Below are positions 1-64,000 of a stretch of DNA of 64,000 nt, one piece after another. A program made the position numbers and the translations under genes. Under the pieces are notes generated by a model. That model was not told where the DNA came from, ran no database searches, and saw only the letters and a list, made by a program, of their open reading frames with translations. Source of the stretch: Pelecanus crispus (taxonomy: Eukaryota > Chordata > Aves > Pelecaniformes > Pelecanidae). The stretch spans positions 15,946,734 through 16,010,733 of the forward strand of contig NC_134651.1 of NCBI RefSeq assembly GCF_030463565.1, read 5' to 3'. Numbering within the stretch: the first letter of the stretch is position 1; every line of letters begins with the position of its first letter.

Positions 1-744
1 AGGACCATGCTGCCATATTATGTCCCCTGCATCATGGGATTGGCAGCATGTGCACTGTGCAGAGCCCTGTTGTGGGAGTGGGACAGAGAAGGTAAAATAC
101 AACACGTGTAATTCTCCTTGTAAAACCGCCCTGGTGCACGACGGATTTCAACTTTTTGTCCAGCCACTGGTTTCAGTAGTAATTTTCCTGGAGCTTAAGG
201 TGTTTTCCCAAACTGCATGACTTTGAGGTCTACAAGAAGTAGAGGACATGCTAACACTTTTCCATCCTGGAATTTTCCTAGGAATGCAACAGAACGTTGT
301 TGGGTATATTTATGCTGCAGCCATGTACATGGGTAAACCATCTAGGCAGAGCATGCGTGGCTGCCACAGCTAGGTTCCTGTCAATACTGAACTAGTTTAA
401 AAGCAGTACTGGGTATCTCCATGCTAGGCCCCAGTCATTTCCATAATTCCTGTGCAGCCAAACCCTGTATTACCCCACAGTATTTAGACAGAAAATTTTT
501 TTAAAAATACAGCTCTTTCCAGATAGTGACTAAAAAAACAATCACAAATGGTGTTCTTGTAATTGCCAATGGCAGAATTCTGTGTCTAATCTATTGGTGT
601 GTCTAAAAGCAAATGCATAACAGAGATTCTGCAATTGTGTATGAACTTTTCATCTACAAAACAGTTCCTGTTGTCTTTCATGTTGTAGGAGAGGAATGTC
701 ATACTTAATCTTGCAAAATACTGAGAATTTTGCATTTTTTTCAG
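1..744. other. Intronic DNA upstream of the MELTF penultimate exon
   Basis: No exon could be supported here. It is ordinary AT-rich sequence ending in a polypyrimidine tract and an AG at 743-744 that serves as the acceptor of the following MELTF exon. A short open stretch near the start (about 20-220) has no recognisable similarity and is taken as chance. Confidence 0.6.
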
Positions 745-2058
745 GTCTACTTTGGAAATAGCAGCAATGGAAATGGATTCAAAATGTTTGATTCTTCAAC
801 TTTTCAAGGAAAAAATTTGATCTTTAAGGATTCTGCTGTTGGGATTGTGCCAGTAGAAGAGAGAAGGACATACGCAGAATGGCTGGGGAGTGAATATATT
901 GAGTCCCTTGAAGGGATGCAAACACCACAGTGCACTGGGGCAGGTAATAAGATAAGACAATACCTACCCATGACTACTGTCATTCCCCTTCTTATTTTAT
1001 GTCAGATACAAGGCTTGGACTAGCATGGTTCAAATGGCAACTTCCAGGCCACCTCTGGCCTACCACCTTTTCTTCAGATAAGCTGCTGTTTGGATGACAT
1101 GTTGTGCTAACGTTGAATGCCTCTTCCTGCCTCTCTGCAGGGCAAGTGCTAACAGCACCTGCTCGTCAGGGGAGTGGGGTGGGGCTGGAAGCTGCCCCTG
1201 TCCACATGGATGGGGTGGAATTTGGGGCAGAAGCCAGCAATAATACAGTGTCAGCGTGGTTTACAAGATCAGTCCAAAACTGGAGCATCTTTGCCATCAT
1301 TGCTGATGTTGAACCACCCTGGGCTGGAGGATTCCCAGGTGCTGTTAGATGGATACTGGGTTTCTGACCTGTAGAAGAATTTCTGCATCTTGGAAGGCAG
1401 TATCAAAAATCTTGTCCAGTGAATCCTCTCTGGCCTCATGGCTGGTTACATTCAGACTACTACATCCCTGCTTATCCCATCCTACCCTTGCTGCGGGTAA
1501 CCGTTTCTCCTGAGCTCTGCTGCCAGAAGACGTAAGCGCACAGAGGACGACAGGCTGTGGACAGAGAGACAACCTGCAGTCCACAATAAAGCTTCTGCCA
1601 CGGGCAAGGTCCTCCACCTTCCAGTAGAAGAAAGTAGAGGGAATCTCCAAGGTCACTGGACGAAAAAGGCGGCCAGAGAGACTTGGAGGGGCCACCTGTT
1701 GGCAAAGGAAAGAATGAAGCCAGATGTGTGCATCCACCGAGCTTGTTGACTTTCCGCAACCAGTGCTCTCGCTGCTTGAGAGAGATGTTATCTGCCCTGT
1801 GATCTTTAATTTGATGCAATCTCCATCAAGAAAGTTGTGGCTGTCCTCCTTCTGCATGGGGTTATCTGAGTGCAACTTGTGTGCGTGAAACTTGTATTTG
1901 CTGTTAGTGAAACACAGTAGTTCACTTCTGATTAACTGTTTCTGTATCTACTGGCTTGTAGCATTCGGTTTTTATTTTTATCCATAGCTGCAATAACAAC
2001 AAATGTTGCTGTGCTGCTGGCAGGCAGCATCCTCCTAACTACACCTACCACCTCATGA
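745..2058 (+). CDS. MELTF: Melanotransferrin, last two exons (3' part of gene)
   Basis: Melanotransferrin is a GPI-anchored, iron-binding member of the transferrin family on the outer face of the plasma membrane. Exon 745-943 (66 codons plus one base) encodes the end of the C-lobe: a NGFKMFDSS stretch, an LIFKDSAVGIVPVEE stretch, a TYAEWLG motif and a QCTG end, all characteristic of melanotransferrin rather than serum transferrin. The donor is GCAG|GTAATA. The matching phase-1 acceptor is ATAG at 1984-1987. Exon 1988-2058 then encodes about 23 residues that are small and hydrophobic (NVAVLLAGSILL) and end in TGA at 2056-2058, as expected for a C-terminal GPI-attachment signal. Possible AATAAA poly(A) signals follow at about 2085 and 2115-2145. 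The rest of the gene lies left of the window. The following gene is PIGZ on the same strand, as in the mammalian order. The exact last-exon choice rests on phase and hydrophobicity. Confidence 0.85.
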
Positions 2059-3050
2059 TCCTGGGATGAGAAGACATTCAACATAATAAAAAAAAATGGT
2101 AAAACTAGATAATGAAAATTATAATAAAAATGTAAATAAATGAAAACTAACAAATAAACATGATAAGTAATTACAGTTTATCCAGACTTTGGCCTGGTAG
2201 CTGAACTACATAGTTTCTCACTTTCCTGGGAAATAAACACTTGCTCCTTGCTTCTCTTATCCTGCTTCCCAGTTTTTCTTACCTGTTTAATTTGCTCCAA
2301 GGTTACCTAGGTTTAAGAGGGAAAGAGATAAAATATGGCCTCCCGCTGTTTCATTTTAGATTTGAGAGCTGCGTCTGCAGTAGTAAGTAGTGACGCAATG
2401 CAGCAGCACCCCCCAAAACCACAATTATACAGGACTGAAGCCCTCGGGTCTGAGCTCTGCTCCTGTCAGCCAGGGATCCATGGCACCTCTGGCCATTTAG
2501 TTGAAGCCTCTTGGCTATGGCTTTCTGCCTGTATACCCGTGAATATGCCGTGCTAGATTTTATCTGTCAAACACACAGTTCATGTGTTGGGTACATCCTC
2601 CATGCGTTCGGTGCGTGCATTTCTGCCGCATTTGGATCCTTTCTAGCTTGCAGAGCGGTGTTTGAAATGGGATCTATAGCCCAATCTCCACGTCCTTTGG
2701 TTTTGCGAGGGTGGTAGTGGCGGCGTTACCCCACTGTTACCGGGCGTTGCTCTGTTCCTTAGAGGGCCTGAAGAAGCCTACATCCTTGTTTTCTTACGCC
2801 GCTGGTACGCGTGTTTGGATTCATCACCTCTCTTCTTCCATGGAATGATTTTGTTTGTAGGCAGGAGCTGCACAATAACTTCATGCTCACATTTTCCTCC
2901 TGCGGTGGATTATCTTTGTGAATACAAGCAGTTTGAAAGGGGAAAAAATTATTCTCAAACTTGCTCAGTGTAATAAAGGGGCAGCCGTGACGTCTTCCCT
3001 GCTGTCTGTCTCGGCTACAGAACTCCCGTTATTTGCTCGCCACGAGCAAT
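2059..3050. other. MELTF 3' flank / intergenic to PIGZ
   Basis: Contains probable MELTF 3' UTR with poly(A) signals in the first 100 bp, then unremarkable sequence leading into the CpG-rich PIGZ promoter. No coding exon recognised; open frames of about 70 codons at 2335-2717 have no similarity. Confidence 0.5.
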
Positions 3051-3560
3051 TCCGTCCGCATCCCGGGGCAGGAGGCGCGCCGGGGCTGCTCTGACGTGGC
3101 TGTGACCTCACGGCACGGGTGGCGGTAGTCTTGGCAAGAGAAAACGGAAACTGCCGCGTCCCGCATCTCTCCGTGGCAAACGGTCGCCCACAGGCGGCGG
3201 TTGCTCCTCGCCTCAGCTCTCCGCGCCGCTCGCGGGCTCCGATTGGCTGTGCGGTAACCGCCGCGTCGCGCGGCCTCCCGTGCCCAGCTGCGGGCCGCCC
3301 GGGGGCGCGAGGGGCCGCGCATGCGCGCCGGGCTCCCGCTGCGGCGCCTCGGTCGGCGGGCGTGCGCCCCCTGGCGGGACGGCGCTGGGGGCGGTTGGGC
3401 GGCGCAGGCGGCGGCAGGATGCGGGCCGGGGGGCTGTGGGCGCTGCTGGCCGCGCTGCGGGCGGGCTGGTGCCTGCTGCCGCAGGCCGGATACCTGCACC
3501 CCGACGAGTTCTTCCAGTCGCCCGAGGTGATGGCAGGTGAGGCGGCGGGAGGGGCGGGGC
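3050..3560 (+). promoter_or_regulatory. CpG-island promoter of PIGZ
   Basis: GC-rich, CpG-dense stretch leading into the PIGZ ATG at 3419. A CCAAT box in reverse orientation (GATTGGCTG, about 3239-3247) lies some 175 bp upstream of the start codon. No TATA box is seen, as is usual for such promoters. The exact transcription start is not determinable by eye. Confidence 0.65.
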
Positions 3561-5930
3561 TGGGGCGGCGCGGCGCCCACGTGCCCGGCGGGGCGCTTTG
3601 CCCGGCCGCGACCCCTCGGCGTGGGGGGGGGGGGGGGGGGAGAGAACCCCCGGGGCGGGCGGAGAGGCCTCCCGGGGCGGAGAGAGCCCCCCGGGCCCTG
3701 TTCCCCCGGCAGCCCTCCAGCGTGGGTGCGGCGGGGGAGGTCGAGCTGTGCCGTGCCCCGTGCCCAGCTCCGGCCCAGCTGCCCAGCTCCGGCCCGGCTG
3801 CCCAGCTCCGGCCCGGCTGCCCTGCCCCGGCCCGGCTGCCCTGCCCCGGCCCGGCTGCCCAGCTCCGGCCCGGCTGCCCTGCCCCGGCCCGGCTGCCCAG
3901 CTCCGGCCCGGCTGCCCAGCTCCGGCCCGGCTGCCCTGCCCCGGCCCGGCTGCCCTGCCCCGGCCCGGCTGCCCAGCTCCGGCCCGGCTGCCCTGCTCCC
4001 GCCCTGCGAGCTGCGGGTGTGTGCTCGCATGAACACCGGCCCGAGCAACCACGGCGTGCTCCCCTTTTTGTGACAAAGCCATTCCTGCAAGCGGGGTAGG
4101 AGCGGATCCGCAGCCCGGGGTGGCTGCGTTTCTGCTGCGTGCTGTCCCTACGAAGCCCCGTCGCTGTCATAGACTTCTTTTTTTTTCTTGAAGCTTTGTA
4201 AAGATTAACGGTGTGCTCCTAAAAACGTCCATGTTGACAGTAGTCTCAAAAGCGTAGGGACTGCTCTGCATCGTGATGCCTCTTATACTAAGTTGTATCC
4301 CTAATGCTAAATTACTGAATAAAATGTTGTGTATGTATATTTTTTTTTCTTTGTTTCTTCCTTTATAGGAGATATTTTAAACTTACAGGTCTATTATCCT
4401 TGGGAGTTCCTTTCCAGCTCTCCTTGCAGAACAGTTGTTTTCCCATTAATGACATCTGGAGTTACCTACTGGGTGATCAAGTCTTTGCAGCAGCTGGATA
4501 TATGTTCAAGTTGCATCAACAGCTACACCCTTCTCGTATCACCTCGCCTTCTCTTTACAACGTTTTCTTTCATACTCGACTATAGTGTTTATCGATTAGC
4601 TCCTTTCTGGGAAGCAGATCCATGGAAAGCGCTGGTACTTCTTGCTGGGTCGTATGTCACTCTGGTATTTTATACGAGAACGTTCACCAACACACTTGAA
4701 GGACTTCTCTTTGCTCTTCTCATGGTATTGGTTTCTTCAAGAAAGCCTGATGGCAGCTTAGCAGAGCCCACAAGCAGCCCTCTCATAGGTATTGTAACGA
4801 CTGCTGGGTTTTTCAACAGGCCAACCTTTTTGGCATTTGCTCTAATGCCCCTGCTTTACTGGGCAGGTTTAGTTGTTGACTCTCAAAAGAGCATTAAAAC
4901 TGTCATAAACCACTTTTTGAAGCTTGTCCTATGTGCATGTTTTACTGCCATTGTTTTCATAACAGCCGACACCTTCTATTTTACCTCCGTGGGCTTAGAC
5001 AACCTCTATAGTGTTAAAAAGAGCAGCCTATTTGATGTAATAGGTCAACTGAGTGAGAAAATGATAGTAACCCCTTTCAATTTTCTCAGCTATAATCTTA
5101 ATCCTCATAATCTTGCTCTGCATGGAAGTCACCCACGAGTTACACATTTTACAGTCAACGGAATAATGCTTTTTGGGATCTTGCATATTCTGGCCATCGG
5201 TGCTGGTGTTAAAATGTTAAAGAAATATATCCATCAATTAATACGGGTCAAATCATATTACCATGGGTCATCTGGGCTATTAGTGCATTCTGAGGGCAAC
5301 CCAACATTACTGCTGTTTTATTTTGTTCCTCTAGCATTTCTCTCCCTATTCAGTCACCAAGAACCTCGGTTTCTCATTCCTCTCATCTTGCCATTAGTCC
5401 TGTTCAGCACGTCACAGAATAGAGCTGTGAAGTGGAAACACGTCATTATTATTTTCAATGTTCTCGGGGCTTTGCTGTTTGGGTGCTTACACCAGGGAGG
5501 ACTGATACCATGTTTGTTTCACTTGGAGCAACTCATGCATTCTCCGGAGTCCTCAAACCATCCGAGGCATTATACTCTACTCTTTGCTCACACCTACATG
5601 CCTCCTAGGTCTCTGCTTAATATCAAGAAGAGAGACACGCATATAGAAGTCATTGATATGGCTGGGTCTGAAGAAGAAACCCTCTGCCAAACAGTAGAGC
5701 AGCGAGCTAACAATTTTACCTGCAACAACTGTCACGTTTTTCTTATAATCCCTGGTACAGTCAGAGCCACAATTACAAAATGTGGTGTCTCATTCAAGAA
5801 CGAGACTTTGATATTTCCACACTTATCAATGGAAGACCCACCACAAATACCCTTCCTATTCAGTGGAAACTGGAGAAGTCAGTTAGGACTATACATCCTT
5901 CAGCTAGACAGCGATCAGCACAGCCTTTAG
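3419..5930 (+). CDS. PIGZ: GPI mannosyltransferase 4 (PIG-Z / SMP3)
   Basis: ER-membrane, dolichol-phosphate-mannose-dependent alpha-1,2-mannosyltransferase of family GT22 that adds the fourth mannose to GPI precursors. Two exons: 3419-3536 and 4369-5930, joined in phase 1 (GGCAG|GTGAGG donor, TTTATAG acceptor), giving about 559 residues against about 580 in mammals. The start ATG at 3419 opens a hydrophobic N-terminus followed by HPDEFFQ (residues 27-33), the luminal-loop signature of this family. Other family marks are YPWEF shortly after the junction, [10 protein letters not shown] in the middle, and HQEPRF at about residues 369-374. Many hydrophobic helices are spread over the first 430 residues; the C-terminal about 130 residues are hydrophilic. 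No internal stop or frameshift. Upstream is MELTF on the same strand and downstream NCBP2AS2/NCBP2, the conserved 3q29-type order. The intron contains a GC-rich tandem repeat and an 18-base G run. Confidence 0.95.
3623..3640 (+). repeat. 18-nt poly-G run in PIGZ intron 1
   Basis: An uninterrupted run of 18 G follows the PIGZ exon 1 donor by about 85 bp. It can form a G-quadruplex in DNA or the nascent RNA and is a likely place for sequencing length error. Confidence 0.85.
3767..3998 (+). repeat. GC-rich 19-bp tandem repeat (minisatellite) in PIGZ intron 1
   Basis: Twelve full 19-bp units plus a degenerate end, with unit starts spaced exactly 19 bp apart from 3767 to 3995. Two unit types occur, one with AGCTCC (A) and one with TGCCCC (B), in the order AAABBABAABBA. 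Because 19 is not a multiple of 3 and the units lack stop triplets, long open frames appear on both strands; these are artefacts, not genes. Confidence 0.9.
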
Positions 5931-8558
5931 ATTTGGGGAGAACAATGGTTTAGTTTTTCACTTCACTTGGGCGCTGCCCAAAGGTGCTGCAAGACCTTCC
6001 TCTTCACAGAGCCACCTTCAGCACAAGCAGTGGCACTGGGAGCTCCCCAGAGTCTCTTTATTCCCTTTCTTCATGCTCTGACACTCACCAGCATAGCCAG
6101 TTCTGGATAGAACCTGCTTAAAATTTGAGTTATTCAGCCCCTGTGGTGTTTCATCTGAGCTTATGTAATTTTCCTGATGAGAGAGGATGAAACCAGCGCC
6201 CACCAAAACTGTGATTCAAGCTTAGCTCTTTCCATCTGAGATTTATTTTTGAAAGTACTTATAATCTCTGACAGAGGGTTTGTGGATTGTGTGGGTTTTA
6301 CCGATAATAGGCATTAACTCAGCTGCTGGAGAGAGGTTACAGGACTAGACAAAAGCTGGTCTGACTCAATAAGGTTTTACTTTTATGCTCTTAAAAATTC
6401 AGAGCCTCCTCTCAGTCATTAGACCAGATTGCAGTCACAATATAGGCACCAGCACTGTAATATTGTCTTGGTGCTGTCTTAGGAAATCCCCAGCAGTGAT
6501 CTGACAGAATCTGATTTAGAACATGGGAGATGCTTCAGCGTAAGTACTTGTGCTAAATCCTAAAATCCAGGCTTTGCCTGTTTAGCGTTTCTTGCCACAG
6601 TTCCATTCTTGCGGACGCGCTACACACGTATTACAGCAGCTTGAGAATGCTGCATTTTGATGGCGTTAAGCCCCTCCGTTGTTTAGCTACCGCAAACGCA
6701 GCAGTCCTTCCCTTGCGCGCTCCCGCTGTGCGTCTGGCAGCTTTCATCGCTCCGTCGTGGCTCTGGCAGCGGCAGTGGCGTGCAGCACGCCCCGCGTGAG
6801 CTGGGTCAAGGAGCCGCGCAGGCAGAGAACAGGTAACTCGGAGGGATTTGATCCTTTGTATGCGGCTGAGCGGATGGATCTCCGAACTGGCTCACTGCAG
6901 GGTTAGAGATCCACCAGCTCTGTTGCAGGGGAGCATGCGAGGATCCGAGGGAGGAGCCGCATCCCCTGTGCCCCCCTCCCCTTTCAGTAACCGCTCCCCA
7001 TTAAATCGGCTTAGTGAGAATGACAGATCACATCCCGGCTCTCTGTTGGAGAACAGTCTGATTTTAAAGTGGGATACAAATAACGCTGAGCTTCAGCTGA
7101 GAATGACGTATATGCTTAATAGTATAGCACAACTAACGACTCATTCTTGCCTGCATGAACTTCTGGATCCAAAACATCCTGACACGGAGGGCGATACTAA
7201 TTTGGCACATGCACTGTACGTCAAGCCTCTCTCTATGAAACGAATCTGACACTTGAAATTCTTTCTGCTCACAAAGGCAGGAATGCTTTTTGCAGTTCTT
7301 CATCCACACAGCTTTACATAAGGTCTTACGAGCCAGTTTTTCAACAGAGACAACATAGGTTGATGCCAGGCTCTAAAGGGAAGCTAGGAAAAAATCCCGT
7401 ATGAAGGATTTGCCTGTATCTTCCAAATCAAACGTACAATCTAGATTTTTAAGGAACATAGCTCTTGCTCTCTTGTAAAGCATTTTGTGTTAAGTCTCCC
7501 CTACACATTCATCCCACATCCTTCATCCTTCATTATTGACAGGCCTGTAAATTAAAGGTGCATGTTTTGGGGGGAGGTAGGGGAAGAGATGGGGTGCATG
7601 TATGTTTGTACTGATGGTTCACAAAGTAGTGGAAGTAGTTATGAAAGCAGCATGACACCAAATATATTTTCCAAGTAAATTTCCTTTTTGCTCTTTTACA
7701 CTGAGATGATAGCCATGTGCCACAGCTGGTATTCCACATCCTGCTTACTGTTTTCAGCTTTCTTAAACAGCTGCTTTTAAATTTTGAAAATTGTTTTCAT
7801 AAAACTTACGATCTCTGGCAATCTCAGCAGGCTAGATCTTGAAACTCTTCAGGGATGCAATGGAGCACCATTCCCATGGCATGATGACTTCTCTACCACT
7901 GCACAGGTAACCTGTGATAGAGCCGGGAAGAGAACCTGGACTACAAATACTAATTCAGACTGAAAATAACACTGCTTTTGTCTCACCAGCTAGACCTTTA
8001 TCATTTAGACCATAGATCCAGTTTTTCCATCCATGCACACCTAAGTCTTTGTTGGTGGAAGGTTTAATTTTACCAGCAGTGCTGGAAACTGTATCTATCT
8101 CAGAAAATTTGCAAGGTTCTTTTCACCTGGGGTGATACAAAGAATGGAAGTCATCCCCCCCAGTTAACTAAGCATCTAGTCAGCTGGTCTAAATAGTGAA
8201 ACATGCTACGAAGGAAGGTTAACTACTTTAGTCTTGTATGGTTAGATACAGCAACTTAAGTAAACGAGCCCCGTGCATCACATATGATGGACACATCTTT
8301 TTCCATATTGATAGTTAGGATGGCGCTATTGGTCATTTTTTTTTCCCCTAAACCCTTCTTGCTACCATAGACTTGAGGTGTGCTTTTAGGACAGCTACTG
8401 AATCTCTTTTACCTGCCTGTAAAATGGATGATTATCCTACCCATCACCATCATCATCAACATTTAGAGCTCTTTTTGTACCGAAGTCGCAATATAAATGT
8501 AGAATATTACTGTTGTATAGACAGAAATTGTTAAAGGAACTCCAGCAAGAAATTTGGT
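5931..8558. other. PIGZ 3' UTR and intergenic DNA
   Basis: No protein exon recognised. The first part is presumably PIGZ 3' UTR. A small CpG cluster sits at about 6610-6850 (see separate entry). The remainder is AT-rich with short non-homologous open frames. Confidence 0.5.
6610..6850. promoter_or_regulatory. Small orphan CpG cluster
   Basis: Roughly twenty CpG dinucleotides in about 240 bp, in otherwise CpG-poor surroundings, ending in a potential splice donor (ACAG|GTAACT near 6830-6837). No gene start can be assigned. It might be an alternative or non-coding-RNA promoter, or a remnant of one. Confidence 0.3.
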
Positions 8559-8564
8559 TTTATT
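8559..8564 (-). terminator. Poly(A) signal for NCBP2AS2
   Basis: AATAAA on the minus strand, about 430 bp beyond the NCBP2AS2 stop codon and in the right orientation. No other canonical signal was picked out between it and the gene. Confidence 0.45.
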
Positions 8565-8992
8565 TCAAGTTTCTTATCAAGCACTTAAAGTGACAATCTC
8601 GACAGTATTCTGGGCGATGCTTAATGTGCGTCTGCCTTCTGCCTGTTACCGTGTACCGTGGAAAGCGTGAACCAACTGTGACACGAAAATCCATCACACC
8701 GATACGCAGCACGCGTCCCCTTTTCATGGTGGGCCTCGGGAACCACCCGTGGCTGTCCGCCATGCAAAAGCAGCGCAAGTCCGCAGCTCCCGATGCGCGG
8801 CCAGGCTGCCCGGGGTAACGCTGGGGTCCTCGGCGGCTGGCGCTGCAGGCCGGGGCACCGTGCCCGGTTCAGGAGAGGCCGACGCCAAGGCCCCGGGTCC
8901 CGTCCTCCTGCTCTCGGCGCAGGCAAGCGGTCGCGGCTTCCTTCTCCTCCCCGGCGGGATCCTCCGCAGCTGCCTCCCGCTCGGCGCGGCGC

Positions 8993-9454
<462 letters not shown>

Positions 9455-9822
9455 TCAGGCCCCCGCGGCGGCGGGTAGGAGCGGAGAGGGCGTGGGTGAA
9501 GTGAAAGGCTGTGAGTCGGGGGAAAATTAAGTTATTCGGTGGCTGTGGGAGTCCTGGGCGAGAGAGGGCCGCCGTACGCTGCATGTCGAGTGGGGGTTGT
9601 TAGGCTGCTTTCACTCCGATACCTGAATCCAGGCCCTTTTTAGGCAGTTGGCCTCTGCAGTAAAAGCAGATTCGCGGCGCCCGAGTAAAGAGGTGTTTCT
9701 TTTCACACAACATTACACAGAAAGTTTCCGTCAGTGATTTGCGTCCCTGTCACGTCTTGACTTCATTACACGCAGGTCTCTTTGAAGATGGTTCTGTTAG
9801 TGGTTCCAGTGAACTCGCCAAA

Positions 9823-9918
9823 ATGGTGAAAGTTTGCAGCGTGAACGGAGCATGCATGGGGCTTCTCGTTCTTCCTTTAGTTATAGGGCTTTATGCTTTT
9901 AAGGGTAAGTGTAGTTAA
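9823..9918 (+). other. Possible 31-codon small ORF in the NCBP2 leader region
   Basis: ATG at 9823 to TAA at 9916, with a hydrophobic stretch resembling a membrane segment (GLLVLPLVIGLYAF). The sequence is preceded by a plausible acceptor (ACACGCAG at 9769-9776) and overlaps a possible donor (AAGG|GTAAGT at about 9905). It does not match NCBP2 exon 2. It may be chance. Confidence 0.2.
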
Positions 9919-10147
9919 ATAACTTGATCCAGTGTATGCATTTTTAATATGCTTAAGTTCCTGCACATCACCCTTACTAGCTGTTTTCCTAGCCCACAGA
10001 GCTTCATAAAAGCAGTTGCTTTTAAAAGTAACCGAGTGGGAGCCTGATTCAAGCAAATACGTGGTTTTGTAGCCCATTTGATAGTGTTCTTTTTTTCCAA
10101 GTGTGGAAAGTAGAAGCCCATTGTTTTTTCATTAACCTATTCCTAAG

Positions 10148-12147
10148 GTATTATGCAAGAGGAGATGCTGAAAATGCAATGCGATACATCAGTGGAGCCA
10201 GGCTTGATGATAGGATCATATGGACAGACTGGGATGCAGGATTTAAGGAGGGTAGGCAGTATGGTTGTGGAAGATCAGGGGGGGCAGGTAGGTGATCGTA
10301 CAGTCTGGTTTTTAAGGGACTGGTAGGTTTGCCAAATTACTGCTTTTTGAATGAACACACTCAGAACAACTTCAGAAATGGCAATTTAAGAATTATTGTT
10401 TAAGATAGCATTGTATGTTAATCTGTAAGGCATCTCATCAATGATGATGTTATCCACTAAGAAGAAATAACTTTTTCATAAATTTCACAGAAAGTGCTTT
10501 CAGAAACTTCTTGGCTGCTTGGGGACATAATGCTTGTAAATAGGCCCAGAAAATGTAAAGCTGCCAAGAACATAAAGGACAGCGCTTGGTTTACCTAAAC
10601 TTGAGCAGGTAGCAGATGCTTTTACTGCTGAAGAATGAGGCTGGCGATCCTCACTTTGGCTTTCTTAATTAAAGAGTCCCCCTGGACATTATTAAAAAGG
10701 AAGGTAGTTCATGCCCTATTCTGGGCTGCTGCATGCGTTTTCGATTCTTGGCGACATAAGGAGGAGGGGCAGCAAAACTGTTACCATGGTCTTCCAGAGG
10801 GCAGACTTTGGCCTGTTCAGGATGCTGGCTGGGAAAGTCCCTTGGGAGGCAGTCCTCAAGGGCAAAGGGGCCCAGGAAGGCTGGGCCTCCTTCAAGAAGG
10901 AAGTCTTAAGGGTGCAGGAGCTGGCTGTCCCCATGTGCCATAAGACGAACCGGCGGGAAAGATGACCGGCCTGGCTGAACAGGGAGCTTTTGCTGGGACT
11001 CAGGGAAAAAAGGAGAGTCTACTGCCTTTGGAAGAAGGGGCGGGCAACTCAGGAAGAGTACAGGGATCTTGTTAGTTCATGCAGAGAGGAAATTAGAAAA
11101 GCAAAAGCCCAGCTAGAACTCAATCTGGCCACTGTTAGATAATAAAAAATGTTTTTGTAAGTACATCAACAATAAAAGGATAGCCAAGGAGAATCTCCAT
11201 CCTTTGCTGGATGTTGGGGGGAACACTGTCACCAAGGATGAGGAAAAGGCTGAGGTACTTAATGCCTTCTTTGCCTCAGTCTTTAATAGCCAAGCCAGTT
11301 ATCCCCAGGGTTTTCAGCTCCCTGGGCTGGAAGACAGGGATGGAGAGCAGAATGTGGAGCCCCCATAATCCAGGAGGAAGCGGTTAATGACCTGCTATGC
11401 CACCTGGATGCTCACAAGTCTATGGGGCCAGATGGGATCCACCTGAGAGTATTGAGGGAGCCGGCAGAGGCACTCATTGTAGTGAGGTGGGTGTTGGTCT
11501 CTTCTCCCAAGTAACAAGAGATAGGACAAGAGGAAATGGCCTCAAGCTGTGTCAAAGGAGGTTTAGATTGGATATTATGAAAAATTTCTTTACGGAAAGA
11601 GTAGCCAAGCATTGGAACAGGCTGCCCAGAGAGGTGGTGGAGTCACCATCCCTGGAGGTGTTCAAAAAACGTGTATATGTGGCACTTTGGGACATGGTTT
11701 AGTGGGCATGGTGGTGTTGGGATGATGGTTGGACTGATGATCTTAGAGGTCCTTTCCAACCTTAATGATTCCTAATTTTTACTTTCATTAAAAATAATCC
11801 AGCCACCAGGAAACACAAAATTACTACTCTACCCTTAATTGGTTTAGTGTTGGACTTGGTAAAGTTAGGTTAATGGTTGGACTGGATGATCTTAAAGTCT
11901 TTTCCAACCTAAACAATTCTATGATTCTATGATGCACTTTGCCTTCGGTTTTGTCAGTCACCTCCTTGTGGCCATTTACATGTTGTGAACTCAGTTTGAC
12001 TATGTTCTGATGGCGTAATAGTTTTTGAGAAATTGTTTGTCTTTACTGGACTTGCCTTTTTTCCTCCTTCGTAAGGTCCGAGATGAATATCGGCAAGACT
12101 ACGATGCTGGAAGAGGTGGCTATTGCAAAACTGTTCAATGCCAGTGA
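10148..12147 (+). pseudogene. NCBP2: NCBP2 (CBP20) remnant: last two exons only
   Basis: NCBP2 is the cap-binding subunit of the nuclear cap-binding complex. Exon 10148-10287 encodes the end of the RRM ([33 protein letters not shown]), and exon 12076-12147 encodes VRDEYRQDYDAGRGGY plus a short tail and TGA. The first exon measures 140 nt where the family length implies 139: a run of seven G at 10278-10284, where six are expected, shifts the frame before the donor. Human cap-contact residues Arg112 and Arg127 are Trp and Cys here. The exons for residues 1-87, including the first RNP motif, could not be found between the CpG island and 10148. The intron between the two exons holds CR1 insertions. 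This is most likely a decayed copy at the ancestral locus. The alternative is a real gene with assembly errors and missed upstream exons. Confidence 0.7.
10700..11933 (+). mobile_element. CR1 LINE, 5'-truncated, internally deleted, with composite 3' end
   Basis: From about 10700 the sequence reads as the CR1 ORF2 region between endonuclease and reverse transcriptase, then jumps at about 11487 straight into the last approximately 250 bp of a CR1, so the RT core is deleted. The usual CR1 3' end (GGTTGGACTGATGATCTTAG...CCTTAATGATTC) closes at about 11770. It is followed directly by a second segment (about 11771-11933), which itself ends in another CR1-type tail with ATTCTATG repeats. The same junction occurs at about 42896. 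Many stops; inactive. Inserted in the intron between the two NCBP2 remnant exons. Confidence 0.88.
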
Positions 12148-15100
12148 ATAGTGAATGACTTATCAGCCTCACGGGGGAGCAAAATCTGTATTGTACATGT
12201 CACCAGGCACAAAGTCGGTCTGTTGCACACCAATTTATGTAGCTAGAAAGTCACAGAAACTACTATCTGTGTTCCTGTGATCACATAGAATGTTCAATAT
12301 CTCTTCCCGTTTTAATACCATGATCCAAAGCATTGCAGAGTACATTAACAGAGAGGACCTGGGAGAAAGGTTTTAAGCAACAAGTGTGCATGAGGCTTTG
12401 GTCTCTAAATGCTGCTGTAACTACTAAAAGGAGCAAAGGATTAAGGGTATGGTGCTTTTTTTCGCTAGCAAAACTTGATTATTCTGTCGCTGGGTTTTGT
12501 TTACATTGGTATCACAGGGTGGAAAGTGGCGATAAAGGAGGATTGGTGTATGTTTCAGAGGTGAAAGGAAATGGCAAAGAGCCTGAAAAGGAAGTGGAAT
12601 TTCTAGGGAAATTTTCCAGTTTCTAGGGAAGACTTAAAGTTGCAGATTTTCTGGGGTTACTGGAGTAGCATCCTTTTACACATGCAGGTTCCTAGCACAC
12701 CTACACGAAGAGCCACAAGAAAACATGTCAGATTGATGAGCCCAGGAATCATAAAGTGAGAAGCAAGCCTAGCACAGAGCAGGAAACAGACCCCTGGAAT
12801 CTTCTACTAAGTATAATGTGATTGCACAACATTGCATGATTCAGAACCATTTTACTTTGTGGGATACAGAGAACAGCAAGTATAAGAATTACAGTTGCAG
12901 TTATTTTCACGGTTGGTGTAGTAGTGTTTTGCTCCCATCTGGTAGCTCTCTACAGCCTTAATATTTGAGGAACAGTATCTTTCCTGTGCCTACAAGGGTG
13001 GCATGAAGCCAAGTTGTACAGTTACCCCCAAAAATCAGACATTTGAGGAATTGCGTGTATAATGAGAAAGTTTGTTCTCAAAATAGATTTTCTATTGAGA
13101 AACTTGATTTCAGACAAAGGTAAAAGAAGATGAGTTTTGGGAGGAGCCTTAGTTTCTACTGAGCATGTGGTAAGAATGGTAGAAGAATTGCACGACTGTA
13201 TAGATTCTGCTACCCCCGCCCCGGATCCTGTTGATACTGCTAGTTTGTATGATGGGATTTTGATGTACTGCAGACATAGGAATAAAAATAATCAGTGATC
13301 CCAAGATCTGTGAAAATGACCTGCTGAAATGAAATAGTTTAAAAGGAACTGTTACAGGGCTTTAGATTTTTTTTTTTTTTTAATGGACTTCTGAGTTCTT
13401 TGGAAATGGCAATTCATAAGGTTTTGTCCAAATACCTTCTTGTCCATGACCCCTTTAAAACCATTAAAATACCAGGTATGTAAAAGTTGATCTTCATTCA
13501 CTGAAGATATTGTTGGAAATCTTGATGTGTTTCTTGTGTACAGTTAGTCACAACTGTTACTGTAAATTGGAAATACAGTGTGGTAGAACAACTGTAATGA
13601 GACTGTGCTTACTTAGGAAACAAGGCTTTGGTTTTTTTGGCACATAGAGTAAAACTACATTTTCAGGATCACTTAGTGCTGGTCTGCAAACAAGACTGAA
13701 CAAAATTACCTTTTTCTATATAATACATTTGATTGAGTTTACAGCCTGTAATCTGCTCTAGGGAATCTCTGAAGTTTATTTTTCATTGTATCAGTTTTGT
13801 ATAAAAAATTGTGTTACCAAAAATCTAAGTCACTTTCAAATAAAGCTGCAACATTAAAATGGATTTTTTTTTTTTAACAGAATCGGTGAGAGAAAGGAGC
13901 TATATTCAGACTCTTGTCCACGTCCTTTATTCTAGTGTCTTTTAAGATGGAGAGAGTGAATATTCCTTCCCTTTGACTGGATTTTCAGTCTTGTTCAGTT
14001 CTTAACCGGAAGCTGAAAGATGTTTGGTTAATGCTCTTTATTCTGGTACTTTTTGGATTACAGAACAGAAATTAAATAATTTACTGATATTGAAGTGGAC
14101 GTGAAAGTCCTTGGTGTGTAACAGGTAGTTTTCAAGGTGCACTTCCTTATAAAAATGAGGTTTAAAATTATTTTTTTATCGTAAGTGCTGCAAGACAGTC
14201 ATTCTCAAATGAAGTGGAGGTGATAAGATTTTTCCCTCAAAACCATCACTGTCTTTTGCTGCATACATGCAATGTGTATGGAAAGATTTTGTTTTAAGTG
14301 AGATTTTCTATTTTGAGAGAAATTTCAATCAAAATGGGATTTAAAAGCATATGATATATCATGTGAAGTCTTAGTATCTCAAAAGTGCATACAGAGGAAA
14401 TGGATTGAACATAGTTTGATTTTTGCCTTCCGTAATTGAAATCAGACATGGCTCTGCTGAAGCCAGTGCTTAACAAAAGTAGCTGAATTAAGTCTTTAAA
14501 ACTTCACTGGGGGGCTTCTTTAGCTTTCTTACATGCCAGGTCGGTGTGATTAGGTTCTCTTGGAAGTGCAGGCTCTCCTGTGATTTTTTTGACATGCCAG
14601 TTCATTATGATTATATACACTTTCATAGAAGTTTAAGCTCTATATTAGCTTTTCTAAATACTTGTTCATCATAATTAGGTACTTCTATGGAATTGTATCC
14701 ATAAAGACATACAGCAGCTAAGAATATGAGTGGCAATTTATATATGCCTTGATAGAAGAGAGACTGTTACAAATTAAGGCAGCGAGAGAGCTTCACTCTC
14801 TCCCTCAGCCTCATGCAGGCTCATGGTTTACATGATTTACATGCCTCTCTTTGGCACCAATAGCTGCAAATGAGGTTTGTGTTCACAACGTTTGAGTCTT
14901 TGTATTACAGTGTAAAATCAGTAGAATGTAAATTGGAGCATTAAAGGCCTTAATTTTCAACGATTGGCAAAATAATCCCTTTTACCAATGTACCCTGGCA
15001 GGCCAGTTTCAAGGTGGTCTTTAATATATTAGTCAGGTTCCTTACTACCCTGTGCAGCAGCAAGGTTCCTGCTCAGGTTGGTGCCGGTGCAACCACCACT

Positions 15101-17648
15101 GGTGTTAATGTAATGGTTCTTTCTACACAGGCAATTCTGAAAGACAAAATTATTAAAGTATTTAAGGTAATATCCAGCACCTCATCTTCCATATCTTGTC
15201 AGATTAGGCTTCTTGTGAAGGTAAAAATTGATGAACTCTACTAAAATCAACGTGGTTTGTACAGAGGCTTTCAGCTATATGGTCAAAGACAATACTAGTC
15301 AAAGGAAAGCAGTCCGTAGGGACTGAACATCTGATAAACTGTTGTCCATTTGTGTTTCTAAAGCACAAATTGTACCTACAGCATGTAAATGAAAAATAAT
15401 TAGAGTGGGCATTTTTCTTTGCAGTCTCTGGGATTTCTGCTCCTAGCTGAGTATATTTGGTACTACCAGGTAAGTGCAGGGCCTGATATGACTACAGGTG
15501 AAGTACCAAAAAATGGGTGAAGACTGCAGACAGAAGCATCCTGGGCTTCAAAACATCTGTCATGTTTAGGAAGTAATGGCCTAGTTTATTAATTGTCTGC
15601 TTTCATATGTCTCCTGCCTGTTCCTATCTAAAGAAGCTTTTGCACAAGGGATTGGATATACTCAGAGCTGCTCTGTAGTAATGCACACAACTCCTCTGCT
15701 CTCCCTCTTGGGATAACTAGATGGTGTAAATGTTTCTCAGGGCTTGGGGCAGAAGGCCTCCCTGCCCTTGTCTGGCTAAGACCAGTGTTGAGTCCCAGCT
15801 TGTGACTGGCAGGTGTTATCTCTCTCATGGCTTCATCTCTTTTTCTGTCCCAGGCAGACAGAGGAAGGTTATTCGAGGTTGGCTGTGTTTGTATCCCAAG
15901 GTTTCAGTAGTGGTGCAAATTGAAAACGCTTTGCTCCTTTCTTGAAAACGTGTGCTCTATCCAGATTGGATGAGAAGCCTTAGTAAAGGAAAGGGACGGT
16001 TTCTTTTGGGGGGTCATCTACTCAATTTTTAAGAATTAACTTGTGATTTATATGCTGAGGTAAAAGGCTTCTAGCATAAAGCTCCTTCAAGGCTCATTTT
16101 CAGACCTTAAACTGATCGAACTATGGAAATGAAGAGAGCTTGCTTCTTTCTTCCACCTCCAGACACAGCCAACAGCACTGCACAAGGAGACACCATAGAA
16201 GTTTAAGTTAAGCAAATCGGTCGTGATGTTGTCTATTCCAGAGCCTTGTACAGCCCATAAGGGATATGTACACACAAAGTTAGCACTGTGCACTTCAGGT
16301 TCCCAGTATAGTGTTCCATTATAGGCATAACTAGTCATGATCAATTCTAGAAAACAGAATTTGAGAGAAAAACAGATCAGAAAAGTCTTTCATTATCACC
16401 TACATACATAATTTACTCTACGCTTGGCCCAAAGAGGTCTCTGCAGGTCCTACTTTCGTAATGCTTCACAGCTACATTTTATTTTCTATAGCACATTGTG
16501 GATCAGAATTGAGCATAGTCTTCTGTGTTCCATTCTAATTTCTGGGAAAATTATCTAGGTCTGGAGAATCCATAAAAATATAGTATTTGCATGTTAAGAC
16601 CGTATAACTTCATGACTGTACAACTTCACCCAGTGCCTGCACCACAAGGTAGAAAGGGTATATTACATCCCTGTCAGAGTGACATGAAGAAGAAAGTTTG
16701 CTGACCTTCAGAAACTGCTTTCCCAAAGCAGGAGAAATCCATTCTTGTGTCAGGGTTTCACGGTTTATGAAGGTTACCTTCCTGCCACTCAGCTTCGCAA
16801 CCTGCTTTCAAAGACGAAGATGTACTTTTACTTCAGTGAGGTAATACTCTTCAAAATTATTTTAGCTTCTACCTGAAGGTTATTTGAGTGTCTATTAGGG
16901 TTCCTTACAGAAAAAAAAAAAAAAGGTAAATAAGTAGCCAAACTCTTCTTTGCAACACTTAGTATTAAGTATGTTTAGATCTGACACAAATAATCTTTCC
17001 CTTTAGCAGAGCCATGAAATTTGAGTTTCAAAACGCTTGAGGAGCAGCACAAGTAAAATGCCAGATGGCTCCCTCTAGTGACTACAGAATTAATATGCTT
17101 TTATATTCTGACAGCAAAGACGGTTGCTGAAAGCTGTTTTGTGCAGCATGCTGCATGTCGTACTGTGTCAAGATTTTGCTTTGGTTTGTGTTGTAAAAAT
17201 GGACAAAAAACTAATTTTCATCTGTAGACCGTTTTTCAGAGTGGAGGCAACTAGAGATCAGGATTTGTGGGTTTGTAGCCCATTGCTGTTTGTCTGTTTA
17301 GCAACAGCTTAGTTGTCTTTTATACTGGATATTATGATGTGCAATACCCTGTGTATGTGGTGACTACTTTTGCTACCCCCGGCAACCTCTTTAGATTTTG
17401 CCAAAAGCACACCTGTGGTATTGAAGGAGGGCTTGACTTTTAGATGCCCAATCTATGCTTCACAGCCTCCCTTTTACTATATTTTGTGTAACTGTCAGCA
17501 AAACCCCTTGTGCCAAAAATCTGTTCTTCAGTCTCTAGCAGGTTATGAAATAAAGTTCTGTATTACAGACAAAGTAAATGTATGCAGCTTGACAAGACAG
17601 TAGGCAGGGTCTTAAATGTCTAATTTGTTTCTGTGGAGCTACAACCAT
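12148..17648. other. Downstream of NCBP2 remnant: probable old 3' UTR and gene-poor DNA
   Basis: AT-rich, non-repetitive by eye. An AATAAA near 13840 could be the old NCBP2 poly(A) signal. No exon with recognisable protein similarity; short open frames are taken as chance. Confidence 0.5.
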
Positions 17649-18009
17649 TAGGTTAATGGTTGGACTGGATGATCTTAAAGGTCTTTTCCAACCTAGATGA
17701 TTCTATGATTCTATTAGCGATAGGACAAGAGGAAATGGGCTTAAGCTGCGCCAGGGGAGGTTTAGACTGGAAATTAGGAAAAATTTCTTTACGGAAAGGG
17801 TGGTCAGGCATTGGAACAGGCTGCCCAGAGAGGTGGTGGAGTCACCATCCCTGGAGGCGTTTAAAAAACGGGTAGATGTGGCACTTCGGGATATGGTTTA
17901 GTCTGGTCTACCCTTGATTAGTCTAGAGTGGGCTTGGTAGTGTAGGTTAATGGTTGGACTGGATGATCTTAAAGGTCTTTTCCAACCTAGATGATTCTAT
18001 GATTCTATT
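17649..18009 (+). mobile_element. Nested CR1 3' ends with identical 67-bp tails
   Basis: The segments 17649-17715 and 17943-18009 are identical CR1 3' terminal sequences (GGTTAATGGTTGGACTGGAT... through ATTCTATT). Between them lies the last approximately 230 bp of a CR1, starting at 17716 (GATAGGACAAGAGGAAATGG). The arrangement fits a second 5'-truncated CR1 inserted into the tail of a first one, or a duplication of the tail. Confidence 0.85.
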
Positions 18010-21000
18010 CTACAGTAGTCCTTCAAGCATTTTGCAGACTTTAATGTGTATTGCTTCAGAGTATCTCTGTGGGAAAGTGCCCTTTTTTTATCTCACAAAT
18101 TTTTGATCTGAGACATAAGGGGGCTTATGCTGTGTGTGACAAGCCTGTCGTGGATGAGGAGTTGAGCCTCTCAGTCTCCTCAATCCTAGCTCTGACAAGA
18201 CTGCCTTTCCTACCTGTGCTAATGTGTTTCATGACACAGTAACGTGTGAGTGTAAGGAAGACACACAAGTACACTTCTCACACATAGTTTGGAAAAAAGA
18301 GCAGTACTTGCAGGATGTAGATCAGCTCTTTTAAACCATTTTTACAAAGTAATCATAAATATCATAAGAACAAAGTAGGGATCTAGTGGAATGAATCCTC
18401 TCCCCGCAGGACTGATGTTACTTGTTTCATATTAATACCTTCCAAAGCAGGTGCAGGCATCTTCGCTTAAGTCTTCCACTAGTCTGATGGTACTGCTGTA
18501 CCATTTAACAGCTAGGGAACAGTTTGTAAAGACTATGTTTAAAACTTTCCTCTTTCATTTCCCTCCCAGTGGCACCTTCGCCTGGATTTTCCAGAGGGTG
18601 CTTCTCAATGGGAACAGGACTGCATGGAATGGCTTTTCACATGAAGCCCTCTGCAGAATGGATGGTCTTGGTTGTTCATTGCACCTTTGTGCTGTGGCTA
18701 AATTTGGCAGAAGCAGTAATCTAAGGGTGCATGACCTGAAAGAAATGTAGATTTCACACACACACATGCATTTGAAGGTCAAATATGAGTTATTCCCGGT
18801 GTAGGATTTTATTGCTTTGAAGGTGCTACAGCAGACATTTGCTTTTGAAAACCCTTTCTTCACTGTTCAGTAAGAGCAGCAATTCTGGTTAGATGTTACT
18901 CCCAGAAGCTTTCTCTTCCCAGTGCTCATCTCTGACTACGTAAAACCTGCTTGTATTTTGTTCTGTTATCCTCCAGCAAAGTCTAGACAAAGCCAGTTGC
19001 TTCTGCCCTGACAGGAAAATCTGCCACTGTTCCAGAAGCTGTATGAGGGGCTGAGTCAGGATTTCAGATGCCAAGTTGCACAGAGAGAAACTGAAATACC
19101 TTCCACCAAAAAATAGTGTGAATTAAGCATTACTCAGTTAATAACTGGGGAAACATCTCTCTCGAGTGCCTTGAGGATGAGTATGTTTTTGAAAATAAGA
19201 CTATATCTTAAGTCATTTTGTTGGGTTTAATTTTATTTAATTAGAGCTACATCTGATTTCCTTTTCAAGGTGGGCCATTTATTAATTCCTCTGAGACTAA
19301 TGTTTTTCAATTAGGACGGTATTGAACCACAATTTGTGTTATTTCAGGTATAATTAAAAGACATTTTTTCTCAGAAAACAAATTTGAAAACAAATGGGAA
19401 ATAAAGTTTGCTATTTTGTTATTTCTCCAGTTACATGCAACATAAATATCAGCATAAGTTAGCCTAATTGAGTCAGCTTGGAATTAAGTTTCTGGACAAC
19501 GACGCTTTTCCCTTCTGTACCAATCTCTCCCTGCAAGCCACAATTTGAAAAGGAGATTCTGGTTTTCTAGTTAGAATAGGTAAGAATATGTTAAGTATTT
19601 TAATAATACATACTTGTCTTTAGATCTGTAGCTCACATGCAGTTTGAATTGCTTCAGACTGAACTTGTTTCAGTTTTCCAAATTTATTTTATTACTTTTT
19701 AAAATAATGGTCTTATTATTTTGTACTTTGTGTTTTTAAACATTTTTATGGGGAAATTTCCTGACTTAAAAAAGTGTTGCTAGTCTGTTCAGCTTAATTT
19801 GATTATAAGTTGGTACTTTTTGTTTTGTGTTTGGTTTTCTGTAATATCACTGTTTTTCAACATCTTAAATTACTTTTAGTGAAAACAAACCCTGTCAGCT
19901 TGTCACGCTGCCACAAGATGTCATGAGAAGCCGTGTCTCGCTTCAATATGAGCGTGCTCTGCGAGTCTTCGCAATCAGCAAAGTTGAGTGGTTGTTCTGG
20001 AAGGATGTGTTCTGAAAGCATCTCATTTCACCACACAGCTAATGCAGTGTCTCAGTTTCTTGAAGAAACTCTTTCATATTAGGATTCTGCTTGAAACAAA
20101 AGTGACTAGTGACCGATTAAACTATCTTTTAATATACCCTGAAGCAGCAGGGATAGACGTGCCTTAAGGTTGCTGAGATGTAGCATGCCTCATAACACTA
20201 AGCACTGTAGAACTGAAAGGTTCTGTATGTAGTAACCACAATTGTGCATGCTGGCAAAGGACTGGTTTGTGGTTTGTTTTTTGTAGATTCCACCCCCTTC
20301 CCCACCCCCACCCCCCTACCCCTCCACTTCTGAATTTACTCCAGTAAGAGGAGAAATATGTTTCCAGGAACCAGGAAGGACCTTTTCCCATTAAATCCAG
20401 GAATGTGCCGAAGTCTCTGCACTTAAGCTTCTGCTTTTAAATTCCCAGCTGAATTTCCCCTTTGAAATCTACATATTAGCTTGAAAAAGCCTTCAAGCAG
20501 CTACCTTGCAATGTTCCATCCCGCACAACTGTAAGGAGAAGGTGTTTGGTGTTGTCTAAGCTTGTCAGAGGGAAACTCGGCAGAGAATTTGTAAGTTACT
20601 CAGATCTCACGCTCACCCCTTGAGTCATGGTGGACTTCTTGATGAATGGTGTTATAGAATGCAGTCCTGTCAGGAACCTTGTTTTATCTCCCGTTGATTT
20701 CAGCGAGATCTGTGTGCATAGTGCTAAAGTACTGAATGTGCTTTAATGAACTTTATCTACTTATTTCTCCATAAACTAAACGTGAAACATGCTGACATGC
20801 CAGGACAATTCTTGAAAGGTCACATGGGAGCAGTATTGATTTCTGAGTTGTATCTCAAAGTGAGATGGGGAAGCTGAGCAAAACAGCATCACAAAAAGTG
20901 ACCACAGCTTTCGTAGGTGAGATTCAAAATCCTTCAGCGTAAGTGTCCAAAATCAGTTGCAGGACAGTATTTTTCTCAGAATCCATGACCATGAGGGCCA

Positions 21001-24000
21001 ACAAATATTACTTGGTCTACAGAGTTTGCCAGAGAAAGACCTTGCTTCAGAAGAGCGCAGAAAGCTGTCAGGATGTGAAAAGCAAGGGAAGATTCCAGCT
21101 GATTTGTGCTAATCCAGTAATTTGGATTCTAGACACAAAATGGTCACCAAGGCAAAGTTAATAGAACATTAAAAGATGCCCAGTAGCCTGAATTAATACA
21201 TGGTGTCCTTCAACAGTCCCCGGATACGGTGTTGATTCTGTGTTTGATCATGTACTTTCCCCTAAAGACACTTAATTGAACTAAACTGGCATGAGACTGA
21301 GTTTGTTATGACTGATTCATTCCCTATTAGGAAACAACATCACTTTGATGTGCGTGAACGAGCGGCGCTGTTTCTCCTTGTGCTCTGTGAATCGTCTCCC
21401 CGGTTGAGCCGAGTCCTTCCCAGGCTGGAGTGCTCTGTGAGCGGTGCACGCCTCAGCAGGCACAACACATTCGTTGCTGTCAATATGGAGATGAATAGAA
21501 CTGACAACTAAATAATTTTAGTCTCTTTCTAGGAAAGAATGAGCCAGGACTCCAGCTTCAGACAAATCTGAAGGTAATTAACTATTCCCAGACCCAGAGC
21601 TGCCCTGAGAGGCGAGAAAACGTATCGTACAAAGCTGTGTGCTTGAAGTACCAAAGCTTTAAGGTGCTCAGAAGGATGTGTCTGTCCCACCTGTGGAAGG
21701 ACGATTGGTGTTCTATCTGGTAAAGGCTTCAGAGCACACAGACAGCAGTACTGTGACTGTCTTCTGTGTAGAGGGTCAGGGTGCTTTTCCCTGCACGCAT
21801 GGCACTGTGGCAAAGCTCATGATTTTCCTTTTTTAATGGTTATGGCAGGCACCTACTCTGTTCAGGAAGGCAGTTTCATTACAGCTGTTAAGTCTAGGAG
21901 AATTTACTATGTTCTATGGGTACACAGATACAACCGCAGAGAGTTTAGACTGCGTTGAAGTTAATGTGAGGGTACTGGAATCTTTATTTCAGTTTTTGAT
22001 ATTTTAGGTTTTAATAAATTTGAAGTGAATATTTTAGTGCACATAAAATGCAGACTTGCCTCTCAATAATTACTTTTTCACTGTTAGCCAGAAGTTTATA
22101 CTGGGCTATGCAATTTAACAATGAAGTTGTTCTCTCTTAGCTGCATATCGTTACAATCCTAGGAAATTAGCTTCTTCATGATTTCCCAAATACACAGATA
22201 CCTGAACAAAGTCCAGTGTAAGTATAGTGTAACAGGGCTTTTTACAAGCAAGTTGTAGTTTCTTTTATTTTTTTGGTTCTGGGGTGTAATGGATTTTCTG
22301 ATTTGGAAAGCATATAATACAAATTCATTTTGTGTTAAGAACCTTTTAAAATAATTCATTATTTCTAAACATTTTTTATTGCTGAATATGTTGTTGCCAC
22401 AACTGCTGTCAGTGACACTGTAATGTACAGTAGAGATGTGAGAGGCGGAAACTGCAAAGGAATAGTGGTGACAAAAGCTAGAAATAAAGCATCATTTTCT
22501 ATTCAGCCTTCCTTTTAAATGGAGGAAAGGTATTCCACATTTATAAGGATTATATTGTTGCTTTTCAGACGTGATTCAAAGATACATATCGAAAGAGGGA
22601 AAGTATAAAACATCGTTGTGTCATTAGGAATTCTAGTTCCATTCGAATAGGAAATGTTCTATTTATGATCCTTAAAGAAAGCCTTCAGGTCATGAACAGC
22701 ATTTCCATTTGTGGAGAAAAATGTAAGAATAGTTTTCTGAAAGTCTGTATAGAACGAACATTCCCTTTTGAACCCTTTATTCATTCCATTTCTGAGCACA
22801 TTTAAAAAATCATTGAAGAATTAATAGAAGCTATGTGAAAAATAACATTAAAAACCCTCAGTGAAATTCCAATGTTTTTTGCAGTATTCACAGTTTAGTT
22901 TTTGAGTGAAATAACTGTTGATTTCAATAGGCCTGAACTCATTAGTTGAATATACCACATGAAGGACCCGCTTTTCCTTTCATTTACTCCAGGGTGGATG
23001 AAGAGTGAATTCGCAGACCTTGGTGGCATTTCTGAGACCTAGGAAGAGAATGGGTGAACAGAGTATCTGCTGTCATATGCGAGGGATATTTTTTTTAAGA
23101 GAAAGGGATCTCAGTTTCTGGGTTTGAATGTACTATAAACTTGGACATTAGAATATTTCTGCTAAGTATGTTGGACATTTGAATTTCTAACACTTTATAT
23201 ATGTGAGGTTATTATCTTTATGCATGCACATCCTGTGAACAGGGACATGAAAATATCAGTGAAAAGCAGGCTTTTTGCATCTACTACTGTACTTACAGTT
23301 TCATAATCTGAGAATCTTGCACATTTGCAATGGTGGAAAAGGGACCATGCTGATGAGTGACGATGATGCAACATACATGTCAACAGTGATGTCAATGCTG
23401 CGTCACAGCATATTTGTCTTTTGAGTTCTGTTTCTAATTTTTAAAATTTGCTAGCATCTTTTGATTTTTGTAGCAGGTTGATTAGATTACGGACTAACTC
23501 TGGTAGGAACAGAGACACTCTGAGCTGTATCACTTCTGGACATGAACTAGTTGATCGTTGTGACACTGAGCTGTACTCCGTGGCCTCACTCCCTCATGTC
23601 TGCAGCAGCACAGGGATGACAGCCATTACTCTTGAACTGTCTTCCTTTTTTCTTCATTACAGTCTCTATACTGGTTCTTATGGCATAATGTATCAATGTA
23701 TTAGAGAAACATGAATATTTGATTTTTTCCCCATGAGGCCAGGAAATTGGGAGTTGATTTTATATTAAAGCAATGTGATTCATACTTTCCTTGAAGAGCT
23801 CCAGAGTTAAGCATCTTAGGTCTTCTGTTAAATGCAGAAAGAAAACACTTCAGTGTTTGCCAAGAAACTGGGGTGCTTTGTTTAAAAAGATTTGAAGAAA
23901 GAGTTTTAGATGTTTTGCAATATTTCCCTATTTCTTGGCTAAGCTGTACATATTCATTTATTTATAGCAAATTCCCCGTTTTCTGTCGTTGCAAAGTTTA

Positions 24001-24879
24001 CCACAAGTAGCCTGGCTTCCTCCCGGTAAACGACAGGGATGCAGTCCCATTCTCGAAGTCAGCATTCGGCTGTTTCCTCTCCTCTTGTGGTGAAAGACTG
24101 TATGCAGCTGTAATGCAGCTGTTCTGAGTGCAGTGGGGAGCACAGAGGCAACCTGCTTCAATGCACAGCCCGCATCTGTCCTTGGAAAAATTCAGTGACA
24201 GGAAGCATGCTGAGGCCATATGTCAGCAAAGCAGAGTTCAGAACAGGCTGCATTGTAAGCATAGCTTTAATTTCTAGCACAGTTTTTGAGGCAGTTGAGT
24301 CTGGATCATTAAGAACAAAAGTTTCTTTCTCTGAATTACCACTGTGTGTCAGCAGCTGCTTGAGAACTTTGAACAAACTTGGAAATATCTGCCCCAGAAG
24401 CACGTGTTTAACTCTTACGCAACTGTCAGGACTTACTGTACTTCATTCATTTTCGTGTGTGAGTTACCTGCTTTATATGTTAAGGAATCAAGAATTTGTA
24501 TAGTGCTGCCTTTGTCGGGCCTTTGCGGCTGTGATCTGTACTGAAGGGACATTTCGTCTGTGCGTGGTCTAGTATCTCCTATATCATTCCTGTGAGGCCT
24601 GGCACGTGGACAGTACATTGTCTTTAAAATACTTCACCAGTTCTTAATCCCTTTCGAGTTTTGGAGCACTGAAATGAATTAACTGTTTGAATGTATTTAG
24701 CTAAACAATAGCTTAATATGAGAAAGATGGCAGCTTTTTGATGTGATTCTTAACCAGGAAAACAGAATGCTCCTTTTCTATTTATCTAATTAAAGGAGCA
24801 GTATAAATCAAATAGGAAAAGCTGGAATTGTTCATCTCAGTCCTTGGCTGACCTGCATCAGGCAGAGATTAATTTTAGA
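18010..24879. other. Gene-poor AT-rich DNA
   Basis: No exon, RNA gene or recent repeat recognised. A C-rich tract at about 20288-20328 (runs of C separated by A/T) could form a G-quadruplex on the minus strand. The open frame at 24158-24403 (minus) has no recognisable similarity. Confidence 0.5.
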
Positions 24880-25506
24880 GGATCACAGAACAGTTGAGGT
24901 TGGATGGGACCACTCGAGACCATCCAGTTCAACCCCCTGCTCAAAGCAGGGTCACCTAAAGCAGGTTGCCCAGGGCCGTGTCCAGTCAAGTTTTGAACTT
25001 CTCCAAGGATGGAGACTCCACAACATCTCTGGGCAACCTGTTCAAGTGTTTGGGCACCTGCACGATAAAAAAGTCTTTTCTTGTGTTCAAATGGAGTTTC
25101 ATGTGCTTTGATTTGTGCTCATCACCTCTTGTCCTGTTGCTGAGCACTACTGAGAACAGCCTGGCTCTGTCTTCTTTACAGCCTCACATCAGGTGTTTAT
25201 ACACATAGATAAGATCCCCCTGAGCCTTCACTTCTCCAGGGTGAACAGTCCCAGCCCTCTCAGCCTCTCCTTGTATGACAGACGCTCCAGTCCCTCAATC
25301 GTCTTTATGGCCCTTCACTGAACCCGCTCCAGTGTGTCCCTGTCTCTTGTACTGGGAAGCCCAGCACTGGACCCAGCACTCCAGGTTTGGCCTCACCAGG
25401 GCTGAGTGGAGGGGAAGGATCCCCTCCCTTGACCCGATGGCACCGCTCTGCATAACGCAGCTCAGGACAGCGCCGGTCTTCCGTGCTGTGAGTGCGCATT
25501 GCCGGC
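24880..25506 (-). mobile_element. Older CR1 LINE fragment (3' part)
   Basis: Reading the minus strand, this is the C-terminal RT region and 3' end of a CR1. The plus strand shows the familiar complement (AGAACAGTTGAGGTTGGATG near 24887, CAGGTTGCCCAGGGCC at about 24962, ending near CGCATTGCCGGC). It is more diverged than the other CR1 copies and lacks the same tail, so it belongs to a different, older subfamily. Confidence 0.85.
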
Positions 25507-28184
25507 GTTTTTTTGATAGAGCCTTCCATTCATGACAAAATTCCCAGGTAAGTCATGGCTGCAGAGTTACTCCCCTGTTTTTTTCATGGCTTTTTTTTTT
25601 CCTAAACATGATTATCGTTAAAAATACTCCTATATGCTACAAAATTGCAGTGTGGGCTTCTAGTGTTCACAGCAAAGACTCAGCTTAAACTATGCAATTA
25701 AAGAAAAATCAAACCCGCAGATTGTTTGTGAGGTGGGTTCTATTTATGTTTTAACATTGGTAAGATATTTACTGTTCCTTTACAGATTTGTCTGCTTTTA
25801 GAAAGCAAGCAAAAGAATCAGTTTGGAGAACACTGGAAATTTTTCTTTAAGGTTATTGAAAAAGTCCACCTTTTGCAAATGTCAAAATGTACCTCCATCA
25901 TCCATATAATATGTTTCTAGTTCTTTTCCTGTGTCTCTCCCAGTTCTGTGTAAGAACTATTTCATGACTGAGGAATTGCTTCCAAATAACTACAATGGTG
26001 TCTTTGAAAATATATCATCAACCAGTTTTGCATGTGGATTTTCTATGTTTTTTGAAAGCAATGATGAAATTTGAAGCATCGTGACTTGTTGCTGAACCTT
26101 TGCTTCCTCACCATGTTTTCTTCCAGTGTCTTTGTCCTAACAACTTACCTGCTAGCAGAATGTCCTTTCCCAGTTGAATTTCTCCCTGTATTTTTTTATG
26201 TTCCAAGCTGCATAGATGATATATCACATTTAATTGCTCTTTTCTGCCTCTGTGTAATTTGACTAGAGGTGCTAGTAGTGCCTTCTGTGGAGAATGCCCA
26301 GAAAAGCTGCATATCACTGCCTTGCTGTGATTTGACTTTGTGAATGTCAGAGCTACCAAATGTGTGCCGTATTCTGCCCGGCATCAGAGTTTAAGTTAAC
26401 TGGGGTAACCCTAACACTATTGGAGCTGCTGGGTGCCGTGACCTACCCCTCAACTGTATTTGTGGTTCTGTGTTTGGTTGCCTGCAGTCCTACAAAGAGC
26501 CTTCGTAGTAATGAATGGTGCCGAGTGTCAACAATTCACCTTGCAGTCAGTGTAAGGCCTGTGATATTTTCCCAAATAATACACCTTTAGTTAGGATAGT
26601 CCCTGGGTGGTTGTTAATACTTAGTTAAAACTAACCAAAATATTTTATATTCCGAGTAATTAATATTTCTGCCCTTTGTAACATCTTTGGCTCTGGCCGG
26701 TATGTTCTGCTTGCATCCTGTGCTATTTTTAGTAATGTTGATTATCCTTCCCGCCACTTCTGTTGCAAAACAGAATGTCATGTCTTTTTACTGCTACGTG
26801 CTGCTTTCACACATGGGTTCGGTTTCACCAGTGATCAAAACCAGATGGATCAGTTGTGTGTGAGGACTAGTTTAATCTGAGTGCTGCTGGGCTAATTGGA
26901 GTGGGCTAATGGATGTGTTCCTTTCTTTTTCTTGTACATGTAAATGAAAGCGTCATTTTAAATTGGACCTTGTCTTTCTGTTTCCTTCCACAGAGAAGAG
27001 GCAGAAAAGAACACTTAATTTCTGACAGGTCAGAATTGGGTGATTTTCTTGGGCAAACCATTTTCTCTGTAAGATGCATTTCATGGGCTGTTTTGAGTTC
27101 ATCATCTAGGGACCTGCCCGAAATAGTGCTAGTTTCAGGAGCATCAACAGACAGGGGAAGTCTCTGTTCAGAGCTTCCAGCAGTGGCAGGGAGATCAGCC
27201 AGGTTCTTTGTTGACATAAGGTTTTTTCCCCATCTTTCTGCAGAGTGTGTCCCATATTAGCCAAGCTTTAAACAGCATTAATAAATGCCAAACACATTTT
27301 CTGCAGCTGCATGAGAAAGCTGCCCAGAGTGACTATTTATCACTCTCACTCTGATCCAATCAGACCCATGTTACCTGTACAGAAAATTGATGGGGAGGGG
27401 ATAATTCTTTACAGCTTCTCATGAAAGAAGCAGTTAATCATTTATCACCAGACTTATTCTTTATGGCTGTTTACGATTCTTCCGCTCATGACAGTAGGAA
27501 CATGTGGGGCCCCAGGAAGTACCAGGACTCTGAGAATATTTTGAGAAATGCTACTGTAGTGAGCGTGAGAGCCTTAAATGCAGGGTAGTTTATAGCATTA
27601 TTTGTACCAAGTCTCGGTCTTTAATAGTAATTGTAAGCTTCAGCACCAAGTTCAGATCAGACTAGCAGTGACCTCAGATCCAAACTAGTTTTCAGAGATG
27701 GGGCGGATCCAGGGTGGGTTTTGAGAAAACTCACAAAAGCATACCACAGCTAACATAATTTTAAAAGTATGCAATATGAATCTTTCCTTGCTACCATTGC
27801 CATTAAGGTAATGAATTGTTGGATGAAAGTGCGTTTATATGAATCACCTATCTGTTCTCATTCTGTTTAGCATTCAGGCTGTGTAAGTCCTAATGCTCTC
27901 CCTGTCTGCTCTGTGTAAAGATAATTTTAATCATTAAGGCAACCTTTACCTTAAGTTGATTAAGCTTCTTGTGCTCTTTCTTTTTAGACCCCCCTGACTA
28001 TATCAGTTGCCTTAATAAAAGATGTAATTTCTCTTGACAAACTTGTAGTTTTATTGACCTATGAGGGACTAAGGATATGACTAAGAACATTAAGTACAGA
28101 GAAATAGAAACCTATTGTTAGGGAAGAATAAAAAAGAAGGCATCTTTGAATAAAACCTTCTTTAATAGTTTTTAGAACTCCATT
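25507..28184. other. Intergenic DNA downstream of the CPB1 remnant
   Basis: No supported feature. The stretch 26906-27260 is open in one frame on each strand, but neither translation is recognised with confidence (see rejected list). Confidence 0.5.
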
Positions 28185-29630
28185 CTAATACAAGTGCTCA
28201 AGGACATAATTGGCAATATATTTAACAGCACTTAGAGTCTCCTCACAGGTTGGCTTTATCTGAGGTTCAGGGAGAACAAAACCATATCTACCAGTGTCTC
28301 GGAGCTCAAAAGTGAAAGAGTACTTGATGCCTTGATCGTAAGCCCAGTCGTCAGAGCCCCCTGCAGCAGGATCTGTTGATAAAGAAATAAAATAAAGCTT
28401 AACTGGAAAAGCGTGGCTACGCATTGAAATGTGATATATTTTGGAGTCAAGTCACGTAGCCAGAAATGCAGAAAGGACAGATAAAAAGGAATATTCAGTG
28501 AATTGATTCATTTCTCCTGTTCATGGAAAAGCTTCTGTGATTTTAGGCCATTTGTGAGCTTTGTTCCAGCTGATGCATGCAAGCAAATGTAAACAAGCGT
28601 TAACTGCTCCCTTCTTGTCAATACTGTGGGGAGACCATGAGAGGAATGTCTAGGGAACAGGAGAATGGCATGCTTGCACGGGGTTGTTCAGAAAGATTTG
28701 GTATCAGAAGCAAATACCCTCTCACTGGGCAGCTTTTTGAGGTTCACACAGCTCTGAAAGAACTGCAGATTTGGGATATCAGCTCCATCTTTTTCTTCTG
28801 GACAAACGGTACCCTCCCTTTCCAGTATTTTGGTACAATGAAGGGAGTCTCTTTTGCTAAGGAAGGAGCCTCCAGAATTGCTAAGCATCACCAAAACATT
28901 TTTAAAGAAAAAAGATCCATAAATATTCTAAAAATTGGGAGAAACTGCTTTGTAAAGGTTTTTAAAATTATTTAAGGAAAGAGAAATAGGGAAATTAGTT
29001 TCCATGTTTACTTAAATATAGGAGATTAATTAAAGTTCTAGAAATCTAGATTTGGCAACCTCAGCTCAGCTTTTGACACCGCAAAGGCCATATCCTGACA
29101 GCTGAGTTCCCAAGAAGGGTAGAAGAATGGAATTGTAATTAATACGTTTCTCAGACTGTAATGCAAAGTAAAGGAAATAATTATCTGTATTGCTAGAGTG
29201 GTTGAAACCATTCTTTAAGATTCACATCGTCTTTCACTTTGACTTGGAGATAGTGGAATCTCAGTTTGAGATTTTTATGTTTAGATCTAAGCTGTGTATG
29301 ATTTAGGAATTCATGCTATGCCCATGAATTCCTAAACACTTTACCGTATCACTTTACCTTCCAGGGGTCACACACTCCCTGGGATCCTTAAGGAATATAT
29401 CATCCTATGTTTTAGAAATTACAGATTCCATATATACCTCTGAGTATACTACTTAGGGAGAGGAAGAAGAATCGCTAGAAAACTGCATTTGATAGTCTTA
29501 GTAGCACTTAATATAGATGGCTAGTATGTTTAGGCCAGTACTTACAGATTGTTGTCGCTCCTGGGCCATATGTATATTCAGTATTATACAAACTGGCCAG
29601 CTGTTTGGATGCAGCACGAGCAATGGAATT

Positions 29631-32600
29631 CTGTAGGAAAAGAAGAATGATAAATGCAGATTCTTAGAAGCTTTCTGAGTGAATCTAAGCAAATACATTG
29701 TTGAATAAACTGAAAAGCCATGCTTGAGAAGTTTTTATTTGAAAACTGTTGTTCACGTCTCAGAATGACTAGATGTCAGTAGCTGACAAGGCACAGCTTG
29801 TCCTGTTGTTGTGAAAAGAGCTTATCAGTAAAGAGCTCGTTCTCCAAGCTTTAATGGAGTATAGTCCAGTCTGGGTATTGCTCTGTTGATGTACAGCCTG
29901 CTCTATAGTCCAGTATAGTTTGGATAGATAAGGGGACAATAGGTAACAGGATTTTCTATACTTAGAAGAAACTTGTACAAGATTAAAACTAAATAAGGAA
30001 TCTTATTTAGAGATAAGAGAATCTTAGAGAATAGTAATAATGTGGCACAGTAAATTGCAAACATACAATAGCCTTTCTTTTCCTTCTTTCTATTCTTTCC
30101 AGCTATAAATTCAGAGTAGAGTCAGCTTAGTCAGTAGAGTTGAACGATGATACAAGTGGAAGCAGATTAAGGTCTTATAAATATTAACAGGCAGAAAAGG
30201 CATAAATTACCTTGGAACCATATGTAGTCTCATTAATTTCAATTCATTTCCTGTGCACAGAGGGACTCATTCAACTCCCACTGATTTCAGTGAGGGTTGG
30301 ATCAGGCCCATCAATAGTACTGAGAAGCTTTGTATGTTTGCATTAAGGAAAATTACAGACTTTTCTTTGGAACGTTGTGGCTTTTCCAGTTCTTCATTAT
30401 ACAGCATGTTGGTAATAAAACATGAAAACTATTACTAACAGATGATCAATATGAATGATTTTTGAAAGCAGATGTTCAGTATAAGAATAAGCAATGGGTT
30501 GCCATATCTTTCTTTATAGCTTGCAGCTGAATGGCTTACTATTCTAGGAATTTCCTCAAGCCCCTTCTTTCTCTGTAGGTTATACTCTGGCTTACTTCCC
30601 AGTGGAAGATATATTGTAAAATAGTCTCTGTTCGTCCTTATGCTTCAAGTGTTCCTGTGAATTACTCAAAAAGGCATATTGGACAGTGTGTTCAGAAAAT
30701 CTTAGTTAAGTGCGAGAGCTTTCTCAGCTTCTGCAAAACAACATCAAAATACATTTGCATTAGCACTGGCAGCCTACTTTATTGCAGAATTGCAAGTGTT
30801 TCCCCATTCCCAAATGTTGGATTTTGAACATTGTAGAATTAGAGGAGTTTGCTCTAGGAATTTGTGGTCATTTAGCACGTTAAGAATATTTAAACAAGGC
30901 AGACCAAAGAGTATTTGAAGCTTGTCCTTCCGCCTATAACATTGGCTGTACCTGAATGTGGGGTATAGTTTCTGGCCTCTCTATTGTTCAAAGACAAGCA
31001 ATTGTAGGAAGAATGTTGTTGCTTTGCATTTTGCAGTCTTGGGTTCAGATCAATTGGGGTAGCTGAGCTCTCTCCAGTGATGGGTTTTTGGGGTTTTTTT
31101 GTTTGGTTGGGTTTTTTAAATCCCTTAACAAGCTGGTTTTCATAATTTTTAACACATGTTGAGGGAATTGTAGAGGTCAGAGACTACTATATGCTAGTGA
31201 TACCTTGTTTTCTTCAGTCATCTTTTGTTTATAATATACACATTTAATCAGCAGCTGATATTGAGTCAAACCTTCTCTCAATAGTAGATGAATTTTTAAA
31301 TGTAAACTGATTCTTCCTCTTTTCAAATATATGCAAAGTGGAAATTAATTTGTACAGATAGTCTGATACGATGTATGGACCTGTTGGTAACTAGTATTTG
31401 CTCTCTCTTTAGTAAACTGCATGGTAGGGACAATAGAACAGCAGAGCTGCTCTTTGGGAAGAATAGGGCTTTCACTCACCTGCCAAATGAGAACTTTAAA
31501 TCATACCAGAACAGAGACTAGAAAAAATATGTCAGGAAATCTTTTTACCTGAGGGATTTTTTATTATTGGCCATGAAGTTGCAGAAAGAGAGATTTGTAG
31601 AAAGAGCACTTGAGATTTCCAGCTGTTAAGAGCCTGGAATCCAAATAAACAACTTGCTCTCCAGGCTGGAGATCGAGGTACTATTTTAAATTACCCTCTC
31701 TAAGTGAAAAACATGACTGAGCATTTATGACTTCTTCATGAAATGAAACTTTATCAGAAGTTTTGCTATCTGATTTTTTTCCTTTAATTGACTCTCTGCC
31801 ATTTGCTTTCCTAATAGATTTATAGTCCAAAACCTAAAGGTAAAAAAAAGAAATGTCAACTTTATAGGAACTAAAGTCGCCTCTTAATAATAATATAATA
31901 TAAACCATACAGAATAATAAAAATTGACTAAATACTTGTGAGTATAAATATAAAATATGAGGAAAATTGTTTCTTTTTTTTTTTTTAAATAGCACAATTA
32001 CTCAAAACCATCTGTAAAAAGGAAATAACGTGGAGATTTATGCAGAGGTATATAAATAATGCCCAACATTTTCCAAAAGGTAAAGTGATATTTAGCTTTT
32101 GAAGAGTGGTTTGGATTTTCAAGCCTGTATGTTGTTTGGAGTACAGCTGCAAGGGGAAACACCGCTATCTTTTTGACCTTTGAGGATACTCTTTGCTGTT
32201 GAGTGATTTTCTAGATCTCTTTGCACAACTGGCTTAACTGAATTGTTGTGGTTTGTTTGGAGTTTGTTTGGGGTTTTTTTTTTACTGTTAAGAATCTCTC
32301 TCTTGCAAGGAAAATTTTGCTGAGAGTTATAGCAGCAGAGAAACAACTGGCGCCCTGAAGTCCCAGAAATAACTCCAAATTAATACCTTGTAACTGGGAG
32401 CAGAAATGGCTTTTCAGCTTCTGACTTGCAGCTGAACTCACAGAGCTGGGCATTTCAGCAGAAGGTAGTATTCCCTGCGCTGGTCACCCACCTGTTTACA
32501 CAGCAATCGCTAATATGTTGCTTCATCTTGTGTACAGAGTGCAGGGGCCAGTGAGACAGCAGAGTTGTGTTCTCAGTTGCCATTATCTTACATAATTCAC

Positions 32601-35600
32601 AACATTTAGACCTATTTTTTCAGTTATTAGCTTTTAATGAAAGAGGTGTAACTGCCCTCTCTCACCACATCTGGAGTTTTGGACTAACAAGATAAATTAT
32701 CAGGCTAAGCATCTTCTGTGTGTTAATAGGTAATTTTTTGGGGAGCGTCTCCTTCATTTTACTCTTGTATCATCAGATTTGCCAGCAAATTGCTGCTGTT
32801 TAGAAACACTTCAGGGATGTGGATTGTGCAGCTGCTACATGTGGACAACTCCCTTTGCCCTCACAGTCTGACAGTGATCTGGAGAAGTGAAAAGTCACTG
32901 ATTGGCTGGACCTCTTGCTCTCTTCCCTCACTGGACTGCAAACTGATTTGCCCGAGGCTGAAAACTGTATTTTCACTTCACCTTGGTCTCACGTGCTACT
33001 TAAGCGACCCTCAACTTCCTGTGTCATGAAAGTCTGAAAATGTGGTATTTGCAAAGTTAGCTTTAACCAAGTGAAGCTAAACTTCCGAGGCATCTTGTTT
33101 TGCCAATAAAAACAGACTCCCCTCAAAAGAGTCCATGATTGATGTGTAATTTAGTTCACTATTCTGTCATTGCTCATAGTTAAGCATCCTCCTCCAAGCA
33201 TCCGGGGAACCCAGCCAAGTGGAGGACTTTAGTATGATGCTTCTTTTTCCTTTGCAAGCCTGTTTCTCTGTGGCAGTCTCAGAGTGTTTAAGAAATTGAT
33301 CCTTGGTGAGAGGGTTTCCAGTGTGACTGAGTTAAGGTGAATGTGCCCTACACCTGTTGGAGACTCTTGCCTCAGCCAGATTCATACATGAGCTTCATCT
33401 GGAAGATGCTGCTACTGGCAACATCCTTTTCACGACTGTAAGACTGTCAGTACAGAGCAGTTCTGTTGTGGGACATCTGTTGTGGCAAACTCAGTGGAGG
33501 ACCTGTCAAGCCAATTCCAAACACTGCTTTTCTGCCCACTTTCCTGTTTGTTGTGCTTCCCAGTAGACTTCAACAATATTTACTTGTTACAAATAGTACA
33601 ATCACAGGAGTTTGCAACAGCACAGATACAACAGCAGCATCGGTTGCAACTCCTCATTGGTATGTCCAAGCCTCTTAGATGATAGGATTTTTGCTGTTCA
33701 AAAATTGTTACCCACAGGTCTTCATATATCTTAAACACATTCAGGAATAGTGTCAAGAGTGAAAAGACTTTGCTCCCAGGCATCAGGTTAAATAATCAGA
33801 CTGATATTCACAAAGTCATGCAATGTATTTGAAATTCAATCTTCTTGCAGGCTGCACAGACTCTGAGCATATCTGCACTTTCTACTATATCCTATTTTAA
33901 GCACTCAAGAGGAAATGAAATGCTAGGCTAACCCAATATGGAAGGTGAACTTCAGTGATCTTAAACAAAACCCAATGTGGCCAAGTAATACAAACTGAAA
34001 TCCCGTGTCTAGAAAATTATCTTGGGTTGTAAATTAATATAATATTCTGCAGCCTGCCAGACTGTAATAATACACGTACATTAATCTGACAACGAGTATG
34101 AGCTGGCTGCAGCCATGTATTTGGCACTGAGTTTGTTGTTTAACTGAGAGATGGAATTGAACCTGGAAAGGAAGGAAGGGCACAATGCACGTTCCTCTAC
34201 GCTATCAAATCATAGTTCAGAGCCAATTCAAATACAAACAAGGACTGATCGAGCTAGATTTGTCTGCTGAAAATGAGGAAAGTGTAGGATGACCTAATAG
34301 GAAGCTGAGGCCAAAATATGAACTGATTAAAAAATATAGGCTGAACTGTTTATGAAGAGTGCAATTAAATACAGAGTTCTTTATTGCAAGAGGACAAAAA
34401 TGTGAATAGTAAAATAAAGTTGAAAAGAATCTTGTTGGGGTGTGGAGAGATACTGGTCTTGCCAAGCACGCGTTTTGATTGTGAAAAGCTAGTGCTTCTA
34501 TTCTCTGTAGGAGGTGGATTCAAATGTGTATTCTGTGTGCAGGGGAACACTCCAGGGTATAGTAAAGAATGAGTCAAGAGAGGATTATGAAGCAGGCAAA
34601 ATGTGATTCACCAAAAAGGAGTACATATTTCTTTCAGGGTGTCATCACAAGAATATTGTGTAACTTCGAGAAATTCCTGACCTAGATTTTCCTGTCTTGG
34701 GTGTTTTTATTTTTCTTGTTCAAGTATTGTTTGGATAACAGTGAAACTTTTGTGCAGCATCTGGGCGGAGGGGGGAGGGATGGGGGGGGCAGGGGGCATG
34801 GAGCAAAACAACAACCCTGAATAAAGGAAGAAAAGTTTTGGGAAAATCCTTGTCAGCTGTGGGGTTGAGATCTTCAGAGATCCTCTTGCATCTAAGGAGA
34901 AGAGTGAGAAGTAGGAAAGAAGGGATATACATGACTTTCATCATGTTTTACACCCCAGGGCCAGGGGTGGTTGAGGGATAGGTCTAATCCCCAACTCAAA
35001 GTAAGTTACAATAACTTTGAGGTTGTTCTGATTTGCTATAGCAATGCAGTGGAGCATAAAGGATGTCTGGGATTCTCGGAGTGCCCTGTTCTACCTGAGA
35101 AACCAAAACCAGAACAGTTTAATGCCTTCTGGTGATTTCTTGAGGCGTGAACAGAAAAGGTCTTGAGCCCCAAGGACATGCTGTTCAGTATGCTTGCAGA
35201 AAAGGAAGGTACAAGCGTTCTCTAGATCCTTCTCTTCTGCAGACTTAGTGTCTTCAATCTCAAATTGCTCAATTTTTGTGCCCTTCCATATCTCAGACAC
35301 TGGAATGCAGCATAAGCCCCATGATATTACGCTACCTTTAATTAAATACAATGGAACAAAATGTTGTTAATGATAAGCAGATGTGAGGTTTTGTTTAAGC
35401 ACATGTCCATTTGCTCACTCAAAGAGATAAGAAATTGCAACTGTATTCCCTTTAATTTATTAGATCTGTCAGAGTAAAAATAACATCTAAGATAATGGCA
35501 CTATAAATTTTGCTTCTTCATTTACAAAATGGTTTATAATCCTTTTATTTGCCCAAACAATTTCTATTAAAAGCTGAGATTCTCATTCTTCAGCATTTCT

Positions 35601-38527
35601 CTAAATTCTAAATCTAGACAGAACTTTTAGACATGAAACACAACAATTGGCATACAAAATAATACCTCTTTTGGTAGCTGTCTCATTTCAAGCAAGTACA
35701 ATTGTTGATTGAAAATCTTAAATTTTCTTTAGTCACAGCTTAAATGGATGTGTTTTAGTTATTTGAAGTAACCTGCAAAGCTGCACTTTCAAACCTGACC
35801 CAGAGCCTGTTGAAGTCAGTCTTTCTATTTAATTCACTGACACTGGAGTGAATTAGGCCCTTTCTGTTTAATTATCCCAACTACAGGCAATGTTGATTGG
35901 GTGATACTCTGATCTCATTCTCCAAAAGAAGGATTTTTGGCAAGAAGTCTTCCCTTGTTAAAATCAGATACTGCACAAGTTGAACACCTCTGGGATCCTG
36001 CTGTCTTTTTGTTGGGATCACCAACAGAGGAAATATTTTCCCTTAATTAAGACGTGAAAAACACTCATAAGGTCACCTTGTCATGGTGGTGAGATTTGTG
36101 ATTGCTTTGTAGTGGAAAATAATGGAACTCCCTCTGGGATCAGTGTGCCCGATTTAAAATATAGGAAAAAGTGACATTGGAAAGACTAACTTACAAAGCG
36201 AAATCAAATGGTTGAAGAGAAATATATAGCCTGCATTCCTGAGCTATTTATTTTTTATGCTGAATGGTAACAGCAGAATTGTCCTCTATGGCAGGCAAGA
36301 AGAGTTTTTGTTAATAAAAACTGTAGAACCTTAGTATGGGTGATTCATTAAATTTTACTGTGTATTAGAATAGAACATTGCTTATATAAAATTTTAAAGA
36401 ACTAGAAAAGCACATAGGTTCATTCTTACTGTTAAGGATTGTTTGAACAATGTGCTGTCAATGTAAACTTTTTCCATTTAATACTGTGAGAAACATGCTG
36501 TACTTTTAGTTATGTTTCATCAAATTTGGTCTTGATTCAAAAAATTGGGCAGATTGTCATGCAAATTCTTAACACATGGGAGCTTTGTGATCTTGATAAC
36601 AAAGCAGCTTCAAGGGGTTTGTGTTGTTTTATTACTTTAGACTGAACTGCAATGTGTGAAATGTGAAGCTTTTGTAAAAACTGGCGACAAGAAATTAATA
36701 CAGTTCCCTGGAATAATTACAATTACAAATTTCTGGAATATAAATTAAGAAAACAAAATCTTCATCTAAATTTCATCGTCTCTTTTAAGCTGTAAAAAAT
36801 GTAACAAGAAACTTCACTTTTGGCCCCAGTTTGTGTTTGTGCTTCAGAATCATGACATCTATTTGGGAGCACTCATAAATCTGTCAAATCTGCACAGCAG
36901 AGCAACACACAGTGTTGTTGCCTTGGACTTTTGGCAGCATCCAGGAAACAGGGAGAATCAAGATTTGTTTGGTTTGTTTTGCTATGTTGTTTTCCCTGTC
37001 AACAGCTTCTAATTGCTAATATGCCAGAGAACTGAAGTAATTTTATTATTCACGATTGTTGATTTTTGACCTTATAAAATGTTTACAACTTTTATACACA
37101 TTTAATAGTTTTAACTCCTCTCTCTGTTTTAAGGATAAAAAAAAAAGCATATTCCAGAGTGTTGTTATCTTACTTAAATGGTGTTAGGGTGTGGCTTTAG
37201 TCTAGGATAAATAAAAGAGACGTCATCCTTTAAACACCACATTCATCCTCTCCTCTTCCAAATAAAAATTGTGCTTGAATCCAGGCCTGTTCAGAAAGGC
37301 CTCATAACTGAAAATTTTTAGCTGTTTGTATCTAACTGGTTTTAATTATGCTTTTGACAAAAACTGCCTTGTTGTCCCGAACCTGTATCAATAGGAGTTC
37401 CGACGTTTTACTTCAGTGAGAACTGAGGGTCTGTAGGAAGTGGTAGACAGACATCCTTGGCTGCTGTTGATGATACCAGTTCAGTCATTTTATAGTTATT
37501 ACAATCTATCAAGCTGCTAGCTTGACTTACAGGGCATAATGTTTCTATGTGATGTATTAAAGCTATATACACAGCAACCTCTTGAGTCAGGACGAAGCAG
37601 TGCTGCGCAGCGTAGTGGATTTCTGTATGGCATGGCTGGAAGACAAACCTGACCTTGTGGCAAATTCATTGTGTATGTGGAAATTAAATAAGGCTCTTGA
37701 GTTTATCCGGTCTTGAACTATCTTGAAGCCATCATGGTTTCCCTTGTTCTTGCTATGAAAGACTGAAGCATTTTCAAAAACTGGCAGTATAGATTCTTTC
37801 CAGATGTTAAAGAAACTGCTTGAAGTTAAATGGACCTAAGTAGCAAGTGATGATTTTTACTTGTTCTTTTCATTATGTCAAAATGACAAAGAGACTTACT
37901 GTTCCTCGTAATTCTATGGTAATTTGTAAGTATATGAATAAGGAAACAGTTGCAGCTGGAAATAGGAGTGAATCGTCAAGTACACCTTGATTGTAGAAAG
38001 ATGTTCACAAATAAAATCAGTCAAAGTCTTAGTCTCCTTTTCAGACTCAGGTGCAGAGCCACAGTAAGTAGAATCACAGGGGTTTTTTGAGGCCCCAAGA
38101 GCTGGGAAGAAAGGTGAATTTAATGAGTATTTAATGAAAAAAATTGGTTGTTAGGAGAGTTGTGTTACACCATTTTTGTAGATAAGCCTTGACAATCCTA
38201 CTGACACACATGCTATTTCAGAGGAGAGAATGTTTTATTGTGTAGTTAAAACACTGGGCACCATGACTTAGCATTAAATAACTATGCCCTTTATAGTGTG
38301 CATGGTTGGAAGAACATGAGTATTGATGTAAAGCCCTATATTATGTAAGTGATTTGGGATACTGATTTGCTTCAGTACTTAACTGTCTTCTCCTTGTATA
38401 TCTCCCCCATTTATAGGATGCTTCCAGGAAACAGCCAAGTTGAAACCATTCAAAAGAGACCCCTTTCCACTGAGTGAAACCAACCAAAAGAAAACTCTTT
38501 CGATTTCTATTCTGAACTCATAGAAGA

Positions 38528-38559
<32 letters not shown>

Positions 38560-39020
38560 AAATGTATATATGTGTATATATATGCATGCGTGTGTGTGTA
38601 TATATATGTTCATAGAGGTAGCCATACTGATGATGCTAGTAGCCAAAGTCTGTTTTTTGCCCAAAAATGCCCCAAAAATTGAATACAAGCTACTCCACAA
38701 TGCTGTACTGGTGGTCTTTGCTCAAGCTGGAGCAGGAAGTGGAACAACCATCAGGTAGAGAAAGTCCATAATTAAGCATCTTGGCTACTGCACCTTTGTA
38801 TGATTGCTTGCAGCTACTGTTAGGAGACACTTACTGCACCAGTCAGCAATAATATTCCTGTTGGGATCTGTACCAATGCAATGGCTACCAGCATTTTTAG
38901 ACTATGTCTTTATCCACATGTGGCCCTGAAATAAAATGGTGAAGCATGGAAAACTAAGAGAAAGTTCTAACAGTTGGCTTTTCCAGCAATACTCTTCCTG
39001 CAAAAGAAGGATGTCCTTAC
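29631..39020. other. Enlarged intronic/intergenic DNA of the CPB1 pseudogene
   Basis: In a working gene this stretch should hold the exons with TDLNRNF and IHSYSQ; I could not find them. Contents seen: a G-rich tract at about 34766-34797 (potential quadruplex) and a TG/TA microsatellite at about 38528-38612. Otherwise plain AT-rich sequence. Confidence 0.5.
38528..38612 (+). repeat. TG/TA dinucleotide microsatellite
   Basis: Interrupted (TG)n and (TA)n runs. Open frames over it on either strand are low-complexity artefacts. Confidence 0.85.
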
Positions 39021-39047
39021 ATTTGTCCAAGTGTAAACGTAACCATC
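39021..39047 (-). pseudogene. CPB1: CPB1 exon 7 remnant truncated by an LTR
   Basis: On the minus strand nine codons read DGYVYTWTN, the end of the conserved carboxypeptidase NIDGY...TWT exon, followed by a good donor (GTAAGG, complement of 39015-39020). Immediately on the 5' side of the Asp codon the sequence becomes LTR (TGTCCTG at 39048). The 5' half of the exon (FYVLP...NI) is not found beyond the insertion. Confidence 0.88.
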
Positions 39048-39381
39048 TGTCCTGCTTTCAGCTGGGACAGAGTTAATTTTCTTCCAAGTAGCTGGCACAG
39101 TGCTGTGTTTTGGATTTAGTATGAGAATAATGTTGATAACACACTGATGTTTTAGTTATTCCTAAGTAGTGCTTACAGTAGTCAAGGACTTTTCAGCTTC
39201 CTGTGCCCTGCCAGCGAGAAGCTGGGAGTGGACACAGTCAGGGCAGTTGCCCCAAGCTGGCCAAAGGGATATTCCATACCATATGATGTCATGCTCAGTA
39301 TAGAAACCGGGAGGAGTTGGCTGGGGTGGGTACCACTGCTCGGGAACTGGCTGGGCGTCAGTTGGCAGGTAGTGAGCAATT
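39048..39381 (+). mobile_element. Old ERVL-type LTR, 3'-truncated
   Basis: Aligns with about the first 340 bp of the 571-bp LTR at 49547, in the same orientation, starting exactly at TGTCCTG. It has many substitutions; for example the CRE is TGATGTCA and the TATA box is decayed to TATAGAAA. It stops at GAGCAATT (39381), where a CR1-type tail begins. No matching 3' half is found. An older relative of the young ERV, not part of it. Confidence 0.88.
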
Positions 39382-39543
39382 ACCATAGAATCATAGAATC
39401 GTTTAGGTCGGAGAAGACCTTTAAGATCATCCAGTCCAACCATTAACCTAACATTACCAAGTCCAACACTAAAAGGGTAGAGTAGCAATTTCATGTTTCC
39501 TGGCTTGGTGGCTGGATTATTTATAATGAAAGTAAAAACGAGC
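39382..39543 (-). mobile_element. CR1 composite tail segment
   Basis: Minus-strand copy of the second segment of the composite CR1 3' end also found at 11771-11933 and 42739-42896: on the plus strand it runs CATAGAATCATAGAATCG through CCTGGCTTGGTGGCTGGATT to GTAAAAACGAG. Here it abuts the truncated LTR and ends at the place where, in the other two copies, CR1 proper begins. Confidence 0.85.
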
Positions 39544-40893
39544 AATCCCAAGTGAACTGCTGCTGACGCTCAGAGGACTGTGCTTTTAAAGCACTTCTGC
39601 CTATCCACACTTGGATCCACTGAGCAGAGCCACTGCTGGTGTCAGGTACACCCATGAATTAAGTGACCAGACAGTGAAAATGACAGCTGTAGTGACGTGA
39701 ACTGCTAAGAGAAAAATGGTAGCACATACTGTCTGCAGCCTTATTAGGAGATAATGAAATCACATTCCCATTGACTCCGCTGAGATGTCACTTCCAATTT
39801 CCACTGCTCCCTACACAAAACCGCATGGCTGTCTGATAAGACTGAGATTACACTTGCCACCAAGGCCTCTGCCAGTGTGGCTCACTCACGTACTTTGGCT
39901 TTCCTTTACTTGGGTTTTAAATCCCAGCTGCTGCTTCTGGGTTTGGGTTTTTTTTAATTTTCAAGCAGGAATTCTTACAAAATTTGAGATTTGATCAGTG
40001 AGTTGTTCTGCTAAGTTGATTGATCTCCCCTGCTGAGGGGGAATATACCTCTTCTCTGTAGAGAAGACTGTGCAGCATTTGATAACTCCCACCTGCTTTA
40101 TATTGGTGATGAGGAGAAGGAAAAGACAAAGGAGATTAAATTGTTTAATTCAAGGCCTAAAGTATCCCAGCCTGAAGTGAAGCTAATTTCACCTGTGCAG
40201 CTCTTTCCTGATGGCTTCATGTTTTTAGAAACCATTCTGTGCAACTTGTAGTGGCAGCTCAAAGGGATGTATATGCATTTCCCTCTTCCTGAGTGGAAGG
40301 AGGGAGCTTAGGGAGCTTCATCTGTAGTCTTCCTCCTCTCTTGGGTACATTTCCTTAGTGCACTCTGTGCTTTTAGCTGAGGGTAGGTTTCCACCCTCTC
40401 TGTTGCCCTACTGAGTAAAGTTGGTTGCAGGGAATACAGCACTTGACGTTGTAGCCAGACAGCTGTTCTGACATGCATTCAGATGCCTTCTGATGTGCCC
40501 TTGAATTTCCTTATTCCCTACTCCTTATGACTATGTAAAGAACATGGCTATGTTTATAGTATTACTAGACCTGTTTGCTTGTCTCTCACCTTTCTCTGAC
40601 TACAGGTGCAAAAAGGATTTTATAGACTGTGTAAGTAACCCTTGTAGTTGTCAGTACCTCTTACACATGCTTTTAGGTAGTCTTAAGCTGATGAAAGATT
40701 ACAGGTCCAACCATTAAGATCTGGTTTAAGTAGTTACACCCTAACCATCTGAGGTGAGAGAATGGATGTGCGGACAGGTATTTAGAGGTTAAAAGGCAAT
40801 CTGCAGTGGCCTCAGCTCTTGCTGCTTGCTTAAGATTTTCTTAAACACAGTTGCATTTTGTAAAATATTTTTGCATCATTTAAGCTTACTGAC
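39544..40893. other. CPB1 pseudogene intron
   Basis: No exon or repeat recognised. The missing 5' half of exon 7 would be expected at the left edge if the LTR insertion were clean; it is absent. Confidence 0.5.
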
Positions 40894-40993
40894 TTCTTTC
40901 ACAAACCACTGGCAGAAAGCAGGGGAGATCCACTCTCACATGGAAACCATAATCCGTAAAGATGGCCTTCTTATTTGGACCACTTTTTCCTAT
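40894..40993 (-). pseudogene. CPB1: CPB1 exon 6 (zinc-site exon), frameshifted
   Basis: Minus strand begins after a CTAG acceptor and reads IGKSGPNKKAIF, then GFH and a Val-Arg pair. Two bases are missing where family members have Arg-Glu-Trp, so the frame shifts; after the gap the original frame still spells WISPAFCQWFVKE. The exon is 100 nt, two short of a whole number of codons (102). The zinc-binding HxxE motif is lost, and Met-Asp-Cys before it has become Thr-Asp-Tyr. Confidence 0.9.
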
Positions 40994-41768
40994 CTAGGAA
41001 AAAAAGACCCAACAAAAACCCCGGGTCTTGAACAAAATAATTTGTATGTAGAACAAGTCAGTCAGCTTGCTGACCTAAAAAGTCAAACTTTATACAAATA
41101 CAGCATTCCTTGATTACATGGAAATCTATGGAGTGCTCTCAGCTGTAGCTGACCATGATATTCAAGCTAAAACAATAGCTCTTAATAATTTCATTTTTAT
41201 TAACGTAGATAAGCTTCCCCCCCCCCAATTATTTGATTATTCTGCCCTGTTGATTTATTTCCTGCAGTGTCTCTAAGAGGTCATCTTGTTTGCTTGACTG
41301 ATATATTATTCTAAATGCTGATGCAATTTCGGGCAAGTAATCTTGCAAGTATCCTTTTACCTTTATTTAAGTCATCGTATCTTATTTATTCATAAGAGTT
41401 ATGCCAAAAAATGATATATGATGAAGATACAAACAAATTTGTTGCCTATTGCTAGAGAGACTGACAGTTATAGATCTTTTTAGAGGAAATGGGTTTACAA
41501 ACAACAGGTGGAGAGAAGATAAAGGTAGATGATCAGTCAGATAGCTCTCAGGAGTGTGGTTAAATTTATATGTCTGAACTACTAATAATTCATTATGCCC
41601 CTTTTTAAAAAAAATCTTAAAAGGTGAAAAAATCATAGTAGTAGTGAACAAAATGTATTATTTTCTAAAAAATGTATATTTACTATCTTAGCATCATTGG
41701 TGTTTTAATAGACATAATCTTGTGGAGGTGAATAGAGAAGTCTGGCACAAAGAAATCAAAGCACTTAC

Positions 41769-41870
41769 TTCGAGAAGGTACATTGGCCATCCTTCCTGTG
41801 TTTCCCCAATTACACTGCGAGAGACAAGGACGGGGTTCTGAGCAGCAATATCAGCAGTCCAAGCAGCTAT
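41769..41870 (-). pseudogene. CPB1: CPB1 exon 5, open
   Basis: 102 nt with acceptor TTAAACAG and donor GTAAGT. Reads IAAWTADIAAQNPVLVSRSV then IGETQEGWPMYLLE, the start of the catalytic domain. No stop in this exon. Confidence 0.9.
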
Positions 41871-42738
41871 CTGTTTAATAAGGAGGTTAAATTTACTGAT
41901 GCCTCTGTCCACAGGTCCAGAGTAATTATTTCACAGACTTCAAGCCAGAACGATACTTCTGAGCATCTAACGTGACCTAATATTTAATACAGTTTGTAGA
42001 TTTCTAAGAATTAATTCCTGCTTGTACTAGAGCTATATGTCTGAATTAAGATTTTCTAGTGTGACTTTATCTAAACCCTTCATTGGAGTATGGTTGGTGG
42101 ATTACAAAACCCTTTGAATGCTAACCCTATATAGTTATGACCTTGTCAACCCTTAAACTCTCTTAACAAAATAAAACTGTTTTTCTTGTTAAGCTAAGTA
42201 GTTTGAATGCCTTAAATCTTCTACATGTTGTAATGTTTTTCACTTTCATGGCTCTTTTATTCATCATCATTCTTGAATTACTGACAGAAGTGCTGGACAG
42301 GGATTTGTAGGAACAATCCACCAATGCCACATGCAAAAGAAAGAAAATCGCCTTCATTCTATTTATTGTTTAAGGGAAGTAATAACAGCCTTTTATTATC
42401 TTAATATTTGAGCCAATTCCCTTTGTTACAGGTGCCTTCAGAAGCTCACAAAGAAGTTAACACATCCACACAAAAAAGCATTTCATGCCCAAGAAGGTAT
42501 CTATGAACAAAGAAAAAGACAGGAAACAGCAGACAGATCTAGACAAGCTGACAAGAGAATACTAGAAATAATGCTTGACATTGTGGATGTTGGTGGGGTT
42601 TTGCATGCCAATAACCTTTGCAGAGTCAGAGGAGCTTTTGTTCTTATTTTTAAATAGCTTTGGAAAAGTCAATTTTTATTTTTTAGGAGAGTTCTGGTGG
42701 AAGAACATCTATTAGTTCTGTATTCTATGCTATAAAGC
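41871..42738. other. CPB1 pseudogene intron
   Basis: AT-rich; exon 4 (end of propeptide, HSYxKYN region) would be expected between here and 46913 but was not found. Confidence 0.45.
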
Positions 42739-44675
42739 ATAGAATCGTTTAGGTTGGAGAAGACGTTTAAGATCATCCAGTCCAACCATTAACCTAACAT
42801 TACCAAGTCCAACACTAAACCAATGAAGGGCTGAGTAGCAATTTCATGTTTCCTGGCTTGGTGGCTGGATTATTTATAATGAAAGTAAAAACGAGGAATC
42901 ATTAAGATTGGAAAGGACGCCCAAGATCATCAGTCCAACCATCAACCCAACACCACCATGCCCACTAAACCATGTCCCAAAGTGCCATGTCTACCTGGGT
43001 TTTGAACACTTCCAGGGATGGTGACTCCACCACCTCTCTGGGCAGCCTGCTCCAATGCTTGACTACCCTTTCCATGAAGAAATTTTTCCTAATATCCAAT
43101 CTAAACCTCCCCTGGTGCAGCTTAGAGCCCATTTCCTCTTGTCCTGTCGCTCACTACTTGGGAGAAGAGACCGACACCCACCTCACTACAACCTCCTTTC
43201 AGGTAGTTGTAGAGAGCGATAAGGTCTCCCCTCAGCCTCCTCTTCTCCAGGCTAAACAACCCCAGTTCCCTCAGCCGCTCCTCATAAGACCTGTGCTCCA
43301 GACCCTTCACCAGCTTTGTTGCCCTTCTCTGGACACACTCCAGCACCCCAATGTCTTTCTTGTATTGAGGGGCCCAAAACTGGACACAGTATTCCAGGTG
43401 CAGCCTCACCAGTGCCAAGTACAGGGGGACAATCACCTCCCTGCTCCTGCTGGCCACACTATTCCTGATACAGGCCAGGATGCTGTTGGCCTTCTTGGCC
43501 ACCCGGGCACACTGCTGGCTCATGTTCAACCAGTTGTTGACCAGCATCCCCAGGTCCTTTTCAGCCAGGCAGCTTTCCAGCCACTCTTCCCCAAGCCTGT
43601 AGCGCTGCATGGGGTTGTTATGACTTGAAGTGCAGGACCTGGCACTTGGCCTTGTTAAACCTCATACAATTGGCCTCAGCCCATCGATCCAGTGTGTCCA
43701 GATCCCTCTGCAGGGCCTTCCTACCCTCCAGCAGATCGACACTCCCACCCAGCTTGGTGTCATCTGCAAACTTACTGAGGGTGCACTCAATCCCCTCATC
43801 CAGATCATTGATAAAGATGTTAAACAAGACTGGCCCCAGTACTGAGCCCTGGGGAACACCGCTCGTGACTGGCTGCCAACTGGACTTAACTCCATTCACC
43901 ACTACTCTCTGGGCTCGGCTACCCAACCAGTTTTTTACCCAGCGAAGAGTAAGCCCATCCAAGCCATGAGCTGCCAGCTTCCTAAGGAGAATGCTATGGG
44001 AGACTGTGTCAAAGGCTTTACTGAAGCCCAGGGAGATGACATCCACAGCCTTCCTTCATCCACTAGGTGGGTCACCAGGTCATAGAAGGAGATCAGGTTG
44101 GTCAAGCAGGACCTGCCTTTCATGAACCCATGCTGGCTGGGCCTGATCCCCTGGTTGACCTGCACATGCCTGTTGAGCACACTGAATATGAACCGCTCCA
44201 TAATCCTCCCTGGCACCGAGGTCAGTCTGACAGGCCTGTAGTTCCCCGGATCCTCCTTCCGGCCCTTCTTGTTGATGGGTGTCACATTGGCAAGCCTCAG
44301 GGACGTCCCCTGTTAACCAGGACTGCTGATAGATGATGGAAAGTGGCTTGGCAAGCTCTTCTGCCAGCTCCCTCAATACTCTCAGGTGGATCCCATCTGG
44401 CCCCATAGACTTGTGAGCGTCCAGGTGGCGTAGCAGGTCATTAACCGCTTCCCCCTGGATTATGGGGGCTCCATTCTGCTCCCCATCCTTGTCTTCCAGT
44501 TCAGGGGACTGAATACCCTGGGGATGACTGGTCTGGCTATTAAAGACTGAGGCAAAGAAGGCACTAAACACCTCAGCCTTTTCCTCATCCTTGGTGGCAA
44601 TGTTCCCCCCTGCATTCAATAAAGGATGGAGATTCTCCTTGGCTCTCTTTTTGTTGTTAATGTATTCGTAGAAAC
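42739..44675 (-). mobile_element. CR1 LINE with RT domain and composite 3' end, 5'-truncated
   Basis: Minus strand, inserted in a CPB1 pseudogene intron. From about 44675 downwards it encodes the region before RT, the RT fingers/palm, a [11 protein letters not shown] stretch and the FADDT catalytic motif (within 43618-44046), then the RT C-terminus (43122-43610) and the 3' UTR. The coding parts fall in different frames with stops, so it is dead. CR1 proper ends at about 42897; the extra tail segment 42739-42896 follows directly, as in the copy at 11.8 kb. The least decayed CR1 in the window. Confidence 0.92.
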
Positions 44676-46913
44676 ATAGATACCACTTGGAGAGGATGAG
44701 GATGATCAGGGAGCAATAGCTTCCTCCTAATTAGCACCTGCCAACTTACTCCCATACTAACAAACCTGCAGGGTGGCAACAGTTTGCTTTAGGAAGAATG
44801 GCAATGATGAGACCGAGTGTGTGTAGAAAATGAGCTCTGTGCTGACCTCATGTTGCCAGATTGCCTCTGCCTCAATAGAAAAAGGGTCCTGTCTTGAACT
44901 TATGGCACTGGAGGACAGTTAGTCTGCAGCAACGTAACGCTCCCATGAAGCAATACAGAAATATTTGCCTGATTTAATTCTTTGTCAAACCAGTATTCCA
45001 AAGTTTAGGTGTGGTTTGACAGCTGTATTGCAGGTGGCATTATCCATCCTCCAAGCTACTTTACTGCATGTGAGGTGGGCTATTAAAGTAGAACACACAG
45101 TGGCAAGAAAAACCCAGCATCCTGTCTGGATTGGTTGGATCTCTCATTCATCTTTCCCTGGGGCTGACACAAAGGCACAGCTCACCATCGAGCATACTCT
45201 TGAGGACCTTTTGCTTATATTTCAACCTTGGCTATAAAAAAATGAAGTCCTCTTGTTTTTCCAGTGCTTGTCTTAATGTTCTTACAAATCTTACTCATCC
45301 ATGATACGTCCTTGATCGTTCATGATTTGGATAGAAGAGCAGGAGGCCAGTTTGTGAGGCACCACCAACCTTCAGAACAAACAGTGCAAATGACTACATT
45401 GACATGATGTCATGGCACTGCAGCTGCACTTCAAAAGAATTGTAACAGCTTGGGTTGTCACAAGGACGCACCACTCAAGTTTGTCAGGGACACCTTCCAG
45501 ACATTATGGCCTTTGTTGCAATCAAAAGATTTGTGCATGGACCTGAGGGAGTTCATGAATCTTATAGGAAAAACTAACACATGCAGAGTAACTCCTCCTT
45601 TGCGAACGAGGAAATTCCACTGAAAGTGGATTCCTGTGCTGTATGTGGGCTGTGGCGTTATTGAAAATTATTTCTTCTAGAATGTTTTTAGATTCTGTTC
45701 CCCCAGCAGCATCCAAATCAGACATGGTTAACATGAGACCAGTAAGTTTAGGGATGGATTATCCTTGGATTTAGCAGATCATAAAAGTTATGTTTAATGA
45801 GAACTGTGTAGTGTCCAATGAAGGAGTTTGGTCTGGTGGCAACAATGGGGCTGAGAGACAAAAACTCTCCACTCAGCCAAATGAAGTTGTGAGAATTGAT
45901 CAAGTAACACTGACTTTCGATGTCTGAGGACATCACACATCAAAGAAGCCTGATAATCCAGCTGGGCCAAGCCAATTTGCAAAGCTCAGGTGGAGCTAAA
46001 GGAGCAATGAAGACAGACAGCCCCACTCCACTCCAGCCCAAAGTCAACTTATCCTCAATTAATGCTTGCATAGTGACTAGAAGATATGAAGTATAAGCAG
46101 TTGCCTGGTCCTGCTCTTTTCTCCTTACCCTCCCATTAGTGCTACTCACTACAATGCTTCCATTCTCAGGGATGTGTAATGTGCCATTGTGGTCTGTTCC
46201 CTCCACTTATGCTGCAGTGGCATTCAGTCATGGAAACTCATGTCTTTTTTACTTCTGGGTAATATACTTATGAGATATTTAAGCCAATTAAGAGCTCTGT
46301 CTTTGGAGAAATCCTTGCCATAGATCTGCTGTGTGACTTGAGTAACCCCAAGACTGTCCCGGGAATCTGTTCTCCCCACTCCCTTGGCCCTTCACCTGGC
46401 AACTGTCTTCTCTTTGTCACCAGTTGAGTTTTTTTTGACCCCCTAGCTATCATTCTGCAGTTTAGAGAACTCAGTAGGGAGTCCCCATGGTGGTCCTTGT
46501 GGCTCACCATTTTCTGGCTTCAGTTCCCTACGACTATCATGCAAACCCATCTGGTGTACTTTCTGGGTTTTTGTAGACCTTTGTTTCATTTTGTCTTTAG
46601 TGGGAAATATTTCTTGTCCCCTCTATACTCCAGCCTTGTGTACTGCAGTGATCTTTCACCTTGGGGCAGTTCCTGGTAATAAGTCTTTGCTTCCTATCCT
46701 CTGTCAACATTTCACCTCAGCCCTTTAACGCACAGCAGCTACAGTTCATTTGAACTGCCAAAATTGAAAATTGAAAGCTACCCAGTAGAGGCATCTACAG
46801 GAGGGATGAAGTTTGTGACAGGAAGATCAGTTATCAATATGAAAAGATCAAACATGTTTTCCCCAGTATTTAATCTCCTTCTATTCAAAATACAGTAGTG
46901 AGAATAAACTTAC
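44676..46913. other. CPB1 pseudogene intron
   Basis: No exon or repeat recognised; short open frames on both strands without similarity. Confidence 0.45.
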
Positions 46914-47038
46914 CTGTACTCCAGTCCACTTTCTTTCAAAAGATCTTCAGCCTCAAAAGACTCGTCAACTTCAACTCAGAAATCAACTTGTACTTTTGGC
47001 CTTACAAGTGTGGCAGAGTCTGGCTTCCAAAAGTCAAC
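46914..47038 (-). pseudogene. CPB1: CPB1 exon 3 (propeptide) with premature stop
   Basis: Good splice sites on both sides (CTTGCAG acceptor, GTAAGTT donor). Begins VDFWKPDSATLVRPKVQVDF, then TGA (46976-46978) where the family has Arg, consistent with CGA to TGA, then VEVDESFEAEDLLKESGLEY in the same frame. Confidence 0.93.
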
Positions 47039-48679
47039 CTGCAAGAAAGCCAAATGAATACATAAAAAAATAAATACCTACATATGGCTGTGATTTTTAG
47101 GTGGGTGTACGTGTGATGGTGATGTTGATTGTGATTAACATACCGAATTTCATTCCTATCCTATTACACTGATCTGACCTTGATTGCCAGAAGTATCAAC
47201 CTAAATTTCAACTGGAAATTGATAGAGAAGATTTTGTTAGGCCCTGCAATTTATATGGCAGAATTCTGGAGATGGCAGTGACAGTTTCACAAATGCCAAG
47301 TATTCTACAGCATCTGAGTGCATAGACTTGTGAATATTCTTTACAACTTCTTTCATTCTTTGTACAGATTTCATTGGAGGTTTTTGCCTATAAGTGTTAG
47401 ACAGAAATGGACTCCTGACTCAGTAGTAGAGGGACGCTACATGAATATTTTACATAAATCAGCTGGGAAAGACTGTTGTCTGTATAAGTGCTTTTAAGAC
47501 TCAGTTCACTAAAGTTGCTATGAGGAACCTGTGCCTTTGTAAGATGTTTAGTTCAGGGTGGACAAATGACAGTGCTATTACGATTTCACGTATTTCTGCT
47601 GAAGTCAGCTTCCAGACCTCTGGATTTAGCGCCCTATTAAAGGGCAATGAAAGCAAAGATGGTTTGCCAACCTAATGCATTTTCAGCCTTTCATCTCATG
47701 AATGTAAAGAAAATTGGGGCTGGTGGGCATATTCATGAACTATGTGTCTTCAAGTGAGATGACTGTTCCAGGATATACTACTACATCAGTCCTGACTGAT
47801 TGCTTTGTATAACGATGGTAGTCCAGGGATATTTTCCTTGCTTAAAAGAAAAACAAAACAAACAATCCCTTTTTACTACACCCTTAAAAGCAAGTTTGGT
47901 GTATTAATTTACTTAATATTGGCAGCACCATTCCAATAGTATATTTTTCTACAGAATACTGTTTCAGCATGCTATATTAGCCTGTTGATGATAGTTTTCC
48001 ACATCTGTACTTCGTTAAAAATACCATCCTTTCATCCTACAGATAATGGTGTCTTTTTCACCAACAGCTATTTTACAACATCAAAGCTGAAGAGAAATAT
48101 TGAAAACACATTTGCTGTCTTTATTGTTTTTTCTCATGTCATTGTGTCATCATATATCTAAGGTCAATAAGAAACATGCAGCTTGGCTGGATAGAAAGGA
48201 AGCTTTAAAAAAAAGTCAGAAAAGAAAAGATGACATGAGAGACTAGAGGCCAAAGAGAAGTTAAATTTGGTGGGAGTATGGATTTTTAGATTATTTACAT
48301 GAGCAAAGTATTTTGCCTATAATGGTAAAAGTTCTGGTAGTTGGAATTTCCATGTTTTATCTAATACGTTCTTGAAAGCACCCCACACTGAATACAGCAT
48401 TTCAGATTAACCTATTCTATTAATAAATTCTGGTGGGTACTTTGATATTCAGACAGGGTTAATCAGACTTTCTAGGAAGGTATTGGAATGTATTTGCATA
48501 GCTCTAGCTTTATCACCTTGTCCTGTTCTTTCTGAAGAAACACTCCAGCTGACTTGAATGGAATCAAGATTAGGTCTTTAATTCAGTAGCATGATTTTTT
48601 TTTTAAGATATATGTTAGTTCTACAAAAGGAGAAATGTTCCTTTCAAATGCAATATAGCCCATTCCCCAAGTTCTTTAC

Positions 48680-48756
48680 CTGCATGTTGCTGCCAAGGGA
48701 ATCGATGATTTCCACCTGCTCAATCATTCTGCGGAATCAGACTAAACACCTTCTGC
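48680..48756 (-). pseudogene. CPB1: CPB1 exon 2 with one-base insertion
   Basis: After a CTTTCAG acceptor it reads QKVFSLIPQND, then one extra T shifts the frame; beyond it the original frame spells EQVEIIDSLGSNMQ up to the donor GTAAAG. This is the KVFRV start of the carboxypeptidase activation peptide. Confidence 0.88.
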
Positions 48757-48849
48757 CTGAAAGGAGAGAAAAAGATGGGATTTGAAACAGGTAAGTCAAC
48801 GGGAAGGCTCATGCAGAAGAAATTGTGCAAATATAAAACTTGATGTTTG

Positions 48850-48980
48850 TTCTTGCCCGTCAAAGGCAAGATCCTGCAGGTGAGCAGAACAGCTGCAGCA
48901 CCTCTGAGAACCAAGAGTGCACATAGGTTTTCACTTCTTCTATGCTGCTTTTATAACATGTTTTGTCCTGCTTTTTATCA
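48850..48980 (-). promoter_or_regulatory. CPB1: Decayed CPB1 first exon and promoter
   Basis: The minus strand has TATAAAA (48949-48955) and a second AT-rich GATAAAAAG about 25 bp further up, then ATG at 48924. In the +2 frame the following sequence is a plausible signal peptide (ALLVLRGAAAVLL), so one base appears lost just after the ATG. Short leader and TATA box are typical of pancreatic enzyme genes. The exon's 3' limit is not clear. Confidence 0.55.
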
Positions 48981-49541
48981 ATTATACACTAGAACAACCC
49001 ACTGATCAACTGATAGATTATTCCCTTGGCCCTGTTTTATTTGCATAATTGTAATGTGTGTTTTATTCCACACCTGTGAAAACAGCTGAAAGTCTCAAGG
49101 CAGGCTAGCTAAAGAATCTTGCTACTTGAGCTGGATAAACTCTTGATATGAGAAAGTGAATTAAATTTACTTTGTTCTTTTCTGTTGTATGTGAATTTTG
49201 ATTAATATTTTTTTTCCCCCCAATCATTTGGTTGCTGGATTACAAACTTTATAATGCTTTATTGTTACTTTATGTAATGGTAGACGTGTATCAATGCTGT
49301 TGCGGTGTGACTGGTCTTAATTACACAGCATTGTCCCTCTTTCTGAATAATATGGGGTTGTCTCTGACAAGGGAAGAGGAAACACAGTTGGGATGTGCCA
49401 ATTATCTTTTTTTTTCCCAACAGAGAAGAAAAGTAATGAACTTGTTCTTTGCTCAGTCACTTCACTGAAACTTATGAATAAGTCAGATGTCTGCAGAACT
49501 GAGAGTGTAGAAATTTCTAGTTGCACTAGGGTTGTACATAT

Positions 49542-49546
49542 ACTCC
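49542..49546 (+). repeat. ERV target-site duplication, left copy
   Basis: ACTCC immediately before the 5' LTR, matched by ACTCC at 56448-56452 immediately after the 3' LTR. Five-bp duplications are usual for class III elements. Confidence 0.85.
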
Positions 49547-50117
49547 TGTCCTGGTTTCGGCTGGGATAGAGTTAATTTTCTTCCTAACAGCAGGCATAGT
49601 GCTGTGTTTTGGATTTAGTAGGAGAAGAATGTTGATAACAGGCTGATGTTTGTAGTTGTTGCTAAGTACTGCTTATGCTAGTCAAGGACTTTTTCAGCTT
49701 CCCATGCTCTGCCAGGCGCACAAGAAACTGTGAGGGGGCACAGCCAGAATAGTTGATCCAAACTGACCAAAGGGCTATTCCATACCATATGACGTCATGC
49801 TCAGTATATAAACTGGGGGGGGTTGGCCGGGGAGCAGCGATCGCTGCTCGGGAACTGTCTGGGTATCGGTCGGCGGGTGGTGAGCAATTGCATTGTGCAT
49901 CACTTGCTTCGTGTATCATTATTATTATTATCATTATTATACTGTTACTATTAGCATTACTATTTTACTTTATTTCAATTATTAAACTGTTCTTATCTCA
50001 GCCCAGGAGTGTTTCTCACTCTTACTCCTCCAATTCTCTCCCCCATCCCATCGGGGTAGGGGGAGTGAGCGAGCGGCTGCGTGGTGCTTAGTTGCTGGCT
50101 GGGGCTAAACCACGACA
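49547..50117 (+). repeat. 5' LTR
   Basis: 571 bp, TGTCCTGG...CACGACA. Contains a perfect CRE/ATF site TGACGTCA (49790-49797), a TATA box TATATAAA (49805-49812), an 18-bp perfect palindrome (49832-49849) at the expected transcription start, an ATT-rich tract, and ATTAAA (49981-49986) as likely poly(A) signal. The order defines U3 up to about 49835, then R and U5. Confidence 0.95.
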
Positions 50118-50125
50118 GTCCTTTT

Positions 50126-50143
50126 TGGCGCCCAACGTGGGGC
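50126..50143 (+). other. Primer binding site, tRNA-Lys type
   Basis: TGGCGCCCAACGTGGGGC is complementary to the 3' end of tRNA-Lys(1,2), the primer type used by several class II viruses. It begins 8 nt after the LTR end, a slightly longer spacer than usual. Confidence 0.85.
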
Positions 50144-50228
50144 TTGAGATAACAACAGATTAATCAGAGTGTATTAAGGAGTCTGTTAACAGTTGCCGGT
50201 CACGATATTAGTTCTTCTGATCTGCACC

Positions 50229-52223
50229 ATGTTCTTTTTTTTGCAGCACGCGTTAAAGCTTGCTGTCAGTTTGTGTAGTGTGCTATGCTCTGCAGTGATT
50301 CATGATCTTTTGCTTGGGAGGCTCCTTATCAAAACCCTGACCTTGAGCATTCTTTGGTATTTGGGTTTCATACAGAAGTCACTACTGTACTTCGGGTACT
50401 ACCTCATAGAGAGAGTTAGCAATTATACTTCTTACTCTGAGAGGCTTGTTGTGGAGGAAATACAGAATGGCACCTTTGCTGCTTTCTTCTATGATGTTTC
50501 CTCCTTCATTACAACAACTTTCCTGTATCTTGAACACCCCTGGGCAGTTAAGATACTTCTATTGATAATTCTTGGGAATGTTGTTTCCATTTTGATAAAG
50601 GTCAGTAAGCAGTTTAAAAATACCATCCAGAGATCTACCCCAAGGCTGGATAGTTATGAGTGGCAGGGTGTGTGGGATCGTATGCGCAAGTACCTAGGGC
50701 AGTGGGGACCTCCAGTGTTTTGGAACTTCACCCCTGAACAAGTGCAGAATCCTGAAGAATTAGTAAAGTATTTGGAAGAAGTATGTTGTCACCCTGGTAG
50801 CTCCAGAGAGACACAAATCATTGCAACATGCTGGGGACTGGCCCATGCCTATCGAGCCGTGGTCAACGCTAATCAGTACCCTCAAAAGAAAGAGAAGGTC
50901 TCTGGATCTGATAACAAAACAACAAGCACTGTGGCTACTCAAACCCCCACTACAGGCCCTGCGGCTACTCCAACCCCCACTACAGGCCTTGCAGCTACTC
51001 AAACCCCTGCCCCAGGCACTGTGGCTACTCCAGCCACAGCCATGAGCACTGCGGCTACTCAAACCCCAGTGACAGACACTGTGGCTAAACCAGAGAACCA
51101 ACCTGCGCCGGTATCAGTTGCCCCTATACAGAAGAAAAAATACACGAGGAAATCAGTTCGTTTAGTAAGGGATGAAGATGAACCAGGGCCATCACGAGAA
51201 CCAGAGGAGGAAGAACCCATAAATGAGATGGTGACCACCCGATCCCTATCCCTGAGTGAGCTGCGAGATATGCGAAAAGATTTTGGTCGTCATCCAGGCG
51301 AGCACATCATCACCTGGCTGCTCCGATGCTGGGATAACGGGGCCAGTAGCCTGGATTTAGAGGGTAGGGAAGCCAAGCAGCTGGGATCCCTTTCCAGGGA
51401 AGGGGGCATTGACAAAGCAATTGGAAAAGGGGCAAAACCGCTCAGCCTCTGGAGGCGACTTCTGTCAAGCGTGAAGGAAAGGTATCCCTTCAAGGAGGAT
51501 GTTTTATACCGCCCAAGCAAATGGACCACCGTAGAGAAAGGTATCCAGTACCTGAGGGAATTAGGCGTGCTGGAGGTGATTTACAGTGACCTGAATGATG
51601 AGCGGTTAACCAAAGACCCAGATGAAGTCAGGTGCACACAATCCATGTGGCGGAAGGTGGTACGGAGCGCACCAGCATCGTATTCCAACTCGTTGGCAAT
51701 ACTAGCCTGGAAAGACGACGAGGCACCAACGGTGGATGAAGTGGCTAGACAACTCCGGGACTACGAAGAAAAGCTCTCTTCCTCCCTACGGGCCTGTGTC
51801 TCGGCTGTGGAAAAACTGTCTGAAAAAATATGCCAAGAGTTCCAACAACTCAGAGAGGATCTGTCCTACTCCCCACCTGCACGGACCAGTGTCTCAGCCA
51901 TTAGGAGTCAACGTCCCTATGCTCAAGAGAGAGGATATAGAGGATACACACCACGGGGCACCCTGTGGTTTTACCTGCGTGATTATGGAGAGGACATGAG
52001 AAAGTGGGATGGAAAACCCACCTCAACCTTAGAGGCACGGGTGCGTGAATTGCAAGGAAAAACTATTAGAAAAGGCGGTTCTCCCAGGAAAATTGCAGCT
52101 CCAGTTTCCAGTGAGCAGTTCCCGAGACAGAGTAAGAGGGCTAATTTTACTTCCGACCTTGATCAGGGAACTTTTGATTCACATTTACAGGAAGTGAACA
52201 GCGAATACTGTGACCAGTGTTAG
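50229..52223 (+). CDS. gag: ERV Gag polyprotein
   Basis: About 664 codons from an ATG in good context (CACCATG) to TAG at 52221-52223; the frame extends slightly upstream but without an ATG. The N-terminal approximately 130 residues are strongly hydrophobic, with about three membrane-segment-like stretches (roughly residues 2-24, 27-54 and 107-126) and two N-glycosylation-type sequons between them. A capsid-like helical middle follows. Residues about 235-285 are five decapeptide repeats rich in Thr/Pro/Ala, encoded by 30-bp DNA units. The C-terminal part has the long acidic/basic region typical of avian ERVL-type Gag, with no CCHC zinc knuckle. No internal stop. Gag would form the intracellular particle. 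The hydrophobic leader is unexpected for Gag and could instead target particles to a membrane. Confidence 0.88.
   Translation: MFFFLQHALKLAVSLCSVLCSAVIHDLLLGRLLIKTLTLSILWYLGFIQKSLLYFGYYLIERVSNYTSYSERLVVEEIQNGTFAAFFYDVSSFITTTFLYLEHPWAVKILLLIILGNVVSILIKVSKQFKNTIQRSTPRLDSYEWQGVWDRMRKYLGQWGPPVFWNFTPEQVQNPEELVKYLEEVCCHPGSSRETQIIATCWGLAHAYRAVVNANQYPQKKEKVSGSDNKTTSTVATQTPTTGPAATPTPTTGLAATQTPAPGTVATPATAMSTAATQTPVTDTVAKPENQPAPVSVAPIQKKKYTRKSVRLVRDEDEPGPSREPEEEEPINEMVTTRSLSLSELRDMRKDFGRHPGEHIITWLLRCWDNGASSLDLEGREAKQLGSLSREGGIDKAIGKGAKPLSLWRRLLSSVKERYPFKEDVLYRPSKWTTVEKGIQYLRELGVLEVIYSDLNDERLTKDPDEVRCTQSMWRKVVRSAPASYSNSLAILAWKDDEAPTVDEVARQLRDYEEKLSSSLRACVSAVEKLSEKICQEFQQLREDLSYSPPARTSVSAIRSQRPYAQERGYRGYTPRGTLWFYLRDYGEDMRKWDGKPTSTLEARVRELQGKTIRKGGSPRKIAAPVSSEQFPRQSKRANFTSDLDQGTFDSHLQEVNSEYCDQC
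50928..51077 (+). repeat. 30-bp tandem repeat inside gag
   Basis: Five imperfect units of 30 bp (beginning ACTGTGGCTACTCAAACC or variants), then a partial unit. They encode a Thr/Pro/Ala decapeptide and keep the frame. Length variation between copies of this ERV family would be expected here. Confidence 0.88.
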
Positions 52224-52257
52224 AGGGGCCCTGCCTCCAGCCAGGTGGAGGAAAGGG
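52221..52257 (+). promoter_or_regulatory. Candidate gag-pol stop-codon readthrough site
   Basis: The gag stop (UAG, 52221-52223) is the only stop between gag and pol, which are in the same frame. Five nt later CCCT (52229-52232) can pair with AGGG (52254-52257), and inside this CCTCCA (52234-52239) pairs exactly with TGGAGG (52246-52251) around a 6-nt loop. The loop also has complementarity to CCTGG at 52293-52297, which would permit a pseudoknot. The layout resembles the gammaretroviral readthrough signal, though the sequence differs. Confidence 0.6.
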
Positions 52258-55200
52258 ACAACCGGGTTTACTGGACTGTGTGGATTCGATGGCCTGGAAC
52301 GTCAGACCCACAGGAGTATAAGGCTCTAGTGGACACTGGTGCACAGTGCACGCTAATGCCATCAAACTATAGAGGGGCAGAACCCATTTGTATTTCTGGA
52401 GTGACAGGGGGATCCCAACAGCTCACTGTACTGGAAGCTGAAGTGAGCCTAACTGGGAATGAGTGGCAAAAGCACCCCATTGTGACTGGCCCAGATGCTC
52501 CGTGCATCCTTGGCATAGACTACCTCAGGAGAGGGTATTTCAAGGACCCAAAAGGGTACCGGTGGGCTTTTGGTATAGCTGCTTTGGAGACAGAGGAAAT
52601 TAAACAGTTGTCCACCTTGCCCGGTCTCTCAGAGGACCCTTCAATTGTAGGGTTGCTGAAGGTTGAGGAACAACAGGTGCCGATTGCTACCACAACTGTG
52701 CACAGGCGGCAATATCGCACCAACCGAGACTCCCTGATTCCCATCCATAACCTGATTCGTCGACTGGAGAGCCAGGGAGTGATCAGCAAGACTCGCTCAC
52801 CCTTTAACAGTCCCATATGGCCAGTGCGAAAGTCTAATGGGGAGTGGAGACTAATAGTGGACTACCGTGGCCTGAACGAAGTTACACCGCCGCTGAGTGC
52901 TGCCGTGCCAGACATGCTAGAACTTCAATATGAACTGGAGTCAAAGGCAGCTAAGTGGTATGCCACAATTGATATTGCTAATGCATTTTTCTCCATCCCT
53001 TTGGCAGCAGAGTGCAGACCCCAGTTTGCTTTTACCTGGAGGGGTGTTCAGTACACCTGGAACCGACTGCCCCAGGGGTGGAAGCACAGCCCCACCATTT
53101 GCCATGGACTGATCCAGACAGCACTGGAACAGGGTGAAGCTCCAGAACATCTGCAGTACATTGATGACATCATTGTGTGGGGCAATACAGCAGAAGAAGT
53201 TTTTGAGAAGGGAAAGAAAATAGTCCAAATCCTTCTGAAGGCTGGTTTTGCCATAAAACAGAGTAAGGTCAAGGGGCCTGCACAGGAGATCCAGTTTTTA
53301 GGAATAAAATGGCAAGATGGACGTCGTCAGATCCCAATGGATGTGATCAACAAAATAACAGCTATGTCCCCACCAACTAGCAAAAAGCAAACACAAGCTT
53401 TCTTAGGCGTTGTGGGGTTTTGGAGAATGCATATTCCAAATTACAGCCAGATCGTAAGCCCTCTCTATCAAGTGACCCGGAAGAAGAACGAATTCAAATG
53501 GGGCCCTGAGCAACAACAAGCCTTTGAACAAATTAAACGTGAGATAGTTCATGCAGTAGCCCTTGGGCCAGTCCGGGCAGGGCAGGATATTAAAAATGTG
53601 CTCTACACCGCAGCCGGGGAGAATGGCCCTACCTGGAGCCTCTGGCAGAAAGCACCAGGGGAGACTCGAGGTCGACCCCTAGGGTTTTGGAGTCGGGGAT
53701 ACAGAGGATCCGAAGCCCGCTATACTCCAACTGAGAAGGAGATACTGGCAGCATATGAAGGGGTTCGAGCTGCTTCAGAAGTGGTTGGTACTGAAGCACA
53801 GCTCCTGCTGGCACCCCGACTGCCGGTGTTGGGCTGGATGTTCAAAGGGAGGGTCCCCTCTACACATCATGCAACTGATGCTACATGGAGTAAGTGGGTT
53901 GCATTGATCACACAACGGGCTCGAATAGGAAACCCCAGTCGCCCAGGAATCTTGGAAGTGATCATGGACTGGCCAGAAGGAAAAAACATTAGAATATCAC
54001 CAGAGGAGGAGGTGACACGTGCTGAAGAGGCCCCACTGTATAATAAATTGCCAGAAAATGAAAAGCAATATGCCCTGTTCACTGATGGGTCCTGTCGTCT
54101 CGTGGGAAAGCATCGGAGGTGGAAAGCTGCTGTATGGAGTCCTATACGACAAGTCGCAGAAACTGCTGAAGGAGAAGGGGAGTCGAGTCAGTTTGCAGAG
54201 GTGAAAGCCATCCAGCTGGCTTTAGATATTGCTGAAAGAGAAAAGTGGCCAGTCCTTTATCTCTATACTGACTCATGGATGGTGGCAAATGCCCTGTGGG
54301 GGTGGCTGCAGCAATGGAAGCAGAGCAACTGGCAGCGCAGAGGCAAACCAATCTGGGCTGCCGCATTGTGGCAAGATATTGCTGCCCGGGTAGAGAACCT
54401 GGTTGTAAAAGTTCGTCATGTAGATGCTCATGTACCTAAGAGTCGGGCCACTGAAGAACATCAAAACAACCAGCAAGTAGATCAGGCTGCTAAGATTGAA
54501 GTGGCTCAGGTGGATTTGGACTGGCAACATAAGGGTGAATTATTTATAGCTCGGTGGGCCCATGACGCCTCAGGCCATCAAGGAAGGGATGCAACGTATA
54601 AATGGGCTCGTGATCGAGGGGTGGACTTAACTATGGACAGTATTGCACAGGTTATTCATGAGTGTGAAACATGCGCTGCAATCAAGCAAGCCAAGCAGTT
54701 CAAGCCCCTTGGGTATAGTGAACGATGGCTAAAATATAAATATGGGGAGGCCTGGCAGATTGATTACATCACGCTCCCACAGACCCGCCAGGGCAAGCGC
54801 TATGTGCTCACCATGGTGGAAGCAACCACTGGATGGCTGGAAACATATCCCGTGCCCCATGCCACCGCCCGGAACACCATCCTGGGCCTTGAAAAGCAAG
54901 TCCTGTGGCGACATGGCACCCCAGAAAGAATTGAGTCAGACAACGGGACTCATTTCCAAAACAACCTCATAGACACCTGGGCCAAAGAGCACGGCATTGA
55001 GTGGGTATATCACATCCCTTACCATGCACCAGCCTCCGGGAAAATTGAGCGATACAATGGATTGTTAAAGACTACCCTGAGAGCAATGGGTGGTGGGACG
55101 TTTAAACATTGGGATACGCATTTAGCAAAAGCCACCTGGTTAGTCAACACCAGGGGATCTGCCAATCGAGCTGGCCCTGCCCAATCAAAACTTTTACGTA

Positions 55201-55409
55201 CTGTAGAAGGAGATAAAGTTCCTGTAGTGCACATGAAAAATATGCTGGGGAAGACAGTCTGGGTTACTTCCCCCTCTGGCAAAGGCAAACCCATTCGTGG
55301 GATTGCTTTTGCTCAAGGACCTGGGTGCACTTGGTGGGTGATGCGAAAGGATGGGGAAGCCCAATGTGTACCTCAAGGGAATTTGATTTTGGGTGAAAAT
55401 AGCCAATGA
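52224..55409 (+). CDS. pol: ERV Pol polyprotein (protease, RT, RNase H, integrase)
   Basis: Uninterrupted for over 1,050 codons after the gag UAG, ending TGA at 55407-55409. No ATG is needed if it is made by readthrough. In order: aspartic protease with LVDTGA (about 52328-52345) and LGIDYL; reverse transcriptase with VDYRGLNE, LPQGW and the YIDD catalytic motif (about 53157-53168); RNase H with FTDGSC (about 54078-54095), an AEVKA Glu and YTDS; integrase with an HH-CC zinc region (about 54560-54680) and the D, D, E catalytic residues in IDYIT, SDNG and GKIERYN. No dUTPase domain was seen. All catalytic residues are present, so the frame looks functional. Confidence 0.95.
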   Translation, partial: RGPASSQVEERDNRVYWTVWIRWPGTSDPQEYKALVDTGAQCTLMPSNYRGAEPICISGVTGGSQQLTVLEAEVSLTGNEWQKHPIVTGPDAPCILGIDYLRRGYFKDPKGYRWAFGIAALETEEIKQLSTLPGLSEDPSIVGLLKVEEQQVPIATTTVHRRQYRTNRDSLIPIHNLIRRLESQGVISKTRSPFNSPIWPVRKSNGEWRLIVDYRGLNEVTPPLSAAVPDMLELQYELESKAAKWYATIDIANAFFSIPLAAECRPQFAFTWRGVQYTWNRLPQGWKHSPTICHGLIQTALEQGEAPEHLQYIDDIIVWGNTAEEVFEKGKKIVQILLKAGFAIKQSKVKGPAQEIQFLGIKWQDGRRQIPMDVINKITAMSPPTSKKQTQAFLGVVGFWRMHIPNYSQIVSPLYQVTRKKNEFKWGPEQQQAFEQIKREIVHAVALGPVRAGQDIKNVLYTAAGENGPTWSLWQKAPGETRGRPLGFWSRGYRGSEARYTPTEKEILAAYEGVRAASEVVGTEAQLLLAPRLPVLGWMFKGRVPSTHHATDATWSKWVALITQRARIGNPSRPGILEVIMDWPEGKNIRISPEEEVTRAEEAPLYNKLPENEKQYALFTDGSCRLVGKHRRWKAAVWSPIRQVAETAEGEGESSQFAEVKAIQLALDIAEREKWPVLYLYTDSWMVANALWGWLQQWKQSNWQRRGKPIWAAALWQDIAARVENLVVKVRHVDAHVPKSRATEEHQNNQQVDQAAKIEVAQVDLDWQHKGELFIARWAHDASGHQGRDATYKWARDRGVDLTMDSIAQVIHECETCAAIKQAKQFKPLGYSERWLKYKYGEAWQIDYITLPQTRQGKRYVLTMVEATTGWLETYPVPHATARNTILGLEKQVLWRHGTPERIESDNGTHFQNNLIDTWAKEHGIEWVYHIPYHAPASGKIERYNGLLKTTLRAMGGGTFKHWDTHLAKATWLVNTRGSANRAGPAQSKLLRTVEGDKVPVVHMKNMLGKTVWVTSPSGKGKPIRGIAFAQGPGCTWWVMRKDGEAQCVPQGNLILGENSQ

Positions 55410-55876
55410 ACTGAATTGTATAATATTAATTGCTTTATAATACTGTATGTTATCTCTTAACTATATGTTATCTCTTAACTGCATGTTAATATAATAATAT
55501 AGTAGGTTAATATTAAGTATATAATACTATATATTATGATTGCTATATGCCGCATCAATGGTATTGCAGTAAGAATTGCCCAGCCTAAGGAAAATGAACT
55601 TTGATGAAACCATGTTGGAATGAGAACTGACTTCAGCATGCAACAGTCCAACACTGCACACCACCTGTCCTGCTCTGAAAGACTGTGATGACAGATGGAA
55701 CCCAAAGTCATGGGCTAAATGAACTCAATGGACATTTTAGAGGGATGGGCCATAGACGAAGGGAATGATATCTGTGTGTATATCAAGATAGGGAAAGGGG
55801 TGGTGATTAATTGGAACACATTGGAAAGGGGAGGGCCTGTGCATGACGTAGATGGTATAGAATAAGGGGTGGATAC
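55410..55876 (+). other. ERV 3' region without env
   Basis: AT-rich, no open frame of note on the coding strand. Contains a short direct repeat (TATGTTATCTCTTAACT twice near 55445-55482). A purine-rich stretch (AATAAGGGGTGGA, about 55861-55873) just before the 3' LTR is the probable polypurine tract. Confidence 0.75.
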
Positions 55877-56447
55877 TGTCCTGGTTTCGGCTGGGATAGA
55901 GTTAATTTTCTTCCTAACAGCAGGCATAGTGCTGTGTTTTGGATTTAGTAGGAGAAGAATGTTGATAACAGGCTGATGTTTGTAGTTGTTGCTAAGTACT
56001 GCTTATGCTAGTCAAGGACTTTTTCAGCTTCCCATGCTCTGCCAGGCGCACAAGAAACTGGGAGGGGGCACAGCCAGAATAGTTGATCCAAACTGACCAA
56101 AGGGCTATTCCATACCATATGACGTCATGCTCAGTATATAAACTGGGGGGGGTTGGCCGGGGAGCAGCGATCGCTGCTCGGGAACTGTCTGGGTATCGGT
56201 CGGCGGGTGGTGAGCAATTGCATTGTGCATCACTTGCTTCGTGTATCATTATTATTATTATCATTATTATACTGTTACTATTAGCATTACTATTTTACTT
56301 TATTTCAATTATTAAACTGTTCTTATCTCAGCCCAGGAGTGTTTCTCACTCTTACTCCTCCAATTCTCTCCCCCATCCCATCGGGGTAGGGGGAGTGAGC
56401 GAGCGGCTGCGTGGTGCTTAGTTGCTGGCTGGGGCTAAACCACGACA
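55877..56447 (+). repeat. 3' LTR
   Basis: 571 bp, identical to the 5' LTR except G at 56061 instead of T at the matching position 49731. Followed by the right target-site copy ACTCC (56448-56452). Confidence 0.95.
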
Positions 56448-56452
56448 ACTCC

Positions 56453-59400
56453 ACATAATACATTCATCGATTCTTGCATAGTCTCTGATTTAATCATGTA
56501 AGGATCAGAGGTAAATATCTTTTAAGTTAAGCGCTACTGTGAGCATTACATGTAGGCCAAGAAGATCCAATGAAATGTTATCATACAAAAGCATTTTTAG
56601 CTTTACTTTTCATGTTGTGCTTAAGCTATCCGAAAAACAACAGTGTATTTGCCTCACTGCACTTGCATCTGTTGAGTTTTCATTAATGAGTACTTGGCAT
56701 TAAATGTAACATTAATTGTCTGTTGAGGCTGTGTCCTGAGGTGACTGATGTTTTTGACAGGGAGCCTCTACATGAATCAGTATATAAATATATAAAGAAT
56801 GGAATTTATGAGCTCAGTTCTGTCTTCTGTTATGCTTAAGTGATCAGACAAATTAAAGGGGTTCAGACACAGATAATCTTGAAGATGTTCTTTGACTTGA
56901 TGTCTGCTATTTTGCAGAAATCTACGTATATGCATATCACATAATACGTGAAAATTTATTAAAAAATTAATAGATATTAATCTCAGATTAAAAGACATAG
57001 TTACAATTCAAGGTGCAGAAATTTGAATTGTCAATGACCATTTTAAGAATGAATGTGGCATCAGACTCTGCACCTAATTTTTTATGAGGTTCTCTGGAGT
57101 CAACTCAGTAAAGCTGCAGCGGCCTTATATACAGAATACCTAGAAACATATTTTTAAAATCAGTGTACCAAAAATGCAGCAGTTTATGCTTAAAAATGTG
57201 ACCCATGATGAATTTGTTCCTAAAAGAAGACTCCAAAACTGCACTGGGCCTATTTATCCAAAACTGTCTTTGCCAGATCATAGGGTTTTAACTTACTTTA
57301 CAATTAATGACCTAATTTGTAGCACCGCAGGCTCTTGCCCAGCAATAATCTTACTTAGGGTCAAGTCTCCTAAGAAGGATGACAGCAGGAGTTATTCTGA
57401 CAGAGTGCCAAAACAATACTGCAAAGTCTTCAGAAGTTTTAATTTTATGATGATAAGATCTACAGTATCAGATAAAATGGTCTGATCCCATGAACACTGC
57501 TAAGACAATAATGTGGAGATGATCAAGCCCAGATCTTGCAATGAATAAATGATCACAAGAAGTAATCAAACAAATTGTGGATGTCATCATTCCCTGTTGA
57601 GCACTGAGAAGCATCTTGGAAATAGAAGACTGCCAGATTTCAATGCTTGAGTTTACTTGTAAGAAATTCTTTGCTTTTTCATGCAGTTGGAGATGACGGG
57701 GGTTTTTTGTTGTATGTTTTTTTTTTCTCCAAACAATCACTAACACAGCATCACTGCCATCAACTACTGAGCTGGCAAGCGTTACTGAATACTATAATTT
57801 CTAATGGCAGTCTTTGCTGTTTCCATCCCAGACTAGGTCAGAAAAAAACAATGACCTGGAATCCTACTTAAGTGATTTTTTTTGCATCTCAGGATTGAGG
57901 GTTATTTGTCAGATTAGCTCATAAACTAGCTCTAAACATTGTCTTGTTTTTCTAACTGTATAATATAAATGTTTAATATTTGTATGATAAAGGGGCAGCA
58001 TGAGGATAAATAAAATAGCAAATTAAATTTGGTTAAGACTTCTCTTCTTTTTAGTGTCTGATTACAAGCCAACAGCACATCATTTGGCCATGACTGAGTA
58101 AACCTTGGCCTTTACTACTTAGCACTGAGTGCAGAGGCTAGTATTGCCTGTATCTTTGAAAAGATTCAGAAGGAAGATTTATTTTTTTTAATCAAGAAAG
58201 TAACAAAGCCAACTGAATCCCAAAAGGAGAGTGTGTAGTAATTTCCTTCAGGATGTGTATTTTGTCTTATACTTAAGGTGAGCACAGCTGAAAAAAAGCA
58301 TCAGCTATTGCAATTTTGTTGCAGTTGTTTGCTTTTTTGATGATTAAAAATAAAGCCCTCTATGATGTTGTCACTCACAAAGAGTATTCCCTGTGTTTAG
58401 TGACATGAGCTGTAAAAAGTTTTGATGCTAATAACTGGCTATATTCCAGCAGAAATTCATTTTTGTAGTAATTTCTTATTTCACTTTTAGGAATAGAAAT
58501 ACTCTGATACTCCACTTTGAAAAGCTTATAAAGGCTAACCACAGACTGATAAAAGGAAAAAATGCACATCAATGTTAGCTTTTCAGAAGCATCCTTTATT
58601 CTATGAAGCCTTTCATCCCATTTGTTATCAAACTAAGTCCAAAAGTCTGAGGATAAGTAATGTCTCTTTTTCTAGGAGTTTCAGTAGATACAGATTTCCT
58701 GAATCAGATAGTTTGTTGAGCTGTATTTTTAAAAGTCTGCTATCTTTTAGTTGCAAAATATTGTCAGTTCTTATAATCCTTGATTGACAAATTTATCTTC
58801 TTAACATTGTTTGATATTTGTTATGTTCCAAAAGATCAGTGAGAAACTCCTCAATGCCCAAATCTTAACACTGCTTATGTATGTAATGTAGCCAAATCCT
58901 AAAATGCCACACCAGCCATATGCGTTTGAATTATGGGGACCCTCTTATCATCATTTATTTCTTAAGGTAATATGTGCTAACCTTAGTTTTGAAGAGTAAT
59001 ACTATTGAATATATTCTGAAGACCTTTGAGAGTACTTTGAAGAGGCTAGGATCAGCGGAATCTGCTATCCAGCATATGCTCCAAAGCTTTCTTGGTACTT
59101 TCTCTGTATTTATATATTATTCATATTGCATCTTTTAATTCATCAAAGGTTTTTTCAACTTTAGTGCCCTGGGACATGCTCATATCTGTTTTGGTAGCTA
59201 TGTGTACGTATCTTCTCCCCGCCCCCCCCCCGCACACACACACATTTGCAGTTGCTATTTAACATGTGAACAGGAACTGGATAAGGAGAGGAAAAAATAG
59301 GAGTGATGAGATCTAGGGTATGGAGAAAAAAGGTAGCTCCGGACTTTGGGATGTGTTTCTACTTCTGATATTGATTCATCAGGTGAGAAACAGCAAAACT

Positions 59401-62400
59401 GTAACTGTTCTTTTGTAGGGTTGGTGGATTCTTGCCAAGGTATCTCCTGTAAAATAGATACCATATTTTTGCCATTGACCTCTAGTTGTCAGGATTAAGA
59501 CTGAATGTATTGCAGCCTCATTATATGATCAATGCATGGATTACCTAGTATTTAGAAAGTATTTTCTATCCCTAGCTAGAAGTTGTTGTATATACCATAT
59601 GCATTCAGACTCTTATTTACTTGAAAAAAGTGTGAAATATACTAAAATGGAAGTAGTGAATAAAGGTATTAGCAGTGCCAGAATTCCCAGAAACCAAGTA
59701 TCAAGAATCCATTTCGTGCCAAACAGAAAAAAGGTATTTAATGAAGCAATGAGAAGGACTGACCTTACACCCATTGGTTATGGACAACTTCTGTTTAATT
59801 AGCTTGTCCTTGGGATGGGCTTTCTGTCACGTACAAGGGTGTGGCGGGTTCTCAGACTCAAGCCTATTCCCTGGCGTCTGTAGGGCTGGCAGGGTCATGG
59901 CAGGACTCAGTGACAGCTCAAAGCATAAGGTCCTTCCCCTTACAATTTTTAAGGCACTGAGATCAGCATGTGGTATGTAGTGAGAGATCACACCTACAGT
60001 TAAAAGTTCATAATCTAGAAAAGTACACAAGTAACTAGACACTCAGTACTCTTACTAACAGAAGCCAGTTGAAACTTTCAACTCGTCTTCTTGCAGTATC
60101 TGATGGGTGTAGGAGTTTCTCTTCTGCTGTAGACCAGCACAACGTTTACACCTGTATGTCTCCAGCAATGCCAGAACCAGATGCTGCTGAGGCAGTGCTA
60201 GAATTATTCTGTAACAAGATACAGGAGTATCTGCCCACTGTTGAGGCCTCTCCAGGATATCTGATACGGGTTGTTAGCACGTTGTCTTTCTCAGTATTCC
60301 CCTAGTTCCCATTCTGGGCTCTGCACGGGCTGCAGGTAAATCAGGCTGTCAGTGTGCAATCATCCACCTCCAGTTTTAACAGAAAGATGAATCTTCATTT
60401 CATCCAGCTAAATATGATCCAGATAGTGATGCTATATTGGAGTTAACGCAGCACAGTAGGATCACCACGAGTGGGAGTAAAGACAGATGATAAACAACGG
60501 GAGAGTCCAGGAGGCATAAAAACATCAGTAAGGAAGGTTCAAGGAAAAGAGTGGACTGAGCAGTTTGATTCCACACTTAGGCCTGAAATTTCTTTTTGCA
60601 GATTGCTGGGTAATTTACTGTTCTGTTTTGTTTGTTGCATGTGTTGGCCTTCATGGATGATGTAAATCATGGACATTCTTCTCCCGTATAGCTTGTTTTT
60701 TATCTGTAGACTTGATACTTGGACAGTTACCTTCAACTCTGAATGATTTTGAAATCTGGTGCCCTTTGCTGAGAGGCAGGTTGTATCAACTGCTGTTATA
60801 CCTGGGCAAAGGTCAGAGAGTTCTACCGTTTCAGAAAAACAAAACCATTTAGAATTAATAAACTTTCTCTGTTCACATTTATTGAAGTCACCCAAATTCA
60901 CAAGCTGCAGAAGAAAGTAGAACTCCACTTTGATCAAGTAGAACTTCAGCTAATTCTCTGCCTTCATCCCCAGCAAAATGTATACATTAAAACATCATTA
61001 AAATGAGTTCCCTTCTTACTTTCTACCAGAGTTTGGAGTTGGATTTCATGTCATATTGTAAAAAGGAAAAAACAACAAAAATATCATGTAAAAAACACCA
61101 AACTAAAAAGTCCAAATAGATTAATTGGGTATCAATGAATATACACGATTTGTTCACACAAATTTGTTTGTGTTTGTGTGCACATCAATTTGTTCACATA
61201 ATAATCTGTTCCTTTTCAAAAGACTCGTGGTTCTTAGTTGATCAGAAGTATTCATAAAACTCTTCCCAAAGCAATGAACTGGGCCAATAATCTATACTTG
61301 GACAGCATTATTAAAACACACTAATTGCAAAAACCATAGTGAGAGCTCACTCATTGTAAGAGTATGGGGTAGCAAATTAAGCTGAATGAATTAATCTTGG
61401 CACTCTGTTCCTCTGTGAACATGTAAGTAAACAAAGTTCAAACTGAGTGGAGAACCTGTCTGATTTAAGCAAGTGTATTATCTATTCGTGAAACATCACA
61501 GGGAAAAAAACCCAAGAAATCAAATTCATGCTACTGAGGTGTGTGGAACTAAATCTGACTGAGGTATGGATTTTTGTCTAGGTGAAAAGTTCCTCTTATT
61601 TGTAGAAGGAAGTCAATGACTAAAGATAAAACTGGACTTCTCAAGAAATGAATAATTTGCTATTTTTCAGTAAACAGTAGGCTTCACGGAACAAAGGAAA
61701 ACATACAGAGTGCAAACAATTTCATCATGTAGCCATAGTCTAATCTCACTTTCATGAATTTGTCTGGAAATTAATTCAGTTGGACACGTCTCTGTTAAAC
61801 TTGTATGAAAAGGACCTTGACGGAGCAAAAAAGAAGGAAGCTGCAGAATGTAAACCAACACCATTCTTAGGAAATATTTTTGCCTGTACACATGGAAATG
61901 TTTAGGCATCAGAGATAAGATAGCTGCTTTAAATTCAGTGTCCAGATTCTGCTGTATTAGACCCATGCAAGTCTGGATGTTTAAATTCAACTGTTTTGCT
62001 TTTTTGCTTGGTAGAGCATGATTGAAACAATATTATTTTTACCAGCTTGATTGGAAACAGATTGTGAAACTAGTTTGTAAGGCAGGTATTTCAAACAGTG
62101 GGACCACGCAGGTCCAGTTTTAGACAGAGGCCTTTTGCTACTAATTTATCTCTGCTTCTTACTTACATTTCTCTGTATTTCTCAGCTTCCAACCCTGAAA
62201 TCAGATCTGCTGGGAAGGGGTGAAGGAGGAGTAGAGAGAGAGACCATGCTTTGATCCATTGCCTCCTGAAACATCACAGCTGCCTGAAATCCTTACATTG
62301 TGAATTATTTACATCATTTTCTTAAAAAAGATATATATTTTGATGTGGAAATGTTGCTGTAGTGCTTCATGAAAATGGTAGAAAAGGTATCTCAAGGCCA

Positions 62401-64000
62401 TATGCTGTATTCTGCAGCCAATATGTCACATCCATGGTGTTCTGTGACTAAGGACTCCAGCCATGCAGTGCCACAGCTCAGCTGCTGGTTTGGTGCAAAT
62501 GTCATCAGAAGATCTGGTCCAAGAGCCTGGCCAGATAGAAAAAAAAATATATTAAAATATATAAAAACATAGAATATAAAAACTTTTTTAAAAACCCGTA
62601 ATACTCATACCTTGAGATGTTTCATCACGAAAGGTGAAGTTCCTTCCCTGCTGTGGTTAGCTGTTTTTTACTACTATGCAGCAGAGAGCTTGTAGAAAGG
62701 TCACGGAATCTTTTCCTCTTCTTTTGCTGCCAAAGGTTTTCCTACCTAAGCAAAGCGCCACTTGGTTTGTTCATTATGTTGCTCACATTTGACTTTGCTT
62801 TCCCACTGGAACGCTTACAAGAGAATATGTAAGTTTAGGATTTTGCTGGTTCCTGATTCATATGTAGTTTTTAATTAAATATTTTGCTTTCCTTATGCTG
62901 CCTTTGTCCCACCCTATTTTCTGAATTAGGTAAATTTCTGGAACTTCTTACATGTTTGAAGAAACTGGTAATCGTTATGCACTCCAGGAAAATAAGAACA
63001 GGTCATGATGTTCAATACCTCCCCCTCACTGAATAACAAGCTTCTGGAGCTTGAACTGAGAGGTTTTGTCAGGGCTAAAAAATAGAAATGAAATCCAGCC
63101 AGGTTCTCAGTCATATCCCAGTACCCTTGAGATGCAGAAACTTTCCCCTTTCCCTCTGGCCATATTAAGGTCTTTAGATTGATGCTTCAGCATGTGCTAA
63201 TGGAAAGCCCTGTTCTTCGCGAGTGATCCATGTGGAGCAAGCCAGTGGGGTGTACCGTATATGAGAGAGACAGACCGTTCTTACACTTAGTAGGCATGAA
63301 AAGTATGCTTGAGAAGTTTATGCAGTCCCAGGATAAGCCTTCCAAATTATGCTAAATGTACAGGCATTTAAGATTAAAGGAGAGGTCTTTTTTTTTTATT
63401 ACTTACTTTATTGGCAGTTAATATTTGATTTAAACTTGGAAACGCAGAGTTCAATTTCTTAGAGACATTCATCATACTTTTAGTAAATAACACATGAAAA
63501 TAACTTATTAATGGAATATATAATATTTGGATTTTAATTTTCAAAATTATTTTATCTATTTATGTTTAATCTTTACAGTTCTTGTGATATATAGGCAAGG
63601 GCAGTTACATACTCAGTGGCAGTGTAATATGTAGGTAAAGGGGTTGACTAACAGCACTGCTGAAAGAATGCCTAGGCCAAAGGGAAAAAACATCTGCTTG
63701 TCCTTATCCTGCTGCTGTTCTCTGATTTCCAATTGGAATGAAAAATCTGATAAGGATTCATTGGTCCTGCAGTGCAGAACTCCATGATATTTTATAGACG
63801 AGTGGATTTTCTAAGACTTTCTAAGACTTTACAGATGGAAAGCCCTCAGATGTCTTCAAGGTGAGTTGTTGTTCATACTTCTATCCTGGTAGTGTTTATA
63901 GGGATCCATTGGGATGGTGACATTTCCAAACCCATACAAACCCTCTCTGCACTAATAAATGCAGCATGGAGCAGTGATGCCTAATATTTCAGGCTCTTGA
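56453..64000. other. Gene-poor DNA to the window end
   Basis: No coding exon, RNA gene or clear transposon recognised on either strand. A C run followed by (CA)n lies at about 59221-59245. Open frames are short and without similarity. Distal CPB1 regulatory DNA or another gene's intron would look the same by eye. Confidence 0.5.

What the first reader, a model, noticed from the sequence alone, without database searches (positions are those of the whole stretch)
28185..48924. A pancreatic carboxypeptidase B gene dead by many independent hits
Eight exon remnants lie in the right order and strand, with usable splice sites, yet exons 1, 2 and 6 are frameshifted, exon 3 has a stop, exon 7 is cut by an LTR and exons 4, 8 and 9 are not found. 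The last two exons are still clean, including SDDW (B-type specificity), the Tyr of the substrate-binding loop and the catalytic Glu of FELRD. Since it keeps introns it is not a retrocopy: it is either a lost single-copy gene or a dead tandem duplicate. Loss would matter for dietary protein digestion in this lineage.
Basis: partly seen in the sequence, partly recalled or inferred. Interest (0 to 1): 0.8.

Follow-up and report, generated by a model that had tools for sequence, protein, structure and literature searches.

The report
Dead pancreatic carboxypeptidase B bird gene
In this bird genome the only copy found of the gene for pancreatic carboxypeptidase B, a protein-digesting enzyme that many other birds keep, is broken in at least eight places, and a second, older dead carboxypeptidase gene lies next to it.

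Summary
On the minus strand at 28185-48924 lies CPB1, with introns and most splice sites kept. Exon 4 and most of exon 7 are not found. Lesions: frameshifts in exons 1, 2 and 6 (the last in the zinc-ligand codon Glu72), stops in exons 3, 8 and 9, an LTR fragment in exon 7. Own-genome searches found no other CPB1; of six other M14A genes only CPB2 has Asp255. Constraint is gone: 12 of 120 sites invariant in 72 CPB1 models are changed (models: median 0, maximum 6 of 135). New here: a second, more decayed carboxypeptidase array at 14.7-19.1 kb, probably CPA3, and decayed-looking CPB1 models of a gannet and an eagle, which suggest repeated loss. A paper lists CPB1 as positively selected in Accipitriformes; decay could explain that. 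Species not identified; no RNA or reads.

The parts
48857..48924 (-). CPB1 exon 1 remnant (start codon, signal peptide): two small deletions (one aligned, one inferred from the ATG being out of frame), GC instead of GT donor
48680..48756 (-). CPB1 exon 2 remnant (propeptide): 1-bp insertion that makes an in-frame TGA; both splice sites kept
46914..47038 (-). CPB1 exon 3 remnant (propeptide): TGA at codon 70 (46978-46976); both splice sites kept
41769..41870 (-). CPB1 exon 5: frame open, both splice sites kept, four residues seen in no intact row
40894..40993 (-). CPB1 exon 6 remnant: 2-bp deletion near 40936-40933 inside the HxxE zinc motif (Glu72 codon)
39021..39047 (-). CPB1 exon 7 remnant: last 9 codons (DGYVYTWTN) and donor; the 5' part is not found
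39048..39381 (+). LTR fragment that interrupts exon 7, 82-83% identical to the LTRs of the provirus at 49546-56447
38835..38925 (-).
37900..38101 (-).
29546..29630 (-). CPB1 exon 10: open, splice sites kept
28185..28372 (-). CPB1 exon 11: open, with Asp255 (SDDW), Glu270 (FELRD) and the stop codon
14712..19084 (-). Second, more decayed M14A carboxypeptidase array (probably CPA3): exon 3-like 19084-18929, exon 6-like 16783-16706, exon 7-like 16254-16147, exon 8-like 15139-15044, exon 9-like 14861-14712
4329..5930 (+). PIGZ, open frame, syntenic neighbour and control for local assembly quality

Best explanation
This is a unitary pseudogene: the single-copy orthologue of pancreatic procarboxypeptidase B (CPB1) of this bird, dead at its ancestral place between AGTR1 and PIGZ. 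It makes no working enzyme. SHOWN: at least eight disabling lesions of different kinds, a changed active site, free decay at otherwise invariant positions, and no other CPB1 found in the assembly. INFERRED: constraint on B-type pancreatic digestion was lifted in this lineage, a first lesion (not identified) was fixed, and point mutations, small indels and transposable elements then accumulated, very roughly 15-30 million years ago (neutral rate from memory). Without CPB1 the pancreas would lack the enzyme that trims the C-terminal Lys/Arg left by trypsin; other basic carboxypeptidases would have to do that work, or it is not needed.
For: Exon array and lesions: control. Orthology: an open AGTR1 (359 aa, best match type-1 angiotensin II receptor, E 3e-190) on the same strand about 20 kb upstream, found with the AGTR1-like part of a crane model that fuses it to CPB1 (94 of 94 residues identical); CPB1 and PIGZ on contigs of equal length in 9 of 14 bird species named in both lists (compared by eye; 4 differ, 1 has no contig). 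Single copy: own-genome searches with the M14 family, hoatzin CPB1 and the propeptide family show CPB1 only in this window; residue 255 in the six paralogues is I, I, I, D (CPB2), M, R. Release from constraint: 12 of 120 invariant sites changed, against a median of 0 and a maximum of 6 of 135 in 72 models; 23 of 343 residues seen in no such model (6.7%) against a median of 0.73% and a maximum of 5.1% in the 69 bird models. Local assembly quality: PIGZ open over 533 codons, 95% identical to penguin; AGTR1 open.
Against: Exons 10-11 are nearly clean (2 of 89 unique residues against 21 of 254 elsewhere; Fisher p = 0.052), which would fit weak residual constraint, though chance suffices. Most splice sites are intact. 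The small indels seem to lie in or beside short repeats, where long-read errors occur. The own-genome searches look only at the best candidates, and the propeptide search missed even the exon 3 remnant here, so they speak on intact copies, not decayed ones. No reads, RNA or second individual were available.
Confidence: 0.94

Rival explanations
1. A dead tandem duplicate: the working CPB1 lies elsewhere in the genome or in an assembly gap.
For: A second dead carboxypeptidase array lies nearby, so this family did duplicate here. The assembly may be incomplete.
Against: The dead copy is the one beside AGTR1, where the crane model joins AGTR1 to CPB1. Three own-genome searches showed no other copy.
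Confidence: 0.03
2. Assembly or sequencing error in a living gene.
For: The small indels seem to lie in or beside short repeats, where long-read errors occur.
Against: Three in-frame stop codons, an LTR fragment inside exon 7, an exon 4 that is not found, and 12 of 120 invariant residues changed are not indel errors. The neighbouring PIGZ and AGTR1 frames are open.
Confidence: 0.01
3. A partly retained function: exons 10-11, or a non-coding transcript from the locus, are still used.
For: Exons 10-11 are open with good splice sites and carry fewer unique residues (2 of 89) than the rest (21 of 254), p = 0.052.
Against: Two C-terminal exons hold neither the zinc site nor the propeptide. The difference is borderline.
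Confidence: 0.02

Closest known systems
CPB1, pancreatic procarboxypeptidase B (peptidase family M14A), e.g. human 1kwm, pig 3glj, storm petrel P0094
   Same: Exon order, junctions, zinc-site, Asn144-Arg145, Asp255, Glu270 and Tyr248 positions can be traced; exon 11 is 97% identical to the trumpeter protein.
   Different: Frameshifts, three stops, LTR fragment, exon 4 and most of exon 7 not found, Arg127 to Ile: no enzyme can be made.
CPB1 models marked LOW QUALITY of northern gannet (Morus bassanus, P0286) and crested eagle (Morphnus guianensis, P0282)
   Same: Changed at 12 of 124 and 9 of 124 invariant sites, active site hit (gannet Glu270 to Lys, Tyr248 to Asn; eagle Arg71 to Gly), and residue 70, a stop in the window, is missing from both models.
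   Different: Other changes otherwise; the exon 7 part lost in the window is present in both. Only protein models were seen, not their DNA.
CPA3, mast-cell carboxypeptidase A3, locus partner of CPB1 (PMC8834431, passages)
   Same: The second dead array lies on the same strand next to CPB1, on the side away from AGTR1, which is the human arrangement (order within the pair recalled).
   Different: Too decayed to tell CPA3 from an old CPB1 duplicate: exon 8 was hit only with CPA3, exon 9 scores higher with CPB1.

Membership tests
CPB1 orthologue | Best sequence match is CPB1 rather than other M14A | tested here: met
   Exons 10 and 11 are 96% and 97% identical to trumpeter CPB1; SDDW (Asp255) present. 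CPB2, the other Asp255 gene, lies on C1.
CPB1 orthologue | Syntenic place beside AGTR1 | tested here: met
   AGTR1 open frame at L037:170-1249, minus strand, about 20 kb beyond the window end. A PMC8834431 passage places human CPB1-CPA3 beside the angiotensin receptor gene (it writes type II; AGTR1 is my recall).
Functional M14A carboxypeptidase | Open reading frame with intact zinc site and active-site residues | tested here: not met
   Stops in exons 3, 8, 9; frameshifts in exons 1, 2, 6 (Glu72 codon); Arg127 to Ile.
Unitary pseudogene | Dead copy at the orthologous place and no functional copy elsewhere | tested here: met
   within the limits of the assembly and of a search of best candidates.
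Unitary pseudogene | Evolves without constraint | tested here: met
   12 of 120 invariant sites changed; 72 models: median 0, maximum 6 of 135. Exons 10-11 borderline slower (p = 0.052).
Unitary pseudogene | No transcript or protein | not testable with these tools
   No RNA or protein data.
Processed retrocopy | No introns | tested here: not met
   Ten separate exons over 20.7 kb with splice sites.
CPA3 (second array) | Place next to CPB1 on the same strand | tested here: met
   Order AGTR1 - CPB1 - array, all minus strand.
CPA3 (second array) | Closer to CPA3 than to CPB1 in sequence | tested here: inconclusive

The most novel reading that the evidence does not exclude
Pancreatic CPB1 has been lost several times independently in predatory birds (gannet, crested eagle, and this species whatever its diet), here with an older loss of its tandem neighbour CPA3, so that the published signal of positive selection on CPB1 in Accipitriformes is partly the decay of a dead gene.
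Probability: 0.35. Interest if true: 0.62.

Novelty: new member of a known kind. Interest (0 to 1): 0.45.

Why it matters
CPB1 is one of the classic pancreatic enzymes, and models not marked low quality exist in 69 bird rows from tinamous to passerines. Its loss here, with three CPA-type genes, CPO and CPB2 present, makes a natural knock-out: it asks whether a vertebrate needs luminal B-type carboxypeptidase at all. The decayed models of gannet and eagle make repeated loss testable against diet, and warn that high dN/dS in bird CPB1 may be decay rather than adaptation.

Tried and rejected
Retrocopy: rejected, introns kept. Assembly error: rejected as told under rivals. Compensation by another M14A gene that gained Asp255: not seen; the six paralogues carry I, I, I, D (CPB2), M and R (CPO). 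Their integrity was not tested exon by exon.

Shared ancestral loss with gannet and eagle: the protein tree of 31 rows does group the three decayed rows (97/88), with window and gannet nearest (95/73), and residue 70 is hit in all three; this speaks for shared history. I do not adopt it, because intact storm petrel, penguin and ibis models would have to lie outside that group against the accepted bird tree (recalled), the stem is short (0.011) against end branches of 0.11-0.17, and residues shared only by decayed rows are few (2, 2 and 3 per pair). Three of the five such sites are Arg sites, where recurrent CpG mutation could act (inference; gannet and eagle DNA not seen). AU tests: window with eagle not rejected (p 0.49); eagle with gannet p 0.033.

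Species: PIGZ identity (95% penguin, about 93% heron, owl, eagle, cormorant) points to Neoaves, but the tree gave no supported place; left unnamed. A cytochrome b family search, meant as a step to the species, was tried twice and not answered. Searches of the literature for CPB1 loss in birds (one search showed 15 of 72 papers) listed no paper that reports it in its title or the start of its abstract; the library is partial. Papers seen as passages only: PMC8403425, PMC8834431, PMC9925722, PMC8119460, PMC9210794, PMC13337447, PMC5742104, PMC8537139. The paper by Akula and others (2022) is not held. Searches gave nothing of use.

Full report
Place and kind. The window is G000:C9:15946734-16010733 of a 1.31-Gb assembly in 310 contigs. 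PIGZ (window 4329-5930) is 95% identical to penguin and about 93% to heron, owl, eagle and cormorant, so this is very likely a neoavian bird; the species was not identified.

The gene. tblastn with human and pig CPB1 and bird CPB1, then a frameshift-aware alignment to the storm petrel protein and a look at the DNA, give ten of eleven exons on the minus strand, from an ATG at 48924 to a TAG at 28185. Exon 4 and the 5' part of exon 7 score no better than shuffles (27 and 28; 47 and 22 of 60 shuffles do as well); of exon 7 the last nine codons and the donor remain. Most splice sites are kept, judged by eye; the exon 1 donor is GC.

The lesions. Exon 1: two small deletions. Exon 2: a 1-bp insertion that makes a stop. 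Exon 3: TGA at codon 70. Exon 4: not found. Exon 6: a 2-bp deletion in the Glu72 codon of the HxxE zinc motif. Exon 7: cut by an LTR fragment (39048-39381), its 5' part not found. Exon 8: TAG, and Arg127 to Ile. Exon 9: TAG. Exons 10 and 11 are open; Tyr248 is formed across their junction. Indel sizes are inferred against proteins, since no intact bird CPB1 DNA was seen. The numbering of active-site residues follows bovine carboxypeptidase A and is recalled.

Constraint. The panel came: 72 CPB1 protein models (69 birds, with Tyto alba twice; one alligator, two turtles). The LOW QUALITY models of Alca, Morus and Morphnus were set aside for separate scoring, and second models of Rissa and Eurypyga (P0096, P0247) were left out. 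Against this panel the window is changed at 12 of 120 invariant sites, Morus at 12 of 124, Morphnus at 9 of 124, Alca at 1 of 130; leave-one-out for the panel gives a median of 0 and a maximum of 6 of 135. Residues seen in no panel row: 23 of 343 in the window, against a median of 0.73% and a maximum of 5.1% in the bird rows. Six of the 72 rows lack or differ at an active-site position: five through missing parts only, one (Crotophaga) also by a substitution, so not every panel model is perfect. Exons 10-11 carry 2 of 89 unique residues against 21 of 254 elsewhere (Fisher p = 0.052), which I read as chance or at most weak residual constraint.

Orthologue, single copy. An open 359-aa frame on the same strand, about 20 kb beyond the window's end, is AGTR1 (type-1 angiotensin II receptor, E 3e-190). 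It was found with the first part of a crane model that fuses it to CPB1. In the own genome the M14 family search gave 64 matches, two of them in C9 and both in this window; hoatzin CPB1 gave 37, eight in C9 and all in this window, the rest in the paralogues apart from one weak match on C4 (E 0.05); the propeptide family gave six, none in C9, at the six paralogue loci. The six other M14A genes carry Ile, Ile, Ile (three CPA-type genes), Asp (CPB2), Met (CPA6) and Arg (CPO) at position 255 (gene names by residue and recalled position; the meaning of residue 255 from passages of PMC9925722). Of these, only CPB2 is B-type.

A second dead gene. Downstream, at 19084-14712 on the same strand, five further exon-like pieces (3, 6, 7, 8, 9) lie in order. 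Single pieces score 23-33 bits, against 25.0 for the best of 20 shuffles and 28.5 for the best single hit among the top chains of 300 shuffles; the chain is what counts, and 0 of 300 shuffled queries reached the chain score of any of three CPB1 queries. By eye, splice signals sit at the homologous places before exons 6, 8 and 9 and after exons 3, 6 and 8. Passages of PMC8834431 say that human CPB1 and CPA3 form one locus between the angiotensin receptor gene and GYG1/HLTF and that they lie together in all tetrapods. The array is therefore most likely CPA3, but its sequence does not decide it.

Other birds. CPB1 models not marked low quality are listed for many birds, hunters and fish-eaters among them (barn owl, falcon, penguins, gulls, an auk, storm petrel, ibises, each a list of the best 120), so meat or fish diet alone does not predict loss. 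Two models marked LOW QUALITY, of northern gannet and crested eagle, are changed at invariant and active-site positions. They look like dead genes, but only proteins were seen. The three decayed rows group in a protein tree (97/88); I read this as recurrent mutation on long branches rather than shared loss, without proof. PMC8403425 (passages) names CPB1 as positively selected in Accipitriformes; decay could give such a signal. That is a lead, not a result.

Age. With about 0.06-0.11 excess amino-acid changes per site and a neutral bird rate from memory, loss dates very roughly to 15-30 million years ago.

Verdict. A real, old unitary pseudogene of CPB1 in its ancestral place. Gene loss is a known kind of event; what is of interest is the enzyme, the completeness of the loss, and the hint of repetition.

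Noticed in passing
window 14712-19084, minus strand: Second, more decayed M14A carboxypeptidase array, probably CPA3, with splice signals at homologous positions.
   Followed up: yes
window 49546-56447, plus strand: Young provirus just upstream of dead CPB1: LTRs 99.8% identical over 572 bp, long gag- and pol-like open frames (names recalled), about 470 bp between the pol-like frame and the 3' LTR. Described only.
   Followed up: partly
window 39385-39547, 42732-42900 and 11767-11931: The same repeat piece (86-92% alike) sits next to the LTR fragment in exon 7, beside a block with reverse-transcriptase-like frames at about 43.1-44.6 kb (CR1-like, recalled), and at 11.8 kb.
   Followed up: no
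window 2965-4170: GC-rich stretch with overlapping open frames on both strands that encode a repeated Ala/Gly/Pro/Arg motif, just before the long PIGZ frame.
   Followed up: no
window 8993-9379, minus strand: Short open frame that resembles NCBP2AS2 (recalled, not searched), which would place NCBP2 between PIGZ and the second dead carboxypeptidase.
   Followed up: no
P0286 (Morus bassanus) and P0282 (Morphnus guianensis): CPB1 models that look like translations of dead genes; both lack residue 70, where the window has a stop.
   Followed up: partly
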